64,000 nt of DNA from Apteryx mantelli (Eukaryota > Chordata > Aves > Apterygiformes > Apterygidae): NCBI RefSeq assembly GCF_036417845.1, contig NC_089990.1:4786001-4850000 (forward strand), given 5' to 3'. Below the pieces are notes generated by a model. That model ran no database searches, had not been told where the DNA came from, and saw nothing but the letters and a program-made list of their open reading frames with translations. Every line of letters starts with the position of its first letter. Within the stretch, counting starts at the first letter, position 1. The translations under genes and the position numbers were made by a program. Positions 1 through 64,000 of this stretch are shown here, one piece after another.

Positions 1-3000
1 CTCAGATCAGTTTTCCTGTGCGGCTCTGTTTCCCAGCATCTGTGTGCCTTTAATCACTATACCCAGTAAGCTCTTGGGGATCAGGACCGTCTCAGTACAT
101 TTGGCAGACTACACAAGTTAGTGGGGCTTCAGTCCCGGGCTTAGTCCCTTTGAGCACCTTTCCTTTTTTCCCCCAAACAGTTGGCCCACTAAATACATAG
201 ATGGATGTGCTGTATGAAGCTTGAACTTTAAATTTAAGAGACTATGTAAGAGGCTTGTTTTCTGTGAAATGCTAAGAGACCTTACTGCATTTTTCAGAGT
301 CCCACTTGTCAAGACCTTGAGAAGTGGTATGCTTCTCCCGGTGATGGTGGTTGGGATGAGCACATATAGCTAGCTCTGGCTCCTGGGCATCTCTGCTAAA
401 TCTCTTCGCTATCAGCCTCTGTCTGCTGTGCACGTTTTTTGTTTCCTGCATATATGAATGTAATAAATGAGCCTTACATTGGTTCAGCAAGAGAAGCACG
501 GCCTGGACCTCTCGTCTCAGCATGTAAATCAGGTACATAGCATGTTATTCCTATTCAGACACTTTGGAACATGATGATTCAGTCTCTGAAGGTTCTGGCT
601 CCTCAGTTGGGCATGACCATACAGGCCATCTTCCTTCCAGGGATCATAGCTGTGGCCATGTGCTCTGTCGGATACGAACAGCATATCATTACATGCTTGT
701 ACGCTTTGGTTATGACATGCTAAGGTTGGGGGTTTTTTTTAGACGGTTGCTGTAAGCACTTTCCATGCATGTGTTTGGAAGACGTTTCTGCAGTTTCTAT
801 CTATTTATATATGCTATAAAAGGTTCTGCAGGGCTAGGGACTCCATGGCCAAGACAAAGGAGTGTTTTGTGTCAGACCTTAAATTTCATCTATTTAGGTG
901 CCAACCTCTCAGCATGCCTTGGGAGCGGTGGTTCAATTTGCTTCCTGTGCGCTCCCTGCCAAGGTGTACAAGCAGCAAAGTCCAAGTAGCAAAGTTCAGG
1001 CAGATTGTAAATGAGAAACGGTAGCTCCAGCAATGTCTATGTTCCAAAACGTTTGACTGGGGTCCCTTGTGTTCAGTATTATTTTGGATACATCCTGATA
1101 CACGGTCTTTCTCTAGCAGTGGTAGCTAAGCTAATATCATAGGCAAGTCACTTGCAAAAAGAAACAGATTTTAGTTATGGCATATCCTTGGGCCAGACCA
1201 GGGCACAGCAATGGCAGGAAGAGAAGGGGGCCAAAATTAAGGCGAAAATGGTTGAATCCTGCTGCTTCCACTTACAAAAGAAATTGCAGGTCTTTTGGGG
1301 CAGCGCTGGTCTGGAAGAGGAGGCTGCTGGAGGGAGTGCAAAGAGAGATTTCTTTGCAGCCCTAGACAGAATTGTTACGTTAATCAACACATGAGCTTCC
1401 TCTTTTCTGAAGAGGAGGAAGCTGAAAGAAATACAGACAGCAACAGTAGATCAAGTCCTACCATATGCAAGTCAACAGGATATCATACTCTGTGCGTGGT
1501 TTGCATACATATATGCACAGGATTTTCTAAGACAGGGGAAAGTTAATGAATTTGATACATTTTTATCTTGAAACTTCATAAAATGCCAGTCAGATACTGT
1601 TTGGGAGGGGAAAAAAAAAACAATACTGTTTCTTTCACATCTTTTGGCATGTTCCTGTCGACTCTGGAGGCATTTTACTTCAGGCAGTTGGGAGTTATTG
1701 CAAGAATGTATTGCAGTGTGGAGTTTGAAAGAGAGAGCTATAGAAAGATAATCAAGTTGTTAAAGATGTCCATAATGTTGTCAAAACTTTATTTATGTTG
1801 TTGGATTGCCTGCCCAGATTCTCCTGAGCGGAATCCAAACTGAAAAATGACTGCGTCTGAGTCATGCTCTCAGACTCAGAGTGCTGGTATGTGCTTCCAA
1901 TTAGACAAACAAAGCTGAACCCAGTTCTCAGCACTGTAATCTCTATTCGATCCAATTTTAGATGTGATTTGTTTTGCCTGTTTTTGAAGAAAAATGCAGC
2001 AAACAGTGACTACAACTAGGCTACAGAGAATGAGAAGCAAGCCTGTGCTGAAGGGATAAATAAACCCGGATGGAGCTCACCTAGGGCTAAGCTCACCCAG
2101 GACTAAGTTCACCTAGTCCTACTGAGTTTAGGTCTCTACATGGGACAAAACAACAGTCCTCTGCAGTCATCGTTGCTGTTATGACGCTCTTCTTCATACA
2201 CAAAGTACCGTTATTGCAGAAAGACGCCCTGTTAAAACAGGAGTTGCCCTTGAACAAAGGGCTATGGGGCTTTATGATTTTGAATAGATGTTAATATTTA
2301 TTAATATTAATCTTAATATTCAGCTCAGTAGCTGAAACTGAATGCTAAAAAAATTCTGTTGGGTATCAGAGAAAAACAGCCATGAGAAAAGGCAGCTAAG
2401 AAAAAAAAAAGTCAAATCAAATGAGATGCAGACTAACTACACTAGCTCCATATTAACTAATATGACAGATGAAGCTCGTACAGTACTAATTTAAGACATC
2501 CTACAAATTAGAAACAGATGCTCGTATCAGCTTGTGGCAGGACATGATCAAATAAAAATAGCCTTCGAGTTTGCTGCTACAGCTTTTTTAAATCCATCGT
2601 TATTATAATAAAGCATAAAATTATTCAACGTGAGACGTGACCAGGGAACAAGAAGAGTTAATCCTGGCTCCCTTGGACAGCAGTGGGGAGGACGGGCCCA
2701 CTGCACAGAGGTTGCCTGTGAAAGGAGCACCTGCAGGAATTGACCTATTTCTGCTAAACGATCCGAAGTTCTAGGCAACTGGAAAAAAGGCAACGAGAAA
2801 ACTCGAGTGGGCGAACCCAAAACACGTTAAACCTCAGTGCCTCGGTTAGCACTGGGGTAGAAAGCAAGTGTCTCCAGGGCTTTCTTTGACCTAGGAGAGG
2901 GGCTTTTTGTGCCAAACGTTGGGACAGAACCAGCTCTCCCAAGTCCCACTTTGTGCTTTAGCTGGTACACCAGGCTGCCGTTCAGGAACAGAGACACACA

Positions 3001-6000
3001 GTAAAAATTTGCACGTGGCAAAACAACATCCTTCTCCTGACAGAGTTTGGGAATTTCCTCTCCTTGAAGTGGGGGATCCAACCTCGCTTTTAGCTTTCTG
3101 CTCCAAAGGCCAGGCCAGTGCCCTGCTGCACACGTGTGTTTTGCAAGGTTCTGTTTGCCTGATATCCCCTTCTCCTGGGCTAGGACGATGTTACCTACTT
3201 TTTTGAATTTTTTGCTCATTGGCTTTTACTCTGTGACTTCTACAGGTGGAACTACAGGCTAATCCATTTCTGGAGTCTTCCTGCTCTCAAATATGTGGGA
3301 GGAGATGACTTGATAAAGGCTTTCAGTAAACTCCTTTTGAGTAAAACAGAGCAGGAAAGGCTATCACGGGTTATCATTGTGCCTAAACTCAAACCACTTG
3401 TATGTAAATAAATTACCTTCCTCAATCCCCGGCCAAGTCACTTTCAGGAAAGTCTAAAAAATATATCTCGCACCTTTGAAACGAATCAGCCAGCAAACAA
3501 AAACACAGCCAAACAATTGATAGTATCTGGGAGTTGCCTGCTCTCACAGCCGCACGACAGGTATCAGAGCCTCCTGTGCTTCCACCTGCCACGGGCTGGA
3601 AGCGTGCAGCGTGGCTTTCCGAATTTGTGAGCGAGGGAAGCCCGGAGGTGGCGAGGCAGCAGGCAGGGTTTTGCACGCGTTTAACACCTCCTCGGGGGAA
3701 TCGCTCTTGTCACGCAGGCTGCTCGGCGAGAATAAATCGTTCCGGTTAGCACAGCGAAGCTGTCATTTCTAACGAGGCTTGCAGGGTGCAAGCTCTTAAC
3801 TTCTCCTTTGTTCAGGACTTGCCGGTGGGGTCAGGAATACCGTTATTTGGAAAAAACTAGGAAGAGACATTAGCCTTCTAGTTAGCATCCTAAAAGATTG
3901 GCTCAGCTTGACAGAAAGTTTTAATCACTTTGAAGCGATTAGCAAAGCCTATTTGGTAGGTTCTCTGAAAAAATATATAATTAAACGTAGCCTCAGCCAG
4001 GCTCTGGCGACTGCCTAGAGGGCTCAGCAGTATCCCCTTTGGGAAACCAAAGGATTTCTAGGAAGCTTTTGGAACCTGATTCCTCGCATGGTCTACCGCT
4101 CTTTTTGCTCATACATAAATCTTTTGAATCTTTTGATCTGAATGTATCTCTGAATAAAAAAAGACATTGGCTGTAATGTCTGTTAGGCATTACTCTGAAC
4201 AGATGATGGTGTGGTTTAGCAAAGAATCAGAACAAGTCTGATGCTTCCTTCCTGCACTGAATAGTACTAAGCGATAGAAAGCACACTAGACACAGAAATA
4301 TTAACTTTAGGGTTTTTTTAAGCAGAAGCCAAGGAATAGATCTTACAGAGCAGTAATTAATTACACAGAAAATAAATTAAGATAAAGAATCTTTGGATAT
4401 TTTCTGATTTTGAGCAAATACAAGTGTTAAATGGTCACATTCTCTTACAAAACCTTGTAATAGAGGGTATCCTTGTATCCTTGTGTTGATATATGCCCTT
4501 TGACTACCAGCTAGGCCAGCTCTCAGTCCATTGCTATATGACTCCTATCTTTTCCCTAAAAAGAGAAAGGAAAAAAGCTTATTCAAAGCAAAGAAGGCTT
4601 TCTTTGTTGAGTGAGACTCTCCCTCTGATGGTATCCTAGTGTTTTACCATAAAAAGAGCGGAAGGGGGACAGGAAGAATAAGAAATACAGAAAGGTGTTC
4701 TGTTATGGATTGCTCCGAATACTTTTTAGGCCGCAGTGGCTTTTTGTCCAGAGATCGACTTGCTTTCATAGACGCAACAGGAATGTACGCACGGGACTTT
4801 GTTCTGATCACCAGCCTGTTGCTATGTAATAAACAGCCCTATTCCCAAATAACTGCGAAAAAGCCGTTCTCTGGAGTAAAGAGCCATCGTTTCCAACACT
4901 GAGCAGCTGCCGCTGCGCAGGTGCTTGGTTGGCAGGCGGCACACAGCACGCTCTCTTGCAAGGTGTCTCGAGTCAGGCATCCAAAAAAGACGGCCCCAAA
5001 TCGCCACTGCGGTTTGAAAACTTGGTCAGTGAAGCAGATGGGCCCTACCATCAGGACACTCAGCCTGACGGGGTTGGCTGCTGTTGACAAGGATTTGTTT
5101 CTTCACCCACAGTAAACGCAGAAACAATCCCTCTATAGAAAATAATTGTCACAGGCCGGTGAGCGACTGGAGATCTATGAGTCACATTGCCAGCTCCTAG
5201 CAACTGCTGGTGAGGACATTCTGCTTGCCCAGAAGCGAGCACCCAACCGCTCTCGCTCTCTGGAGGTGGCTGCTGAGGTACGTGCGCACCCTCATGAAGC
5301 TAGTGCCGGCCCTGGCCAGGAAGGTCCCTGCCAGAAGAAGTGAGTGTCGCTGTGTAAGAACTGAACTACCTTGGGTGTAAGCTGGCAGAAGGATGTGGCA
5401 GTTGAGGAGGGAATCTGCTGTCTCTGGAGAACTGTGCTTGCACCAAGACCAAAAGAAAAAAAATCGGTTTCTTAATAACATGCTAGATGTATTGTCTCCT
5501 TGAAAAACTGAAACATTTGGGCAAAAAGCAGGTGCGAAATCATAATCACTATCATTAAGTTTGCAATGTAAGGATCAAAAGGTAAGATGGAGGAACGAGT
5601 GAAGGGTGCTGGGCCAAGAAGTGAGGCTGCTCCTATGGCCCGTGCACAAAGGTGGTATTGATGTGGGTTACAATGAGTAATTTGCATGAAGCACCTCTCC
5701 CTCTTGTCAGTGCGGGGATCACATGTGCACGCTACACAACAAGAAGAAATGGGCATACTCAGTTTTTATATAAAGCGGAATCTGTGCTGTAAAGGATGGG
5801 GAGAAGTCCAAAGCTGGTGGCGCAAAAAAAGACGAGAAGAAAAGTGTCCGGAAAAGAAAGAAGTAGGTACTTATACATATGGCTTGGAGGTCATCTGGGT
5901 GTCTTTAACCAATATGACTGACATACATAGGCTCCAAAGCTCATGCTCATCTCAGCATTGCATGTATACAAGCTAAGCCTGGCATCTCACTAGAGGGGAA

Positions 6001-7680
6001 TGAGGATAGCGTTAGCCAAACAAACAAGTTACACTTGTTATCCTTCTTCCACAATTAAGTTTGAACTTTGGCTCTTTCTGACCATCCTGCAATGAAATTG
6101 AAATTTCTGTCCTGATTGTATATGGCTTAGGTATTGTGTATGTTGTTTAAATGGTGTCTGGGTTACATATCAGTAAGTCCAAACTGGAAGAAACAGGAGC
6201 AGATACACAAGGAATAGGCTGAAGATGGAAAAAGAAATAGCCAACACGCAAACACACTTTATCTACTGCATCTGAAATTTTTTTTTCCTTCATGACACAA
6301 AACAGATGTGGTCAAGAATGTTAGACAGAGGGTGGCAGAGTTCAATAAAAATGAGAAATTTTATATTGTAATTTCACAATAGAGCTTTTAAATATATTTA
6401 AACCCAACAAAAAAAAGGCCAAGAGAAAACAGCAGATTAACTCATGGACACATAGTTGCAGAGGGACAGCCGCAGGGTTTGGATGACATCGTCAAGCCTT
6501 TTTGTTTCATTAATGTGGGCTTTCATATATCTGCTGTATTGTCTAGGCATGCGATACAGACAGAAGTGACTCTGAAGCCAATAGTTGCTGCCATTTCTTC
6601 TTTTAATGGCTCTGTCAAATCCCCAGTTTCCAATGCCCTCTCAAATGCCATCTCAGCAGAAAAAAAAGAGGAGAGGAAAAAGCACTTTTTTTTCTCAGAA
6701 GAAAAATAACTTTTATTTTCCTGATGTTAGTCTGGCAAGAATTTGTGTTTCATAGGCATGAGGAGATGACTTATATGCTACTTTCCACCTGCTGAGCTTG
6801 TGAAGTACCATGATATATCCAAACTACGTCTCTAGGCTTCAGAAATATTGGTAGCTTTTATCCGCCTTCTCAAGCGTGAATGCTTCTCTGTGGATGTCAA
6901 AGCCTTGTTTTAATTTTTTTTCCCATAACTTTAATTGGTTTTAGGGTTTTAGAAGCTTTTAATTCTTCTGTCTCACTTGTTCTTTTCTCCCATTTCCAAC
7001 AGGCTTCTGACTTGGTGTTGATTTCTTTAAGCACTTAACACTTTTCTGAATCCCTCTCTTTCAGGGATCTCACTTGTCTTACTACTGATATTCATCAAAG
7101 TAGCTATCTGTTATGGCTTTCAGTAGAAAGGCTTGTTATAACAATATTAGAACAGGACACTTCTGACTGCCTCCGTTCAGTCTGAGACCGGCATAAGCTG
7201 TTTTTCTTGGCTAGCTCTTAAAAGAAAAATCAGTTTCAGCAGAAGGGGTAGGTAAGGCAAAATCTGGGTCCTTACTTCAGCCTAAATCTCCATCCTCTCT
7301 AGTGGCATGATGGTATTGCAGCTGAAGAGGTTCACTTCATTCACTGAGAAAAGTAACTTTCATTCTTTTGCTTTCCCTCTGGTTCAGTACAGACAAATCC
7401 TACCAACAGAGATCTTGGAATAGCACCAATTCTGGCAAAACCCAGAAAAAAAAGTGGCTCTATTTCTGAATGACAGAAGCCCACACAAGCATTGGAAGGC
7501 ATGAGAAAAAGGACTGAGCCTCAAAGATATATGGTGGGCATTGTAGATGGATTTGCAATGGTCCTATTTCTTTGCCGTGTGAGGAAAGGTATTTCTATTC
7601 CCAGAGTCCAGGTCTGGCCAATGTCATCTAAAAGTTGATGGCAGTAAATGAGTGAGTGATCCAGCAACACAGAGCAAATA
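1..7680. other. Gene-free AT-rich intergenic DNA
   Basis: I see no exon with homology or coherent splice phasing on either strand. All open frames are under about 130 codons, with no recognisable domain. The only structure noted is a three-copy 16-bp repeat near 2.1 kb and scattered A or T runs. It lies upstream of SLC6A14 and may hold distal regulatory DNA, but nothing specific can be supported. Confidence 0.6.
2074..2121. repeat. Three-copy 16-bp tandem repeat
   Basis: Three adjacent 16-bp units (2074-2089, 2090-2105, 2106-2121) share the pattern AGYTCACCYAGNNCTA with a few substitutions. It is a small diverged minisatellite with no flanking gene. Confidence 0.65.
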
Positions 7681-7689
7681 TTTTATATT

Positions 7690-7810
7690 ACCATTATACA
7701 AAACAGAACATAACGATGGTTCATCTGGCCCAGGACGTGTCTGGGACTGGCCAGTAGCAGACGATCAGTGAAGAAAGTAATGGATCTCTTCCCCATAGCA
7801 TTTTCTACCA
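7690..7810 (+). repeat. Probable old sauropsid interspersed repeat
   Basis: The stretch around 7715-7780 contains GGTTCATCTGGCCCAGGA followed by TGGCCAGTAGCAGA. From memory this resembles a repeat common in reptile and bird genomes that reads approximately 'GGTCCATCTAGCCCAGT ... GTGGCCAGTAGCAGATG'. I cannot name the family with certainty. Ends are approximate. Confidence 0.35.
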
Positions 7811-8539
7811 GCTCCCGGCTGTCAGTGGTTTTGAGGTCTCCTGTCCAGACTGAATGCAAGTACAGGTACAGCTTCCCCCAGTAGCGCCACAGAGACATGC
7901 TCCAGTAGGTGGGAAAAGCACAGGTTACCCCACTATAGGACATGAAGGCTCTCTCAGCAGAGTTTAGGCTTTCTCCCTGAGTTTTAGCAGTAGTTTAGAC
8001 TCTGATGAGGTGGTTAGATTAACTGAAGTGCAGCGTGCCCATCACAACACTCGCTCTGCTGGAGGACTGCTTCTCATAAAGGAGATCTCACACTGGTTAA
8101 CAAAAGTCCTCGCCTCTTTTGAGGAGTACAAATTGCATGAGGTATGTTTGAGTTCCTTCCTTGCTAAAGGATCTTTCAGATGGTGAATGGTGTAAAGTCT
8201 GGGAAGGAGAGCCATGCTGTCTTCCTAGATCTTGGAAACAAAAAGGACTAACAGCTTTATCTGGAAAACATTATTTTACATCAGATGAGACAACTCTGGT
8301 TTTGATGCAGAAGGGTGGATGGGATGACTTGTACACGTTTTCAGAACAATTACCTCTTTCTAGAACCATCTAGCTAGCTCTAGAAGTCTCGTGTCTCTCA
8401 TAATACTGAATTTTGATGTTTTTTTCTCCTTCATGCGCCATCTTAAAACTGTAGAAAGCCAAGCAGGAAAACAAAATTTAATGCAAAATTATCTTAATAT
8501 TATTTTATCCTGCTCTGCTTCCTATGAAAAAATATAAAG

Positions 8540-8615
8540 TCCATGTTCTTCATAAGCAGGAGGTTGGACTAGAGGTCCCTTCCAACCTATTTTTTTCTGT
8601 AATTCTAAATAATAT
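8540..8615 (+). repeat. CR1 LINE 3' end fragment
   Basis: The sequence GGAGGTTGGACTAGAGGTCC followed by CTTCCAACC is the diagnostic 3'-terminal segment of CR1 retrotransposons, with the internal 'GATGATCTTT' part deleted. It is followed by degenerate copies of the ATTCTRTG-type terminal octamer (TTCTGTAATTCTA). The copy is truncated and inactive, as most bird CR1 copies are. It is on the + strand and ends near 8610. Confidence 0.8.
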
Positions 8616-9239
8616 ATTTCTAAGTTGTGTGGCTGAATTAATACAAATATTCAGGTTAACTTGAAAGAGGGAGACATAGATGATTACAACAAAATCAAAT
8701 GTTTTGGAAAGAAAAGCCAAATATTTTTATTTTCAAAACATCAAAGAAGTTTAAATATTTTTTTCATTTTTTGAAACACTTAAACTCTTTGCTGAATTTG
8801 AGAACATCTTAGCCATTTTGAAACTCATTTCTAATGCATTTGCTATTTAACAAAAACACATCTCCCATCTCCAGTGACTTCTTCACAGACACTTTAGTCA
8901 TTATAAAACAGACTAGAACAACTTAATCTTGTGCAAATATAGTTTAGCTTGTTTTGTGTTAGCTGGAAAACTACCTTTAAACATTAACTAAAAATTCACC
9001 TTAAAACATAAATGTATTAAGACAATAAAAACTTCAGACTTACTGGCTCTGCTTTATCACCCTGCTAGGATCAATGGCTTCTCAAACGGCTGCAGAGTGT
9101 GCCTCTTCTGTTTGGGCTTTCGTGTAAACACGTTGCACAAATTATCTTGGAAGGTTGCATCCTCTTCCTCTTCTCTCTTTGTCTCTGCCTGTGGTCACCC
9201 ATGTTCAAAGAAGCGTAATTTAGACCGGAGAGGTGCAGA

Positions 9240-9545
9240 GAAGGGATGCCAGAATGATCAGAGAGACTGAGATGCAACTGAAAGAGTTTGGTGTATTTAC
9301 CTTAGGAAAACCAAGGACTGAGAGGGGAGATGAGAGGTCCCTGTAGACTAAGAGCAAGGGGGAAGAAGGGAGGAAAGGTGTGGCGGGGTATCAGAGAAAG
9401 AAAAGAGCCAATTAAGCCTAAGAACAGTTGTTATTAAGTCCGATTGATCTTCAGAGGTGTTAGGCTGTGGAACAGTGCTCTACCTGGAGTAGCAGAGGGA
9501 AAACCTAACTGGTTAAAATGAGGTTTGAACATTTGGAGATAGGAA
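9240..9545 (+). repeat. Diverged CR1-like LINE fragment
   Basis: This stretch follows the order of a CR1 3' region in degenerate form. It has a TTTACCTTAGGAAAACCAAGG segment, then GACTGAGAGGGGAGATGAGA, then a GGCTGTGGAACAGTGCTC segment. A segment near 9510 resembling 'CTAACTGGTTTAAAACGAGG' comes last. Similarity is by eye only and the copy is old. The boundaries are estimates. Confidence 0.45.
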
Positions 9546-11781
9546 TGAAATGACACTACCTTCTACGGGGTACTAATTGCGTGATGCCCGTCTGCCTTCC
9601 CCAAACTCCTGCTTTGGGTTCTTGTGAACACCACAGCAACCCTTCCGGCTAAAGACACTGATTTGGATCAACCCTTCCAGATCATCCATTCTAATAAGTC
9701 TTTATAGAAGTGCTCACATTTTTTTCCTGAGATTGTTATAAGAGTGCTTGATACCTTCTTTTGGTAAAGAGCAAGATCCAAATGCAAAGTTTGTTAATAC
9801 CCATAATATCTTGGAACAAAGATACCAAATTAGCCATTTGCAGTCTGTTTTATTGTTCGTGACCTTAGTGTGCCTGTGAAATACCTGACTTTGTTCAGAG
9901 TGCCACGTGGTAATTGTATTCTTGTGTTTACAGTCTTTATCTTTCTAAGTGAAAGGACTAAAACAGGTGTCTGTGTTGTAAGTATTGTGGTTGAAGTATT
10001 CAAACTATTGGATGTGTCATCTAGCCTTGATTTGGGCAGATAAAGAAGGACCTGACCTAGCAGCTTAGCAATAAAACTTTGTGCAAATGTCACAGATTGG
10101 ACTCTTCGCTGGACTTAGTTTCCTTACAGTAATCCGCATCTACTTTGTCTTGGCCGCTGCATGTCCATGGGGAAAGCATGTTAATTGTTAGGTGAGCCAG
10201 TGAAGCCTGAAAGGCCTAATTTATTAAAAAATAATCAATATAAATGTACCAGGGTTGCTGATTAAACTGATATCATAAATATTCTTCTAGTCTTTGATGG
10301 GAAAATGTTTGTTTTGCATCACCATCAACCTCCAGTCTTCCGGAGGTTAACAAATGCGAAAATCTATTTGACTAGTGTCTCAGCCAGTTCCCTGATGCAC
10401 AGCCAGAATAAGCCCTGTGTGCATGTCATTTGAATGCAAATGAGAAAACATAACTATCTTCTCATCAGTTAAGTATGTAGGTGAATGAAACCCACGTTGT
10501 CTGACGTACTCTGTTTCCTACCCAGAGGTGTTCTTTCCCCCCCCTCACTCTTCAACATTTGCTTATCTAGAAAAGATACTAGTTAAACAGGTTTGGATAC
10601 AAAAATTTGTAATTTAGCCTGGAAAGCAACACTATATATGAGCAAAAGCCAAGAAAGGAGAAGCACTGAAACATATGAAAGAGAAAGCCAGCTAGGATTA
10701 ACCCCTTGTTGAAAGAATTCGTGTTCGTGTGTTGCCCCTTCTTCTAATACCAGTGTTTAGTCTGGTATCAGTGTCATCTTAACACTGGGCACGTACCTGG
10801 GCCCTTCTCTGGTACCCCGGTGAAGAAGGCAACCATGATTTACACCCAGGGAAGATTCGGGTAATGACTTGTTCTGTTTCCATAGACATACACGTTGGAA
10901 TAGAGGTGATCAAACTATGTGCCGAACAATTCCTTCTTTCTGGAATTATATTCCAATATCAAAGCTCATTTACCACTGAACAAATGAAAACAACAACAGC
11001 AAAAAAACCCTTCACTCCTAGTGAGAAAGCAATTTTTTATGTAGCTAACAATGCTCTGCCTTAAAGGAGTGTCTCTTGTACGCAGAATCTTGTACAACCA
11101 AGCCTGGCATATCTTCCCACAAGTGAACGTTTGCTGACACCATAACAAGCATAGCTGGAAAGAATACATATAACATTATGATTTAGTTGATATCTGCCAC
11201 TAGAATGGCTTAAATGAAATATTAACTTGAAACATGTGTAGAGCAAAGTGACATGGGATTAGTTAACCTAATTCTGCAGAGCTACAATGAGTAAACATAG
11301 AATATTACATTTTGGACATGAATCATTAAGTTTTAATGAAAACTAACACTCGCACATTATTGTTTCTAATGAATCCAATTTCTCCATACTGCAACAGCTG
11401 TTTGTGAAAGGTTTCTACCTAGCTAACCTTCTAAATAGGCGTGTGTCATCCAGTATTCATCCTCCAATGTACGATAACATGATTCAAGGTATCATGTTTC
11501 AGGACATTGGAAATCCCATGCATTATTGCAATGTCCTATGTTAATGGGCACAAAGTGTGCTAAGCATAGTTCTGCTTTCATACAGCCAACAGCATGCTCA
11601 TATTACACAAACTATTAAAAAAAAGGTGCTAGAGCATTTGTGTTACATCTTGCACTACATCAAATGTGCTTGGGATGGAATAATTGAAGGAAGTTTCCCA
11701 GGACATTTCACAGGACTCCTGGCATTGCACTGTGCTATTGGAAAATGATCATATTACATGATTATCAAAGGGAGCCTGTTG

Positions 11782-11856
11782 TGATTAAAGAGTCTAATCA
11801 TATTATATGATTACATAGTATATATTACAATATTACATGATTAGATTCTTTAATCA
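11782..11856. repeat. Imperfect palindrome / hairpin
   Basis: The left arm (11782-11807) starts TGATTAAAGAGTCTAATCAT. The right arm (11831-11856) is its reverse complement at about 23 of 26 positions, ending AGATTCTTTAATCA. The loop is about 23 nt. A related CATATTACATGATTATCAAA motif lies just upstream at about 11750. It could be an old MITE-like relic or simply an AT-rich palindrome. No terminal-repeat family is recognised. Confidence 0.7.
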
Positions 11857-14800
11857 AGGCAGGTCTTCTCCTTCTGATAGCTCGAAAATATACTTTAACT
11901 ACCTACCTTAGTCTGCTATTATGACAAATATGCCTACTTATGCTGGTGTGGGCGCATGTCTGCAAAGCATTTATTTGAATACATGAACAAATACAATCTC
12001 TGTGCCCATTTCCCGGCTTGAAGTAGCCATTCTGTAAACTTTGGGGCTTGTTACTAATATTAACTTCTTACTGGCTACCATGGTTCCGCAACAAATTTGT
12101 ACTGCCTTTTTATGTGGTGCTAAAAGCAGTTTCATTTGCTCTATGCTGCATGGAGCAGTTCTGGAGACTTTCCCATCACAGAGAGCAAACCTGGTTCTGT
12201 AATTCAGCTTTTACAACTGCTTTTTTTTTTTCCCTAAGAAAAATCCAGAGATAAGCCATGCCTTCAGCACCAAATAAGTGAACATCTTACAAGCATCACA
12301 ACTAGACTTTCACCAAAAAATTGGAGTGGCTCTCCCAGACAGTCTTCTGTTGATTAATATTTCCTATCAATCACAGACTATATGTTAACTTTCTTGGGGC
12401 TGCTCAATCCCCTTTTGCAAAAGTTCCTGTTGCTGTGTTCTCAGCAGTGCATACGCACAGGTTCATGTGTCTTGCTTCATCACACGGAGAGGATGTCAGC
12501 TCAGTTTCTAACTTTGTATTTCTGCACCGTGTGCAAGCTTTTTTGGCTGGTGTGCTTGCCAGACAAAGAGATTTGTAATGAGGCATGTGGGAACTTCCAG
12601 GATTGCCAGACTGAGATTATGCAAGCAAACTCATGGCTAAAGAAAAGTTGCCGGAACTTCATGATCAATAAATTGCTGGATTGCTGCCATCAGAAGTTGT
12701 GGGTAATTGCACCAGCTAGAACGAAAAAACATGACTTCATAATATTTTTTTTCACTTGAACATTAAAAGCGGGTACAGAAAGCACCCAAAATTCAGGTTC
12801 TTAGAGATGAATTCACAATGCAAAACTTAACACATTATGAACCAAATTAAATCTCTTCTACTTTGAGGTGAGGAAACTGGAGTGTGTATTTTTATCCTTT
12901 GGAGTAAAACATTTGTAGAAGCAATGGAGCAGATCAATGTGTAACCCTGCGCATACTTTTCAATACAGAGCAGCTGTAACTTGGCGGGAGTGGGTTGTTG
13001 GCATTGGTGTACATTGCTACTTTAAGCAATACAGCAGAGCAGACAACCACGGCATGCTGGTAAATTTTTTCCAAAATTTGTGAATGGTAGAGGTATATTT
13101 TTTCTGCTAATTGTAGCAGTACTATGTACCTTAATCTTTTCTTCTATCTGAAAAGCTTTATTTCTTCAGCGTGCAATGATACTTGCCAGTCCTTCTATGG
13201 AGGGAGAAGAGATAAAGCTCCATTTGTTCAGTTTGAAGCTCTGATCTCATGTAATCATGGAAAATAAAACGCTAAAATTAGGTGTAACTGAGTGGAGCTG
13301 CTGGTAAAGATGAACTTTTATACTGCATAACTAATAGCAAAGTGTCTTCTAAGAAATCCCTCTCAGATATACATCCACACTGAGGCATCACATCAGGACT
13401 GTATTCAATCTCTTACCCTTCTGTGCTGAGATTCCTTGATGACTGTTAGAGACTTTGGCACTTCCCCAAAATAAATTACCAGCATAGAGTGGCAATGAGG
13501 TGGAACTGAAATCCAAAACTGTGATCCTCAAAACCTTGTGCTCAGATGCTGCGTAAGCCTAAGGTGTTTAAACACTGGAGGCCCTCAGGTTAGGTGTGGG
13601 AAGCCAAGTGCCTGGGGAGACCCTGAAGTTCCTTAGTGTGGACAGGTCTGAGGGGCTTGACTGAAATCCGTGTTTTATCAGAAAGCAGCCGCCCTTGGGG
13701 TGGTCTGGCCTGAGGGGCTGGTGGGGCAGGTGCTCTGGGAGCGTGCTTGGAGGATGCACCTCCGCGCAGGTGTTGGCACTGCCGTTTTGTTAATGGCTCA
13801 GCCCCGAGAAGAGGGGAAGTTGCTTGCAACTTCCTTTCATCCAGAGGCACCCCTTCTGCTGGGATTTTGGGGGCAAATGGGACCATTCCTGCTCCTGCCC
13901 GAGAAGAGGAGCTGCTGGTCTGTGATGATGGGCTGGAGGGACAGCAGCTAGGAAGAGCCTGAGCCCCAGGGCCTGAGCTTCTAGCTGGGAAAGACCTGGC
14001 TGTGGGAGGAAGGACAGGCAGGGGAGTGGCAAGGTTTGTGGGAACTGGGGTGTGTGCTGTGGGTATTAAAATAACTTGCGGTTTTCTGATTAAAGCACTT
14101 TCCATTCAATTATGGGTTATCTGCGGGGGGTGAAGTTTCTTTCCTCCTTGAGGGGATCCAAGTATGCTCCCTGGCTTCACAGGCGAGGGATACCTTGGTG
14201 ATGATGGAGGAAATCATGGGCTCTGGGATCCATGGGTCCAGTCCTTGTGCCCGCAGCTGTTCATATGCTTTCTACTAAATAGGTGTTGGATAAAATACTT
14301 GAACAACCTTACTTCTGCTCTCCTCTCTGTAAAAACAGTGAAAAAAGACCAATTTCTGTTATAAAGCATTGCTAAATCTAGTGATGAAAAGAGCTGTAGA
14401 AGAACTAACCAGGCATTATTATTATCATTACTGTTATTCATATTCTTCTGAATGGCCTTTTATTTTTTTTAATTCTAAGGCATTCAGCTAAGTAATTACT
14501 GTTCTAATGTCCTTGTGATGTGGTTGGCTTGGGTGAGTGAAGTGCTAAACATTGTATGTTGCAGTGGATATTAATGTATGAATCCTGGTTTTCCCTTTTA
14601 TCCTTAGAAGTGTGTTATTTTAAGGGGTGATTTCATGGTGCTATTACTTGATATGGGGTAGCTTACATGAGAAGTCCCACTGAGTTGGATGGGCCATTTC
14701 TGAGAGTAATTGCTAACCTGCAGGAATAGATATCGCACAAAGGAAAGCGTTGACAGCGGTATTTCCCTTCCCGAGACGTGGGGCATGGCTTACAGCCTGG

Positions 14801-17800
14801 CTTTTATCCTGTTGTGAAGGAGAACAATCACAAGGGTAATTCTCTTGGCGATCGCATAGCAGGACTGTATCTTAATATGTAAAATTACCTGAGTGAAAGG
14901 TGGACTGAGTTGAAAGCTCTTCTCTTTGCTTTATGGTAGTCAATGCCTGTATTTCAAAGCCTTGCTGTTTGTCAAAAGCCTTTCAAGAATATGCATTTAT
15001 TTCATCTTCTGTGAGAAGCTGTTTGTGTAACTAGTAGGAAGGCGTAGAGTTCAAAAGGGTGCAGCATCTCCTGGCTTTACTGAACTCCGCAGATATCAGC
15101 ACTTGATACTGGGGAATAATTTGAAAAGTAAACTGATAATGAGACTGAGGGACTCAATGCAGCTTATTTGAAAATGGGTATCGTATTCGTTCATAGGCTT
15201 CACTGTACTCAATTAAAAATGACTCCTTAGTTTCTACTGTCCACACCTCTGAAATATTTCCCAATAGGCTAGTCATTATATTCTGACACTTATGCATTCC
15301 CCTGATCATCAGTTTTGATAATTGCACACTCCCAGATTCTAGTTTTCATGTACTTTATCTCTTCCCTTTTACTCGTTGTATCTGTTGTTGCGTCTTTAAC
15401 GATACTCACCTGAGTCTTGCATTTACATAGTGTTTCAGTTGCTCCAAGACAAGTTGAGCATGTTTGGAACACATCCGCAGGACAGTCGGGGAGGGGACAG
15501 GTGGCGTGAGGACTGCCTTGTGTGTCTCCGGCAATCCCAGATGTTTGTTTGGCACCAGGCTGCTTAGTCCTGGGAAAGCTGAGATGCTTTTGGCCATGCA
15601 AAGAAGCAGAGCTGTGGGTGTATGGGAGTCGGAGGCTGCGAATGCAGTTGTTGGCTGCGCTTTGACTCTGCAGCTGGTCAGTGTTTCCGCAGAGGTCTTC
15701 AGAGACTTGCATACTTGATGCAAACACCTAAACTCTATTTAATCTCACTTTGAACACCTTAGTCCTCTTTTGATGGATTTGCTCCTTATTCTAGATGGAG
15801 CTCTATGTTTGGGAAGTATTACTAGAATTGTCCTATGGGAATACATGACACGTGACAAATGAACAAGTTCTCAGGGACTGGGACTTCTAATGTTTAGATC
15901 AACTATCCTAGACAGAAAGCTGACAATTTTATGAATAATCTTCAAATTGCTTTGATGAATTCTGTGGATGGAGATTTGCAGCTCTGTTCTGAGTGGCTGG
16001 GACAGCAGACTCTTCTGCCAGACTCTGTGTATAGTAAAAGATCAGTAGTGTAGAGATTTTCAGTTTTACTGGCATATTTGAGAGATTTTATTTTTTCTGC
16101 CTTCTTTCTTTCCCACATGCATATGTAAAACATCACCATCACTAACTTGATTAGTGTGTATTATGTTAATTGCAGGTTGCAGCCTGCTAAAAATGCCCAC
16201 AGGCAAATTTGCTTTTCACATAGTTTCAAGTCTCCACCCTCAAATATGAAGAAGGGATTTTCCTGGAAGTGTGGCTTAGAAGGTTGATGCATTTTTTTAT
16301 TTACAGTGGGCTTTTGCAGCTCCACTATTGTGAAGAGATAAATGAGTCAGCTTTCAGTTGTCTAATCTGGGTGCAGTAGCAGACCATCCACAAGTGGTAA
16401 GTAGCTCAGCAGGAGCGACCTTGCTGCCTTTCTCACCTGAGATGGCAACATAGATGAGTTCAAAAGTGCTAAAGTGAGGGGGAAAGAAAAAAAAAAATCT
16501 CATCAAGCACCAATCTTTGAAATTATGTCAAGACAGATCGATTACATAACGCATAATAGAGAACAAGAACATTTAAAAATATTATGGAGGTTTTCCTTCA
16601 GACTATCTCACTCCTGCAAAGTTAAAATATTTTATGTGAAACTGTCAATTTTGGTAAAACTATTGATAGAAGACTTCTGAAATAATTCAAAACTAAAACA
16701 GATTATTTAATTTTGGTTTTCGTGGTTTGTTTCCACTTTGTTTATTCCTTTGTACTGATATTTAGTATTTCATATTATAATTATATTAATGAATCAAACT
16801 CTTTAAATAATAATAAAAACTTTCCATATCCTCTATGCTTCTATATCAAAATGTCTCAGAATTTCCATTCTGCAAAATTGTTAATGAAAACGAACTCTTG
16901 GCTGTGAGTTTCAAATGGAGCAGGTGCCCCACTTCTGATAGCCTCTTGAACAGCAATGATAAATATCCCAGCCATGCAGAAAAGGCACAAAACTGAGGAA
17001 GGAGGAAAATAGATCCAAGAGGAAGGATGCATAAAAGATCATCTCCTTCTCCTGCAAGCAAAATCTCACCCCCAACCCTGAAGGGAACATCCGGACTGGC
17101 AGCAGAATCTGCCTTGTGTCTCAATTGTCTGACTTGCTTGAACTGCTGGATAGGGGCTGTTGGAATTAGGCAAGCGAGTATTGGCCCAAGGACTCCTAAA
17201 TAATTAATTTCCAGTCTCTTTGTGTTTCTTTATAACCCCTGACATCTGCTTCTGTAAGTGCCTTTCTTTCTTCAGTCACAGACCTGTACTTTGGAAACAA
17301 TGACCTTTGTATAATTTGCATAGCCTGTGCCATTACTGATCCTACTGTGAGCTCTCCATCCTGTCTCCTGAGCAGGAGGGCCAGTTCTTGCTGTTCCTTC
17401 CTTCCAAGTGTACTTCCACCTTCCTTACGGTTGGCACTTGATGCAATAGCACATTTCTCACTGGATGGAGAATGCTATGTTGTTTTCATGGGTTACTTGT
17501 TCAATGATTGATTTAAGTTAGTGAGAAAGTCTTTGGCTTCATTCCAGATCACCGGTGTTCAGTCCACCACCAAGGAAAGTGGCTAGCTCATCATCACCTG
17601 GGGTATTTAAATCAAGGCTGATGCTTTCTTAAACAATAAGCATTAATTTAAATATGATTTGTAGGGCTTGATTTTGTTCAACTGTATTGGAGAGTATAAT
17701 TCCTGCTGCTCTGGGAGCCAGTGGCTTAAATTTTCTGCTTTGCTTCATCTGTGAGTTCATAGCCGTCCCTTCTGGCTTTCAGATCGTCTGAAGACATCAT

Positions 17801-17903
17801 CTAAAGAGTACAACAGGGCTGTGGAATCCTGGATGACAGTAATTACGTGCTGTTGGGAGATGGTTAGATGGTTTATGTCATCTTCCTCAGATTCTGAAGA
17901 CCA

Positions 17904-17936
17904 ACATATATATATATTATATATATATATTTTTTC
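17904..17936. repeat. (AT)n microsatellite
   Basis: Alternating A and T for roughly 27 bases, interrupted once by TTA and followed by a T run. Simple sequence, probably length-polymorphic. Confidence 0.9.
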
Positions 17937-20900
17937 CCTCTGGGTTGCATGCGTTACTGCCATCTGGTTAGCTGACGTTTGTCTGCAGTAAGGGGAAGCT
18001 GGTACAGGAGCTGCTGGGCTGATGCAGGAATAAAGGAAGTATGAGGAAGCTGTTTCGGTCAGCTGGCAGATACAGATGTGTAACCCTTCACTCGGCATCT
18101 CTGGCTTTATGGGAAGGTACTGACATCCTCGTCATGACCATCCAATCCATGTTGACACGTGCCTTGTCGCTCCTTGGTGGAGAGCAGGTGGATAACACCA
18201 CACTGGGTACCGTGGGGCAAGTGTCATTTAGCTGCACTTAAAGACATACTGTAGTGGCAGAACGCTGAGTGCAGTTTGGTTCCTGTGACTGGGATCTACG
18301 CAGACAAAATGTATTGAGGGCTTCAGTGGCTTGAAGGCAGCAGGGCCTGGTGCTGTCAGCTTTTCATGCAGCAATTTTGTGTGCTGTTAGCATTTTTGAC
18401 TGTTAGCCTCGCAGAACACTGATAACTATTCCTGTACTTAGCCTCTTGGTTATTTTGGGCTCTCAGCTAGGGCAGAAGTTGTTTTGAACTACATGGTTCA
18501 TATCTCACAGGTGGATGCTTTCATGTGCAACTGCCTTTGCTACTTGGTCTTCTGTGGATGGGAGAAAACTTAATGTGTTTTGAGGTTCCTGGCTCTTTTT
18601 CCAGGATTCCCGCATTTTAGAGATGGTAAAGCTGCAGGTGTCTGTAGCTCCATGGACCTGAGCTCAATGGCTGGTCCCTGCTTTTTGTCTCCACTTTGCA
18701 ACAACAACTGCCTTCCTCAGGGACTGTGCGCTCCCTGACGTGACTGCCAGCGCTGCAGTGGATGTATATGACAGAGTCCCACTTCTTGGCTGTGACTGTT
18801 AGCACAGAGACAACTTTTCCTGTTCAACATTCAGTCTCCCCTGGTCTTCAAACGCCTGCTGTTCTTCTGGATCGTTTTATTCTGGGGAGGACTGTCTTCC
18901 TTCTAGGCACATCGGGAATTGCTTTTTACTGCTTTGTGCAAGGATTGCTACTACTCTAAAGCCATTGCTCCTATTTACAGAGCCTGTTTTCTGGTCTTTA
19001 GCTCCTGTGCATTGCCAAGCGGAGAGGTAAACGAGCACTGGCTTTGTCTGATGGATCAGTTTTGGGCATGCGTGCCAGGTGCCAGTTCCAGTAAGCATCG
19101 CTATCACAGAAGGTATAGATTAAGAAACAAAGGCTACTCATCTTATTCTTAAAAAAGCACACCGAACGCATCCACTTCATTGCCATAGCTGTGTTCATAT
19201 CGGCTAAGGGCGATATCCAACATGCAGTAACATCACTGGTATAACGGAGTGGAAACTGTGGGCAGCTCCTAATCCTAGGAAACGTTTGCTGTGTTGTCAG
19301 TGAATTAAGCATATTATTAATGCTCTTTTTTATTTTTTATTTTTGTATTCATTGAATGAGCAGAATGTTTAGTAAATGGAGATCATAGTAATTTAGGGGA
19401 GATTTTCCAGAGCAAAAGGTGACTTAGATACCTCGGTTACATTGCTGGGAAGGAGACAGGATATCTCATCTTCGCTGGAGCTAAGCTGGCTTGGCTTGGT
19501 TGGCTGTTATCTCTGTGATTCCAGCTGAGACATTCCAATGGTAACTGGCTTGCAGGGCGCTCACTGGATGGGTCCTGCGCTAACTGTGAGGGCAGCCAGC
19601 CTTCAGGGCTTGAAGCTGATGGACTCAACCTCTAGTAAATGCAAATCTAACTGATGTACTACTTGGCTGCATACCTAACACGCAGGTAAAACAAAGCCCT
19701 GCTTGAGGCGCAGTTCTCTCCTTTAACTATTTCCATCTCTCCACTGATCACCCCTGGAATTTTGACTGTGTCTTTTTTTTTTTTTTTCCTCCTCTATATG
19801 CAGAAAATGCATTAGAAATGAGCATTCACATGGTCAGAAGTAGAATGCATCCCAGGAGCCTCCACTATAGTTTTACTTTTAGTCATCTTGAGTTACACGT
19901 AGCGAAAATGCCACAGTAAGTGACTCTACAACATTACGACATACACTTAATCCTAATAAGGAGGGAGAGGCTGTGGCTAACAGGTTGTTTTTCATCTCAT
20001 TTTATTTCTAAATAAGCTGATAATCAGTTCTGAATCATGAGTTTGGAAGAAAACCTCTTGCTATTGTCAGACCCAGCATTGTTTACAGGAATATTTTCAT
20101 TTCCATCTGAGAGATTTGGTGACCCACTGATACCAAAGTTATCCAGAAACCAAATCAGAATCATGCTATCTCATTTTATAAATAATTTCAAATTCATGAC
20201 TCGGACCGGGGTGGTCCAAAAGTTTTGTTTAGTTCATGTGCAATTCAAATAAGCTTTGAAAGAATCTTGACTGATTTATCAGTTTGTCCTCAGGGTAGGC
20301 GAGTTTTGTATTGTTTCCTACAGAATTAGCCTGAAGCTTGGCATGTCTTTTGGTGATTCAAATTTGTTTGAATACAGAATTCACAGGTAGCCTGTGAAGG
20401 AGCGCTTTCTTAGTTGCAGAGCCTGCATCACGCCAAGACCCTGCAGTTCTGCTTACTTCTCATTCAAATGATACAATATAGTGGCATTCTTCCAGTTTCT
20501 GAAATAGAAGTCTTCCAGAAAACCTGCTGCACAGGGTGATAAAATATAATCTGATCTTGCTTCCTGCCTTTGAAACGCTGCATCACACACTTCTCATTCC
20601 TCATATACCTCTTATTCATAGCCAGATTGAGCTGGGTGGAATAGTGCTTTACTCAAGAAAATGTCCCGCTAATTGAGGACAGAAGGTGCGTATTCATCAC
20701 AGTGTGAATCCAAAGGAAGATAAGCCGTAGAAGAGAGCAGTTAGAAATGGAAGAGAGCTATTAATCAACAAGTCAACATTTGTCCCCTTGCCCCTGTACA
20801 TGCAGGGTGCTTTGGCCAACGTACCCTTCGTGTCCTTAGGGGATGTCTGGGCAATGCCACTTTGGTGTGTGAAACCGGAGTTCTTTAGGAAAACGTCTTT

Positions 20901-21149
20901 AATCCATTGCTTGTTAAATTCCTCCTCTGAGGGTGGTTTCCTTTTAAGATCTACCCTTTCTGTGCCAGTCGCGTGCATGGAAGGTGTGTTTAGAAGCTGA
21001 AATTTCCACATTCTTTAACCCCCCGGTGCCCTTTGCTTTCCTACTAGAGGCCACCTTCTCCTGAGCCTAGAGTGCAGCGTGAAGAAGAGAGAAGGAAGGA
21101 GAGGCAGGAATAGGTGGGCATGAAAGTCGGATAGGTAGGATGTGAGCAG

Positions 21150-21793
21150 GGGTCTGCTCACGTGAGCCTGGACAGATGAGGTAGCTGGGCAGCGGTTACG
21201 CGGGGAGGCGTAGGGAGCTAGTAGGGATGTGTAGAGGCAGAGGACGAGCGCGGGCTCAGTTGTTCAGGTAGGTGCGTGGCGTGCAGGAGAAGGTCGGCGG
21301 GTGGGGGCGCGTTTGGCGGACAGCTCTGTTGGTGGGCGACAAGGGGTGGGTAGGTCCGGCCGAGGGCGGGGGCGATGCCAGAAGGGGAACGTGAAGGGCG
21401 AGGAGGTGGGAAGGGAGCGTGCCAGGTGGGCAGGAGAAGAGCGTGGGCTCGGGAGGGTTAGCGGGAAGCGAGGCCCCGGGGGCAGGCGGGTGCGTGGCGA
21501 GGGAAGCGGGTCCGAGGCAAGGCAGGGAGGGTGTTTCCCGAGGAAGTGGGTCGGGGTTGGGGGCGGGTGGCCGCGCGGAGGGGCACTTAGCGAGGGGAAG
21601 TGGGCAGGGGGCAGGGAGGAGCGGCCGGGGGCGCCCGGCGCGGGGCCGCGGGGGCGGGAGGCGCCGCAGCGCTGCGGCTCCGCCCGGCCGCGGGGCAGCC
21701 CCGAGGCCGCGGTGGCCGGCGGGGGGCGGGCGGCGGCTCCGATAAAGGGCCGGGCGCCGGCCGGCGCGGCACAGCGGAGCGGCTGCGGCGGCG
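21150..21793 (+). promoter_or_regulatory. SLC6A14: SLC6A14 CpG-rich promoter and 5' UTR
   Basis: A sharp rise in GC and CpG density begins near 21.15 kb and is strongest at 21.6-21.8 kb, directly upstream of the SLC6A14 start codon. A GATAAA box at 21741-21746 is a plausible TATA-like element. It would place the transcription start at roughly 21770 and leave a 5' UTR of only about 20-30 nt. Several GC-box-like GGGCGG/GGGGCGG motifs flank it. The start site is inferred, not observed. The long Pro-rich open frame on the opposite strand is a product of GC composition. Confidence 0.65.
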
Positions 21794-21841
21794 ATGGGGA
21801 TGCTCAGCCTGCCGGGCTTCCTCTCCTGCGGGAAGAAGAAG
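21794..21841 (+). CDS. SLC6A14: SLC6A14 coding exon 1
   Basis: Encodes residues 1-16, [16 protein letters not shown], the cytoplasmic N-terminus. It resembles the mammalian start (Met-x-x-Leu-x-x-Pro-x-Phe-x-x-Cys then Lys/Glu). The donor is AAG|GTGGGT, phase 0. Confidence 0.85.
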
Positions 21842-24800
21842 GTGGGTCGGGCAGGGGGTCGCTGCGGGGGGGGGGGGGGGGGGGGACACGTGGGGCACCT
21901 CGGACATCGGGGCACCCAGGCAGGTGAGACTGCTGGGGGGCGCCCGGGCGGGTTTGAAAGCGCCTGGGCAGGTGGATTGGAGACGGGCACCCCGGCTGGT
22001 GCAGGGGGCTGAACTGGAGCGGGCACTAGGACAGGTTTGGGGGGGGCTGATTCGGGGGGCTGAGCCGCTGTGAGCCCCTGGGCATGTGCATGGGGCACCC
22101 GGACAGGTGAGGGGGTGGCTGGGGACAGGACAGGCACCTGGGCAGGTATGGGGCACTGAGGCAGGTAGGGGCAGGGGGCTGAGCTAGGGTGGGCACCGTG
22201 CAGGTATGGGAAGACTCGGTCAGGTGGTTTTAAAGCGGACACGCAGGCATGTGCAGGGGTGAGCACCTGGCCAGGTACAGGGGCACCTGGGCATATGCAG
22301 GGACAGGATGGGGGCGGGGGGGTCCCTGGATGTGCAGGGGCAGGATGGGGGTGGGGTCCCTGGATGTGCCGCCCCCAGGAGCTGGCAGCCCAGGGGACTC
22401 AGGTGGGAGCAGGGCAGCGGGGCAAGGCTGGCCCTGAGGATGCTCTGGGTTCTCCGAGGGGACCCTCTCTCTGGCAGGTCCGTGCTGCTCTGCCAGGGAG
22501 CAGCTGGACTGGCAGCCTGCTCAGCCGTGTCCACCTCATCTTGCTGCCCTGCCTGGCAATCCCTGGGCTCTGCTCTGGCTGGAAAAGGGTGGCTGTGATC
22601 AGCCCATTTGCCTCTGGAGCTCTTCTGAGCCTTCCCTCTTCTCTTCCAAGGACTTCAGCTTGTCAGCAGAAAAAGATGGCCATGCCAGCAGCAGCGATGA
22701 GAACCAGGAGCGTGGCAACTGGGCGAACAAAAGTGACTACCTGCTCTCCATGGTGGGCTACGCCGTGGGCCTGGGCAACGTCTGGCGGTTTCCCTACCTC
22801 ACCTACCAGAACGGCGGAGGTACCTGTACTGAATGGCAGTGTCGGGTGGGCGCACCTTGCTGTCCCTCAGAGAGATGAGGGACATCCTCTGAGGCTGGGC
22901 ATGTTTTGTCGTGAACTGGATGTGAGCATCTCCGGGACCTGGGATAGTGCCCACTGGTAGGAATGGGCAGAGGAGGAGGAAGCATCTCCAGTCTCTCTGG
23001 GTACCAAGTGAGGATGAAAATAATATTTGGTTTTTCACTACAAACTTCCATCTGAGAATTCCAGAACACTTCTGAGCGCAGGGAAATGGGGCTGGACTCG
23101 GAGCTACTGAGGCTCCAAAGATCACAGCTACCATTCAAGCTGTAAACCAAAGGAGTCCTGGTCCTTGTCCCCAGGAAACTGAGTTATTCCAAAACTACCT
23201 TGCACCTTGGATGGATAGAAATGTTTCAGTTTCCAGACTAAATTTACTCATGACTGACTTGCACCTTTTTGTCAATGTGCCAATATCCTCTGTTAACCTA
23301 AATAGCTGTTCTTCCTCCCCAGTGTTTACCTCCCTGACATGTTTATAGCGAGCGTTCGAATCCCCTCTCAACCTTTGTTTTGCCAGGCAAACAAGCTAAG
23401 CCGGAATAATCATCCAAGCTCAATAATTATCCCCATCAGATGCTTGGCAAGTGTGAGGTGGAGAGAGCCTCTACCTGCTTACACAACGAACTAGTGGCAA
23501 AGCCGAAAGGAGGCTCTGGATTCCTCCTCGGCTGCTAATCCAGAGCTTTGCCTACCCGCCAGGCAACCACTGGTAATTAAAGAGCGTGTAAATGCCAAGT
23601 AACTGCAGAGAACTTACTCGTAGGTACTTAGGTGCTCTGCTTAACAGTCATTTTAAGTCAGATTCTGGGCTGTAAATGCCCCATGGTCAGTACCTGTGGG
23701 GACATGTGGCATTCTTGGTACAGAGGTTTTGTTGGAATGAATCTGGTTGTGTCACTCACGGTTGGTGAAGAAAATTGTGAAACCAAAATGAATGCTAATA
23801 AGTCATGATGTTACCCCATCTACTAGGTTTTTTTTTTTTTTGTATCTGCTACAGCAGAATGTTTAGCATTTTAAAGATTCATTTGCCCTGTTTCTCGTAT
23901 CCTTCTCTATGCCCCTTGTCCATGACCGAGCAAGACTACCGTTAGGCTTATTTCAAAGCACAGGAGTAATTCAGTATTTACTTTCCTAAAGTACAGCAGG
24001 TATTTGCAGTCCTTTGCAGATCTGGGTCCTTGCTTATTTTTAAGTAGGCTGCTAGTAATGAGGATAGTTTTCCATTTAATTACACGTGTGGATATCGGGT
24101 CGTGCTTAGGCAGCCTGAGCACTCACCTTCCCTATCTTTCGCATACACAAAACAAAAAGCAATGCAAATACAAAAGAAATACCGCCCCTTTTCACAGAAC
24201 AGGGTTCTCATTGATGCCAAGCTAATGGGCACTTTAAAATGGACTCGCCCAAATGAGATCCTACGTGTCGCAGGAGTTGGCCAACCGTTCAACACAATTT
24301 TTGCACTTACACGTACAGTAGCTGCTCCGCTAGTGCAGTTGCAAATTGAAAGCCGTAGGATGAAGTGGAGTGCAGACAAAGCCAAGAGGACCTGCAGCTG
24401 AGCAGTGCTCCTGTTTCTATGAGAGCAGCTTGTGTTGGATACTTTTTATGGCATCTTTTTAATTCTACGAGAGAAATTGTCCCATGTAAAGTACCAGTTC
24501 TCCTGATAATCTTGTTTCTTCATGCTGGTACTATTCAGTCTTACAGAAAACAGGGATTGCAAGCAAATCTATATATTCTGTACAAAATGAAGACGCACAA
24601 TAGAATATTGGCAAAAAAAAAAAGTATAAAATGCATTACAGTTGTGGTGAATACTGAACGGCTCATTGGTGTTTTGTTTTGTTTTTTTCTCCCCCTCAGG
24701 TGCCTTTTTAATCCCGTATACAGTGATGCTGGCGTTAGCTGGCTTGCCTTTATTTTTCATGGAATGTTCCCTTGGGCAGTTTGCCAGTCTAGGGCCAATT

Positions 24801-27800
24801 TCTGTGTGGAGAATATTGCCATTGTTTCAAGGTTGGTATTACTGTGTTTCCATAAAGATTTTTTTATTATTATGGTCTTAAAAACCAGATGTGGATTAAT
24901 CATTTCCCCACAAAGTCACTAATTCTGGGAGGCTGTTTTCTGTGTGAAGAACACTGCCCGTGTTTCAAGGTCAGTATTATTATGTCCCCAGATAGATCTT
25001 GGGTTTTCTTTTTTTAGTTAATATATCAATGTGGATTAATACTTTCCTTCAAAGCTATTGGCTCTGAGAGGCCTTATCGATGATTCTCCTGGTGTCATGC
25101 AGCATATCACATAAACTGCAGACGCACGGACTAGAGGAAATCGCGTTGTTTGCTTTGTGGGGAGAAGCCCGGCTAAATACCCGGCGCTGCTTATGACAAG
25201 TTGCAAATAACAACTTTATTGCCGTTTCTATATGCTTCATGTCCCAAGCACCTTGCAAGGCAGTTGCACGTTGGAGGCGCTAATTCTGCGTTTGGCTGCT
25301 GCGTTTGTCACTGGCATGTTTCTTACTTATTTATTTATAATGCACGGCTGTGCATGTATTCGTCCAGGTCGTTGTGCTGAGATCCCTCCGCTGATGTGAT
25401 AAAATAGGTTAGATTCTGGCTTGGTAAGGTGAGGTGCCTGTTGTGAAAGAAATAAGTACACTCTATAGCAGTAGTTTGCCTAGCAGTTTGGATTTGATGG
25501 GGAGATTTGTGCGATTGAAAATGAGTAACTACATGCTTTATTCGCTTGTATCCATCCAGGCCCTGTAAAGGGCTATGCAATTGGTCCTGTTTGTCCTCTT
25601 TATCTATCAGAGGAGTTAATGTAGGAACAAGGAAGTTATGGTTCTGATACAATAGGAATTTTACTTGCCAACTTCTACAGGACCAAAAGAGATTGAAGTC
25701 TCACTGGCTGACTGAACATCCATACTATTTTTTTTTTTTTCCCCTCCTCTAGTCTTCGGTTTGCAGCACAAACAACCTTTCAAAACAAGAAGAGTGAATT
25801 TAACTTAAAAGCAAAAGTCTATAGACACAACAAATGCTTTCTGTCTCTGCGCAGATATAACCTTAAGTATAATCTCTGGAATGATGGGTCATGTTTGGCA
25901 GATGTTCCCCAAACTCATGGAACAAAGTCCATTTTAACAAAGGAAGATAGAAGTATTATTGGCACAGAAATACTACTCTGTTGCTTCTCATTTATTGCCA
26001 CAACTAGCTGTTACAATTAGTTCTTTAAACTGGCTGGGTCAGCCCTAGTTTTTGTGCAGTGTTTCCCCCCCCACCCCAAGTGATCAAAACTTCCCACTGA
26101 ACTGTGGGAGAACACCAGTGTTGAACTGACCCTTTAGACTTGGACTTCAGAACTAGCCCAATTTTTCTATGAGCCCAATTCAAACGTTGTGTCAAAAGAA
26201 CCACATTTGAGATGGTCAGTTTGGATCGTATCCTGCATATTATGGCTTTAGCCTTCCCATGTTTTGGTTGCTGCTCATGATTAAAAACAAAAAACAAAAA
26301 AAACCCACCAAAACCAATCTAATCTCCAACCAAAAAAATAGAAAAAAACCCTTCCCCCCAAATAGCCTTTTAAAAGGCAATATTGTAAACAGAATTTCTT
26401 CCCTGTACTTCTCTTGCACTCTCTGACTCCAAGGGGGCAGGATGCAACAGAACAAGGCAGCTATTGAACGATATTCAGATATTAGGAATTTCTTTCACCT
26501 CTTGTCCTAAGCCCACGTGGCAGCCTCCAGAAGGGGGACTCGCAAGTTAGCTTTACTTATATCGGCTGTGCAAAAACTTGTTCCTGGCTTTGTTCTACCT
26601 TGTTCTCACACATTGGTTTTGCCTGGGCCCTGTCTTCTGTCATCAGCCTTCATTGATCATAGTCTGTGCAAATGTGTAAGTGATTCAGAATCTGGGAGTC
26701 AATGAGCCAATATATTGCAGCAGACTCTGTTTTTTGCATGCTGTAGGAAAAAAGTCATTGTGCGAGGTCTCTACCCAGGGAAGTGTCTCTCTGTACTTGT
26801 AAGAACTTCTCAGTCTGCAAGGTAATGAAATAATTTCAGGGGATTCTGCTGCCACTTGAAGGACACGTTAAGTTCTCTGAAGGCCATTCACTTTTTCAAC
26901 CTGTGTTTGGTGTAGTTAAGACATTGCCTTTCTCCCTTTCCTAGGAGTGGGCATCACGATGGTCATCATCTCAACATTTGTGTCGATCTATTACAACGTT
27001 ATCATTGCTTATGCACTCTACTACTTATTTGCCTCGTTTCAAAAAGTGCTCCCGTGGTCAGACTGCTTTTTCTGGGCAGATGAGTTCTGCAGCAAAACAA
27101 AAATAGGTACGGTACTTACCAAATACAGCTTTAATATTCCTGTTTTGAACAATTACTCTTTGTGACATTTTCTGGGAAAACTTACAGGAGCAAGATGGCT
27201 ACCCATGGCACAAAAAATCCTTCCTGGAATTTTGTCTCTGAACGCATGGGAGTGGGACTTGCCCATTTCCTTTTCACCAGTTCCAGGTCCTTGTGAAATC
27301 TATAGAGAGCTGGGGTGAAGCCTCCTTGTTGGTCACCATTTTTCTCCTTTAAAATCTAAGGTTTCTTCTAACGCATACAATCCCCAGAAACACCGCCTTC
27401 CCATTTCATCAGGCTTCAAGGCAATGCAAATACCTTCCTTATATAAAATTAGAGTACTCCTATAGCTTTTATCTGGGGTTCTTCCATTACCTTTTTTGCC
27501 TGCCCACTGGCTGTGGTAGTCTGAGCACCAGTGGGGCATTGCTATTGTGCTTTATTAACTCTTCAGAACATGTCTCCATGCTATTGCTCTTGATGTTTGG
27601 CAGCATGTGTGCTGCCAAACACTTGTTATCTCACCAGGGTCCATATCAGACTAATATAAGGAAAAGGTGAAGTTGGTGAGATAACTAGCAGTAATTAGCC
27701 CATTTGGAAATGTGTTGCTGTGCAACCTCTGTTGAGATTGTTAAAATAACAGGGACAAGATAAGGGATTACATTACTTGAAGTGTTAATGTAATTGTAAC

Positions 27801-30800
27801 ACTCTGAAAAGACATTTTCGTATCTAAAGTTAAGATTTATACAACAAGAAGCTGACGCTTTATTTAACAAAAAGCTGCTGCTCTTTTTATGGGCCAAACA
27901 AAAATATTTCAGCCTAAAATTTATAGGTTCTGGAGGAATACAAAACTGAACTGAAGCAGTTACACCGAAATAGTCTGACTAGACTTTCTCAGTAAATGCT
28001 GATATAGTGCTCTTTACTGTTGAGAATGGATCATATTTATTGTATGTTCTAGCAAAACAGAAAAAAGTAAGGAAAACTTTCAAGAGATCTAATAATATGA
28101 AGTTGCTAGAGAATGACCTGTATGTAACATTGGTTTGGGACAAAGGTTTTCATAGAATAGCCAAAGCTAACATCTTTAACCATAGTCACGTCTGCTTTTT
28201 GCAAGTATCCTTTATCTTTGCAGTAAGTAAAGGTGGTGCTGAGCACACCGGATTCCTGATGTTTGAATTTACTAAGTAACACAGTCACAGCTGCAAGTGC
28301 TAGTTCAGGTTTGTTTCTAAATGTTGTTACTTTAGTAGCAAAACTAAAGCTATCACTGTTTAGAAAGCTATCTGCTAAAGTAGGATTGTTGGGTTGGTTT
28401 GTTTGTTTGTTTGTTTTAATCGCTGCATGTTAACAGTCCACTGCCTCTTTCTTTTTCTTTCTCTCTTTCAGTGAGTGACTGCAATGCAACCTTAAATGGT
28501 GAAATCATTCATGCAAACTACTCTTACATCACAAGCAACAATCTCACATGTATCAATGACACCATTACCTATAAACCAGTGCAATTTCCCAGTGAGCAAT
28601 ACTGGAAGTAAGTGTACATAAATAGAAATTGCTAAAGTGTATTTGTTTTGCATTGTGGTTTTTGAATGAATCCCTCATTTTTGTCTTATCTTACCTTCTG
28701 GAAACAGTCTAATTCAGGAGCATGGGCATGCAAATCTGTGCAGAAGGAACTTAAAATTTAACTGATAAGTCTCAGCCCTTAAAAAATAAAGCATGAATCA
28801 CAGGGGAGCAAATGAGTCAACCTGTAGCAAACTAAAAAATAATCCAGCTAAAGAAGTCCTCTCCTCTGGAGTCCCACTAGGGACTACTTAGCATCTCTAT
28901 GTACGGTACATATTGTTTCATGAGTTACTGTGTAAAATACGTTCAACCTATTCTGAATCCTGGCCTTTTGTGAAACTGCAATCTCTTTAGCCACCTGACT
29001 TGTATCTGCCTCATGTTCCTTGGGTTCCTGGGAGCTGATTCTCCTCCTTGCTGGCTCTTCTCCTGCCATGAGAATTTTATGGTTAACTTGAAAGAACCTA
29101 GGTAGGCATGATGGGAGAAGCATGGAGAATGGAGAGCTGATGGACTTTAAAGGAGAAAAACATGGGGTAAAATATTTTCAACTCTGGTAGCTCAGTTCTA
29201 ACTGTGCACTCACAAAAATTACCTCAGGGTCTCAAAATATCGGCAGAAACCTGCTCCCTCTCCCTCCAGAAGCGGTTAAGAGAAGGAGTGTGTGTTGGTG
29301 TTGCTCTCTTCTCATTGCACTGTTCTGTGTTTCAGTAAAGTGGCTCTTCAGCGCTCGAGTGGGCTGGATGAGACTGGTCACATTGTGTGGTACCTGGCGC
29401 TCTGCCTCCTCCTGTCCTGGATGATTGTTGGAGCTGCATTATTTAAAGGAATAAAATCTTCTGGAAAGGTAAGTCAGGAAGAGCTCATGACAGACTTATG
29501 GCCTGGCCTGATCCTGCCCAGCAGCACTTCCAATGTCGGCTGTAGTTAGGGAAGGTTAGCACGCAGCAGCATGCAGTTCTAACCTGCTACCCTCTGCTGG
29601 ACATAGTATTAGACTTTGTTGCTGCTCTTTACTCATGTTTTATGTGGCAGTTATGAAGCAAATGTGCTGATTACATAGCCAATAGTTAATGCACTGGTCT
29701 CTTCATTCCACCAGGGCTGCCATGCATTTGGGGATCTTGCTGTCACACGAGACATTTAGGCTCAGTTCTGGCAGTCACCTGGCCTGTTATGAAGGACATG
29801 TGCACGTGACTGCGTGCACACACCCTGGGAGCACCTATTAATTATTGGCACCTACAGACTGTTTGAGGTGTTTGGAAAATACAGGTCAAGCCCTGCAAAC
29901 AGAGGTGCATGTGCAGGTTCCTGTTGGATTGTGACATCCTGTTTATACCTGAGATTTCAGACTGCTCACAGGGACCAGGTCTATGGGTGCTTGTTTTCAG
30001 ACTCTGGCTCTGCTGAGCTCTTGATTTCCAGCTGCTCGAGCACAGCTGCCTGGAACTACCCCAGGGTTAGGTAGGCTCCTCTCCAGCCATCAGGCAGGCT
30101 GAATTTCATTCTTTCCTACATGATGCTCTTTTCCTGGTTTAGTTGCTCTCTTAACTCTGTCGTATCTCCACATCTTACTACTTTTGTCTCTGTTGCTGTT
30201 CCTCACCCTTTCTGCCCTTCCCTTCTCATTTAGCCTGCTTTTTTTCCTATGCCTTCTCTCACTGTGCCTTTCTGTGGTTCTTCTCTGCCCTTCTTCCTTT
30301 TCCTCAGTCTAACATTTCTCCTCTTCTCCTTTCTCTTTGGAGCTTTCTGCCCTCCGTCTCAGCACTTCAGGGTGGAGTATCTGTGCTTTCCCAGCCACAG
30401 TTGTTCTGCCACATGGTTCCTCTTACCCTCACATTCTTTGGGTTCCTGGGAAATGGCTCTTCCTGTTGTCACTCCTTTTCTGGCATGAAGGCAGAACTCT
30501 TCCAGGAATAGGTAAGGTAAGACTTGGGTAAGGCTTGGTGTAACCAGCAATATTGGCTCAATTATTTGTCTGCGTAACACTGAAACTAAAAATCCAGAAA
30601 GAATATTATTGAAGGCATCCTGCATGATAATAGCAGAACCCTGCTTCTGGCCTGGATCCTACTGTGCTCGAAACTATATAGACAAACAACAGCAAAATGA
30701 TGTGTGTCTGAGAGAGCTTAAAAGTCCTTGTTCCCAGCAAAGAATGCTTCCAGCATGGCTTTATTCACTTGCATCAGGAGATAATTCCATCCTGATCACC

Positions 30801-33800
30801 TGACTTTGACTGGCTTTAAGCTCTCGTTTGCTAGAAACATTGTCTATCAAGAGACCTCTGAGGTAGCCGAGTCCTTGCTGTGGCAGTAAATCATGTCTGA
30901 AGGCACATTTCTGAAACTGAGCCCTATCGCAAAAGTGGCCAGGTGGCCTGGGCCTTCTGCTTCTGACGGAATGCAGTTCTAGAACCGGCTAATCCACATG
31001 GTTAGCACTTGACACGTGTGTTCACCTCCAGTCTCACTTCCTTGATCAGTCATACTTTTCACTTGAATCCAGCAGCTTTCAGTCTAAATCCTGGTCATTC
31101 CTCGTGCCTGGGAGGGTGTGCTTTCCCTCAGTTTTCAGTGTGTCCCTGCCCTTCTTTTTACAGGTTGTCTACTTCACAGCGCTCTTTCCGTATGTCATCC
31201 TGCTCATCTTGCTGGTGAGAGGTGCCACCCTGGAAGGTGCTCGGGATGGCATTGAATATTACATTGGGAAACAGTCCAACATCACCAAGCTGATGGAGGC
31301 AGAGGTGAGGTGGTGTCAGCTCCAGAAGTGTGACACAATTCCATGGTTATATTGGCTTGCTATTTACAAAAGCCACCATATAGCTCCCTATCTTAAAGAA
31401 GAGCAGCTGCTTCTTTACCCAGTCAGATGCCTCTTTATTTCCTGCTGTGGGATCTGCATCCACAGCTGGGTTCTGGTTTTCCAGCAACTCCCAGCTCTAA
31501 GAAGTTCAAGCCCCTGTCTAGCTACTCTTAATCTAGAAAATTTTACCACCAGTTAGTGGCAACTTCCATGGCGTTGCCTCTAGAGCAGCTCTCTGGAGAC
31601 TTGCTAGAGTTTCATCCAGTGATAAACACATCACCAGGCCTGCTGAGAAAGTTCTCGCTGAGGAGTCAAGCATTGCTCTCATATCAGGTCCACTTGGTTG
31701 GGTTTGCTAATAGCTTCAAGGGACTTTATCAGAAGATTGATGGGACCTCTGAGTTGGAAAGTCAGGCCATGCCTTGCCCAGTAAATTAGCTCAGAAAAGA
31801 AGGCGGACAGGAAGGGCACTTTGTGCAAGGGAAGAAGGAGCCTAGCCTGCATTTTTGTTTAGGCTTATGCCAACATCAGTTCTGTCTGACGAAAAGCAAA
31901 GATTCAATGAGTCTGATCTGTGGTGTTTTATGTGAGCGTGAAGGGCTGCGGCAGAGGCAGCGTTAGTCTGAGCCTGACAGAAGCGATTGGGTCTTCAGGG
32001 TCATAGTGTGGGGACGGTGAGTGGGAGAGCACACACAAGTTTTCATTTCTGCAACTCTATGCTGGTTTTCCTTATACATTGGCACTGTGACAAGATTCAT
32101 ATCTGGACAACCCACATATGTGAATGAATTGAATCTCTCTTTCAAGGTTATCTTGATAAGGCTTAAGTATTCGGCAACAGACACAGGATGTTTCTATGAC
32201 CTTCCCTAGATCACAGAAGATGTTCTTTGTGTTAGAGACAGTAGGGTCACCAGCATGGTATTTTCCACTAACTCTAAAATTTTCATGAAATAAAATTTGG
32301 TATAAAGGCTAAATCTAGAAAAGCCCTGCAGCTTCCATAGAAGGACTTGAATGTTTATGATTTTTACTGTAATTAATAAAATATCTTCCTTGTTCTAATT
32401 ACTGTTAGGTTTGGAAAGACGCAGCCACCCAGATATTCTACTCCTTGTCAGTGGCGTGGGGTGGACTTGTCGCTTTGTCCTCGTACAATAAGTTCCACAA
32501 CAACTGCTACTCGGATGCTATTATAGTTTGTGTAACGAACTGCCTCACCAGCGTATTTGCTGGGTTTGCAATATTCTCTATCTTGGGACATATGGCGTTC
32601 GTGTCGGAGAGACCCGTCTCAGAAGTTGTAGACTCAGGTAGGCTGATCGTTGCACCATCAGTATCCGGACTTACTTTGACTAAAGCCTGACAATAACCTT
32701 TCATTCCACTGCATTGCAGGGTTTGATCTGGCATTTGTTGCCTACCCAGAGGCTCTCTCCAAGTTACCAGTTGCTCCTCTTTGGTCCTTTTTATTTTTCT
32801 TTATGCTTCTGCTCTTGGGCCTTGACTCGCAGTTTGCCACAATAGGTGAGTGGGGGTTTTAAGTAACCCATTGCTTTTCAACTGAAAGTTGCATTTCTTA
32901 GTTGTTCTGCCTTTATTCAAAACCCACGCTTGTTCTCTTGCAGAAACACTTACAACCACCATACAAGATATATACCCTAAACTGATGAAAAAGTTGAGAA
33001 TCCCTGTAACCCTGGGTGTGTGCATATTGCTCTTCTTTCTTGGTCTTATCTGTGTCACTCAGGTAAGACATTAAACTGTTTTTGGCAGTGGGTTTAGTTA
33101 TGCTTCAAATGACGAGTTAGTTTGCTCAGGTTAAAATATCCTTTCTTGGTGTGACAAGAACTTTCCTGCATGTATTTGAGAGAATCTTGAGTTCTATCAA
33201 TACACCTGGACATGCAAATAAGAAGTTACCATGGGAAAGGTTTGAAGAATCTAAGGTTTTCTGTGATTATGTTTTAATATATTTAATATATTATTGAGCT
33301 GAGACGCATTTTTAAATGGAAGACCTATAAATAGCCTGTCAACCATCAACCTGACTTTGCTGCTCAGTTCAGGAAACTGTTTGTGTAATATCAAGAATAC
33401 ATGTACAGAGTGTCTGCAACACTCTGGGAACTGTTACTAGATGTTGATAGAATCTTGTGTTCAGAACCGTTTACCAAAGAGCACCGCTTTTGAGAAATAG
33501 CCTATTCAAGTCATAAAGACCCATTAGATCAAAAACATCTGTAGACAGTTTGACTATTCCTTCTGAAATATGTTTATTAGAAATTTTCAGTACAGCATGT
33601 ACACTTTCTAGAGGCAATTGCTTTTAAGGGTGTAAATTTTCATCATAATGGCTATATCTAGGAACACAGATTTACATAGGTAATTGCACTGAGCATGTAA
33701 AGAAGATAGCCGTGGTGAACAGATGGTTGTATGGTCAAGCAAAGCACGTAGGATGCGAAACGAGATGACAAGGAAACTTGCAAAGGACTTAGCTCATAAG

Positions 33801-36613
33801 AGTATGAGACGGTATAAAGCTTGTTCTGTGTTTCTGCTATTGCATACTGGTATTTAAAGCTGTGTTTAACCCGCGTGAGAAACTTGTGTGTGAGAGAGTA
33901 TACAAGCCTACTAGAACTGATACCTGGTACAGCTACTCCTGTAGATCCTTATTAAAGTATCAGCTTTAGTACGGTAAGTTACAAATTTGAATCTTGCTAT
34001 CAGCTGTTTATATATATTTTGCATATGCATATATCTAGTTGTTAATATACAGATCTGCAGTATTTCATCAGGTGCGTTCTTCAACTTTACACAGAGATAT
34101 TTGAATGAAATAATGTTCACCGATCTGTACCTAACCCAGACAATCGGGAATTTCAAAAACTTACTGCCGATTATTTAAATTGGCTTAAACAACACAACTT
34201 AATCTATTTGCATAAAAAGTTACTAGGTTTGGGTATATCTTTACCTGTTTATTCTTTGTTCTACAGGCAGGAATTTACTGGGTTAACCTAATAGATCATT
34301 TCTGTGCTGGATGGGGAATCCTTATTGCAGCTGTCCTGGAAATAATAGGCATCATCTACATTTACGGTAAATTATGTAAATCAAAAAACCCTGAACTGAC
34401 AATACAAACAATCCCAGGCACGTTGTATATTAAATATAAATTTCTGCAATAAAATGCTTATAACATCTTAACTCTTAAAGCCTCTCACCCAATTATCACA
34501 GAATTGGGGAAGTTGACCTTGACCATTCTGTCCCCTTCCTTCTATTGTTCTTGAGTAACTGCACCGGCATGATAGATGCCTACTTTACAGTATATTATAT
34601 GACTGTCTTTCAACAGGAGGAAACAGATTTATTGAAGATGTTGAAATGATGATTGGAAAGAAGAACTGTTTATTCTGGTTGTGGTGGAGGGTGTGCTGGT
34701 TTTTCGTTACTCCTGTGCTCTTAACTGTGAGTGTAAATGGCTGAATTATGTTAGTGTCACACAACTTACGCATTTGATATTAAACAGGCTTCCATGTAAA
34801 GATTCAGGCCTGAATTTCCAGGCCTTACGTATACAGATAAGACATGGCTGAGCCAATGGAGCAACCCACAGGCTATCTCTTTCCAATATATACCGCTGTG
34901 GCTTAGGTCATTTCCAGGGGAGGTCAGGCCTTCAGAGCAGTTACTAATGAGCTGGGTCTACAGTCCCAGGAGTAACATGCAGCAATCGGACTAGCAGCTG
35001 GTTTCTCTTCATTTCAGACTGAAAAAACATGTTGAAAACCTAGAATTTCCCATTGGAGAGAAATCCCATTTTCTGGGACAGATCCATGGCTCTTCGGATG
35101 TCTAGCTGTTCTCCTGTCTCACTGAGCTCCTTCTTTGTCCTGTCATGTTCTTCTCAGTTTTAGTAGGTGCAGTATCTGAGGGGAAAAAAACACAAACAAA
35201 ATGTCACAAGCCCAGGAGCAGTGACAAGTTGTTCTGGCCACAACATTATCTTTAATCTCTCCAGAGATTAAAGGAAATGCTTCTTATTCTTGCAGATGTA
35301 AGATATATATATTTGCCAACATTTCTTCTCCTATAAATATAGGACTAAAACAAAAGGAGAAAGGTACTAAGTTCATTCAACAAAGCATATACTCTCCGAG
35401 ATAAGAATTGAATAGAACCCAGAAGTTTATTTCTGTTTAAACATTAAGATGTAATTAAAGTGTTGGGCTGCTTAACACTGTTGTTTTTCAGTTCTGTCCT
35501 TCAGTCTTACTGTTAGGCCATGTTTGAATACCAAATCCTGCACAACAAATCTCATATTTGGAAAGCAAGAGGGAGCTGTGCAGAATTTGCAGCCAGTCCT
35601 ATAGTGACTAACTTGGAAACAGTGTTCAATACAAGTTCAGGTCACTTTGAAATCAGCTTTTTTCCCCTCAATTTTTTTTCTTTTTTAATAGGCAATTTTG
35701 GTCTGGTCTCTGGTCACATTTTCAACTCCCAGTTATGGCTCCGTTTTGTATCCAACATGGGGAACTGCTGTTGGCTGGTGTATGATTATCTTCTGTGTCA
35801 TCTGGATTCCCATTGTCGCTATTGTAAAGATAGTTAGAGCTGAAGGAAACCTGTGTCAGGTAAGGGCACAAAACCCCAGCTCTCATAGACTCAAATCTTG
35901 CTCTCCTTGGCATGATCAGGAAAGCTTGTGCTCTCTTCTCAAGAGCTTGTTCAATACCTGGAGATTTTCATTAACTGGATTTTTAGACCAAAACACATCT
36001 TTGCTAGTTGCACCAGAGGCAAATTCACCCTGCTGTGTTCTGATATGAAGATAAAGTCTGATTCCCTGGGAGTACACCCACATATTCAGTAGTGATTTTC
36101 CTGGTTTCTGTTATTATTCCAGCTGCTTTAAATTCTCTGCAGAACTTAAACAAAAAATGATTTAAGTTTTGCCTCCCATTCCTCCCTGATATCAGCAAGT
36201 CCAAGATCCGAGGCATATGCTTCTTGCCGGGCTTTGCCAAAGAGCGCTGTTGATCATAGCTCTCCCTGCTTGTTTAATTTCAGTGACTAGAGTCCTCTGA
36301 AACCAAGGACATTTGGAACCCTTAAAAACAAAGAAACCAGAAAAGTAGTTTGCTTGCTATTTGTGGAGTTGCAGGGCATATTAAATGTTACACCTTTACT
36401 TAACGGAAAAGAACGCAGGACTAAGATAAGACATTAAATGCCTCTTTTGTTCTCGCTTTCCAGCGCATTGCAAACTGCTGCAGGCCAGCCGCAAACTGGG
36501 GTCCCTATCTGGAATGTCATCGAGGAGAAAGATACAGCCATATTGTAGATCCCCAAAAGGAAAAAGAACATGAGATCCCCACTGTGTCTGGCTTCGTGTA
36601 CAAACGAGAATGA
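21794..36613 (+). CDS. SLC6A14: SLC6A14, Na+/Cl- dependent amino acid transporter B0,+ (14 coding exons)
   Basis: Joining 14 exons, all with GT-AG borders and compatible phases, gives 1923 nt, i.e. 640 aa plus stop; mammalian SLC6A14 is about 642 aa. The product is a 12-TM plasma-membrane symporter of the neurotransmitter-sodium-symporter (SLC6) family that imports neutral and cationic amino acids in epithelia. Visible hallmarks are the TM1 motif [17 protein letters not shown] (residues 59-75) and the EL2 cysteine pair C157/C165 after LPW. TM6 [16 protein letters not shown] (321-336) follows, then TM8 LGLDSQF of the Na2 region (416-422). EL2 carries four N-glycosylation sequons (N175, N186, N194, N199). 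The tail shares HEIPTVSG with the mammalian protein but ends GFVYKRE. M1 is chosen as the first ATG after the TATA-like box; M3 is possible. There is no frameshift or missing catalytic segment. The per-exon calls below give the coding segments. Confidence 0.96.
21842..22650 (+). other. SLC6A14 intron 1, GC-rich degenerate minisatellite
   Basis: An 809-bp intron. It opens with a 20-G homopolymer (21866-21885). It then carries a degenerate repeat built on GGGCACCTGGGCAGGT-like units to about 22.4 kb. CAGGT occurs at least ten times (21921, 21969, 22032, 22104, 22143, 22162, 22201, 22221, 22272, 22399). No separate gene is seen. Confidence 0.75.
21866..21885 (+). repeat. 20-G homopolymer
   Basis: An uninterrupted run of 20 G, 25 nt inside SLC6A14 intron 1. 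It could form G-quadruplexes in DNA or pre-mRNA and is prone to sequencing and assembly length errors. Confidence 0.9.
22651..22819 (+). CDS. SLC6A14: SLC6A14 coding exon 2 (TM1)
   Basis: Encodes residues 17-72 plus one base. It covers the end of the N-terminal tail ([19 protein letters not shown]) and TM1 with the family signature [12 protein letters not shown]. The acceptor is CCAAG|GAC and the donor is GGAG|GTACCT. The split Gly codon joins exon 3. Confidence 0.96.
22820..24699 (+). other. SLC6A14 intron 2
   Basis: 1880 bp of unremarkable intronic DNA with a T run near 23828. No further exon or repeat family is recognised. Confidence 0.7.
24700..24831 (+). CDS. SLC6A14: SLC6A14 coding exon 3 (TM2)
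   Basis: Encodes residues 73-116 plus one base, [20 protein letters not shown] through [10 protein letters not shown]. This completes the GGGAF signature and forms TM2 and the first intracellular loop. The acceptor has a strong T/C tract. The donor AAG|GTTGGT is weak at +3 to +5. The 3' half is tandemly duplicated just downstream (see separate entry). Confidence 0.96.
24777..25072 (+). repeat. Tandem duplication of exon 3 3' end with its donor
   Basis: A unit of about 138-140 bp that begins inside exon 3 is repeated once. The TTTCAAG|GT exon/donor junction at 24832 recurs at 24970. TTTCTGTGTGGAGAATATTG recurs as TTTCTGTGTGAAGAACACTG. TGTGGATTAAT at 24890 recurs at 25030. A fragment of a third unit start follows at about 25045-25072. 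In the copy the Trp codon TGG is TGA, so the duplicated exon piece is not coding. The copy donor is GTCAGT. Confidence 0.85.
25073..26944 (+). other. Remainder of SLC6A14 intron 3
   Basis: Intronic DNA with T runs (about 25729) and an A/C-rich low-complexity patch at 26281-26365. No other exon is seen. Confidence 0.65.
26945..27106 (+). CDS. SLC6A14: SLC6A14 coding exon 4 (TM3, start of EL2)
   Basis: Encodes residues 117-170 plus one base. TM3 ([20 protein letters not shown]) is followed by [17 protein letters not shown] and the EL2 disulfide cysteines C157 and C165. The Y-x(4)-S-F...LPW-x-x-C part of the second SLC6 signature is present. The acceptor is CCTAG|GA and the donor is ATAG|GTACGG. 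Confidence 0.96.
27107..28471 (+). other. SLC6A14 intron 4
   Basis: 1365 bp. A (GTTT)n tract lies at about 28400-28418, and the acceptor has a long pyrimidine tract. Nothing else is recognised. Confidence 0.65.
28472..28607 (+). CDS. SLC6A14: SLC6A14 coding exon 5 (glycosylated EL2)
   Basis: Encodes residues 171-215 plus two bases, the variable extracellular loop 2. Four N-linked sequons (NAT, NYS, NLT, NDT) lie within about 27 residues, and the exon ends in the conserved FPSEQYW. This is the least conserved exon against the mammalian protein as I recall it. The donor is AA|GTAAGT. Confidence 0.94.
28608..29335 (+). other. SLC6A14 intron 5
   Basis: 728 bp. The part at about 28960-29100 resembles a segment of intron 6 (about 30380-30500), sharing a TGGGTTCCTGGGA core. 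Family unknown. Confidence 0.5.
29336..29468 (+). CDS. SLC6A14: SLC6A14 coding exon 6 (TM4)
   Basis: Completes N216 and encodes residues 217-260: [14 protein letters not shown], then TM4 ([20 protein letters not shown]) and FKGIKSSGK. The donor is AAG|GTAAGT, phase 0. Confidence 0.96.
29469..31163 (+). other. SLC6A14 intron 6
   Basis: 1695 bp, with pyrimidine-rich DNA at about 30150-30350. It contains the second copy of the intron 5 repeat-like segment near 30.4 kb. No exon is seen. Confidence 0.6.
31164..31304 (+). CDS. SLC6A14: SLC6A14 coding exon 7 (TM5)
   Basis: Encodes residues 261-307. TM5 ([20 protein letters not shown]) is followed by the conserved ATLEGA segment and extracellular loop 3, which has an NIT sequon at N299. 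In phase 0 at both ends; donor GAG|GTGAGG. Confidence 0.96.
31305..32408 (+). other. SLC6A14 intron 7
   Basis: 1104 bp. The acceptor tract is AT-rich and weak (ending ACTGTTAG). Nothing else is recognised. Confidence 0.65.
32409..32637 (+). CDS. SLC6A14: SLC6A14 coding exon 8 (TM6-TM7)
   Basis: Encodes residues 308-383 plus one base. The unwound TM6 substrate/ion region ([19 protein letters not shown]) is followed by IL3 and TM7 ([20 protein letters not shown]), then ILGHMA. The serines in SLSVAWG correspond to the SLC6 chloride and sodium site region. This is the largest exon and is intact. Confidence 0.97.
32720..32845 (+). CDS. SLC6A14: SLC6A14 coding exon 9 (EL4, TM8)
   Basis: Encodes residues 384-425 plus one base: [17 protein letters not shown], then TM8 ([19 protein letters not shown]). 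D419 and S420 lie in the Na2 site motif. It is separated from exon 8 by only 82 bp and from exon 10 by 98 bp. Confidence 0.97.
32944..33062 (+). CDS. SLC6A14: SLC6A14 coding exon 10 (TM9)
   Basis: Completes E426 and encodes up to Q465: [19 protein letters not shown], then TM9 ([19 protein letters not shown]). The donor is CAG|GTAAGA, phase 0. Confidence 0.96.
33063..34266 (+). other. SLC6A14 intron 10
   Basis: 1204 bp, AT-rich. No exon or recognised repeat. Confidence 0.65.
34267..34366 (+). CDS. SLC6A14: SLC6A14 coding exon 11 (TM10)
   Basis: Encodes residues 466-498 plus one base: [20 protein letters not shown] followed by [14 protein letters not shown]. This is TM10, lining the extracellular gate. 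The donor is G|GTAAAT. Confidence 0.96.
34617..34726 (+). CDS. SLC6A14: SLC6A14 coding exon 12 (TM11)
   Basis: Encodes residues 499-535: [16 protein letters not shown], then TM11 ([20 protein letters not shown]). In phase 0 at its end; donor ACT|GTGAGT. Confidence 0.96.
34727..35691 (+). other. SLC6A14 intron 12
   Basis: 965 bp. Nothing recognised beyond a strong pyrimidine tract before the acceptor. Confidence 0.6.
35692..35859 (+). CDS. SLC6A14: SLC6A14 coding exon 13 (TM12)
   Basis: Encodes residues 536-591: the end of TM11, loop [15 protein letters not shown], then TM12 ([20 protein letters not shown]) and VRAEGNLCQ. In phase 0 at both ends. Confidence 0.96.
35860..36463 (+). other. SLC6A14 intron 13
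   Basis: 604 bp. Nothing recognised. Confidence 0.6.
36464..36613 (+). CDS. SLC6A14: SLC6A14 coding exon 14 and stop
   Basis: Encodes residues 592-640 and TGA: the cytoplasmic C-terminus [20 protein letters not shown], then [19 protein letters not shown] and [10 protein letters not shown]. The [12 protein letters not shown] and HEIPTVSG blocks are strongly conserved in SLC6A14. The last seven residues differ from the mammalian end. Confidence 0.96.
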   Translation, partial: RIANCCRPAANWGPYLECHRGERYSHIVDPQKEKEHEIPTVSGFVYKRE

Positions 36614-36952
36614 GATGCCCATTAGGATGACAAATTTTTTAACATAAATGTGATTTTTTTTTTTTTTTAAACAATTAGAAAGTGACAATGCAAAATCAAA
36701 AAAACCAAACAAGCACAAACCAACCCCTGCCCTCAAAAACCCAGCCTGCAAACGAAAGCAAGCCATATTATTTATTTTTAGTGCTGTCTATTTGGGGAGC
36801 AAGAGATCATCAATTAGACGCTGAGGTCTCCCCAGATATTTAGGTTAAGAGGGCAGGAAAATGGATTCCAGCCTCCCCAGGCTGATGGACTGGGCATGCT
36901 CAACCCAGTCCAACCAGTATCCAGCTGGACTGCAGATGCTGACATGGAAGAA

Positions 36953-36958
36953 AATAAA
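36953..36958 (+). terminator. Alternative proximal poly(A) signal
   Basis: AATAAA about 340 nt after the stop codon, with a GTGCTGTGCTTGCGTG-type GT-rich stretch downstream. It might produce a shorter SLC6A14 mRNA. Confidence 0.35.
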
Positions 36959-38161
36959 GACACATCGAGCCAAATGGTGCTGTGCTTGCGTGCACCTACG
37001 TACTACAGCCCGTGGGCAATTACCAGCTTCTGCTGTGCTTTGTGCTCGCCAGGGCTGCACAGCCAGCAGACGGGTGAGTGGGTATGCTGCCGTCTGGCCC
37101 TGTAGCCCAGGGAATATGAATAATTTTTTTTTCTGTCTAAGCCTTGTTCAATGCTGTAAGGCTGCTCAGGATTTAATGTTGACTAAAGTGTGTGTGTTTC
37201 GTCTGTGTATATATAAATATCAAGTGGCAAAAAAAAAATTGCCTTGCCATGAAATAAGGCTATAACATGGTGAAAAGCAGGCTTCCTTATATTTATCACT
37301 GTTCCTCCAGGAGTCCCCAAAGGGTCATTTTTTTGTGTCTTGCCCCATGCTCGGCATTTGTGTGTCTGTAATTCAAAAACCATGTGTCCCCACACTCTGT
37401 CACTAGCTCAGACTCTGCAGAATGAAATAGTAACCTTTGATTTCTGCTGCATCTGCTCACCCTACGTTCATCAAGGCTTTACCTCTCAGTGTGTTCTCTG
37501 CATCTTCTTTCACTCTGGCTGGGGTTTTTCCTAGCAAAGGGCCTAGACCTAAGTGCTTTTTAAAGATTCAAACAGTGCATCAGTCTTGTGGTACAGCCAA
37601 AAGAAGCAGAGGTTCACCCTAAGTGAAGGTTACAACTGGTCCAAATACTCCAAAATCGTGAGGTTGGGGCATCCAAAATAATGAGATTTTTGAAAACTCT
37701 GGAAGTATTCGGATCCTCAATTTGATTTTGCTTTGGTGTCTTTAAGATTCAACACTCCTCAGCTTTTCTTGAGGAAAAGAGAGCAGAGCTTTGCATTCTA
37801 ACCTAACTCCAGGAGTTGGGGGCATTAAGGAAAATGCAGTTTGTAATGCATTTGGCCTTTGTGTAGGAAGTAGGGGGTTAGGTTAAGAGAACCTGACTTC
37901 ACTCATAATACAAGAGCATCCCTCCTAAACAAACAAACAAGACCTGTTAAATGAATCCGTACGTTTTGTGTGCTGAGGGATGTCTCTATCACTGTGATAA
38001 CGGTTCCTTGGGAACAATATGGCAGGATTTCTGTCCATCGCTTCTTCTCAGGGCTTTGTCACTGTTTCTGGACATGAATGGATGTGGATAGTTGCCCGAG
38101 CTGCATACCTCGGTATACATTTTATACTGGCATTTTTGTGACAAATCAACACTTTATAGCA

Positions 38162-38167
38162 AATAAA
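38162..38167 (+). terminator. Candidate SLC6A14 distal poly(A) signal
   Basis: AATAAA followed within 15-60 nt by GT-rich sequence (TTTGTAATGGTTTTGG, TTTGTGTGG), the usual arrangement of a cleavage signal plus downstream element. Confidence 0.5.
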
Positions 38168-39175
38168 ATGTAATTTTCTGTTTGTAATGGTTTTGGAGAA
38201 TTTGTGTGGAACTGTGATGGGATTTGTGGGGTGGGGAGGTACCAGCATGCCTTTCATGATCCTAAGGCTTTGGGAGACTGAACTGGAGAGGTTCACATCC
38301 AGGAACCATTTTCTTGTGAAGTTCAGACCTAATGCAATAGTCCTGATTTTGCCCTGACTCAGAAAATATAGAAAAACTGCCTGTGAATTTGAGGCCTGTG
38401 GGATTAGAACTTGAGATGGGAGCTGGTTAAGAGGACGCCTCTCCTGCCCTCAGTTGCTCTCGGGCCAGATCTGTCACCCCTTCCCCGTGCACCGAGTCTT
38501 CCTGCTGGTCTCTTTGGGTGAGCTGACTCTTCCAGCTAGGGATCTTCTGAGGAGTCTTTAGATGTCTTTAGAAGTCAGCGCTGCTCTTGGAGGAAGGCTG
38601 GACCCTGCAGAGCTGGGCATCTTCGTTACCCATGCAGGCTGGAGCCAAGCACGCTCCTGCTTATTGGGGATGCTGAAAAATCAGCAATGCCTCCCTGTGC
38701 CTTCCCTGTAAGGGAGGATGTTCGTTGCTGGGAAGGTGGCCTGAATGCTTTTCTTTTTCCTTTATTTATTTATTTTTCTTTGAGGGAAAAAGATCAAAAG
38801 AAAATGGTTCTGCTTCAATCACACCAAATTGCAGTGAAAGGAAAACTCTTGGAAAGAGAAAAGTAGAACATGAAAAAACAAATACGTTCAGCTTGGATTG
38901 GCTCAAAATGCCAGTGTGTTTTCAGCCAGAGAAGGGAATGCAGACACGAACAGTTCCAGAGAGGCTGAAAGCCACATCTATACCACGGAAATGTTTAAAA
39001 AGAGGTATTTGAACTGTCATTTGTATATGTATGTAAAGTGATTAGTTAGGTTTATGGAAGCAATTTTAAAATCAAAACCTTATTTCCATTGTGGACACTG
39101 TTCCTATGCTCGAAGTCGAATGAAAACAATAATAATTTCACTTCTCCCCAAGTACCTATTTGCAGCAGTGTATTT

Positions 39176-39540
39176 TCAAGCCGGGGCTGCGCGGAGGTGC
39201 GCTGGCCAGCAGAGAGCAGCGCGGGCTCGCCGCTTTCCCGGCTCCGCTCCCGCACGGAGGGCGAAGGCCGGCCGTGGGTCTGGCCCTGCCGTGGGTCCGG
39301 CCCCGGCCGCGCTCGCCACATCGTCCGCGGAGCAGCCTTAAAGCTGAGTCATTTGGCGCTTGCTCCTGCCTGACCGATGGCTGCCGAACGGCGCCCGAGC
39401 TTCGAATCGGACCTGCCCTATCGAAAGGTCTTTTTTCGTGTTCCAGATGTTTGCAGAAGATACCCGGTGCTCTCGTGCGACACCCACGCAACTCTGAGCC
39501 GAGCGTTGCGGTAACAACGCGGCCGCTCCGTTAAAACCAC
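39176..39540. promoter_or_regulatory. Orphan CpG-rich block
   Basis: About 360 bp of abruptly CpG-dense DNA in an AT-rich surround, typical of a promoter or enhancer CpG island. It contains a TGAGTCA (AP-1 type) site at 39345-39351. A start codon at 39377 opens a 45-codon frame beginning MAAERRPSFESDLPYRK, which I do not recognise. It could be an unlisted first exon, a lncRNA promoter or an enhancer. Strand unknown. Confidence 0.4.
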
Positions 39541-42500
39541 TCTGACCTCTGCAAGCTGGAGCTGGCGAAAGGTTATCTTGTCCGACCGGCTGTCCCTGGG
39601 AAATGAACCTTTCCGCCCCTACAACTTGGCTTTCTGACAGGTTTTGTCTCCTACACTCTCCCAATCCCAGAAGCTCAGCTGAGCCTCATCCCATAACTGG
39701 CCGTGAACCAAACCAAACTCTGCTGGCTCCAAAGAAATTATGGAGGGAGAAAGGTTTACATCGCCGAAAGAAACTAATTTCAATGTTTTCAAAGTGATTT
39801 TGCTTTTTTGGCCGATAGCTCCTTTCTTTTAGAAAATTAGTAAATACAGGCTACAAAGGGCTGAAAAAGAAAAATTTCAAAGTTTAGCAAACACATCTTT
39901 TTAAATTAAAAAAATGTTTTGCTCAATCCGAGCTGCTTTAGGAAGCAGGTGAGAATGGAGTTGGCATTTTGACTTTTCTAGTTGTTTTGGAATGAGGAAA
40001 TCATCATTGCTTTAAAACCATTTGAAGGATTAAAAAAAAATCTTTTCCGATTTAGCTCTAACTGTGATGCAAATAGGGAGAATACTGACGCAACCCTTCA
40101 AAGAGAAAAAACATTTGACCCTAATCGCATTAGGTAGTTGTTTTTCAAAAATCAACGTTCAGCCCTGCCTTAAAGGGATGCCAGGAGCCAATATCTAATC
40201 TTGGCCTCCCTCGAGCCCTGGGGGAGCTGCAGATCCTCTGTGTTGATCTGCCTTTTAGGCAGACGATGCAGGGAAGGGGAAAAATGAGCTGAAATTTGTG
40301 CATTGTAGATAAATGGCATTTGATGAAGGGAATGAGGAAAGAAAAAGACATTGTATTAAACTGATGGTTCCCATGTGAATATTTCCATTGATTTTATAGG
40401 CCAATTCCTGTCTAAATAACACGGCCGAACTGGGTATCTGAGTGAAACGCGGGAACCAAACCTTCGCTCCAGCCCAGAGTGTGAACGGGACGGGAGGCCG
40501 ACTGCGGGCTCTGGCGCTCCTCGTCCTCTGTCCTGCCTCACCCTGTGCTAAACCAGCTTTGTGAAATGACTTGTCAAAAAACCCCACGACAACAACAAAA
40601 CAGCGCCGGTAGCCAAAATAAGGTAGAGCTGTAGCCATCGGATGAATCAGAAGCAGAAACCTCTGACGGAGCAGGGAGGAGGTGGCACGGGACGGCGATG
40701 CTGCGGTGGACGGGAGACGGAGCAGCCTGTTAAACTGGATCTGTCACCGAGGGAATGGCAGCGCCAAGCCGTGACTTTATTCGGGCTCACTCCGCTCCAT
40801 CAACGCCAGGCTGATGGAGAAGCATCGCCAGGGCTATTTAAGGAAGGTTTTCTTCCCCATAAAACCCACTCAAGAAGGCTTGGGATAATTTTCTTGAGCT
40901 GATTTATACACGCCTGACAACCTGGCCGATTATGAAGGGGTAAACTGGTGCCTCTGCAAAGCACGGGATTAGTATGGCGGTGAGTTGTGCGTCCTGAACA
41001 CGGCATGCCGCTTGCCCAGCCCAAACCACCGGAGCAGGGCTGGAGAGGTACGGAGAGCAGCCGGAGGGCAGCTGGCGTGCCGGAAGGGCTTCAGCTCCAC
41101 CACTGGGACTTCCCACCGCAGAAATCAGGGCTGGAGGGCAGGCACAAGAGACAGCTCTAAAGTCGTAAGAGTAGTGGAGGACTAGGGAACGGTTGTTCAG
41201 TGTGTCTTAATTTTTAAAGCAAAAAAAGGTATGTTTTGTGCAATGCTCAGTCTGACTGTGCAATACCTTGCTGCAAGGTGTGGGGTGCCGAATGGTTACA
41301 CGGCTTCAAATTCATTCAGAAAAAAACATGAAGAAGAAAACCCTGACAAGGTCTGCTAAACACCAAGATCCTACCTCTGATTCAGGAGGTCCCAGAGCCC
41401 CCGGGAGCTGGGGGACACCAGGAAAGTAGGGCTGCAACGCTGCTTGCGCTGTGCCCTGGGCATCCGTGCCTGGCTGGGGTCGGAATGAGACAGTGGCCTG
41501 GGCCTTTGGTGTGGTCTCATATAGCCGTTCTTGAGAGCAGAACTTGAACTCTGTGAATCGTATTTGCAAACTTTAACTTATTTACAAGAAAATGCAGATT
41601 GGTGCCAACCTACTGAGTTTTGCATCCCTTGTGCATGCTCTGCCAGGCACAAACGAAGCACGTTCAACAGTGCCTGACCACAGTTTCCTCTGGACATCTC
41701 CCTGCGGTGTATAACCACTTCAGCTCCAAGGTTTCATTATTTCTCTGTGAGCAATCAGGAAAGCAGAACTTCTGGTGCAGAATTTCTTACTGTAACCAAA
41801 AAACAGGGCAAGTCCGACTAGCTTTGCTACAGGCAGCCTGAGCTTAACCTTAATCTCAGTTCTTGCTGCCTGTTTCACATTGATGTCAGCTCCCCTTTCC
41901 TGGAAGAGTAATCATTCTCCACTAGTGTTGATAAAGATAAAATAGAGAAAGATAATTCATTTTAAAAGATGAATCATGTGGTTTGCAAGGAAGCAGAGAG
42001 CTCATGTTCAGCACTAGCTATAGTGGATGCGGAGAAGAAAAAAAGGTATTCAGGGCTGCCAGTATTTGGCTTCGGCCTCTGCAGACTGGAGTGCGCTCAG
42101 CCTCTGCAGACCAGAGCCGGGCCCTGGCTGAGGGCTGCCACCAGAACGAAGGTTGGCAAAGGGAGCGCCAAACCGACCGTATCCTGGGCCCTGCAAATAT
42201 TTAGGATTGTTTTGGCATTGTGCATCGTGCTTGCCAAGAGTGTCCATCCTCCCTTGTGTCTCAGAATAAGAATTCAATAGATGCCTCCTCCTGGGACTGG
42301 GTTTGTGCAAGGTCTAGGGAGATAAAGCTTGGTTCCCAAAATGTGCATCTGATTGCTGTTGTCACCTAAATAATGAGTTGAAGGTCTGGCATAGCAACGG
42401 AGCACCTGAGGAGCTGCTCTTGTCTCCTGGAGCCCCGGGCGAGCTTCAAGTCCGGGTGTAAGCCATTCTGGATAGGGGCCATAAGGGGTGAATTTAGTTG

Positions 42501-45500
42501 CTGGGATTGAATCTAATGTAAGTGGGGGATCAATCCAGTTACAGCATAACCCACAGAGGTTTAATCACATATTTCTCCGGGTTATGCAGATGTTTCTGCA
42601 TATTTATGTGACTATATACTACTTTGGAAGAATGACAACGACCAGGCAATTGGAAAACCTGGGTGGAAGCATGCTTTTGGGTTTGACTGAACCATGCTTC
42701 CAAAAGCTGGGATCATGGTACTGAGCTACAGGTGGCTGTTACTGTCCCATGCACTGTGCTCATCTGCTCCAGTCTGGGAGCAGGGACACAAGGGAGTTCA
42801 GCAGAGCAATCTGTAACGCACATAAACTCTCTCATAATGACAAATGGCCATTTTCTGTGCTTTATGCTATGTTTAATACCTGCTGTTATTTTAGTTCTCT
42901 ATGAAACTCTTTCCTTTCATGTCTCTGCTGCTGCCTGAGAAATTGTTCTTAATATTTATAAAAAACCAATCCCCTTATATAATTGTTACAGCCTGGCACT
43001 AAGTAGCTAGGGTTAAAATACATTTTTTAGCAGAATTACTTTAATGTGGACATTTTTCAGCTTTTGAGGATTGCATTTCCTTGGGTTCTGTTGCACAGAA
43101 CTAGTGAAAATCTAGACTTTGCATTCCCTGGTGAATGCTACTCGCGGAGAGAAGGATGGGTCTGCTTCGTGCTGTAAAAGCACAATTTTCAAAATTTGCC
43201 ATGCGAGTGCCAGGAGGGCAGAGCAGGCTCAGGAGGAGGGGATTACTGCTTTGCAGAAATGTCTGCTAAAGTTTGCTGGCTAATAAAAGGCGCCAGGATG
43301 GTGAAAGCGACTTTCTGTGCAGACCGCTGTGCATGGGGAAGGCGATCGGGCCCGGCGGAGAGAAGGGAGCTGGTAATCCCTTCCCTCCCAGGCAGGCACC
43401 GAGCGGAGGGGGCTGGATTCACAGCTTCGGTGCATCTTGACATGCGCTGAGCAGAGGGGCCTGGAAAAGATAGATCCCTCCTTGCATCCGCAAAGAAAAG
43501 CCTGTAAGGCGTCTTGTAAGCACACATGTATGTTAATAAAATGCTACCAGCATGAAGAAAGGCAGAATTTCCCTGCCTGTTGTATAACCAGAATGGTTAA
43601 ACTCAAGTGAATGACCACTAGGAATTTTAGTCCTTAGAGTTTTACTTTGCTGAATTTTGTTCAAAGACTTTGAAAGCAAAGGAGGAGACAAACCTTTGAC
43701 AAGTAGGAGCCTAAAAGGCCAAACCCTGGTCACAAGCATAGGACTCATCAGGAAGAGAAATGCTTAGGGGAAAATCTAGAAATGCGTAGCATACTGTGAA
43801 TTAATATTGGTCGTTTCACAAAAATAATGAGAGGAATCTGCCATATTCCACCTGTTCAGACAGAACTGCTGGGCTGTGAAATGATGGATCAGGTTGAAGT
43901 GCCGGTCACAGAGGCTGCAACGAGAGGTGCCGACTGCTGAGGCAGTGGCTGCACTGCGGTGCCCGCGACCGGGGAGAAACCGGCTGGTGGACAAGACACC
44001 AGGGACGTCACGCGGGCCAGCTGGGCATCCCTGATGGGCATCTTGGAAACGATTGTTTGGTGTAGACGTTTCTCTGAAAATCAGTTTGGGAGGAATGTTT
44101 TGATGTTTTGCAGCTAGGGACCTGGATAGCAATTAAATATCCATACAGATATAAAACTCAGTGCCTAGTGCCCAGCTCCAGGCTGTGGCTGCAGGGGAGC
44201 TGGTCACATGGCCATGGACACCCAAAATCCTGCAGCTGGAGCCTGAACCCTGGGCCTGTCATAACGCCCTGCCCCATGTCTCCAAGAGTTGGTCCAGCAC
44301 CATCAGATGAGACCTGGCTCCCTCTGCTGGGATGACGCTCCAAACGTTGAATGCTGGGGAACCGTACGTTGAATTTTGGGGAGGCAGACTGATTAAATCC
44401 AGGATTTGCAAAATAAAGTCAAAAGGCATGGGAGTCTAGGGGGAAAGGCAGAGGCAAGCAGAGATGTCAGTAAACCACGAAGCGGCAGAATCGGGCTTTC
44501 CACCCCCTCTCTCTTGCATTCGTCAGGGCTAACCTCATTAAAAGAGCTAACAGACACGGCCCCTGATAGAACAGCGTCTCCATCTGCTCTGGGCGCCGTG
44601 CTACCTCTGGGGCTTTGCAAATTTTAACAGGTATGTGCTGTGATCTGCACTTTCATCAAGCAGAGGGCTTTCTGTGGACCTTGGCTGGCTTCCAGCGTTG
44701 TCTTACAGAGTTTTAACAGAAGCTCCCTCTGCACCCAAACAAATACAGACTGACTAGTGATATACTTCATCTACTAGATGTAATTTTCTAACTCAGAAGC
44801 TTATATTTTTATGTAATATGAATGCATGTTCAATTCCTCCTTCATTTCACCTTCCTGTGGGCCACCAATGATTCTTGAAATGTGCCTCTGCTGTGCCCAT
44901 GTGGGAGTATTTACCAATCCAGAGCCTCATGAAAGGGGCAGCCCAGCCTCACTCTCTCAGGGTTTCTGGGTCTGAACTCTTGGGGTCCAGATCCCCAGAT
45001 CACTGCCCGGCACAGCAGGGTGTAAATCACCGCAGGAGCAGGCCTTGCTGGGACGGGGAGCTTGCTCTGCTCTTGCTGAACCCACATCGCGGCCTCTCAG
45101 CACTCCCACTCACCTGGAATCAGGGCTTATTTTGTTCTTTTGGCTAGTTTTAGTTTTATAAATGAATGCACAAGCTGGGCCCAATAGGTTTAAGTCATTT
45201 GCTTCTTTTGGGCCAAGATGCCTTCTACTTATTTAATATAAAGAATCAAGACATTTTTACCTTTCAGCTCCGTTGCACCAGCACAGTTGCACCATCTCCA
45301 CCTGCCAACAGCAGCAGAGCTGAATGGACCCAGTGCAAACAAGAGCTGCAGGTCCGGGCACAGATGTCAACGTTGGCCAGAACAAGATATTTGCCTATTC
45401 ACGCTGGAAACAATGAATGATTTCGACACGGCAGGCAGGACAATAAAGCCTGTCACTAGAAGACAGACGAGGGCAGCGTTTCCCTGTAAAGTCAGGACAG

Positions 45501-47199
45501 GCGTGTTCCTTTCTGAACAGGTTTTCATCTTGCATTGGCTGTTAGGGTCTGAGCCCCCTCCAGGGGAGTCTTGCCAAGCGCCCTCCTGTTGCTGCACGTG
45601 AAATGTGGAGGCATTTTGCTTGGGAACTCTGCAGAAAGTGCAGAAAAACAGATGTGGTCTTTGCAGTTCTGGGAATTCCTTTATGTTAAAGAGCTTTGCT
45701 TTCCGTTTCTAATGGTTTCATCAGCATTGCTTGATTTTTAATAAATGTGTACAGTGAACAGTGCCTCTGCTGTTTTCATATTTTTTTAATGGGATGAACA
45801 TTCATAGTAGCCAATGGGGACCTGTGTTTACGAACCAAAGTGCTGCTGAAGTGATTTGCCTGCTCGTATAGACTGCTGCTGTGCTTTTCCCAGGTTGATG
45901 CTGTAGCATCTTTCCCCTGCTGATGTTTCCCTTGGTCCATAACCAGGCCCAGGATGTCCCGCAATGTGACCCAGGGGGGATTTAGCTGTGAGGACAGTCT
46001 GAGAGATCTCCAGCTGCTATTGGTCATCCTGGAAGGCTTTCCCTAAATAGCCAGCTCTGGCCCTTGCACCCAGCTCCAGTGTCTTGCAGTACCACGTGGC
46101 AAATTGCCTGTTATTTTGGGGAGATTTACAGCTTAACTGACTCCTCTGGTCTTCTGGTAAAGCCTCAGCTTTGAGACAGATGTGTCACTTGATGCCCTGA
46201 AGAAGAGCGGCATCGTGGCACTGGAAGCAGACCATGCACATGCCAGATAGGAGCTGTGGTGTTCCCACAGCTGGTGTGACTCTGTATGGCCAGTCCATCA
46301 GTGGGCAAAACCCCTCTCCTCTCTCGCTGCAGCGCTGCAATGGGATGAGGTAATATTTTACTTTTTGCACTTTTGGCTGAAAGTTGGATCCTCTGGTTCC
46401 TGCTTAGCATGCGGTAATGCAGAGCCAGCCCTCCTCCCGTTGGTCCTGAGGTCCAAGATTCATTAGTCTGCATTTATCAGCTCTTGCCAGGGAAACGGTG
46501 AATAATGAGGCCTGGTTCAGGTAATGAAATGATCTCCCTCTTGCATCTGATTACATTGCTGCTTATTGTTTCCTCTGTGTGTAATTTTGCTTCCTGGGAA
46601 ACTTGTTTTGTAAACACTAATGACTGTGCAGTTATGGACCAAGTTAAGCTTCCCAGCAGTGCTGCAGGAGCCCAGTGAGCTGTGCAGGCCTGGCTGTTTG
46701 TGTTGCAACGTGCTTTGTTAGCTGACGGGGACATGAAGAAAGCCCCTGTCGCTTTACTGCAAATACATGGGACGGCACCATGAAGGATGAGGCCCTTGGC
46801 ATCCTTCATCAGCAGCTTATACCTAGTTGTTCTGGTATCAATACTGAGATTTAGCCTACGTAAATGTCCTTCTTCTCTGGTGTTGGCCTTCCCCAAGAGA
46901 TATTCAGCATGACTCCTCTCCATTTTCATTTCGTTAGCCAAAGAAAAGACCTGTTTCCTTTGTTTCTTTCATCATTCCCTTTCTTTATTCCCTCCTTTCT
47001 TGAGTACAAGTAACTCAGGCAAACTATTCCAGGCATCTAGTATAAGGATACTAAAACTATTTTCTCTCTGCTGGCATGACTTTGCTTGTACATCTTGAAA
47101 TTTCACCTGTGTTTTCCATGGTGGCATCCACTTGGCAGCCTGGAGTCATCCTCTGTTAAACTAATGCATCCAGAAACCCTCATCCTTAGCCCCAGGGGG

Positions 47200-47650
47200 A
47201 TGACCTTGCACTGTGCGCTCTTCATCCCATTTCTACAGCACGAGACCTTGAGGTCATGAAGTTTTCCTACGTGATCTTCTTGTCACCTTCTGCATTGCCT
47301 TAATGACCACAGACAGTTCACCAGCACACTGCTGCCTCTAGTGCCGAGGTCAAATAAAAGAAGCCTTGCCCCAGGACTGACCCTTGAATAACTTCATCAG
47401 TGACCCCTCGCAATCCTCCTGAAAGCGCGGGTCCCTGCCATCCCCACTCTACCCACTTCCTTCTTCAGCTTAACATTTTTATAGGAATCTCTGCCTTTCT
47501 GAGCATTGGATTTGTGCCCTTGGGAGATGTTTTACTGAAGTCTAAGCAGAGGAGAGCTACCTACCTAATGTGGCAGCACACTTAAAACATGCCATATATC
47601 TGTGATAAGCTCTAGTCTTGAACAAATTCCTCTTTCAGTAAGTCAGAGGT
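47200..47650 (-). repeat. Old antisense CR1 ORF2 fragment
   Basis: Read on the plus strand, the order matches the antisense of the bird CR1 reverse-transcriptase region: GATGACCTTGCACT, then CCCCAGGACTGACCCTTGA, then a TTTTACTGAAGTCTAAGCAG segment. The reverse complement of the last encodes LDFSK, part of the RT motif YLDFSKAFD. It is heavily decayed, and the limits are approximate. Confidence 0.5.
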
Positions 47651-48959
47651 TTTACGTACGCATTTTCATAACATATGCAGCCCAGAAAATGCAGGACAGC
47701 TTTGTGTTATTGTCAGAGGAGTAAAGCCTGGTTTATGTAGGATCCCTGGAACAATTTCTTCTTCTGCAGCTCCTAGCTTGCCCATAATCATTAGGTATCT
47801 GCTCAAGATCAGTCTCTCATTTCCCTCCTACTCGTTATCTCTTTACCAAGCTATGTAGGAGCTCCAGTAATACCTGGGACTCCCTTATGCAAGGCACTGT
47901 GCAAACATGCAGCAGAGGGAGTCACCAGCCCAAGTTCAAGCCCTGTAATGGCATACACAAGCCATTCCCTAACAGAGTGCGGGTGGATGTAGACAGGAGT
48001 TTTACGGAGGCAGTGAGACAACGTGGCTGCACCAAAGCCCCTGGACCACAGTACAAAGCTGCGTGTGACAGACGGTCATCACTCTCCTGCTCTCTCAGCA
48101 CTTGCACTTGGGTGGACTGTGTGTCTTTTAGGAAATGCATTCCCCTGATGGTCCCTTTGGTCATATAAAAGCTGCTGGGACAGTAAATCTCTTCCTCCAG
48201 GTAGGTTGTGTCTCACCCAGGAGCGTTTGGAAGAGTTTTATGGTCTCTTTGGAGGGGTCCTCAAGACATGGTTGGTAAATTTGAGGAGACACTTTGCCAT
48301 TTTATGACCTACTGTGGTATGCATTGCTGGGACAAATGTGTCCCTGGGGTAGTGCCTCCCCCCATGTTACCCAGGATACATTTGCTCCTGTATTGATTGC
48401 ATACATATTCAGCCAGGCATTAAAAGGCAAAATTTGAACCCATAGTGCAGGGACTCATACCAGTCTGGGCAGGTTTATTGACTTGATCAATAGTACATGA
48501 CTTCACTGCAGGAGCAGAAAAACTGTAAGTCATCCTTATGTTAAAACAAGTGTGAGGAAAAGATGTTTCTGTACAGAATTGTTCAATCTTTTTAAATTAG
48601 GTTTCTTTTTTTCCCCAAACTATTGGCTAATGGACTGAAGAATTCCGAGATGCGTCTGTTTTTGAAGACAATGCAATTTTTCTCAGGGAAGAAAATCATT
48701 ACGTGACAAGCGAGCAAGGAGTCTGTCCTTGTCAGGGTGTTTCTGAGGCTCAGCTGGGGAAGCAGGTGTGGAAAAGGTTTCAATTAAACAGTTCTCCCAA
48801 TTCTGAGTCAACATGTAAATTGTTTGGACTCCAGTGGCTACAGGTTTTGTTTACCTTTTAGGCTTTTGCACCCTTCTGCTATAAAGTCCAATTTTGTGTT
48901 ACTCCAGAAAGCGGTTGCCTGGTGCAAAGCTTATCAATGTATTAATTTCCTTGTCTGTA

Positions 48960-49140
48960 AAACCTGTCGCGTCCTCGCAGCGCTCTGAACACCGCGCTGC
49001 GCTTCCCGGGTCCTGCGATCGCCACTGCTTGGGTACGGCGCTTCATCAGCCGCCCCGTAACGAAGCCCGTCTCCAGCAGTCCCCGCATGTTTCAGCCCAT
49101 CGGTATGCGGCCGCCGTGCGCGCCAAGTCACCCTGCCCGG
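48960..49140. promoter_or_regulatory. Short CpG-rich patch
   Basis: Roughly 180 bp rich in CpG (including GCGATCGC and GCGGCCGCCGTGCGCGCC-type sequence) within ordinary intergenic DNA. It may be a small CpG island or enhancer. No start codon context or exon is convincing. Confidence 0.3.
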
Positions 49141-52100
49141 GAGATCATGTGCTATTTCATTGCCTCTATATGATCAGCCCAAACCCCGGGGAAAGGGCAT
49201 AGCCCTGGCTTTGCTGGAGCGATGACTAACCAGCTGTGTTTTGCTGCCACGAGCTTTGTCCTTCTGACACCAGCGGTTATAAACCCTGTACTTTGGATTT
49301 TCAGCCCCTCCCAACTCCCGTTTTAATGCTTTTGTGTAGAGGTTAGCACCTCCAGGCCCAGCTCACAAGTTTTGCTCGACTGAATTTGGCTCCTGTTACG
49401 CCAGTTCATAACCACGTTCCTTTGACCCACAAATGCTAAATTGCACCTTAGCAACTGCATTCCTGTGACCCATAAATGTTATATTTCATCTTAGCTGAAA
49501 ACCTAGAGCTGACAGAGTGTAACAAAGCAATTGTGGTTTATGGGTCCTCTCCACTTGAGCAATCTCCCTTCTTCGTGGGTGTTTCCATTGCAGTCAGGGG
49601 CTCGGTGTTGTTGCAGCAGGATTGGGCTCTGATGCTGCTCCAGAAGCACACACATCTTAAAGGGCAAAACATTAACCCCATTAATTGGGGTTTAACTTCC
49701 CTGAGAATAAATGTGCTTAATGGTAGCGTAGATGCATCTGCTTAGAGAAGGATCATTTGCTGATTGTAACACTGAGCACCTCTGCTCAGACCAGATGTGC
49801 TCGGGGCTAAGGGAGGAAAATGTTTAAACGCAACCACTCAGAGAGAAGGCCAAATCCTGCTCTTTCTTGTGTTAGTGGCAGACCTAGAGAACAGTTCAAA
49901 CCTTCTTCACCTGGGGGGAATGACTGCTCCTGTTGCAGAAAGCACCAGGTGGGTCACATTAATTACCTTCCTTTATTGAGAGATTGATAGGCAAAAGGCT
50001 CAAACGGCATAAATTAGCAAGTTAGCCTGGAGTCAGCAGGGTGTTTGAGCAGTGTGGCTTGCTGTTTTATTTATGGGTGCTGGGTGGAATTTTTCAAATT
50101 GTAATGGTGTCATCAAATTTGATGGAATAGGGACAATATAGGCAGGAAAAAGTGGAACTTTCAGTTACTGTGGAACTGGGAAGGTGAATTTTTTGTTGAA
50201 TTTTGTAAATGAAAGCTGAAGTTCAAAATGGGAAGAGGGGGGGCCTCCTTCACTAACACTGCTCTGTTCTTACCAGACGCTTTGTTTTATGGGTAACATT
50301 TGAGATTATCAGAAATGAACCTTGCTGTCCTGAAGTGATGAATGCTTCACGCTGGTGCTTGTTTCCAGAGCTCTTTACAGACCTTCTCAGTGCAGTTCTC
50401 CTGGAGGATGCTATGGCTGTTTCCTTGTTTTGACTTGGCTAGGGCAAGACATGGTTTAGGAGCTCTTAACCTCTGTGGGTTTGCTTTAGAGGCTCCTTAG
50501 GGTAGATCACTTCCCAATCCCAGGAGGACATGCAGAAAACCTGAGCACACGGAGCGCTGTCTCCTGGGGGCCTGGAGACTGCGGGAAGGGTGCTCGGGCT
50601 GAGAGTCTGCAGGTAAGTGAGACATTTCAAAGCAATTCATGGCTCTCGCTGTGTTAAATTGTGCTGCCAGAGAATACGTGGTTGCGAGGAGAAATATTTC
50701 CTGACTTGCTTAGAATTTCATGAGCTGCGAGCCCATCCAGGATTGCTTGTTTATCTCGGCTGGGAACAGAGGACGAGCTCTGCTGCACATTTAATTAGAT
50801 TGGAGGAAGGCAGAGAGTTTTAAGGTAATCTTATCTTCTACCGCTCGTCACAACTCTCATATTTAAAAACTCTTCATGCCATGCGAAACAAAGCCTGATA
50901 TTAAGCTATCTGGTTTTAAGGACCCTGCACAGGAGAACAACTTCATAAGTAGTCACTCTTTAATCAAATACGCCTATGCCTCTTTTTGCGTATATGACTT
51001 TAAAAAAAACCCTGCTGTATGATCTTATGAAAACTAACCAGGAGATGCAAAGAGAAGTGCAGATGGTCTCACCTGGGCTTTTTGGGGAATGAATATACCC
51101 TTCCAAAGTGCCTTTTCCTGCAATTGCCGAAAGCAAAAGAACAGATGAAAAGAATCTGAGTCAAAGTTACCCGTTGCTGCAATAGACTGGCAATAATCAA
51201 GAATAAGGTGCTGGGAAAGACGGCACAAAATCAGCCCGCAATCAAAGAGCAATGGGTTTTATACTGCAGCCCTGCAGGGCCAGGTGCCCAAAGGTTTTGG
51301 GGTATATTGAAGGAGGGGAGGAGAGCAGCAAAGCTGGCCACTGCCCTGGCCTAGAGTGGGTGCTGTCCCCCTTTGCTTTGTGAAGGGAGAAGGGTGAAGT
51401 AGCTTCTAGTCCATTACAGGCTCAGTTTGATAGACTAAAGGAAGCTGTTAGGGAAGAAATCAGTCTCTTCTCGTTAATAAAATACCAGCCAAAGCAATGA
51501 TGTTTGCGGAATAGGCATGTTTTGCACATCATTTCAGGGAAACATTTTTTTTCTCTCTACAGTGAACTTTCACACTCCTATGCTGAACAGAATGGATGCA
51601 GCTTGCCCTCAAAATTTGAAAAGCATCAGATATGTATGTGTCTAAATATGCATATCTATATATGTATAAGCAAATCATCATAAAAACACAGCCGCTCATA
51701 GCGAGGCAGCCACATTCGTTGCAAATGCACTTGGTTTCGTGGGTGTCTGGGCAACGTTTCCAGGCCCTGTCACAGGGAAGGGCGAATCTCTGTGGGATTT
51801 CCTGGGTCCTTCATCAGGTGACCTCGTCGTGCAGGAGAGGCGCTGGGGTCAACGGGGCTGAGGGAGGGAAGAGCCGCAGCGTGTCCCCAAAACTACCAGG
51901 GTGTGGGGAGAATAGGAGTGGGGAGAGAGTGACTGGGGGGTAGAGGGAAGTTTTTTGGCTGTTTTCTTGGTTTTTGTTTTGCTTTCCCTTTCCAGGCAAG
52001 GTGCCACCTAGTACCTGGGCCACAACCTCCCTGCAAAACGTGACCCCAAATGTGCATCGCTGCAAAGGAGACTCTGCAGGGAGTAGATAGGCACTAGCTG

Positions 52101-53170
52101 AAGCCAAATCGGTGCTTGCTCACCCTTTGGATTTAAGGGCATTGGCAGGGAAAGCGGACAAAATATATAATATTGGGAATACTGGCTGCTGGTCCAGTGC
52201 AGTGGTGTGTATAGCTTTTTATTAGCTTTCTCACGCTGCAGTCAAATTCACCCTAGCACGCTGAGCATCCCCAGTGCGAGCGATGCCAGTAAAATTTGGG
52301 GACAAGTAACTGCTTTTGTGGTTTCATGGGGACTTGTCTGTCTTTTCGCACTTCCTAAATGCTGGCGTAATAAATCCTGAAGTGCTTTCTCACTCGCAGC
52401 GGACGTGATTAATATAGCTGTTAGCTGGTGCCACTTTCAGAGGAAACAATTGACAACCCCTAGGTGGATAAGCACCGGAGGCCTGAAAACCCAACCATTT
52501 TCTCTGCATTTGAGAAGTGAGGAGATGCAATAAAAGCGATAATTCCTTCGCTTGAAATTCAGACTTGGACACGAGGTAAAAACAGTGACCTTTGCTGTGA
52601 GAGTTTCAGAGAATGCCTTTTAAAGCAAAAATGGTTTCAAAGCCAAAATTGAAGTAGCTGTTTGTTGAGGTGAGCCGCTACTTTTTTTTTTAAGTGTTTG
52701 GAAAACATTTCGAGTGGGTGACCTTGGTGCCAATAAACAACTTTGGCACCGAGTCAGCCAGGGCATCCTTGATGTTCGGGAGCTTTTCTGAATGTGACCT
52801 CGGCCGGCTCTGCAAGGCAACAAGTGGACCTGCGAGTCCTCCCGGGTGCGCTGAGCCCTGCACGCTTCATCCTGTGAGTGTACCATTCCCCCTCTGCACG
52901 GGGCATCTCCCTGCAGCAAAATCGTGAGCAGGACACGAGTATCCTCGGTGACTTTATCGGGTTTCCACTCTGCTTCTTTCAGCATAATCAGCTCCACTGA
53001 TTTCCGCTTGTTTGCTGCAGAGTTTGCAGCTGGAAGCTCAAACTGCCATTTATTTTCTGTATGGGTTCCTAATCTGGAAATGGATCTTATTTGCCTTACT
53101 GAATTACAAGAAAATTAAGCTAAACACATTGCGTTATGCCCGGATGCATTGAGGGGTTTTCATGAAAAGA

Positions 53171-53182
53171 GGGGGGGGGGGA
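53171..53182 (+). repeat. G-run
   Basis: A run of about 12 G followed by an A tract in intergenic DNA. Simple sequence, with no associated feature. Confidence 0.8.
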
Positions 53183-54539
53183 AAAAACCCACAGTTGTCA
53201 TTACTGCAAGTTTCTGCTTTCCTCAGTATCAATAACTTTATATTTTTCAGAACATGAAATCTCTATAAACGGCAGAGTTTTTCCTTGGGGCCAGGCACTG
53301 GGTAGCTCGAGCTGCATCTGTCTCATGTCTTTCATCGCCCCAGCCCTTAAAGAACATCCTTGCAAACATCCCGAGCTGTGTTCCCTTGCATTGCCTCCCC
53401 TCGCACTTCGGCACGCTTTCATTATCTGCAGTATTGCATTTGATAGTACTATTAAACAGTTCGTAACACTTTCCTTTTGGCAACAGCTTCTTCTCTTTTG
53501 AATGGAAATGTTCTTCCTGGCTCTAAATCACCTTTCGAGCCTGCTGTGTCTAAGCAGCATCAATACTCCAGTGCTCCGAATGAGACGCGGATTTTGCGTT
53601 TTCATTTCCTGACCCATCAGGGAGAATTTTGTGCAAAATGCAGAAGGAGGAATGCCAAGCTGATAAAATAGCATTGTTTCTGGTTTGCTCTCTGGTTAGC
53701 ACAGCTGACAAGATGGAAAACATCCAGCACAGTTCAGACTTCGTGGAGGCTGAATTCGAAGAGGGCAAATGCTTTGTATGTTCTGCTATGTTTACATGAC
53801 CGCATCTGCTTGCTGGCAAATACTACATCTGCTGATGTTTTAAAGTGTTTTCCTTAGTTTACCAATTTAAAGCTAATCTGAAATATATTTTAGCTCTTGG
53901 AAAGTTTGCTGTCTGAATCTGGGACCGTCATGATCACAGGACGAGCTTCCACTCTGCATTTATCATTGCAAACATCAGCTTTAGTGACCGGGTCCTGGAA
54001 AGCAAGCAAACCTGATGATTTTAGCCAAGTACCTGGGGAGGGCGGAGGCTTATGTCGCTAGTCACAAAGCAAATAACTCCAGAGATAAGCACTCGAAGGA
54101 CTGAGACCTCTGGCTGCGTTGCTCTTGTCTTTGAAAATGCTCTAAGAAAACTGACTTCTGGAGCACCTGTTTTGGTATTCACAACGCCTTTGTTTTTTCA
54201 CATACAAGATCTTTGTGAAGAAATGAATGAGTAAAGCAATTTTAATTCTAGTTCAGGATTACTGATTTTCTTTTTTTTCCCCTTTTCCAACCCGTGTTTA
54301 TTCTGAGACAGCAGAAAAGCCTTTCCTCTTCAAAAAAGTCTGTTCAACACGACTGATCTGCAAGATTATTTTTTTAGCTGAGAACAATTAAGAGCTCCCA
54401 AAGCTTAACTGGCTGCGATGATTAGCAGTTACTAAGACCGTCTTTGGCAAAAATGGAGCAGTGTCGTATTTTAGCCCTAACATAGGAAAGAGTAAGGAAA
54501 AAAACTTTAAACGCCTATTTACTAGCCTGTGGGGCTCTT

Positions 54540-54771
54540 CCGGAGCCTGCGCTGCCTCGCTCAGGGAGGCGAGCGGGGCCGGAGCGGGTGTTATCTCTGG
54601 CCGCGTAACTCGGAGGGTGTGTCTTCTTGGCGAACGCTGGCAATAAATTTAGCTAGTCACCCTGACGCAGGCAATGGAGGCGGAAACACGTGATGCTCCC
54701 CGCTCGCAGGAAGCGCTGCTCTTCCGTGAGCAACCCCTGGCCTTTGAGGCTGCTGCTGGCCCGTCGGCGCG
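54540..54771 (+). promoter_or_regulatory. FAM162-like gene promoter region
   Basis: CpG-rich DNA begins at about 54540 and runs through exon 1. A CACGTG at 54687-54692 contains the hypoxia-response core ACGTG, and a second ACGTG lies inside exon 1 at 54887-54891. AATAAATTTA near 54643 is a possible weak TATA-like element. Upstream ATGs at 54674 and 54693 are out of frame with the main ORF, so the true transcription start may lie downstream of them, or they may act as uORFs. The start site is inferred. Confidence 0.5.
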
Positions 54772-54934
54772 ATGCTGGGGAGGCTCCTGGCTGGCAGCCC
54801 TGGGCGGTGGTGGCCGGTGGCTCGGTTGCGTGTCCGGGATCCCCGTGCTGCTCTCCCGTTCCCACGCCCTGGGAGAGGGTTTGGCGACGTGGCAAGGGGC
54901 CCACAGGACGCTGCTTCCCGGACGGCAAATCCAG
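54772..54934 (+). CDS. FAM162-like coding exon 1 (targeting peptide)
   Basis: Encodes residues 1-54 plus one base, starting MLGRLLAGSPGRWWPVARLR, with ten Arg and no Lys. The donor CCAG|GTGGGT leaves one base of a codon, completed by CT at the exon 2 start to give Ala. No strong family identity exists in this part, as expected for a presequence. Confidence 0.78.
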
Positions 54935-57900
54935 GTGGGTAGCAATGCTTTGGTCGCTGCTTCGTGCGGTGCAGAGGGGGGGTTATCTACAGCGACCTGC
55001 GAGGAAGTGACCCTTTTTCCTCTCCGTGGCTGTGTCAGTGCAGTGCTGTGTCCCCTGGGGTTATAAACGCTCCTCAGACACCGAGTGACTCGAGGGACCA
55101 GGCTAGCACGGCTTAAGACTTCGCCTTTTACATAGCGTTCCTTCTACAGTGGCTAATGCAAAACCGATGCTTCATGTCAGGAAATCTGCCAAGGACAAAA
55201 AAATAACTTTCCTTTGGTTTTCCGAGGGGGGATGTGAACCACGTGGGGATGCAATGCCCCATCCTTCGTCAGAGATAAGAGGAGGGCTGCGAGCTCGGAC
55301 AGGGAGCTGGGCTGGCTCGGCCCCGGCAGCCTGCAGGGTGGATTCATCGCTCCTTTGGTGTGAAAGATGGGGTTGTGTCCACGCCTGGGCATCCTCCTGC
55401 CTGCTTCTCTTTTTAATCCGTGCCACCACAGCTCTGGCTTTGCAGGCTTCTTGCCCAGGGACCACCTGGCGTGTCTGGCGAGCAGGGCAAAGATGCCCTT
55501 TCCCAGCGCTCCTGTGGGATCGCTGCAGGCCTCTGGCACAGGGCTTTGCCCTCTGGAGTGAAACCTGCCCTCTTAGGCACCTGTCCTGCTGCTTGCTGTG
55601 GATGAGATTTAGACTCTTCCTGGTGTTCAAGGCAGCTCTCCTGGTCTCCGAGGCACTCTGTGGCAGCAGCGACAGAAATGGGAGAAGCTGGAGATTAAAT
55701 ATACCTGGTGGTATGGGTGCCAAGGTTTATAACTGGAATCGTTTTTTGAGGTTTTCCTCTCACGCAAGCACCAGCAGTCCAACAACAACCGGGGAGCGTG
55801 GGGCAGCGGGAGCCGGAGCCCGGGCACCTTGCTTGCACCCCTTCCCCTGTGCCCTGGGCACCCGTTGGGCATGCTGAAGCTCCTGTCCCGTGTTTGCAAG
55901 CACAGGCATCGTCATCTGGGGCCTGGCTTTGCCCTGCCTGGGTGCACAAGTCCCAGCCGCCTTGCAATGCTCTTCCCTTATGGATGCGCAATGCGGAAAC
56001 CAGGCATAGCACTGCCGTGGGATTTGGGCTGGCCATTGCTTACTCTATTTTAGCAGTGGTCTCGCTGCTGCCAGCCTGATGCTGGGATTATTTTCATTAA
56101 GAGATGCTGGAGTCCCTTTCTCACCGCGCAGCGTGGTGGCATCGCCTTGGCATCAGCTGTATCGCAGCAGCCCTTGCCTCCATTGGCGCTCTCGGGGCAG
56201 GGAGGCCAGCAAGTAGTTGTTAGTGCTGTGGACAGTTTGTTCAACCTAATAGTTGGGCTGTTGAATCCTACTAACATTAAAAAGTGTATCTGGCTCTTAA
56301 GGAATAAAATAAAAAAAAAAAAAGCAATTCTGAACCTTCAGCCTTTTTGCCCACTTCACTGTAGCTTTTTTTTCATCTTCTCCAATTTAAACTTGGCTCA
56401 CAGCTTTCTTTCAAAATATCTCTTACAGCTTATCAGCCGTTCAAAAATGACAGAAGGCCTACGAATTTCGATAAAAAGGTGTTGGTATGGGCAGGACGCT
56501 TTAAAAGGGAGGAGGAGATTCCCGCCCTGATATCGTAAGTAGACCTGTGCTCTCTCCTGGGAAACCCTTTTTGCCTGGATGATGCTTTTGGATGTGAATG
56601 CACAGATTGAAACTCCAGCCTGGGCTGTGGTCAGAAGTGTGCTCATGGGATGAGGAGGACTGTGTGGTGTGGGCATCACACAGGTGGGCTGCTACCGCTA
56701 CTGGCATCCCAAAATAATCCGAACTTTTGGAAGCATGAAGTTTTGGTCAGCTCCTGTGAAGGAAACTGGATTCAGTTGCTTTAGATATCAGAAATTTCAC
56801 ACTAAGATGAATTGTCTTTTGTAAAATGAGTGAATTTAGCTCAGAAGTCACTGGGGTAAAATATTCATTTTGGGTTTTGCATGCTTTGCTGGTTTTTAAT
56901 GATTAGCAATTAATAATGATGCGTGAATTTGAAGACAGCTGGGGCTATCTACAGCATTAGCGGCAGACATCTGCTGGGAGTTCCTTGCACCTAGCCTACG
57001 GTTTCATGTCCTTGTTGAGGTATTTTCTTGAAGGATTGCCACTCATTGCCGGAGACCTAATGCTGCCTGACTTGTAACATCCTGGGGGCTCTTCCAGCTG
57101 GTGTTCCCCTTGCAGATGTGATTAAAGTCACAGCTGGATGCCAGTTCATGAGCGACTTAAGTTGTCACACTAAAGGCTTGCGCAAGCACCACCTGTCACA
57201 GATGTCAGGAGTCGCTTGCGGGAGGTGGCAGAGATTTCTCAGCGATAGCTGTGGCTGTTCAGTAGCTTGGTGACACATCTCCAGGTGGATCGTGGAGCTG
57301 CCGGCCTCCAGGCTCAGCCTCTGCTGGCAGTAACATCCCCGGGCTGCCCGGTCCTGCAGGAGTTGGGTCTTGGGGACACCACGACCCGCTGCAGTCCCCA
57401 CGTGGCTCCTGTGGCATTCACGTGGGACAACATGACAAACTGGCTGATGGCTGGTGCCTTGGCCAAGCACGTGCACATCTGTTCCCATGGCTGTGCCGAG
57501 CAGGGGGGGCTGCAGCCCTGCATGCAGCCAGGATGGGAATACAGCCCCGGACCGCAGCAACACTTGCTGTGCTGCTATCTGCGAGAAAATTCGCTGTTGC
57601 TTTTAGCCCAAACGTCATGCAGGTGCTCTTGCTGCAGCGAGGCAGCATTGCCCAGTGCTGGCTGGCCGCCCACCTGCCGTGGGTGTCTCCCGGTGCAGCC
57701 GCCGCGGACATCTCCTGGCGCCGCACAGCGCCCTGGGCGCTGCTGCGTGACACCCAGGGGTGTGCCCCTGCTAATGTCCCTGCTGCAATGAAAGGGTGTT
57801 TCTGCCCTTGCGGTTTATCAGCTGTTCACTCTCACACACATTGAATGAAGTCACAAGAGCAGGATGTGTCACTGTTGACAGCAGCAAGACCCCACCTGTG

Positions 57901-59255
57901 TGGGGTTTGACTAAATCTTGCATATGTTTTTTTTGAATCCTCCTACAAGCACCTGAAGAAAGAGAAAGCAGAAGAGCATTGTATATAAATAGCTAGTTGC
58001 TGGAAGGATTTGGGATTCATTATCCAGCTCTCCACTGTCTCTTGCTTTACCCTTGCTGCTGCGGGATGGAAACTCTGCTCTGTTCTCTGCAGGTCCGAGG
58101 TCCTCGATGCCGCAAGGAACAGCGTGAGGATAAAAGTTTGTTACATCATGATTGCGCTGACCTTGCTAGGCTGTTTGGCCATGGTAGTCTCGGGCAAAGA
58201 AGTGAGTATTTTTTTGGAGTGAGGGGAACTGTCCCACTTCATACAGGCTCTATGTATGTTCTCTTTTTAAATAAACACCCGGGTGAGACAAAGATTTTAA
58301 GAAAAAGTCTGCATTAGTAATACTTGCAGGGGAGTTGCCACCACCACGTTCTTTGGGGGACAGATGGGCTTTGGCAAGTGCTGCTGGCTGGTTAACACAT
58401 TCCTCTTGACCCACTTTGCCATAATCCAATGCACTGCAATGCCCTATATATTGGTATCTTGGGGAAAGTCTGGTCCAAAGGTTACGGAATAACTCGGACA
58501 ACGTCAGCAGATTTTGGAGCAGGCTGCAAATGCGGCAGTCCTGATGTGCTCCCCTGCTTTGGAGACATCAGCAGTCCCACCTTGCCCAGCTGCTGCAGGA
58601 GATGGGGCTCCTCCTGGCCGTCTTGCTGGGGACGTTGCCTTTGTCCATCATGTCTCCCAAAAGCTGTTGTATTTGCTTCTCCCATTCTGCTGGTGGGGAA
58701 GGAGGGTCTCTAACTCCTGGCATCGACTATCATGTCCCAGCCACACATGCTGGGCAGCAGGCAGGAGCCCCCAGGTGGAGCAGCTGGGTCCAGTGCAGAT
58801 GGGAATGGTGACCTGATGCCCTGGCCAAAATCAGCTGAGCAAACAGTGATGATGGAAAGCAAAAAAGCAATTCAAGAGCCTCTCTGAATCTGAGTTTTCA
58901 TCACTGAAAGCCCTACCATTTTTCCTAGCTGCTCATGCATCTCTGTATACAATACGCAGTACAATTTTTTTCTGCTAATTGGAAGCTACAAATGCTGACA
59001 ACTTGGTAAAGAAAGGAAACACATTAACTTCTTGCATTGCAAAATATTAAAAAGAACAGTGGGGATCAAAGCAAGTGGTGCAAAGGAGGGGAAATTTATT
59101 GATGGGAAATGTTTCCGTGCAATGATTTTCACCGTTTATTTTCCAAGGCTGCTAAAAAGGATCACACACTGCTGAGGATGAATATAGAAAAGAAGGCCAA
59201 ATGGAGGGCCGAAGCAGAGAAAGATCGGGAGGCAGCTGTTGAGACGCCACAATGA
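54772..59255 (+). CDS. FAM162-family mitochondrial membrane protein (4 coding exons)
   Basis: Exons 54772-54934, 56429-56534, 58093-58201 and 59148-59255 join with matching phases (1, 2, 0) and GT-AG borders to give 161 aa. Human FAM162A and FAM162B are about 154 and 162 aa. The N-terminus (residues 1-54) is Arg-rich, Lys-free and without acids before D23, like a mitochondrial targeting peptide. Residues 63-86 hold the family core RRPTNFDKKVLVWAGRFK then REEEIP. Residues 91-104 (SEVLDAARNSVRIK) precede one membrane span, VCYIMIALTLLGCLAMVVSG (105-124). A charged tail (127-161) contains NIEKKAKWRAEAEK. FAM162A (HGTD-P) is a hypoxia-induced, pro-apoptotic mitochondrial protein; a similar role here is inference. 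Residues match FAM162A at some sites and FAM162B at others, so I assign no symbol. The ATG is the first in frame after a TGA at 54745. Confidence 0.88.
54935..56428 (+). other. FAM162-like intron 1
   Basis: 1494 bp, GC-rich in its first kilobase. Long open frames there (e.g. 242 codons at 55149-55877) look like composition artefacts. No other exon is recognised. Confidence 0.6.
56429..56534 (+). CDS. FAM162-like coding exon 2 (family core motif)
   Basis: Encodes residues 55-89 plus two bases, YQPFKNDRRPTNFDKKVLVW then AGRFKREEEIPALI. The pattern [DQ]KK[IV]L[LV]W-x-GRFK-x-x-[ED]EIP is the most diagnostic FAM162 block. The acceptor is CTTACAG|CT and the donor is TC|GTAAGT. Confidence 0.92.
56535..58092 (+). 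other. FAM162-like intron 2
   Basis: 1558 bp, GC-rich between about 57.2 and 57.8 kb, where overlapping open frames on both strands have no recognisable homology. No exon is seen. Confidence 0.6.
58093..58201 (+). CDS. FAM162-like coding exon 3 (transmembrane)
   Basis: Completes S90 and encodes up to E126: SEVLDAARNSVRIK followed by the membrane span VCYIMIALTLLGCLAMVVSG and KE. Family members have [IM]-x-LDAA/DTARNK and MIxLT at the same places. The acceptor is CTCTGCAG|G and the donor is GAA|GTGAGT, phase 0. Confidence 0.93.
58202..59147 (+). other. FAM162-like intron 3
   Basis: 946 bp. Nothing recognised. Confidence 0.6.
59148..59255 (+). CDS. FAM162-like coding exon 4 and stop
   Basis: Encodes residues 127-161 and TGA: AAKKDHTLLRMNIEKKAKWR then AEAEKDREAAVETPQ. 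It corresponds to the charged tail of the family (x-L-x-KKA-[KR]-x-R-E-E-A). The acceptor is TTTTCCAAG|GCT. Confidence 0.9.
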   Translation, partial: AAKKDHTLLRMNIEKKAKWRAEAEKDREAAVETPQ

Positions 59256-59920
59256 TCGAGAACAGATTTATTTTAACAGCAGGAGATAAGTGTTTTTGCA
59301 CACACGGCATATGTACCTGTCTTCATTTAACTCTTCGGATCTTTCTCCCTGCAACTCTCTTGGGGCAAAGATGTCATTGCTTAAAAATTGCTCAATATGA
59401 GCTGTGAAAACTCCTATGGAAATTCCAGCAGATGCTTTCTGTGGCCTCTGGTCTTTGCCACTGGGTTCAGCTGAAATACAAAAATCTCATCTGCTGACTG
59501 GAAATTGGGATGGGTGCAGGACCCCCCCAGTTCAGGCTCAGCTCTGTGAGGCGCCGCTGACGTTCTGTGTGGCCACCACAGTGTCTTCTCTGCACCAGGA
59601 AAGATGTAGCCCGACATCAGGGAGCACCTGAGTCCACAAAATTCCTCTGACAACAGGCTTGGCCAAAATCACGAAGAGGTCAATTATGTCTCTACCTCTG
59701 AGCCTGCTGCACCTCTCTGGTTTTGCTTTTTGATCTTCTAGTTCGGGGTGTTGTCATAAAAGTTCCCCAGCACTTTAGTTGTGGTTTTAGTCAGGATGGA
59801 TTGTTAATACATGGTTTGCTGAAATTGGGTTCTTTTTAATCATCATAGTTCATTAATTCATAATAAAACAGCTGTCCAATTACATCTAAAATAAACGCAT
59901 CTCTTCACAGCTTCATTTAA
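59256..59920 (+). other. Probable FAM162-like 3' UTR
   Basis: Non-coding DNA from the stop codon to two AATAAA signals at 59862-59867 and 59890-59895. No earlier canonical AATAAA was noticed. The extent is inferred. Confidence 0.45.
59862..59895 (+). terminator. Candidate poly(A) signals of the FAM162-like gene
   Basis: Two AATAAA hexamers 28 bp apart, about 600-640 nt after the stop codon. The downstream GT element is not striking. Confidence 0.4.
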
Positions 59921-62900
59921 AGTGTCACCAAACTCTCTGGGATGATGTCTAATAGATGGGAAAGATCCTAATGAAATATTAAAATTTAATCACTTTATGG
60001 AAATGTAACTTTCAAGACAGGAAAATGTCCCCAGCTCATGCTTGTGGGAAATGATGGGCTGAGCCACCACGCATCGTTCATAGCTCCTCGGGCCTCAAGA
60101 GATGACTGTGCCGCACCAGGCACCGAAGAATGTGGAGGGACAAAACCCATCCGTCTTGCCTTGGGCGGTGACTAAGGCTGTAACCACGCTCAGCCCTCGC
60201 GTAGGATCCTGAGCAGCACACCAAGGCCTTGCCTCGCTTCTGCTATGTCCGTCACTCCGACTGTTCACATCGCATTTGTGCTCCTGCGACTGTGGCCATT
60301 CAGTAGCTTTTTTTGCCCCTCCCTGACCTGAGGATTTTTAGGAGCTGGTGCACTGTTCTCCACATTGTACACTCATTTTGGGGATGAGGAACTCATGTAT
60401 GGGGGATGTTATACCTGTCACATCTTGGTGCTCGCAGTCCATGTTTCCAGCTCACAGATCCAAGCAGGATGATATGCAAGAGGTGACAGCTGCTCCCTAT
60501 AGTATTCCTCACAAAATACATCCCAGAAAAGTGAGAATAATGGCCTAGGACAAGAACAGAGCGAGCAAGTCCCTGCTGCCAAGGCACTTCTCCCTGTGCT
60601 GGTAATATGGGCTCTTTTGTTTTACATGACTTGGTTTTCTTGAGTAGCGCCATCAACCCTCAAGGGGTTCCTCAGTAATTCCTCAAGGTTAATGCCCATT
60701 TGGGACTAAACTGAAACATCTCTGGTCATTCCCTTATTTTTTTTTTAATTCCTAAATGGCCATCACGAGCATTTTAACATGGCACGTGTAGCACTTAAAG
60801 GAACGCCGTTTTGATGCTAGTGAACAAAATCACATGTCATATTCTGAGCTTCCCTGGCTTAAGCAGAAAAGGAGGTGACCGCAACCACACTTAAAGAACA
60901 AGGAAATTAACTGTGACTTGTTCCACTGTCTTTTCTGCATTTTCCTCTGCCTGGGGGGGGAAAAAAATGCTTCAGGTGTGAATTATTGAATAGTCCTATT
61001 GAAAAGCTTCCATCTCTGTTGACTAGTGCATAAAGCTGCTGCACTACATATCCTCATTAGGAAAAGGGAAAAATCAATTCCCCCTCTCCGAGCCCATGAT
61101 GAAGGGCCATTTCTGAGCTACCAGATGATCTAGTTGCTTTTGGGCCCTCACAAAGAGCTATGAATATTATGCAGGGAATAATAATTTACCAGCCCTGGCT
61201 GCACAATTGTTCATTTTAATGTCATAATAGTCCCCCAAATCAATCAGCCTAACGACTGGCTTGTGCTCTGTCGGTGGCAGGCTCCGGTGTAGCGAGCCTC
61301 CGCCAGAGCCATCTACTGTAGTAATTAGAGATGCCACCAGAGGACATCGCACTGCTGACGCAACTCCAACTCTCTGGGACATGCCACTGCTTGTTAAAAC
61401 AGGTTTCCATCTTTTGCAAAGTCTTTTGCAAAGTCCTTTGAAATCTCCTCATGAAAAGCCTCTACTTAACACAGCTTCCTGAATGTATAATTGGCCAATC
61501 CTCACCACCTTGGGTTTGTTGTTTTTTTTTTCTCCTGTCTACATCACTTAAGTGTCACACCTGATCCCACAGTCATTTACAAAAGGGATGAGAGTTGTTA
61601 TTAGGTAGGAGCTATTTTTCCGTTTTTAATAACGTGCCCTATGTTTCCATAGCCTGGCCTGGAGGGTAACAGGAGGCTCCTTCCTGGGGCAGAGGGTCGG
61701 GCTGGGAGCTGCCCGGTTTGGTGCAGATGTTGGTGAGACCAAGGCAAGTCCTTCAAGCTCTTGTCTTGCTGTTCACCTCTCTATACCAGCAGAAAAGAAC
61801 ATTTCCTCCCTTGCAGGATTTTTGCCATTTTAATGTATTCACATGTGGAAACGGTTAACAAGTTGCTATTGGGAAATCTCGCCTCCTTGCTCATTTTGCC
61901 TCTCTTTTGACCTTCTCAGGGGGTTTCTAACGACACCTGGCTTCTTTCCGCCCATTTCCTATCTGCAGCTCCCATCCTGGAAAGCAGCAGGGCCCACGTC
62001 GTCTTGCACTTGCAAAGGGTTAGGGCATTTTCCCCAGATGAAATCCCACTTTTCAGAAAGATCTTATTTTAGAGATTTCCCTGCTCTCTCAGTGTTTAAT
62101 CTCCCACCAGGGTGGGAAACTGCTGCTTATTTTAAGGCTGAATTCACCCAGCTTTAACTTCCAGGTGTTGCATATGGTCTTGTATAAGTAACATAAAACC
62201 TCCCACCACCTCAGCTCTTTCCTACGTGTAGCTAGTCACCTCTCAGCTGACCCTCAGACCCTTCTCAGAGCTGGATTCGTGTTATGCTCAAAACACCTGT
62301 AGTTTCTAAGAGCTGCTTGGTGGATATCACTAGATTACTGGACAGTGAAATGATTGACACTATAGTGAATTTACAGCTGTATTAAGTGATTTACTAGATT
62401 AGGATCCTCTTTATAAACAATCCAGACAGATTTTATTAGCATAGAATCAATAATTTAGGACTTTTGTAGAAAGGATGTGGAAGCTAGGAGAAATGCATTT
62501 CTCTCCAGATTTTTGCTCGCTACGCTAGGGAATTAAAAAGCACAGTGATGCTTTTTAGAAACCTCTTCTCCTTTGCCTGCGCCTGAGGAACTAACTCCTG
62601 TGGGGGCAGTATGGCTGGCAAGCGGCTGGAAATCTGGGGAAATGATTTTGTTTCCTGGGACCTCCAAGAATCAGTTCAAAGGAGTTTCATCTCCGAGCAA
62701 GACATGATAAAGGTTTGGCCCTGTAAAGGGATCTGTTCCCTTTGCATGAAGTTTTCCAACCCGGAGCAGCCTCATGCTTCCTCCTCTGCTCCGCATCATT
62801 GCAGCAAAGGGGTTGTGGCTGCCATGGATGTCCGGGATCCTCGTGCCCACCACGATTTCACAGTTTAAACACTGCTGTCCTGTTTGGGTCTGGTCCTAAG

Positions 62901-64000
62901 TCACTCTAGCCTAGCAAGACCAATGTTCAATAATTTGAATTAATTAATGGATCCTTCATTAATGCATTAAGGTAGCATTAAAGCAATTTGTCTCGGTTAA
63001 ATAGCGTGATGGCCATTAGTACTGTATGATTTATTTCAATACCTCTGTGACTGTCCTATGAGAACATTTCTTTTTCTTTTTTTTTTTTGCTCCAAGCAGG
63101 ACTTGGACCTCAAACCTCAAAGCTACCTTGGTTGAGCTGGCTCCACACCTTGTCTGTGCATGTGTGGGTGGAGAAAGCTTTCCGTGCGGAAATCACAGGG
63201 CTGGAGTGTGATGCTTCCTTGGGGGTGTAGCATTTCCCAGTGAAGGGACATGGAGTCTGTTAGTGTGCGGAGGCTTGTCAGAGCGAGGAGGTCGGGCTGC
63301 GAACAGGATTTTGCAGGGAATCAGTGGGCTCCCTTATGGCTTGTGTACTCCTTAGCATGAGCACGGTTATCAGAAAGTGCCGGTGAGACTAGACCAGAAA
63401 ATCAGGGGATTTGCATGCCAATGTGTAATACACCTCTCTCAGATGAGGTATGGGCCTGAGACTTTTTATAAATGAAATGAAAACCCAAAGAGCCTGATGA
63501 ATTAGTAATATGCTAATTACAATCATTCCTAACGGCTGATGTTTCTGTTTGCAAAATGCGTGAATGCAAACACAACTCACGTGGGGCGCTGTGAATTGCA
63601 CCGTCATTACACACAACTCTGAGCTCCCCATTAGCTGTTTTATCACTGTCTAAGCTTTGTCCTCCAACAATTTCTTTAACAGCGGGACTATAATCCTTAG
63701 GAGGACACCCATTAAGGCTGCAATGATATCGCTAAGGCAGTGCTGCTCCAGGGGAAACGGAAGGAGGCTCCAAAATGCAGTTTCAAATTGTGCTGAGGGA
63801 CTGGAGCAAACCTTTAAAGGTCAGAACTGTCCTGGCATTTCAGTCCTTCCTCCGCTTGTCCAGTCCATATGGGAGTCGGAGCAGCTCCTTGTCCTCTGCA
63901 CCATGTTGGCTCTGCAGGGAACCTTCAGGTGGGATTCTGGCCTTTTTTTAGGAAGCTTTTCATATCTGATGGCTGTCACAGGGCTGCTCAGCCTTTTCCT
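59921..64000. other. Gene-free DNA downstream of the FAM162-like gene
   Basis: No exon is recognised. It has AT-rich, homeodomain-motif-like stretches at about 61.15-61.26, 62.93-63.04 and 63.47-63.64 kb, and a tRNA-like A-tailed sequence on the minus strand at about 63.08-63.16 kb. Confidence 0.5.
63070..63160 (-). repeat. Possible tRNA-derived A-tailed retroposon
   Basis: On the minus strand, GAGCCAGCTCAACC (A-box-like region) is followed by GAGGTCCAAGTCC, close to a pol III B box (GGTTCAAGTCC type). TGCTTGGAGCA and an A-rich tail of about 12 or more A come next. This is the layout of a retroposed tRNA or tRNA-type SINE. The stems pair poorly, so it is not a functional tRNA. Confidence 0.3.

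What the first reader, a model, noticed from the sequence alone, without database searches (positions are those of the whole stretch)
54772..59255. A multi-exon FAM162-family gene downstream of SLC6A14
Four small exons, none obvious as an ORF, join in perfect phase to a 161-aa protein with the FAM162 core, one membrane span and a charged tail. As I recall, human FAM162A (chr 3) and FAM162B (chr 6) are not near SLC6A14 (Xq23). Diagnostic positions are a mix of the two (FAM162A-like LDAA, MIALT and GC; FAM162B-like RRP-x-x-FDKK and AKWR). This could be a third paralogue kept in sauropsids and lost in mammals, or a translocated copy.
Basis: partly seen in the sequence, partly recalled or inferred. 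Interest (0 to 1): 0.72.

Follow-up and report, generated by a model that had tools for sequence, protein, structure and literature searches.

The report
Third FAM162-like mitochondrial gene beside SLC6A14
A small, intact four-exon gene of the FAM162 family of mitochondrial membrane proteins lies next to an amino-acid transporter gene, and it is probably an extra family member that a finch annotation already lists as 'FAM162B-like'.

Summary
Exons 54772-54934, 56429-56534, 58093-58201 and 59148-59255 join through GT..AG introns (phases 1, 2, 0) into 161 codons. The protein matches Pfam DUF1075, the FAM162 family, at E=9.8e-44. Exons 2 and 3, scanned blindly, abut on that profile. The upstream + strand gene is an SLC6 transporter, SLC6A14 by recalled human sequence; no other Pfam family was found between them.

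It is probably neither FAM162A nor FAM162B: published tables list chicken FAM162A with CCDC58/KPNA1 on chromosome 1 and FAM162B with GPRC6A/KPNA5 on chromosome 3. Over 88 core columns it shares 46 with recalled human A and 47 with B, which share 45.

It may already be annotated: 'Protein FAM162B-like' LOC102037655, ground finch, placed on 4A, near a painted-bunting molt SNP.

Its age and loss in mammals are untested: no vertebrate sequences were in reach and the own-genome search was unanswered (14 tries). Likely role: inner-mitochondrial-membrane protein like FAM162A. Ordinary gene, modest interest.

The parts
54501..55250 (.). CpG-island-like stretch over the presumed promoter and exon 1
   Evidence: GC 0.60-0.64, CpG observed/expected 0.72-0.80 in two overlapping 500-bp windows
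54772..54934 (+). Coding exon 1 (residues 1-54 and first base of the next codon): basic N-terminus, presumed mitochondrial targeting region
   Evidence: Open in frame, donor gtgggt; upstream in-frame stop at 54745, 10 R+K against 3 D+E in residues 1-54
56429..56534 (+). Coding exon 2 (DUF1075 profile 64-92)
   Evidence: Alone matches PF06388, E=1.1e-9 in a 3332-residue frame; splice sites
58093..58201 (+). Coding exon 3 (DUF1075 profile 93-128), with the membrane span
   Evidence: Alone matches PF06388, E=4.5e-13; hydropathy 2.42 over residues 105-123
59148..59255 (+). Coding exon 4 with stop codon, charged C-terminal tail
   Evidence: Part of the joined PF06388 match, profile 63-155 of 158; acceptor tccaag; not listed when scanned alone
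59862..59895 (+). Two candidate poly(A) signals, AATAAA at 59862 and 59890
   Evidence: Pattern only
22669..36592 (+). Upstream neighbour: SLC6-family transporter, most likely SLC6A14
   Evidence: PF00209 hits; best solved relatives are GlyT2 chains; 13 pieces located, 463 of 599 aligned residues identical to human SLC6A14 as recalled from memory

Best explanation
This is an intact, spliced, protein-coding member of the FAM162 (DUF1075) family, distinct from FAM162A and FAM162B and next to SLC6A14. Its product is most likely imported into mitochondria by its basic N-terminus and anchored in the inner membrane by the span at residues 105-123. By analogy with FAM162A it would help to keep cristae and OPA1 balance, and so respiration and stress survival. 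Shown here: gene structure, family membership, SLC6 neighbour. Supported by published chicken maps plus recalled sequence: being a third family gene, and the neighbour being SLC6A14. Inferred: import, location, function, expression.
For: Exons, phases and open frame; PF06388 E=9.8e-44; exons 2 and 3 abut on the profile; start, CpG island, poly(A) patterns and hydropathy. SLC6 neighbour, no other Pfam family at E<=0.01 in six frames of 36601-54800. Chicken FAM162A is listed on GGA1 among CSTB, CCDC58, FAM162A, KPNA1 (PMC12937304, table passage) and FAM162B on GGA3 among RFX6, GPRC6A, FAM162B, KPNA5 (PMC8130382, table passage), so both known genes have other homes in a bird. Core identities Q-A 46, Q-B 47, A-B 45 of 88 with recalled human sequences. 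LOC102037655 'Protein FAM162B-like', ground finch annotation, placed on 4A in zebra finch order (PMC9842746, passages). FAM162A: inner membrane, cristae, OPA1 partner (PMC13158519, abstract and passages).
Against: No RNA evidence. The species of the window is unknown to me; that it is a bird is an inference. That 4A and the SLC6A14 region correspond is recalled, not shown; the one paper holding SLC6A14 and 'zebra finch' gave no position in the passage seen. FAM162A's paper reports two membrane segments, whereas hydropathy shows one clear one here, so topology is uncertain. Twelve core columns shared by A and B differ here, 8 of them in the last 22 columns, which could mean altered function or fast evolution.
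Confidence: 0.8

Rival explanations
1. It is this species' FAM162A or FAM162B, moved to the SLC6A14 neighbourhood, so that the genome still has only two family genes.
For: A and B were not seen in this genome, because the own-genome search did not complete (14 tries, listed in Tried and rejected). The finch gene bears the name 'FAM162B-like'.
Against: In chicken A and B are listed in their own neighbourhoods on GGA1 and GGA3. The protein is no closer to recalled human A (46 of 88) or B (47) than these are to each other (45); an orthologue should be clearly closer to one.
Confidence: 0.1
2. It is a lineage-specific DNA-level duplicate of FAM162A or FAM162B in birds or sauropsids that kept its introns and then evolved fast: a third gene, but not an ancient third paralogue (a sub-case of the best explanation).
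For: Introns exclude a retrocopy but not a segmental copy. It departs from A and B at 12 core columns where these agree, as a fast-evolving copy would.
Against: Shared residues split evenly (13 only with A, 14 only with B), with no sign of descent from one of them; but three unrooted sequences cannot settle age.
Confidence: 0.4
3. It is a decaying or silent copy that happens to be open.
For: No transcript data here.
Against: Full-length open frame and intact splice sites, CpG island and poly(A) patterns; a gene of the same family name exists in a finch annotation.
Confidence: 0.05

Closest known systems
Protein FAM162B-like, LOC102037655, Geospiza fortis annotation (placed on chromosome 4A)
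   Same: Same family by name, in a bird, not on the chromosomes listed for chicken FAM162A or FAM162B; may well be the orthologue of this gene
   Different: Its sequence and neighbours were not seen here; its name puts it with FAM162B, which the equidistance of the present protein does not support
FAM162A (HGTD-P / E2IG5, names recalled)
   Same: DUF1075 family; shares LDAA, MIALT and GC with it (recalled human sequence; MLDAAK also read from a printed siRNA)
   Different: Other neighbourhood in chicken (CCDC58, KPNA1); 46 of 88 core residues identical to recalled human A
FAM162B
   Same: DUF1075 family by recall; shares RRP--FDKK and AKWR with it (recalled human sequence); described as a predicted single-pass mitochondrial protein (PMC4364714, abstract and passages)
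   Different: Other neighbourhood in chicken (GPRC6A, KPNA5); 47 of 88 core residues identical to recalled human B

Membership tests
FAM162 family (Pfam PF06388, DUF1075; that this Pfam family is FAM162 is recalled) | Match to the curated profile above its gathering score | tested here: met
   149.3 bits against cut-off 25, E=9.8e-44, profile 63-155 of 158
FAM162 family (Pfam PF06388, DUF1075) | Hydrophobic span in the conserved core | tested here: met
   Best 19-residue hydropathy 2.42 at residues 105-123; best window starting before residue 81 or after 131 only 0.23
FAM162 family (Pfam PF06388, DUF1075) | Mitochondrial inner-membrane location | not testable with these tools
   Only a basic N-terminus was counted (10 R+K, 3 D+E in 54 residues)
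FAM162A orthologue | Place beside CCDC58 and KPNA1, as listed for chicken | tested here: not met
   Upstream neighbour is an SLC6 transporter; chicken list from PMC12937304. Only 4.7 kb downstream of the gene are in the window
FAM162A orthologue | Closer to FAM162A than FAM162A is to FAM162B | tested here: inconclusive
   46 of 88 against 45 of 88 with recalled human sequences: no excess, but no database sequence and no tree
FAM162B orthologue | Place beside GPRC6A and KPNA5, as listed for chicken | tested here: not met
   Upstream neighbour is an SLC6 transporter; chicken list from PMC8130382. Only 4.7 kb downstream are in the window
FAM162B orthologue | Closer to FAM162B than FAM162B is to FAM162A | tested here: inconclusive
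   47 of 88 against 45 of 88 with recalled human sequences
Ancient third FAM162 paralogue lost in mammals | Own clade in a tree, linked to SLC6A14 in several vertebrate classes, absent from mammals | not tested
   No vertebrate sequence collection in reach; the genome search on the own genome did not complete (14 tries)
SLC6 transporter family (upstream neighbour) | PF00209 match | tested here: met
   E-values 3.6e-21 to 8.6e-52 in single frames
SLC6A14 (upstream neighbour) | Closer to SLC6A14 than to other SLC6 members | tested here: inconclusive
   463 of 599 residues identical to human SLC6A14 recalled from memory; best named solved relative GlyT2 at 619.4 bits over 553 query residues; no chain named SLC6A14 among the 60 of 76 shown. 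Strong lead, but resting on recall

The most novel reading that the evidence does not exclude
A third vertebrate FAM162 lineage, as old as the A/B split and anchored beside SLC6A14, that survives in birds (and perhaps other non-mammals) and was lost in mammals; birds would then have three cristae-organising FAM162 proteins where papers count two.
Probability: 0.35. Interest if true: 0.45.

Novelty: new member of a known kind. Interest (0 to 1): 0.3.

Why it matters
One paper describes the family as having two members (PMC7708497, passage). A third gene would matter for reading FAM162 function in hypoxia, cristae shape and OPA1 control outside mammals. If LOC102037655 is its orthologue, it would also give a likely role to the 'FAM162B-like' locus that holds a SNP from the painted-bunting molt association study. 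It changes no general principle.

Tried and rejected
Retrocopy: rejected, three introns. Chance assembly of exons: rejected by the profile E-value and by exons 2 and 3 abutting on the profile. Second copy in the window: none better than E=0.17. Solved structure of a relative: none; best phmmer hit E=0.42 to a flagellar protein. Upstream gene being GlyT2 itself: thought unlikely at 619.4 bits over 553 query residues; the list also held chains named only 'Transporter' between GlyT2 and GlyT1. Stray relatives in viral contigs (0 of 15 pattern matches confirmed) and in prokaryote genomes (0 of 244). RNA families: none at gathering score. I considered a whole-genome-duplication origin from recalled human map positions; chicken FAM162A lies on GGA1, which did not fit what I recalled, and I did not pursue it.

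Not scanned with Pfam: 1-20000 on either strand and the minus strand of 20001-36600.

Paper searches (10 of 10 used): FAM162A or FAM162B 278 papers, 40 listed; FAM162C, FAM162-like, FAM162A-like and 'HGTD-P paralog' none, FAM162B-like two; SLC6A14 with AGTR2, synteny and chicken none; FAM162 with chicken 17; FAM162B with SLC6A14 none; a six-term neighbour search 5, none a bird paper by its title; FAM162 with zebra finch 2; SLC6A14 with zebra finch 1; FAM162A, ohnolog, KPNA1, synteny 384, 12 listed, none used further; FAM162B with bird 4. Papers of which I saw passages: PMC13158519 (also its abstract), PMC7708497, PMC9842746, PMC9330239, PMC12937304, PMC8130382, PMC11275010, PMC6912898, PMC11744720, PMC7040864, PMC4364714. 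Of these PMC9330239 (an icefish 'FAM162B-like' protein mapped to zebrafish fam162a), PMC11275010, PMC6912898, PMC11744720 and PMC7040864 did not help. All others were seen in listings only.

Full report
Observation. Joining 54772-54934, 56429-56534, 58093-58201 and 59148-59255 gives 486 nt, 161 residues and a stop; all three introns are GT..AG with phases 1, 2 and 0. The protein matches Pfam PF06388 (DUF1075) with E=9.8e-44. When 54001-64000 of the + strand was translated blindly in three frames, exon 2 matched profile positions 64-92 and exon 3 positions 93-128, in different frames, so the predicted junction falls where the profile requires; exon 4 was not listed alone at E<=0.1. There is an upstream in-frame stop at 54745, a CpG-island-like stretch at 54501-55250, and two AATAAA sites, the first about 600 bases after the stop codon. 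A search of the window with the protein returned its own exons and then nothing better than E=0.17.

Surroundings. The upstream + strand gene spans at least 22669-36592. It carries PF00209; its best solved relatives are GlyT2 chains, then chains named only 'Transporter', then GlyT1. At 619.4 bits over 553 query residues it is unlikely to be GlyT2 itself. Thirteen pieces match human SLC6A14, as I recall that sequence, at 463 of 599 residues. Six-frame Pfam scans of 36601-54800 found nothing at E<=0.01, so the two genes are neighbours on the same strand, about 18 kb apart, as far as Pfam can see. Downstream only 4.7 kb remain in the window; the minus strand of 54001-64000 showed only hits below the curated cut-offs. 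The first 20 kb of the window were not scanned with Pfam.

Which family member? No vertebrate sequence collection was available, and the search of the window's own genome was unanswered 14 times, so this rests on three weaker lines. First, published tables list chicken FAM162A on GGA1 in the run CSTB, CCDC58, FAM162A, KPNA1 (PMC12937304, passage) and FAM162B on GGA3 in RFX6, GPRC6A, FAM162B, KPNA5 (PMC8130382, passage); each known gene therefore has another home in a bird. That is a star, as for three lineages of similar depth, or for a fast-evolving copy. Third, PMC9842746 (passages) lists LOC102037655, 'Protein FAM162B-like', from the medium ground finch annotation, placed on chromosome 4A in zebra finch order, with a molt-associated SNP; its table puts the SNP in intron 2 while its text says 'within the coding region'. 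I recall, but did not show, that 4A corresponds to the part of the mammalian X that holds SLC6A14. If so, LOC102037655 is probably the orthologue, and the gene is already in annotation under a B-like name. The paper searches for FAM162C, FAM162-like, FAM162A-like and 'HGTD-P paralog' found no paper, and one paper states that the family has two members (PMC7708497, passage).

How it most likely works. FAM162A is reported in the inner mitochondrial membrane, mainly in cristae, interacting with OPA1 and supporting cristae structure and respiration (PMC13158519, abstract and passages). FAM162B was described as a predicted single-pass mitochondrial protein of unknown function (PMC4364714, abstract and passages). 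The protein here has a basic N-terminus (10 R+K, 3 D+E in 54 residues) and one strong hydrophobic span at 105-123, followed by a tail rich in K, R, E and D. I infer import into mitochondria and a role like that of FAM162A; none of this was tested.

Verdict. A real, ordinary gene, probably a third FAM162 family member in this lineage, and perhaps already annotated in another bird. Whether it is ancient and lost in mammals is open. I put 0.8 on its being a distinct third gene (of which 0.4 for a younger duplicate) and 0.35 on its being an ancient paralogue lost in mammals.

Noticed in passing
window 22669-36592 (+): SLC6A14-like transporter gene; 13 coding pieces located, exact splice sites not refined, C-terminal piece with [11 protein letters not shown] at 36464-36592.
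   Followed up: partly
window 63548-63619 (-): Weak match to PF21797 (Cyclin-T2-like C-terminal), E=0.0037 and below the curated cut-off; probably chance or low complexity.
   Followed up: no
window 36601-54800: About 18 kb without any Pfam family in six frames at E<=0.01 between the two genes.
   Followed up: yes
exon 4, window 59148-59255: The stretch that is RHETLTS / RHESLTS in recalled human A and B reads KDHTLLR here, a local cluster of changes in an otherwise conserved tail.
   Followed up: no
window 55613-55659 and 61410-61440: Two short tandem arrays (period 21, 2.2 copies, in intron 1; period 12, 2.6 copies, downstream); nothing suggests that they matter.
   Followed up: no
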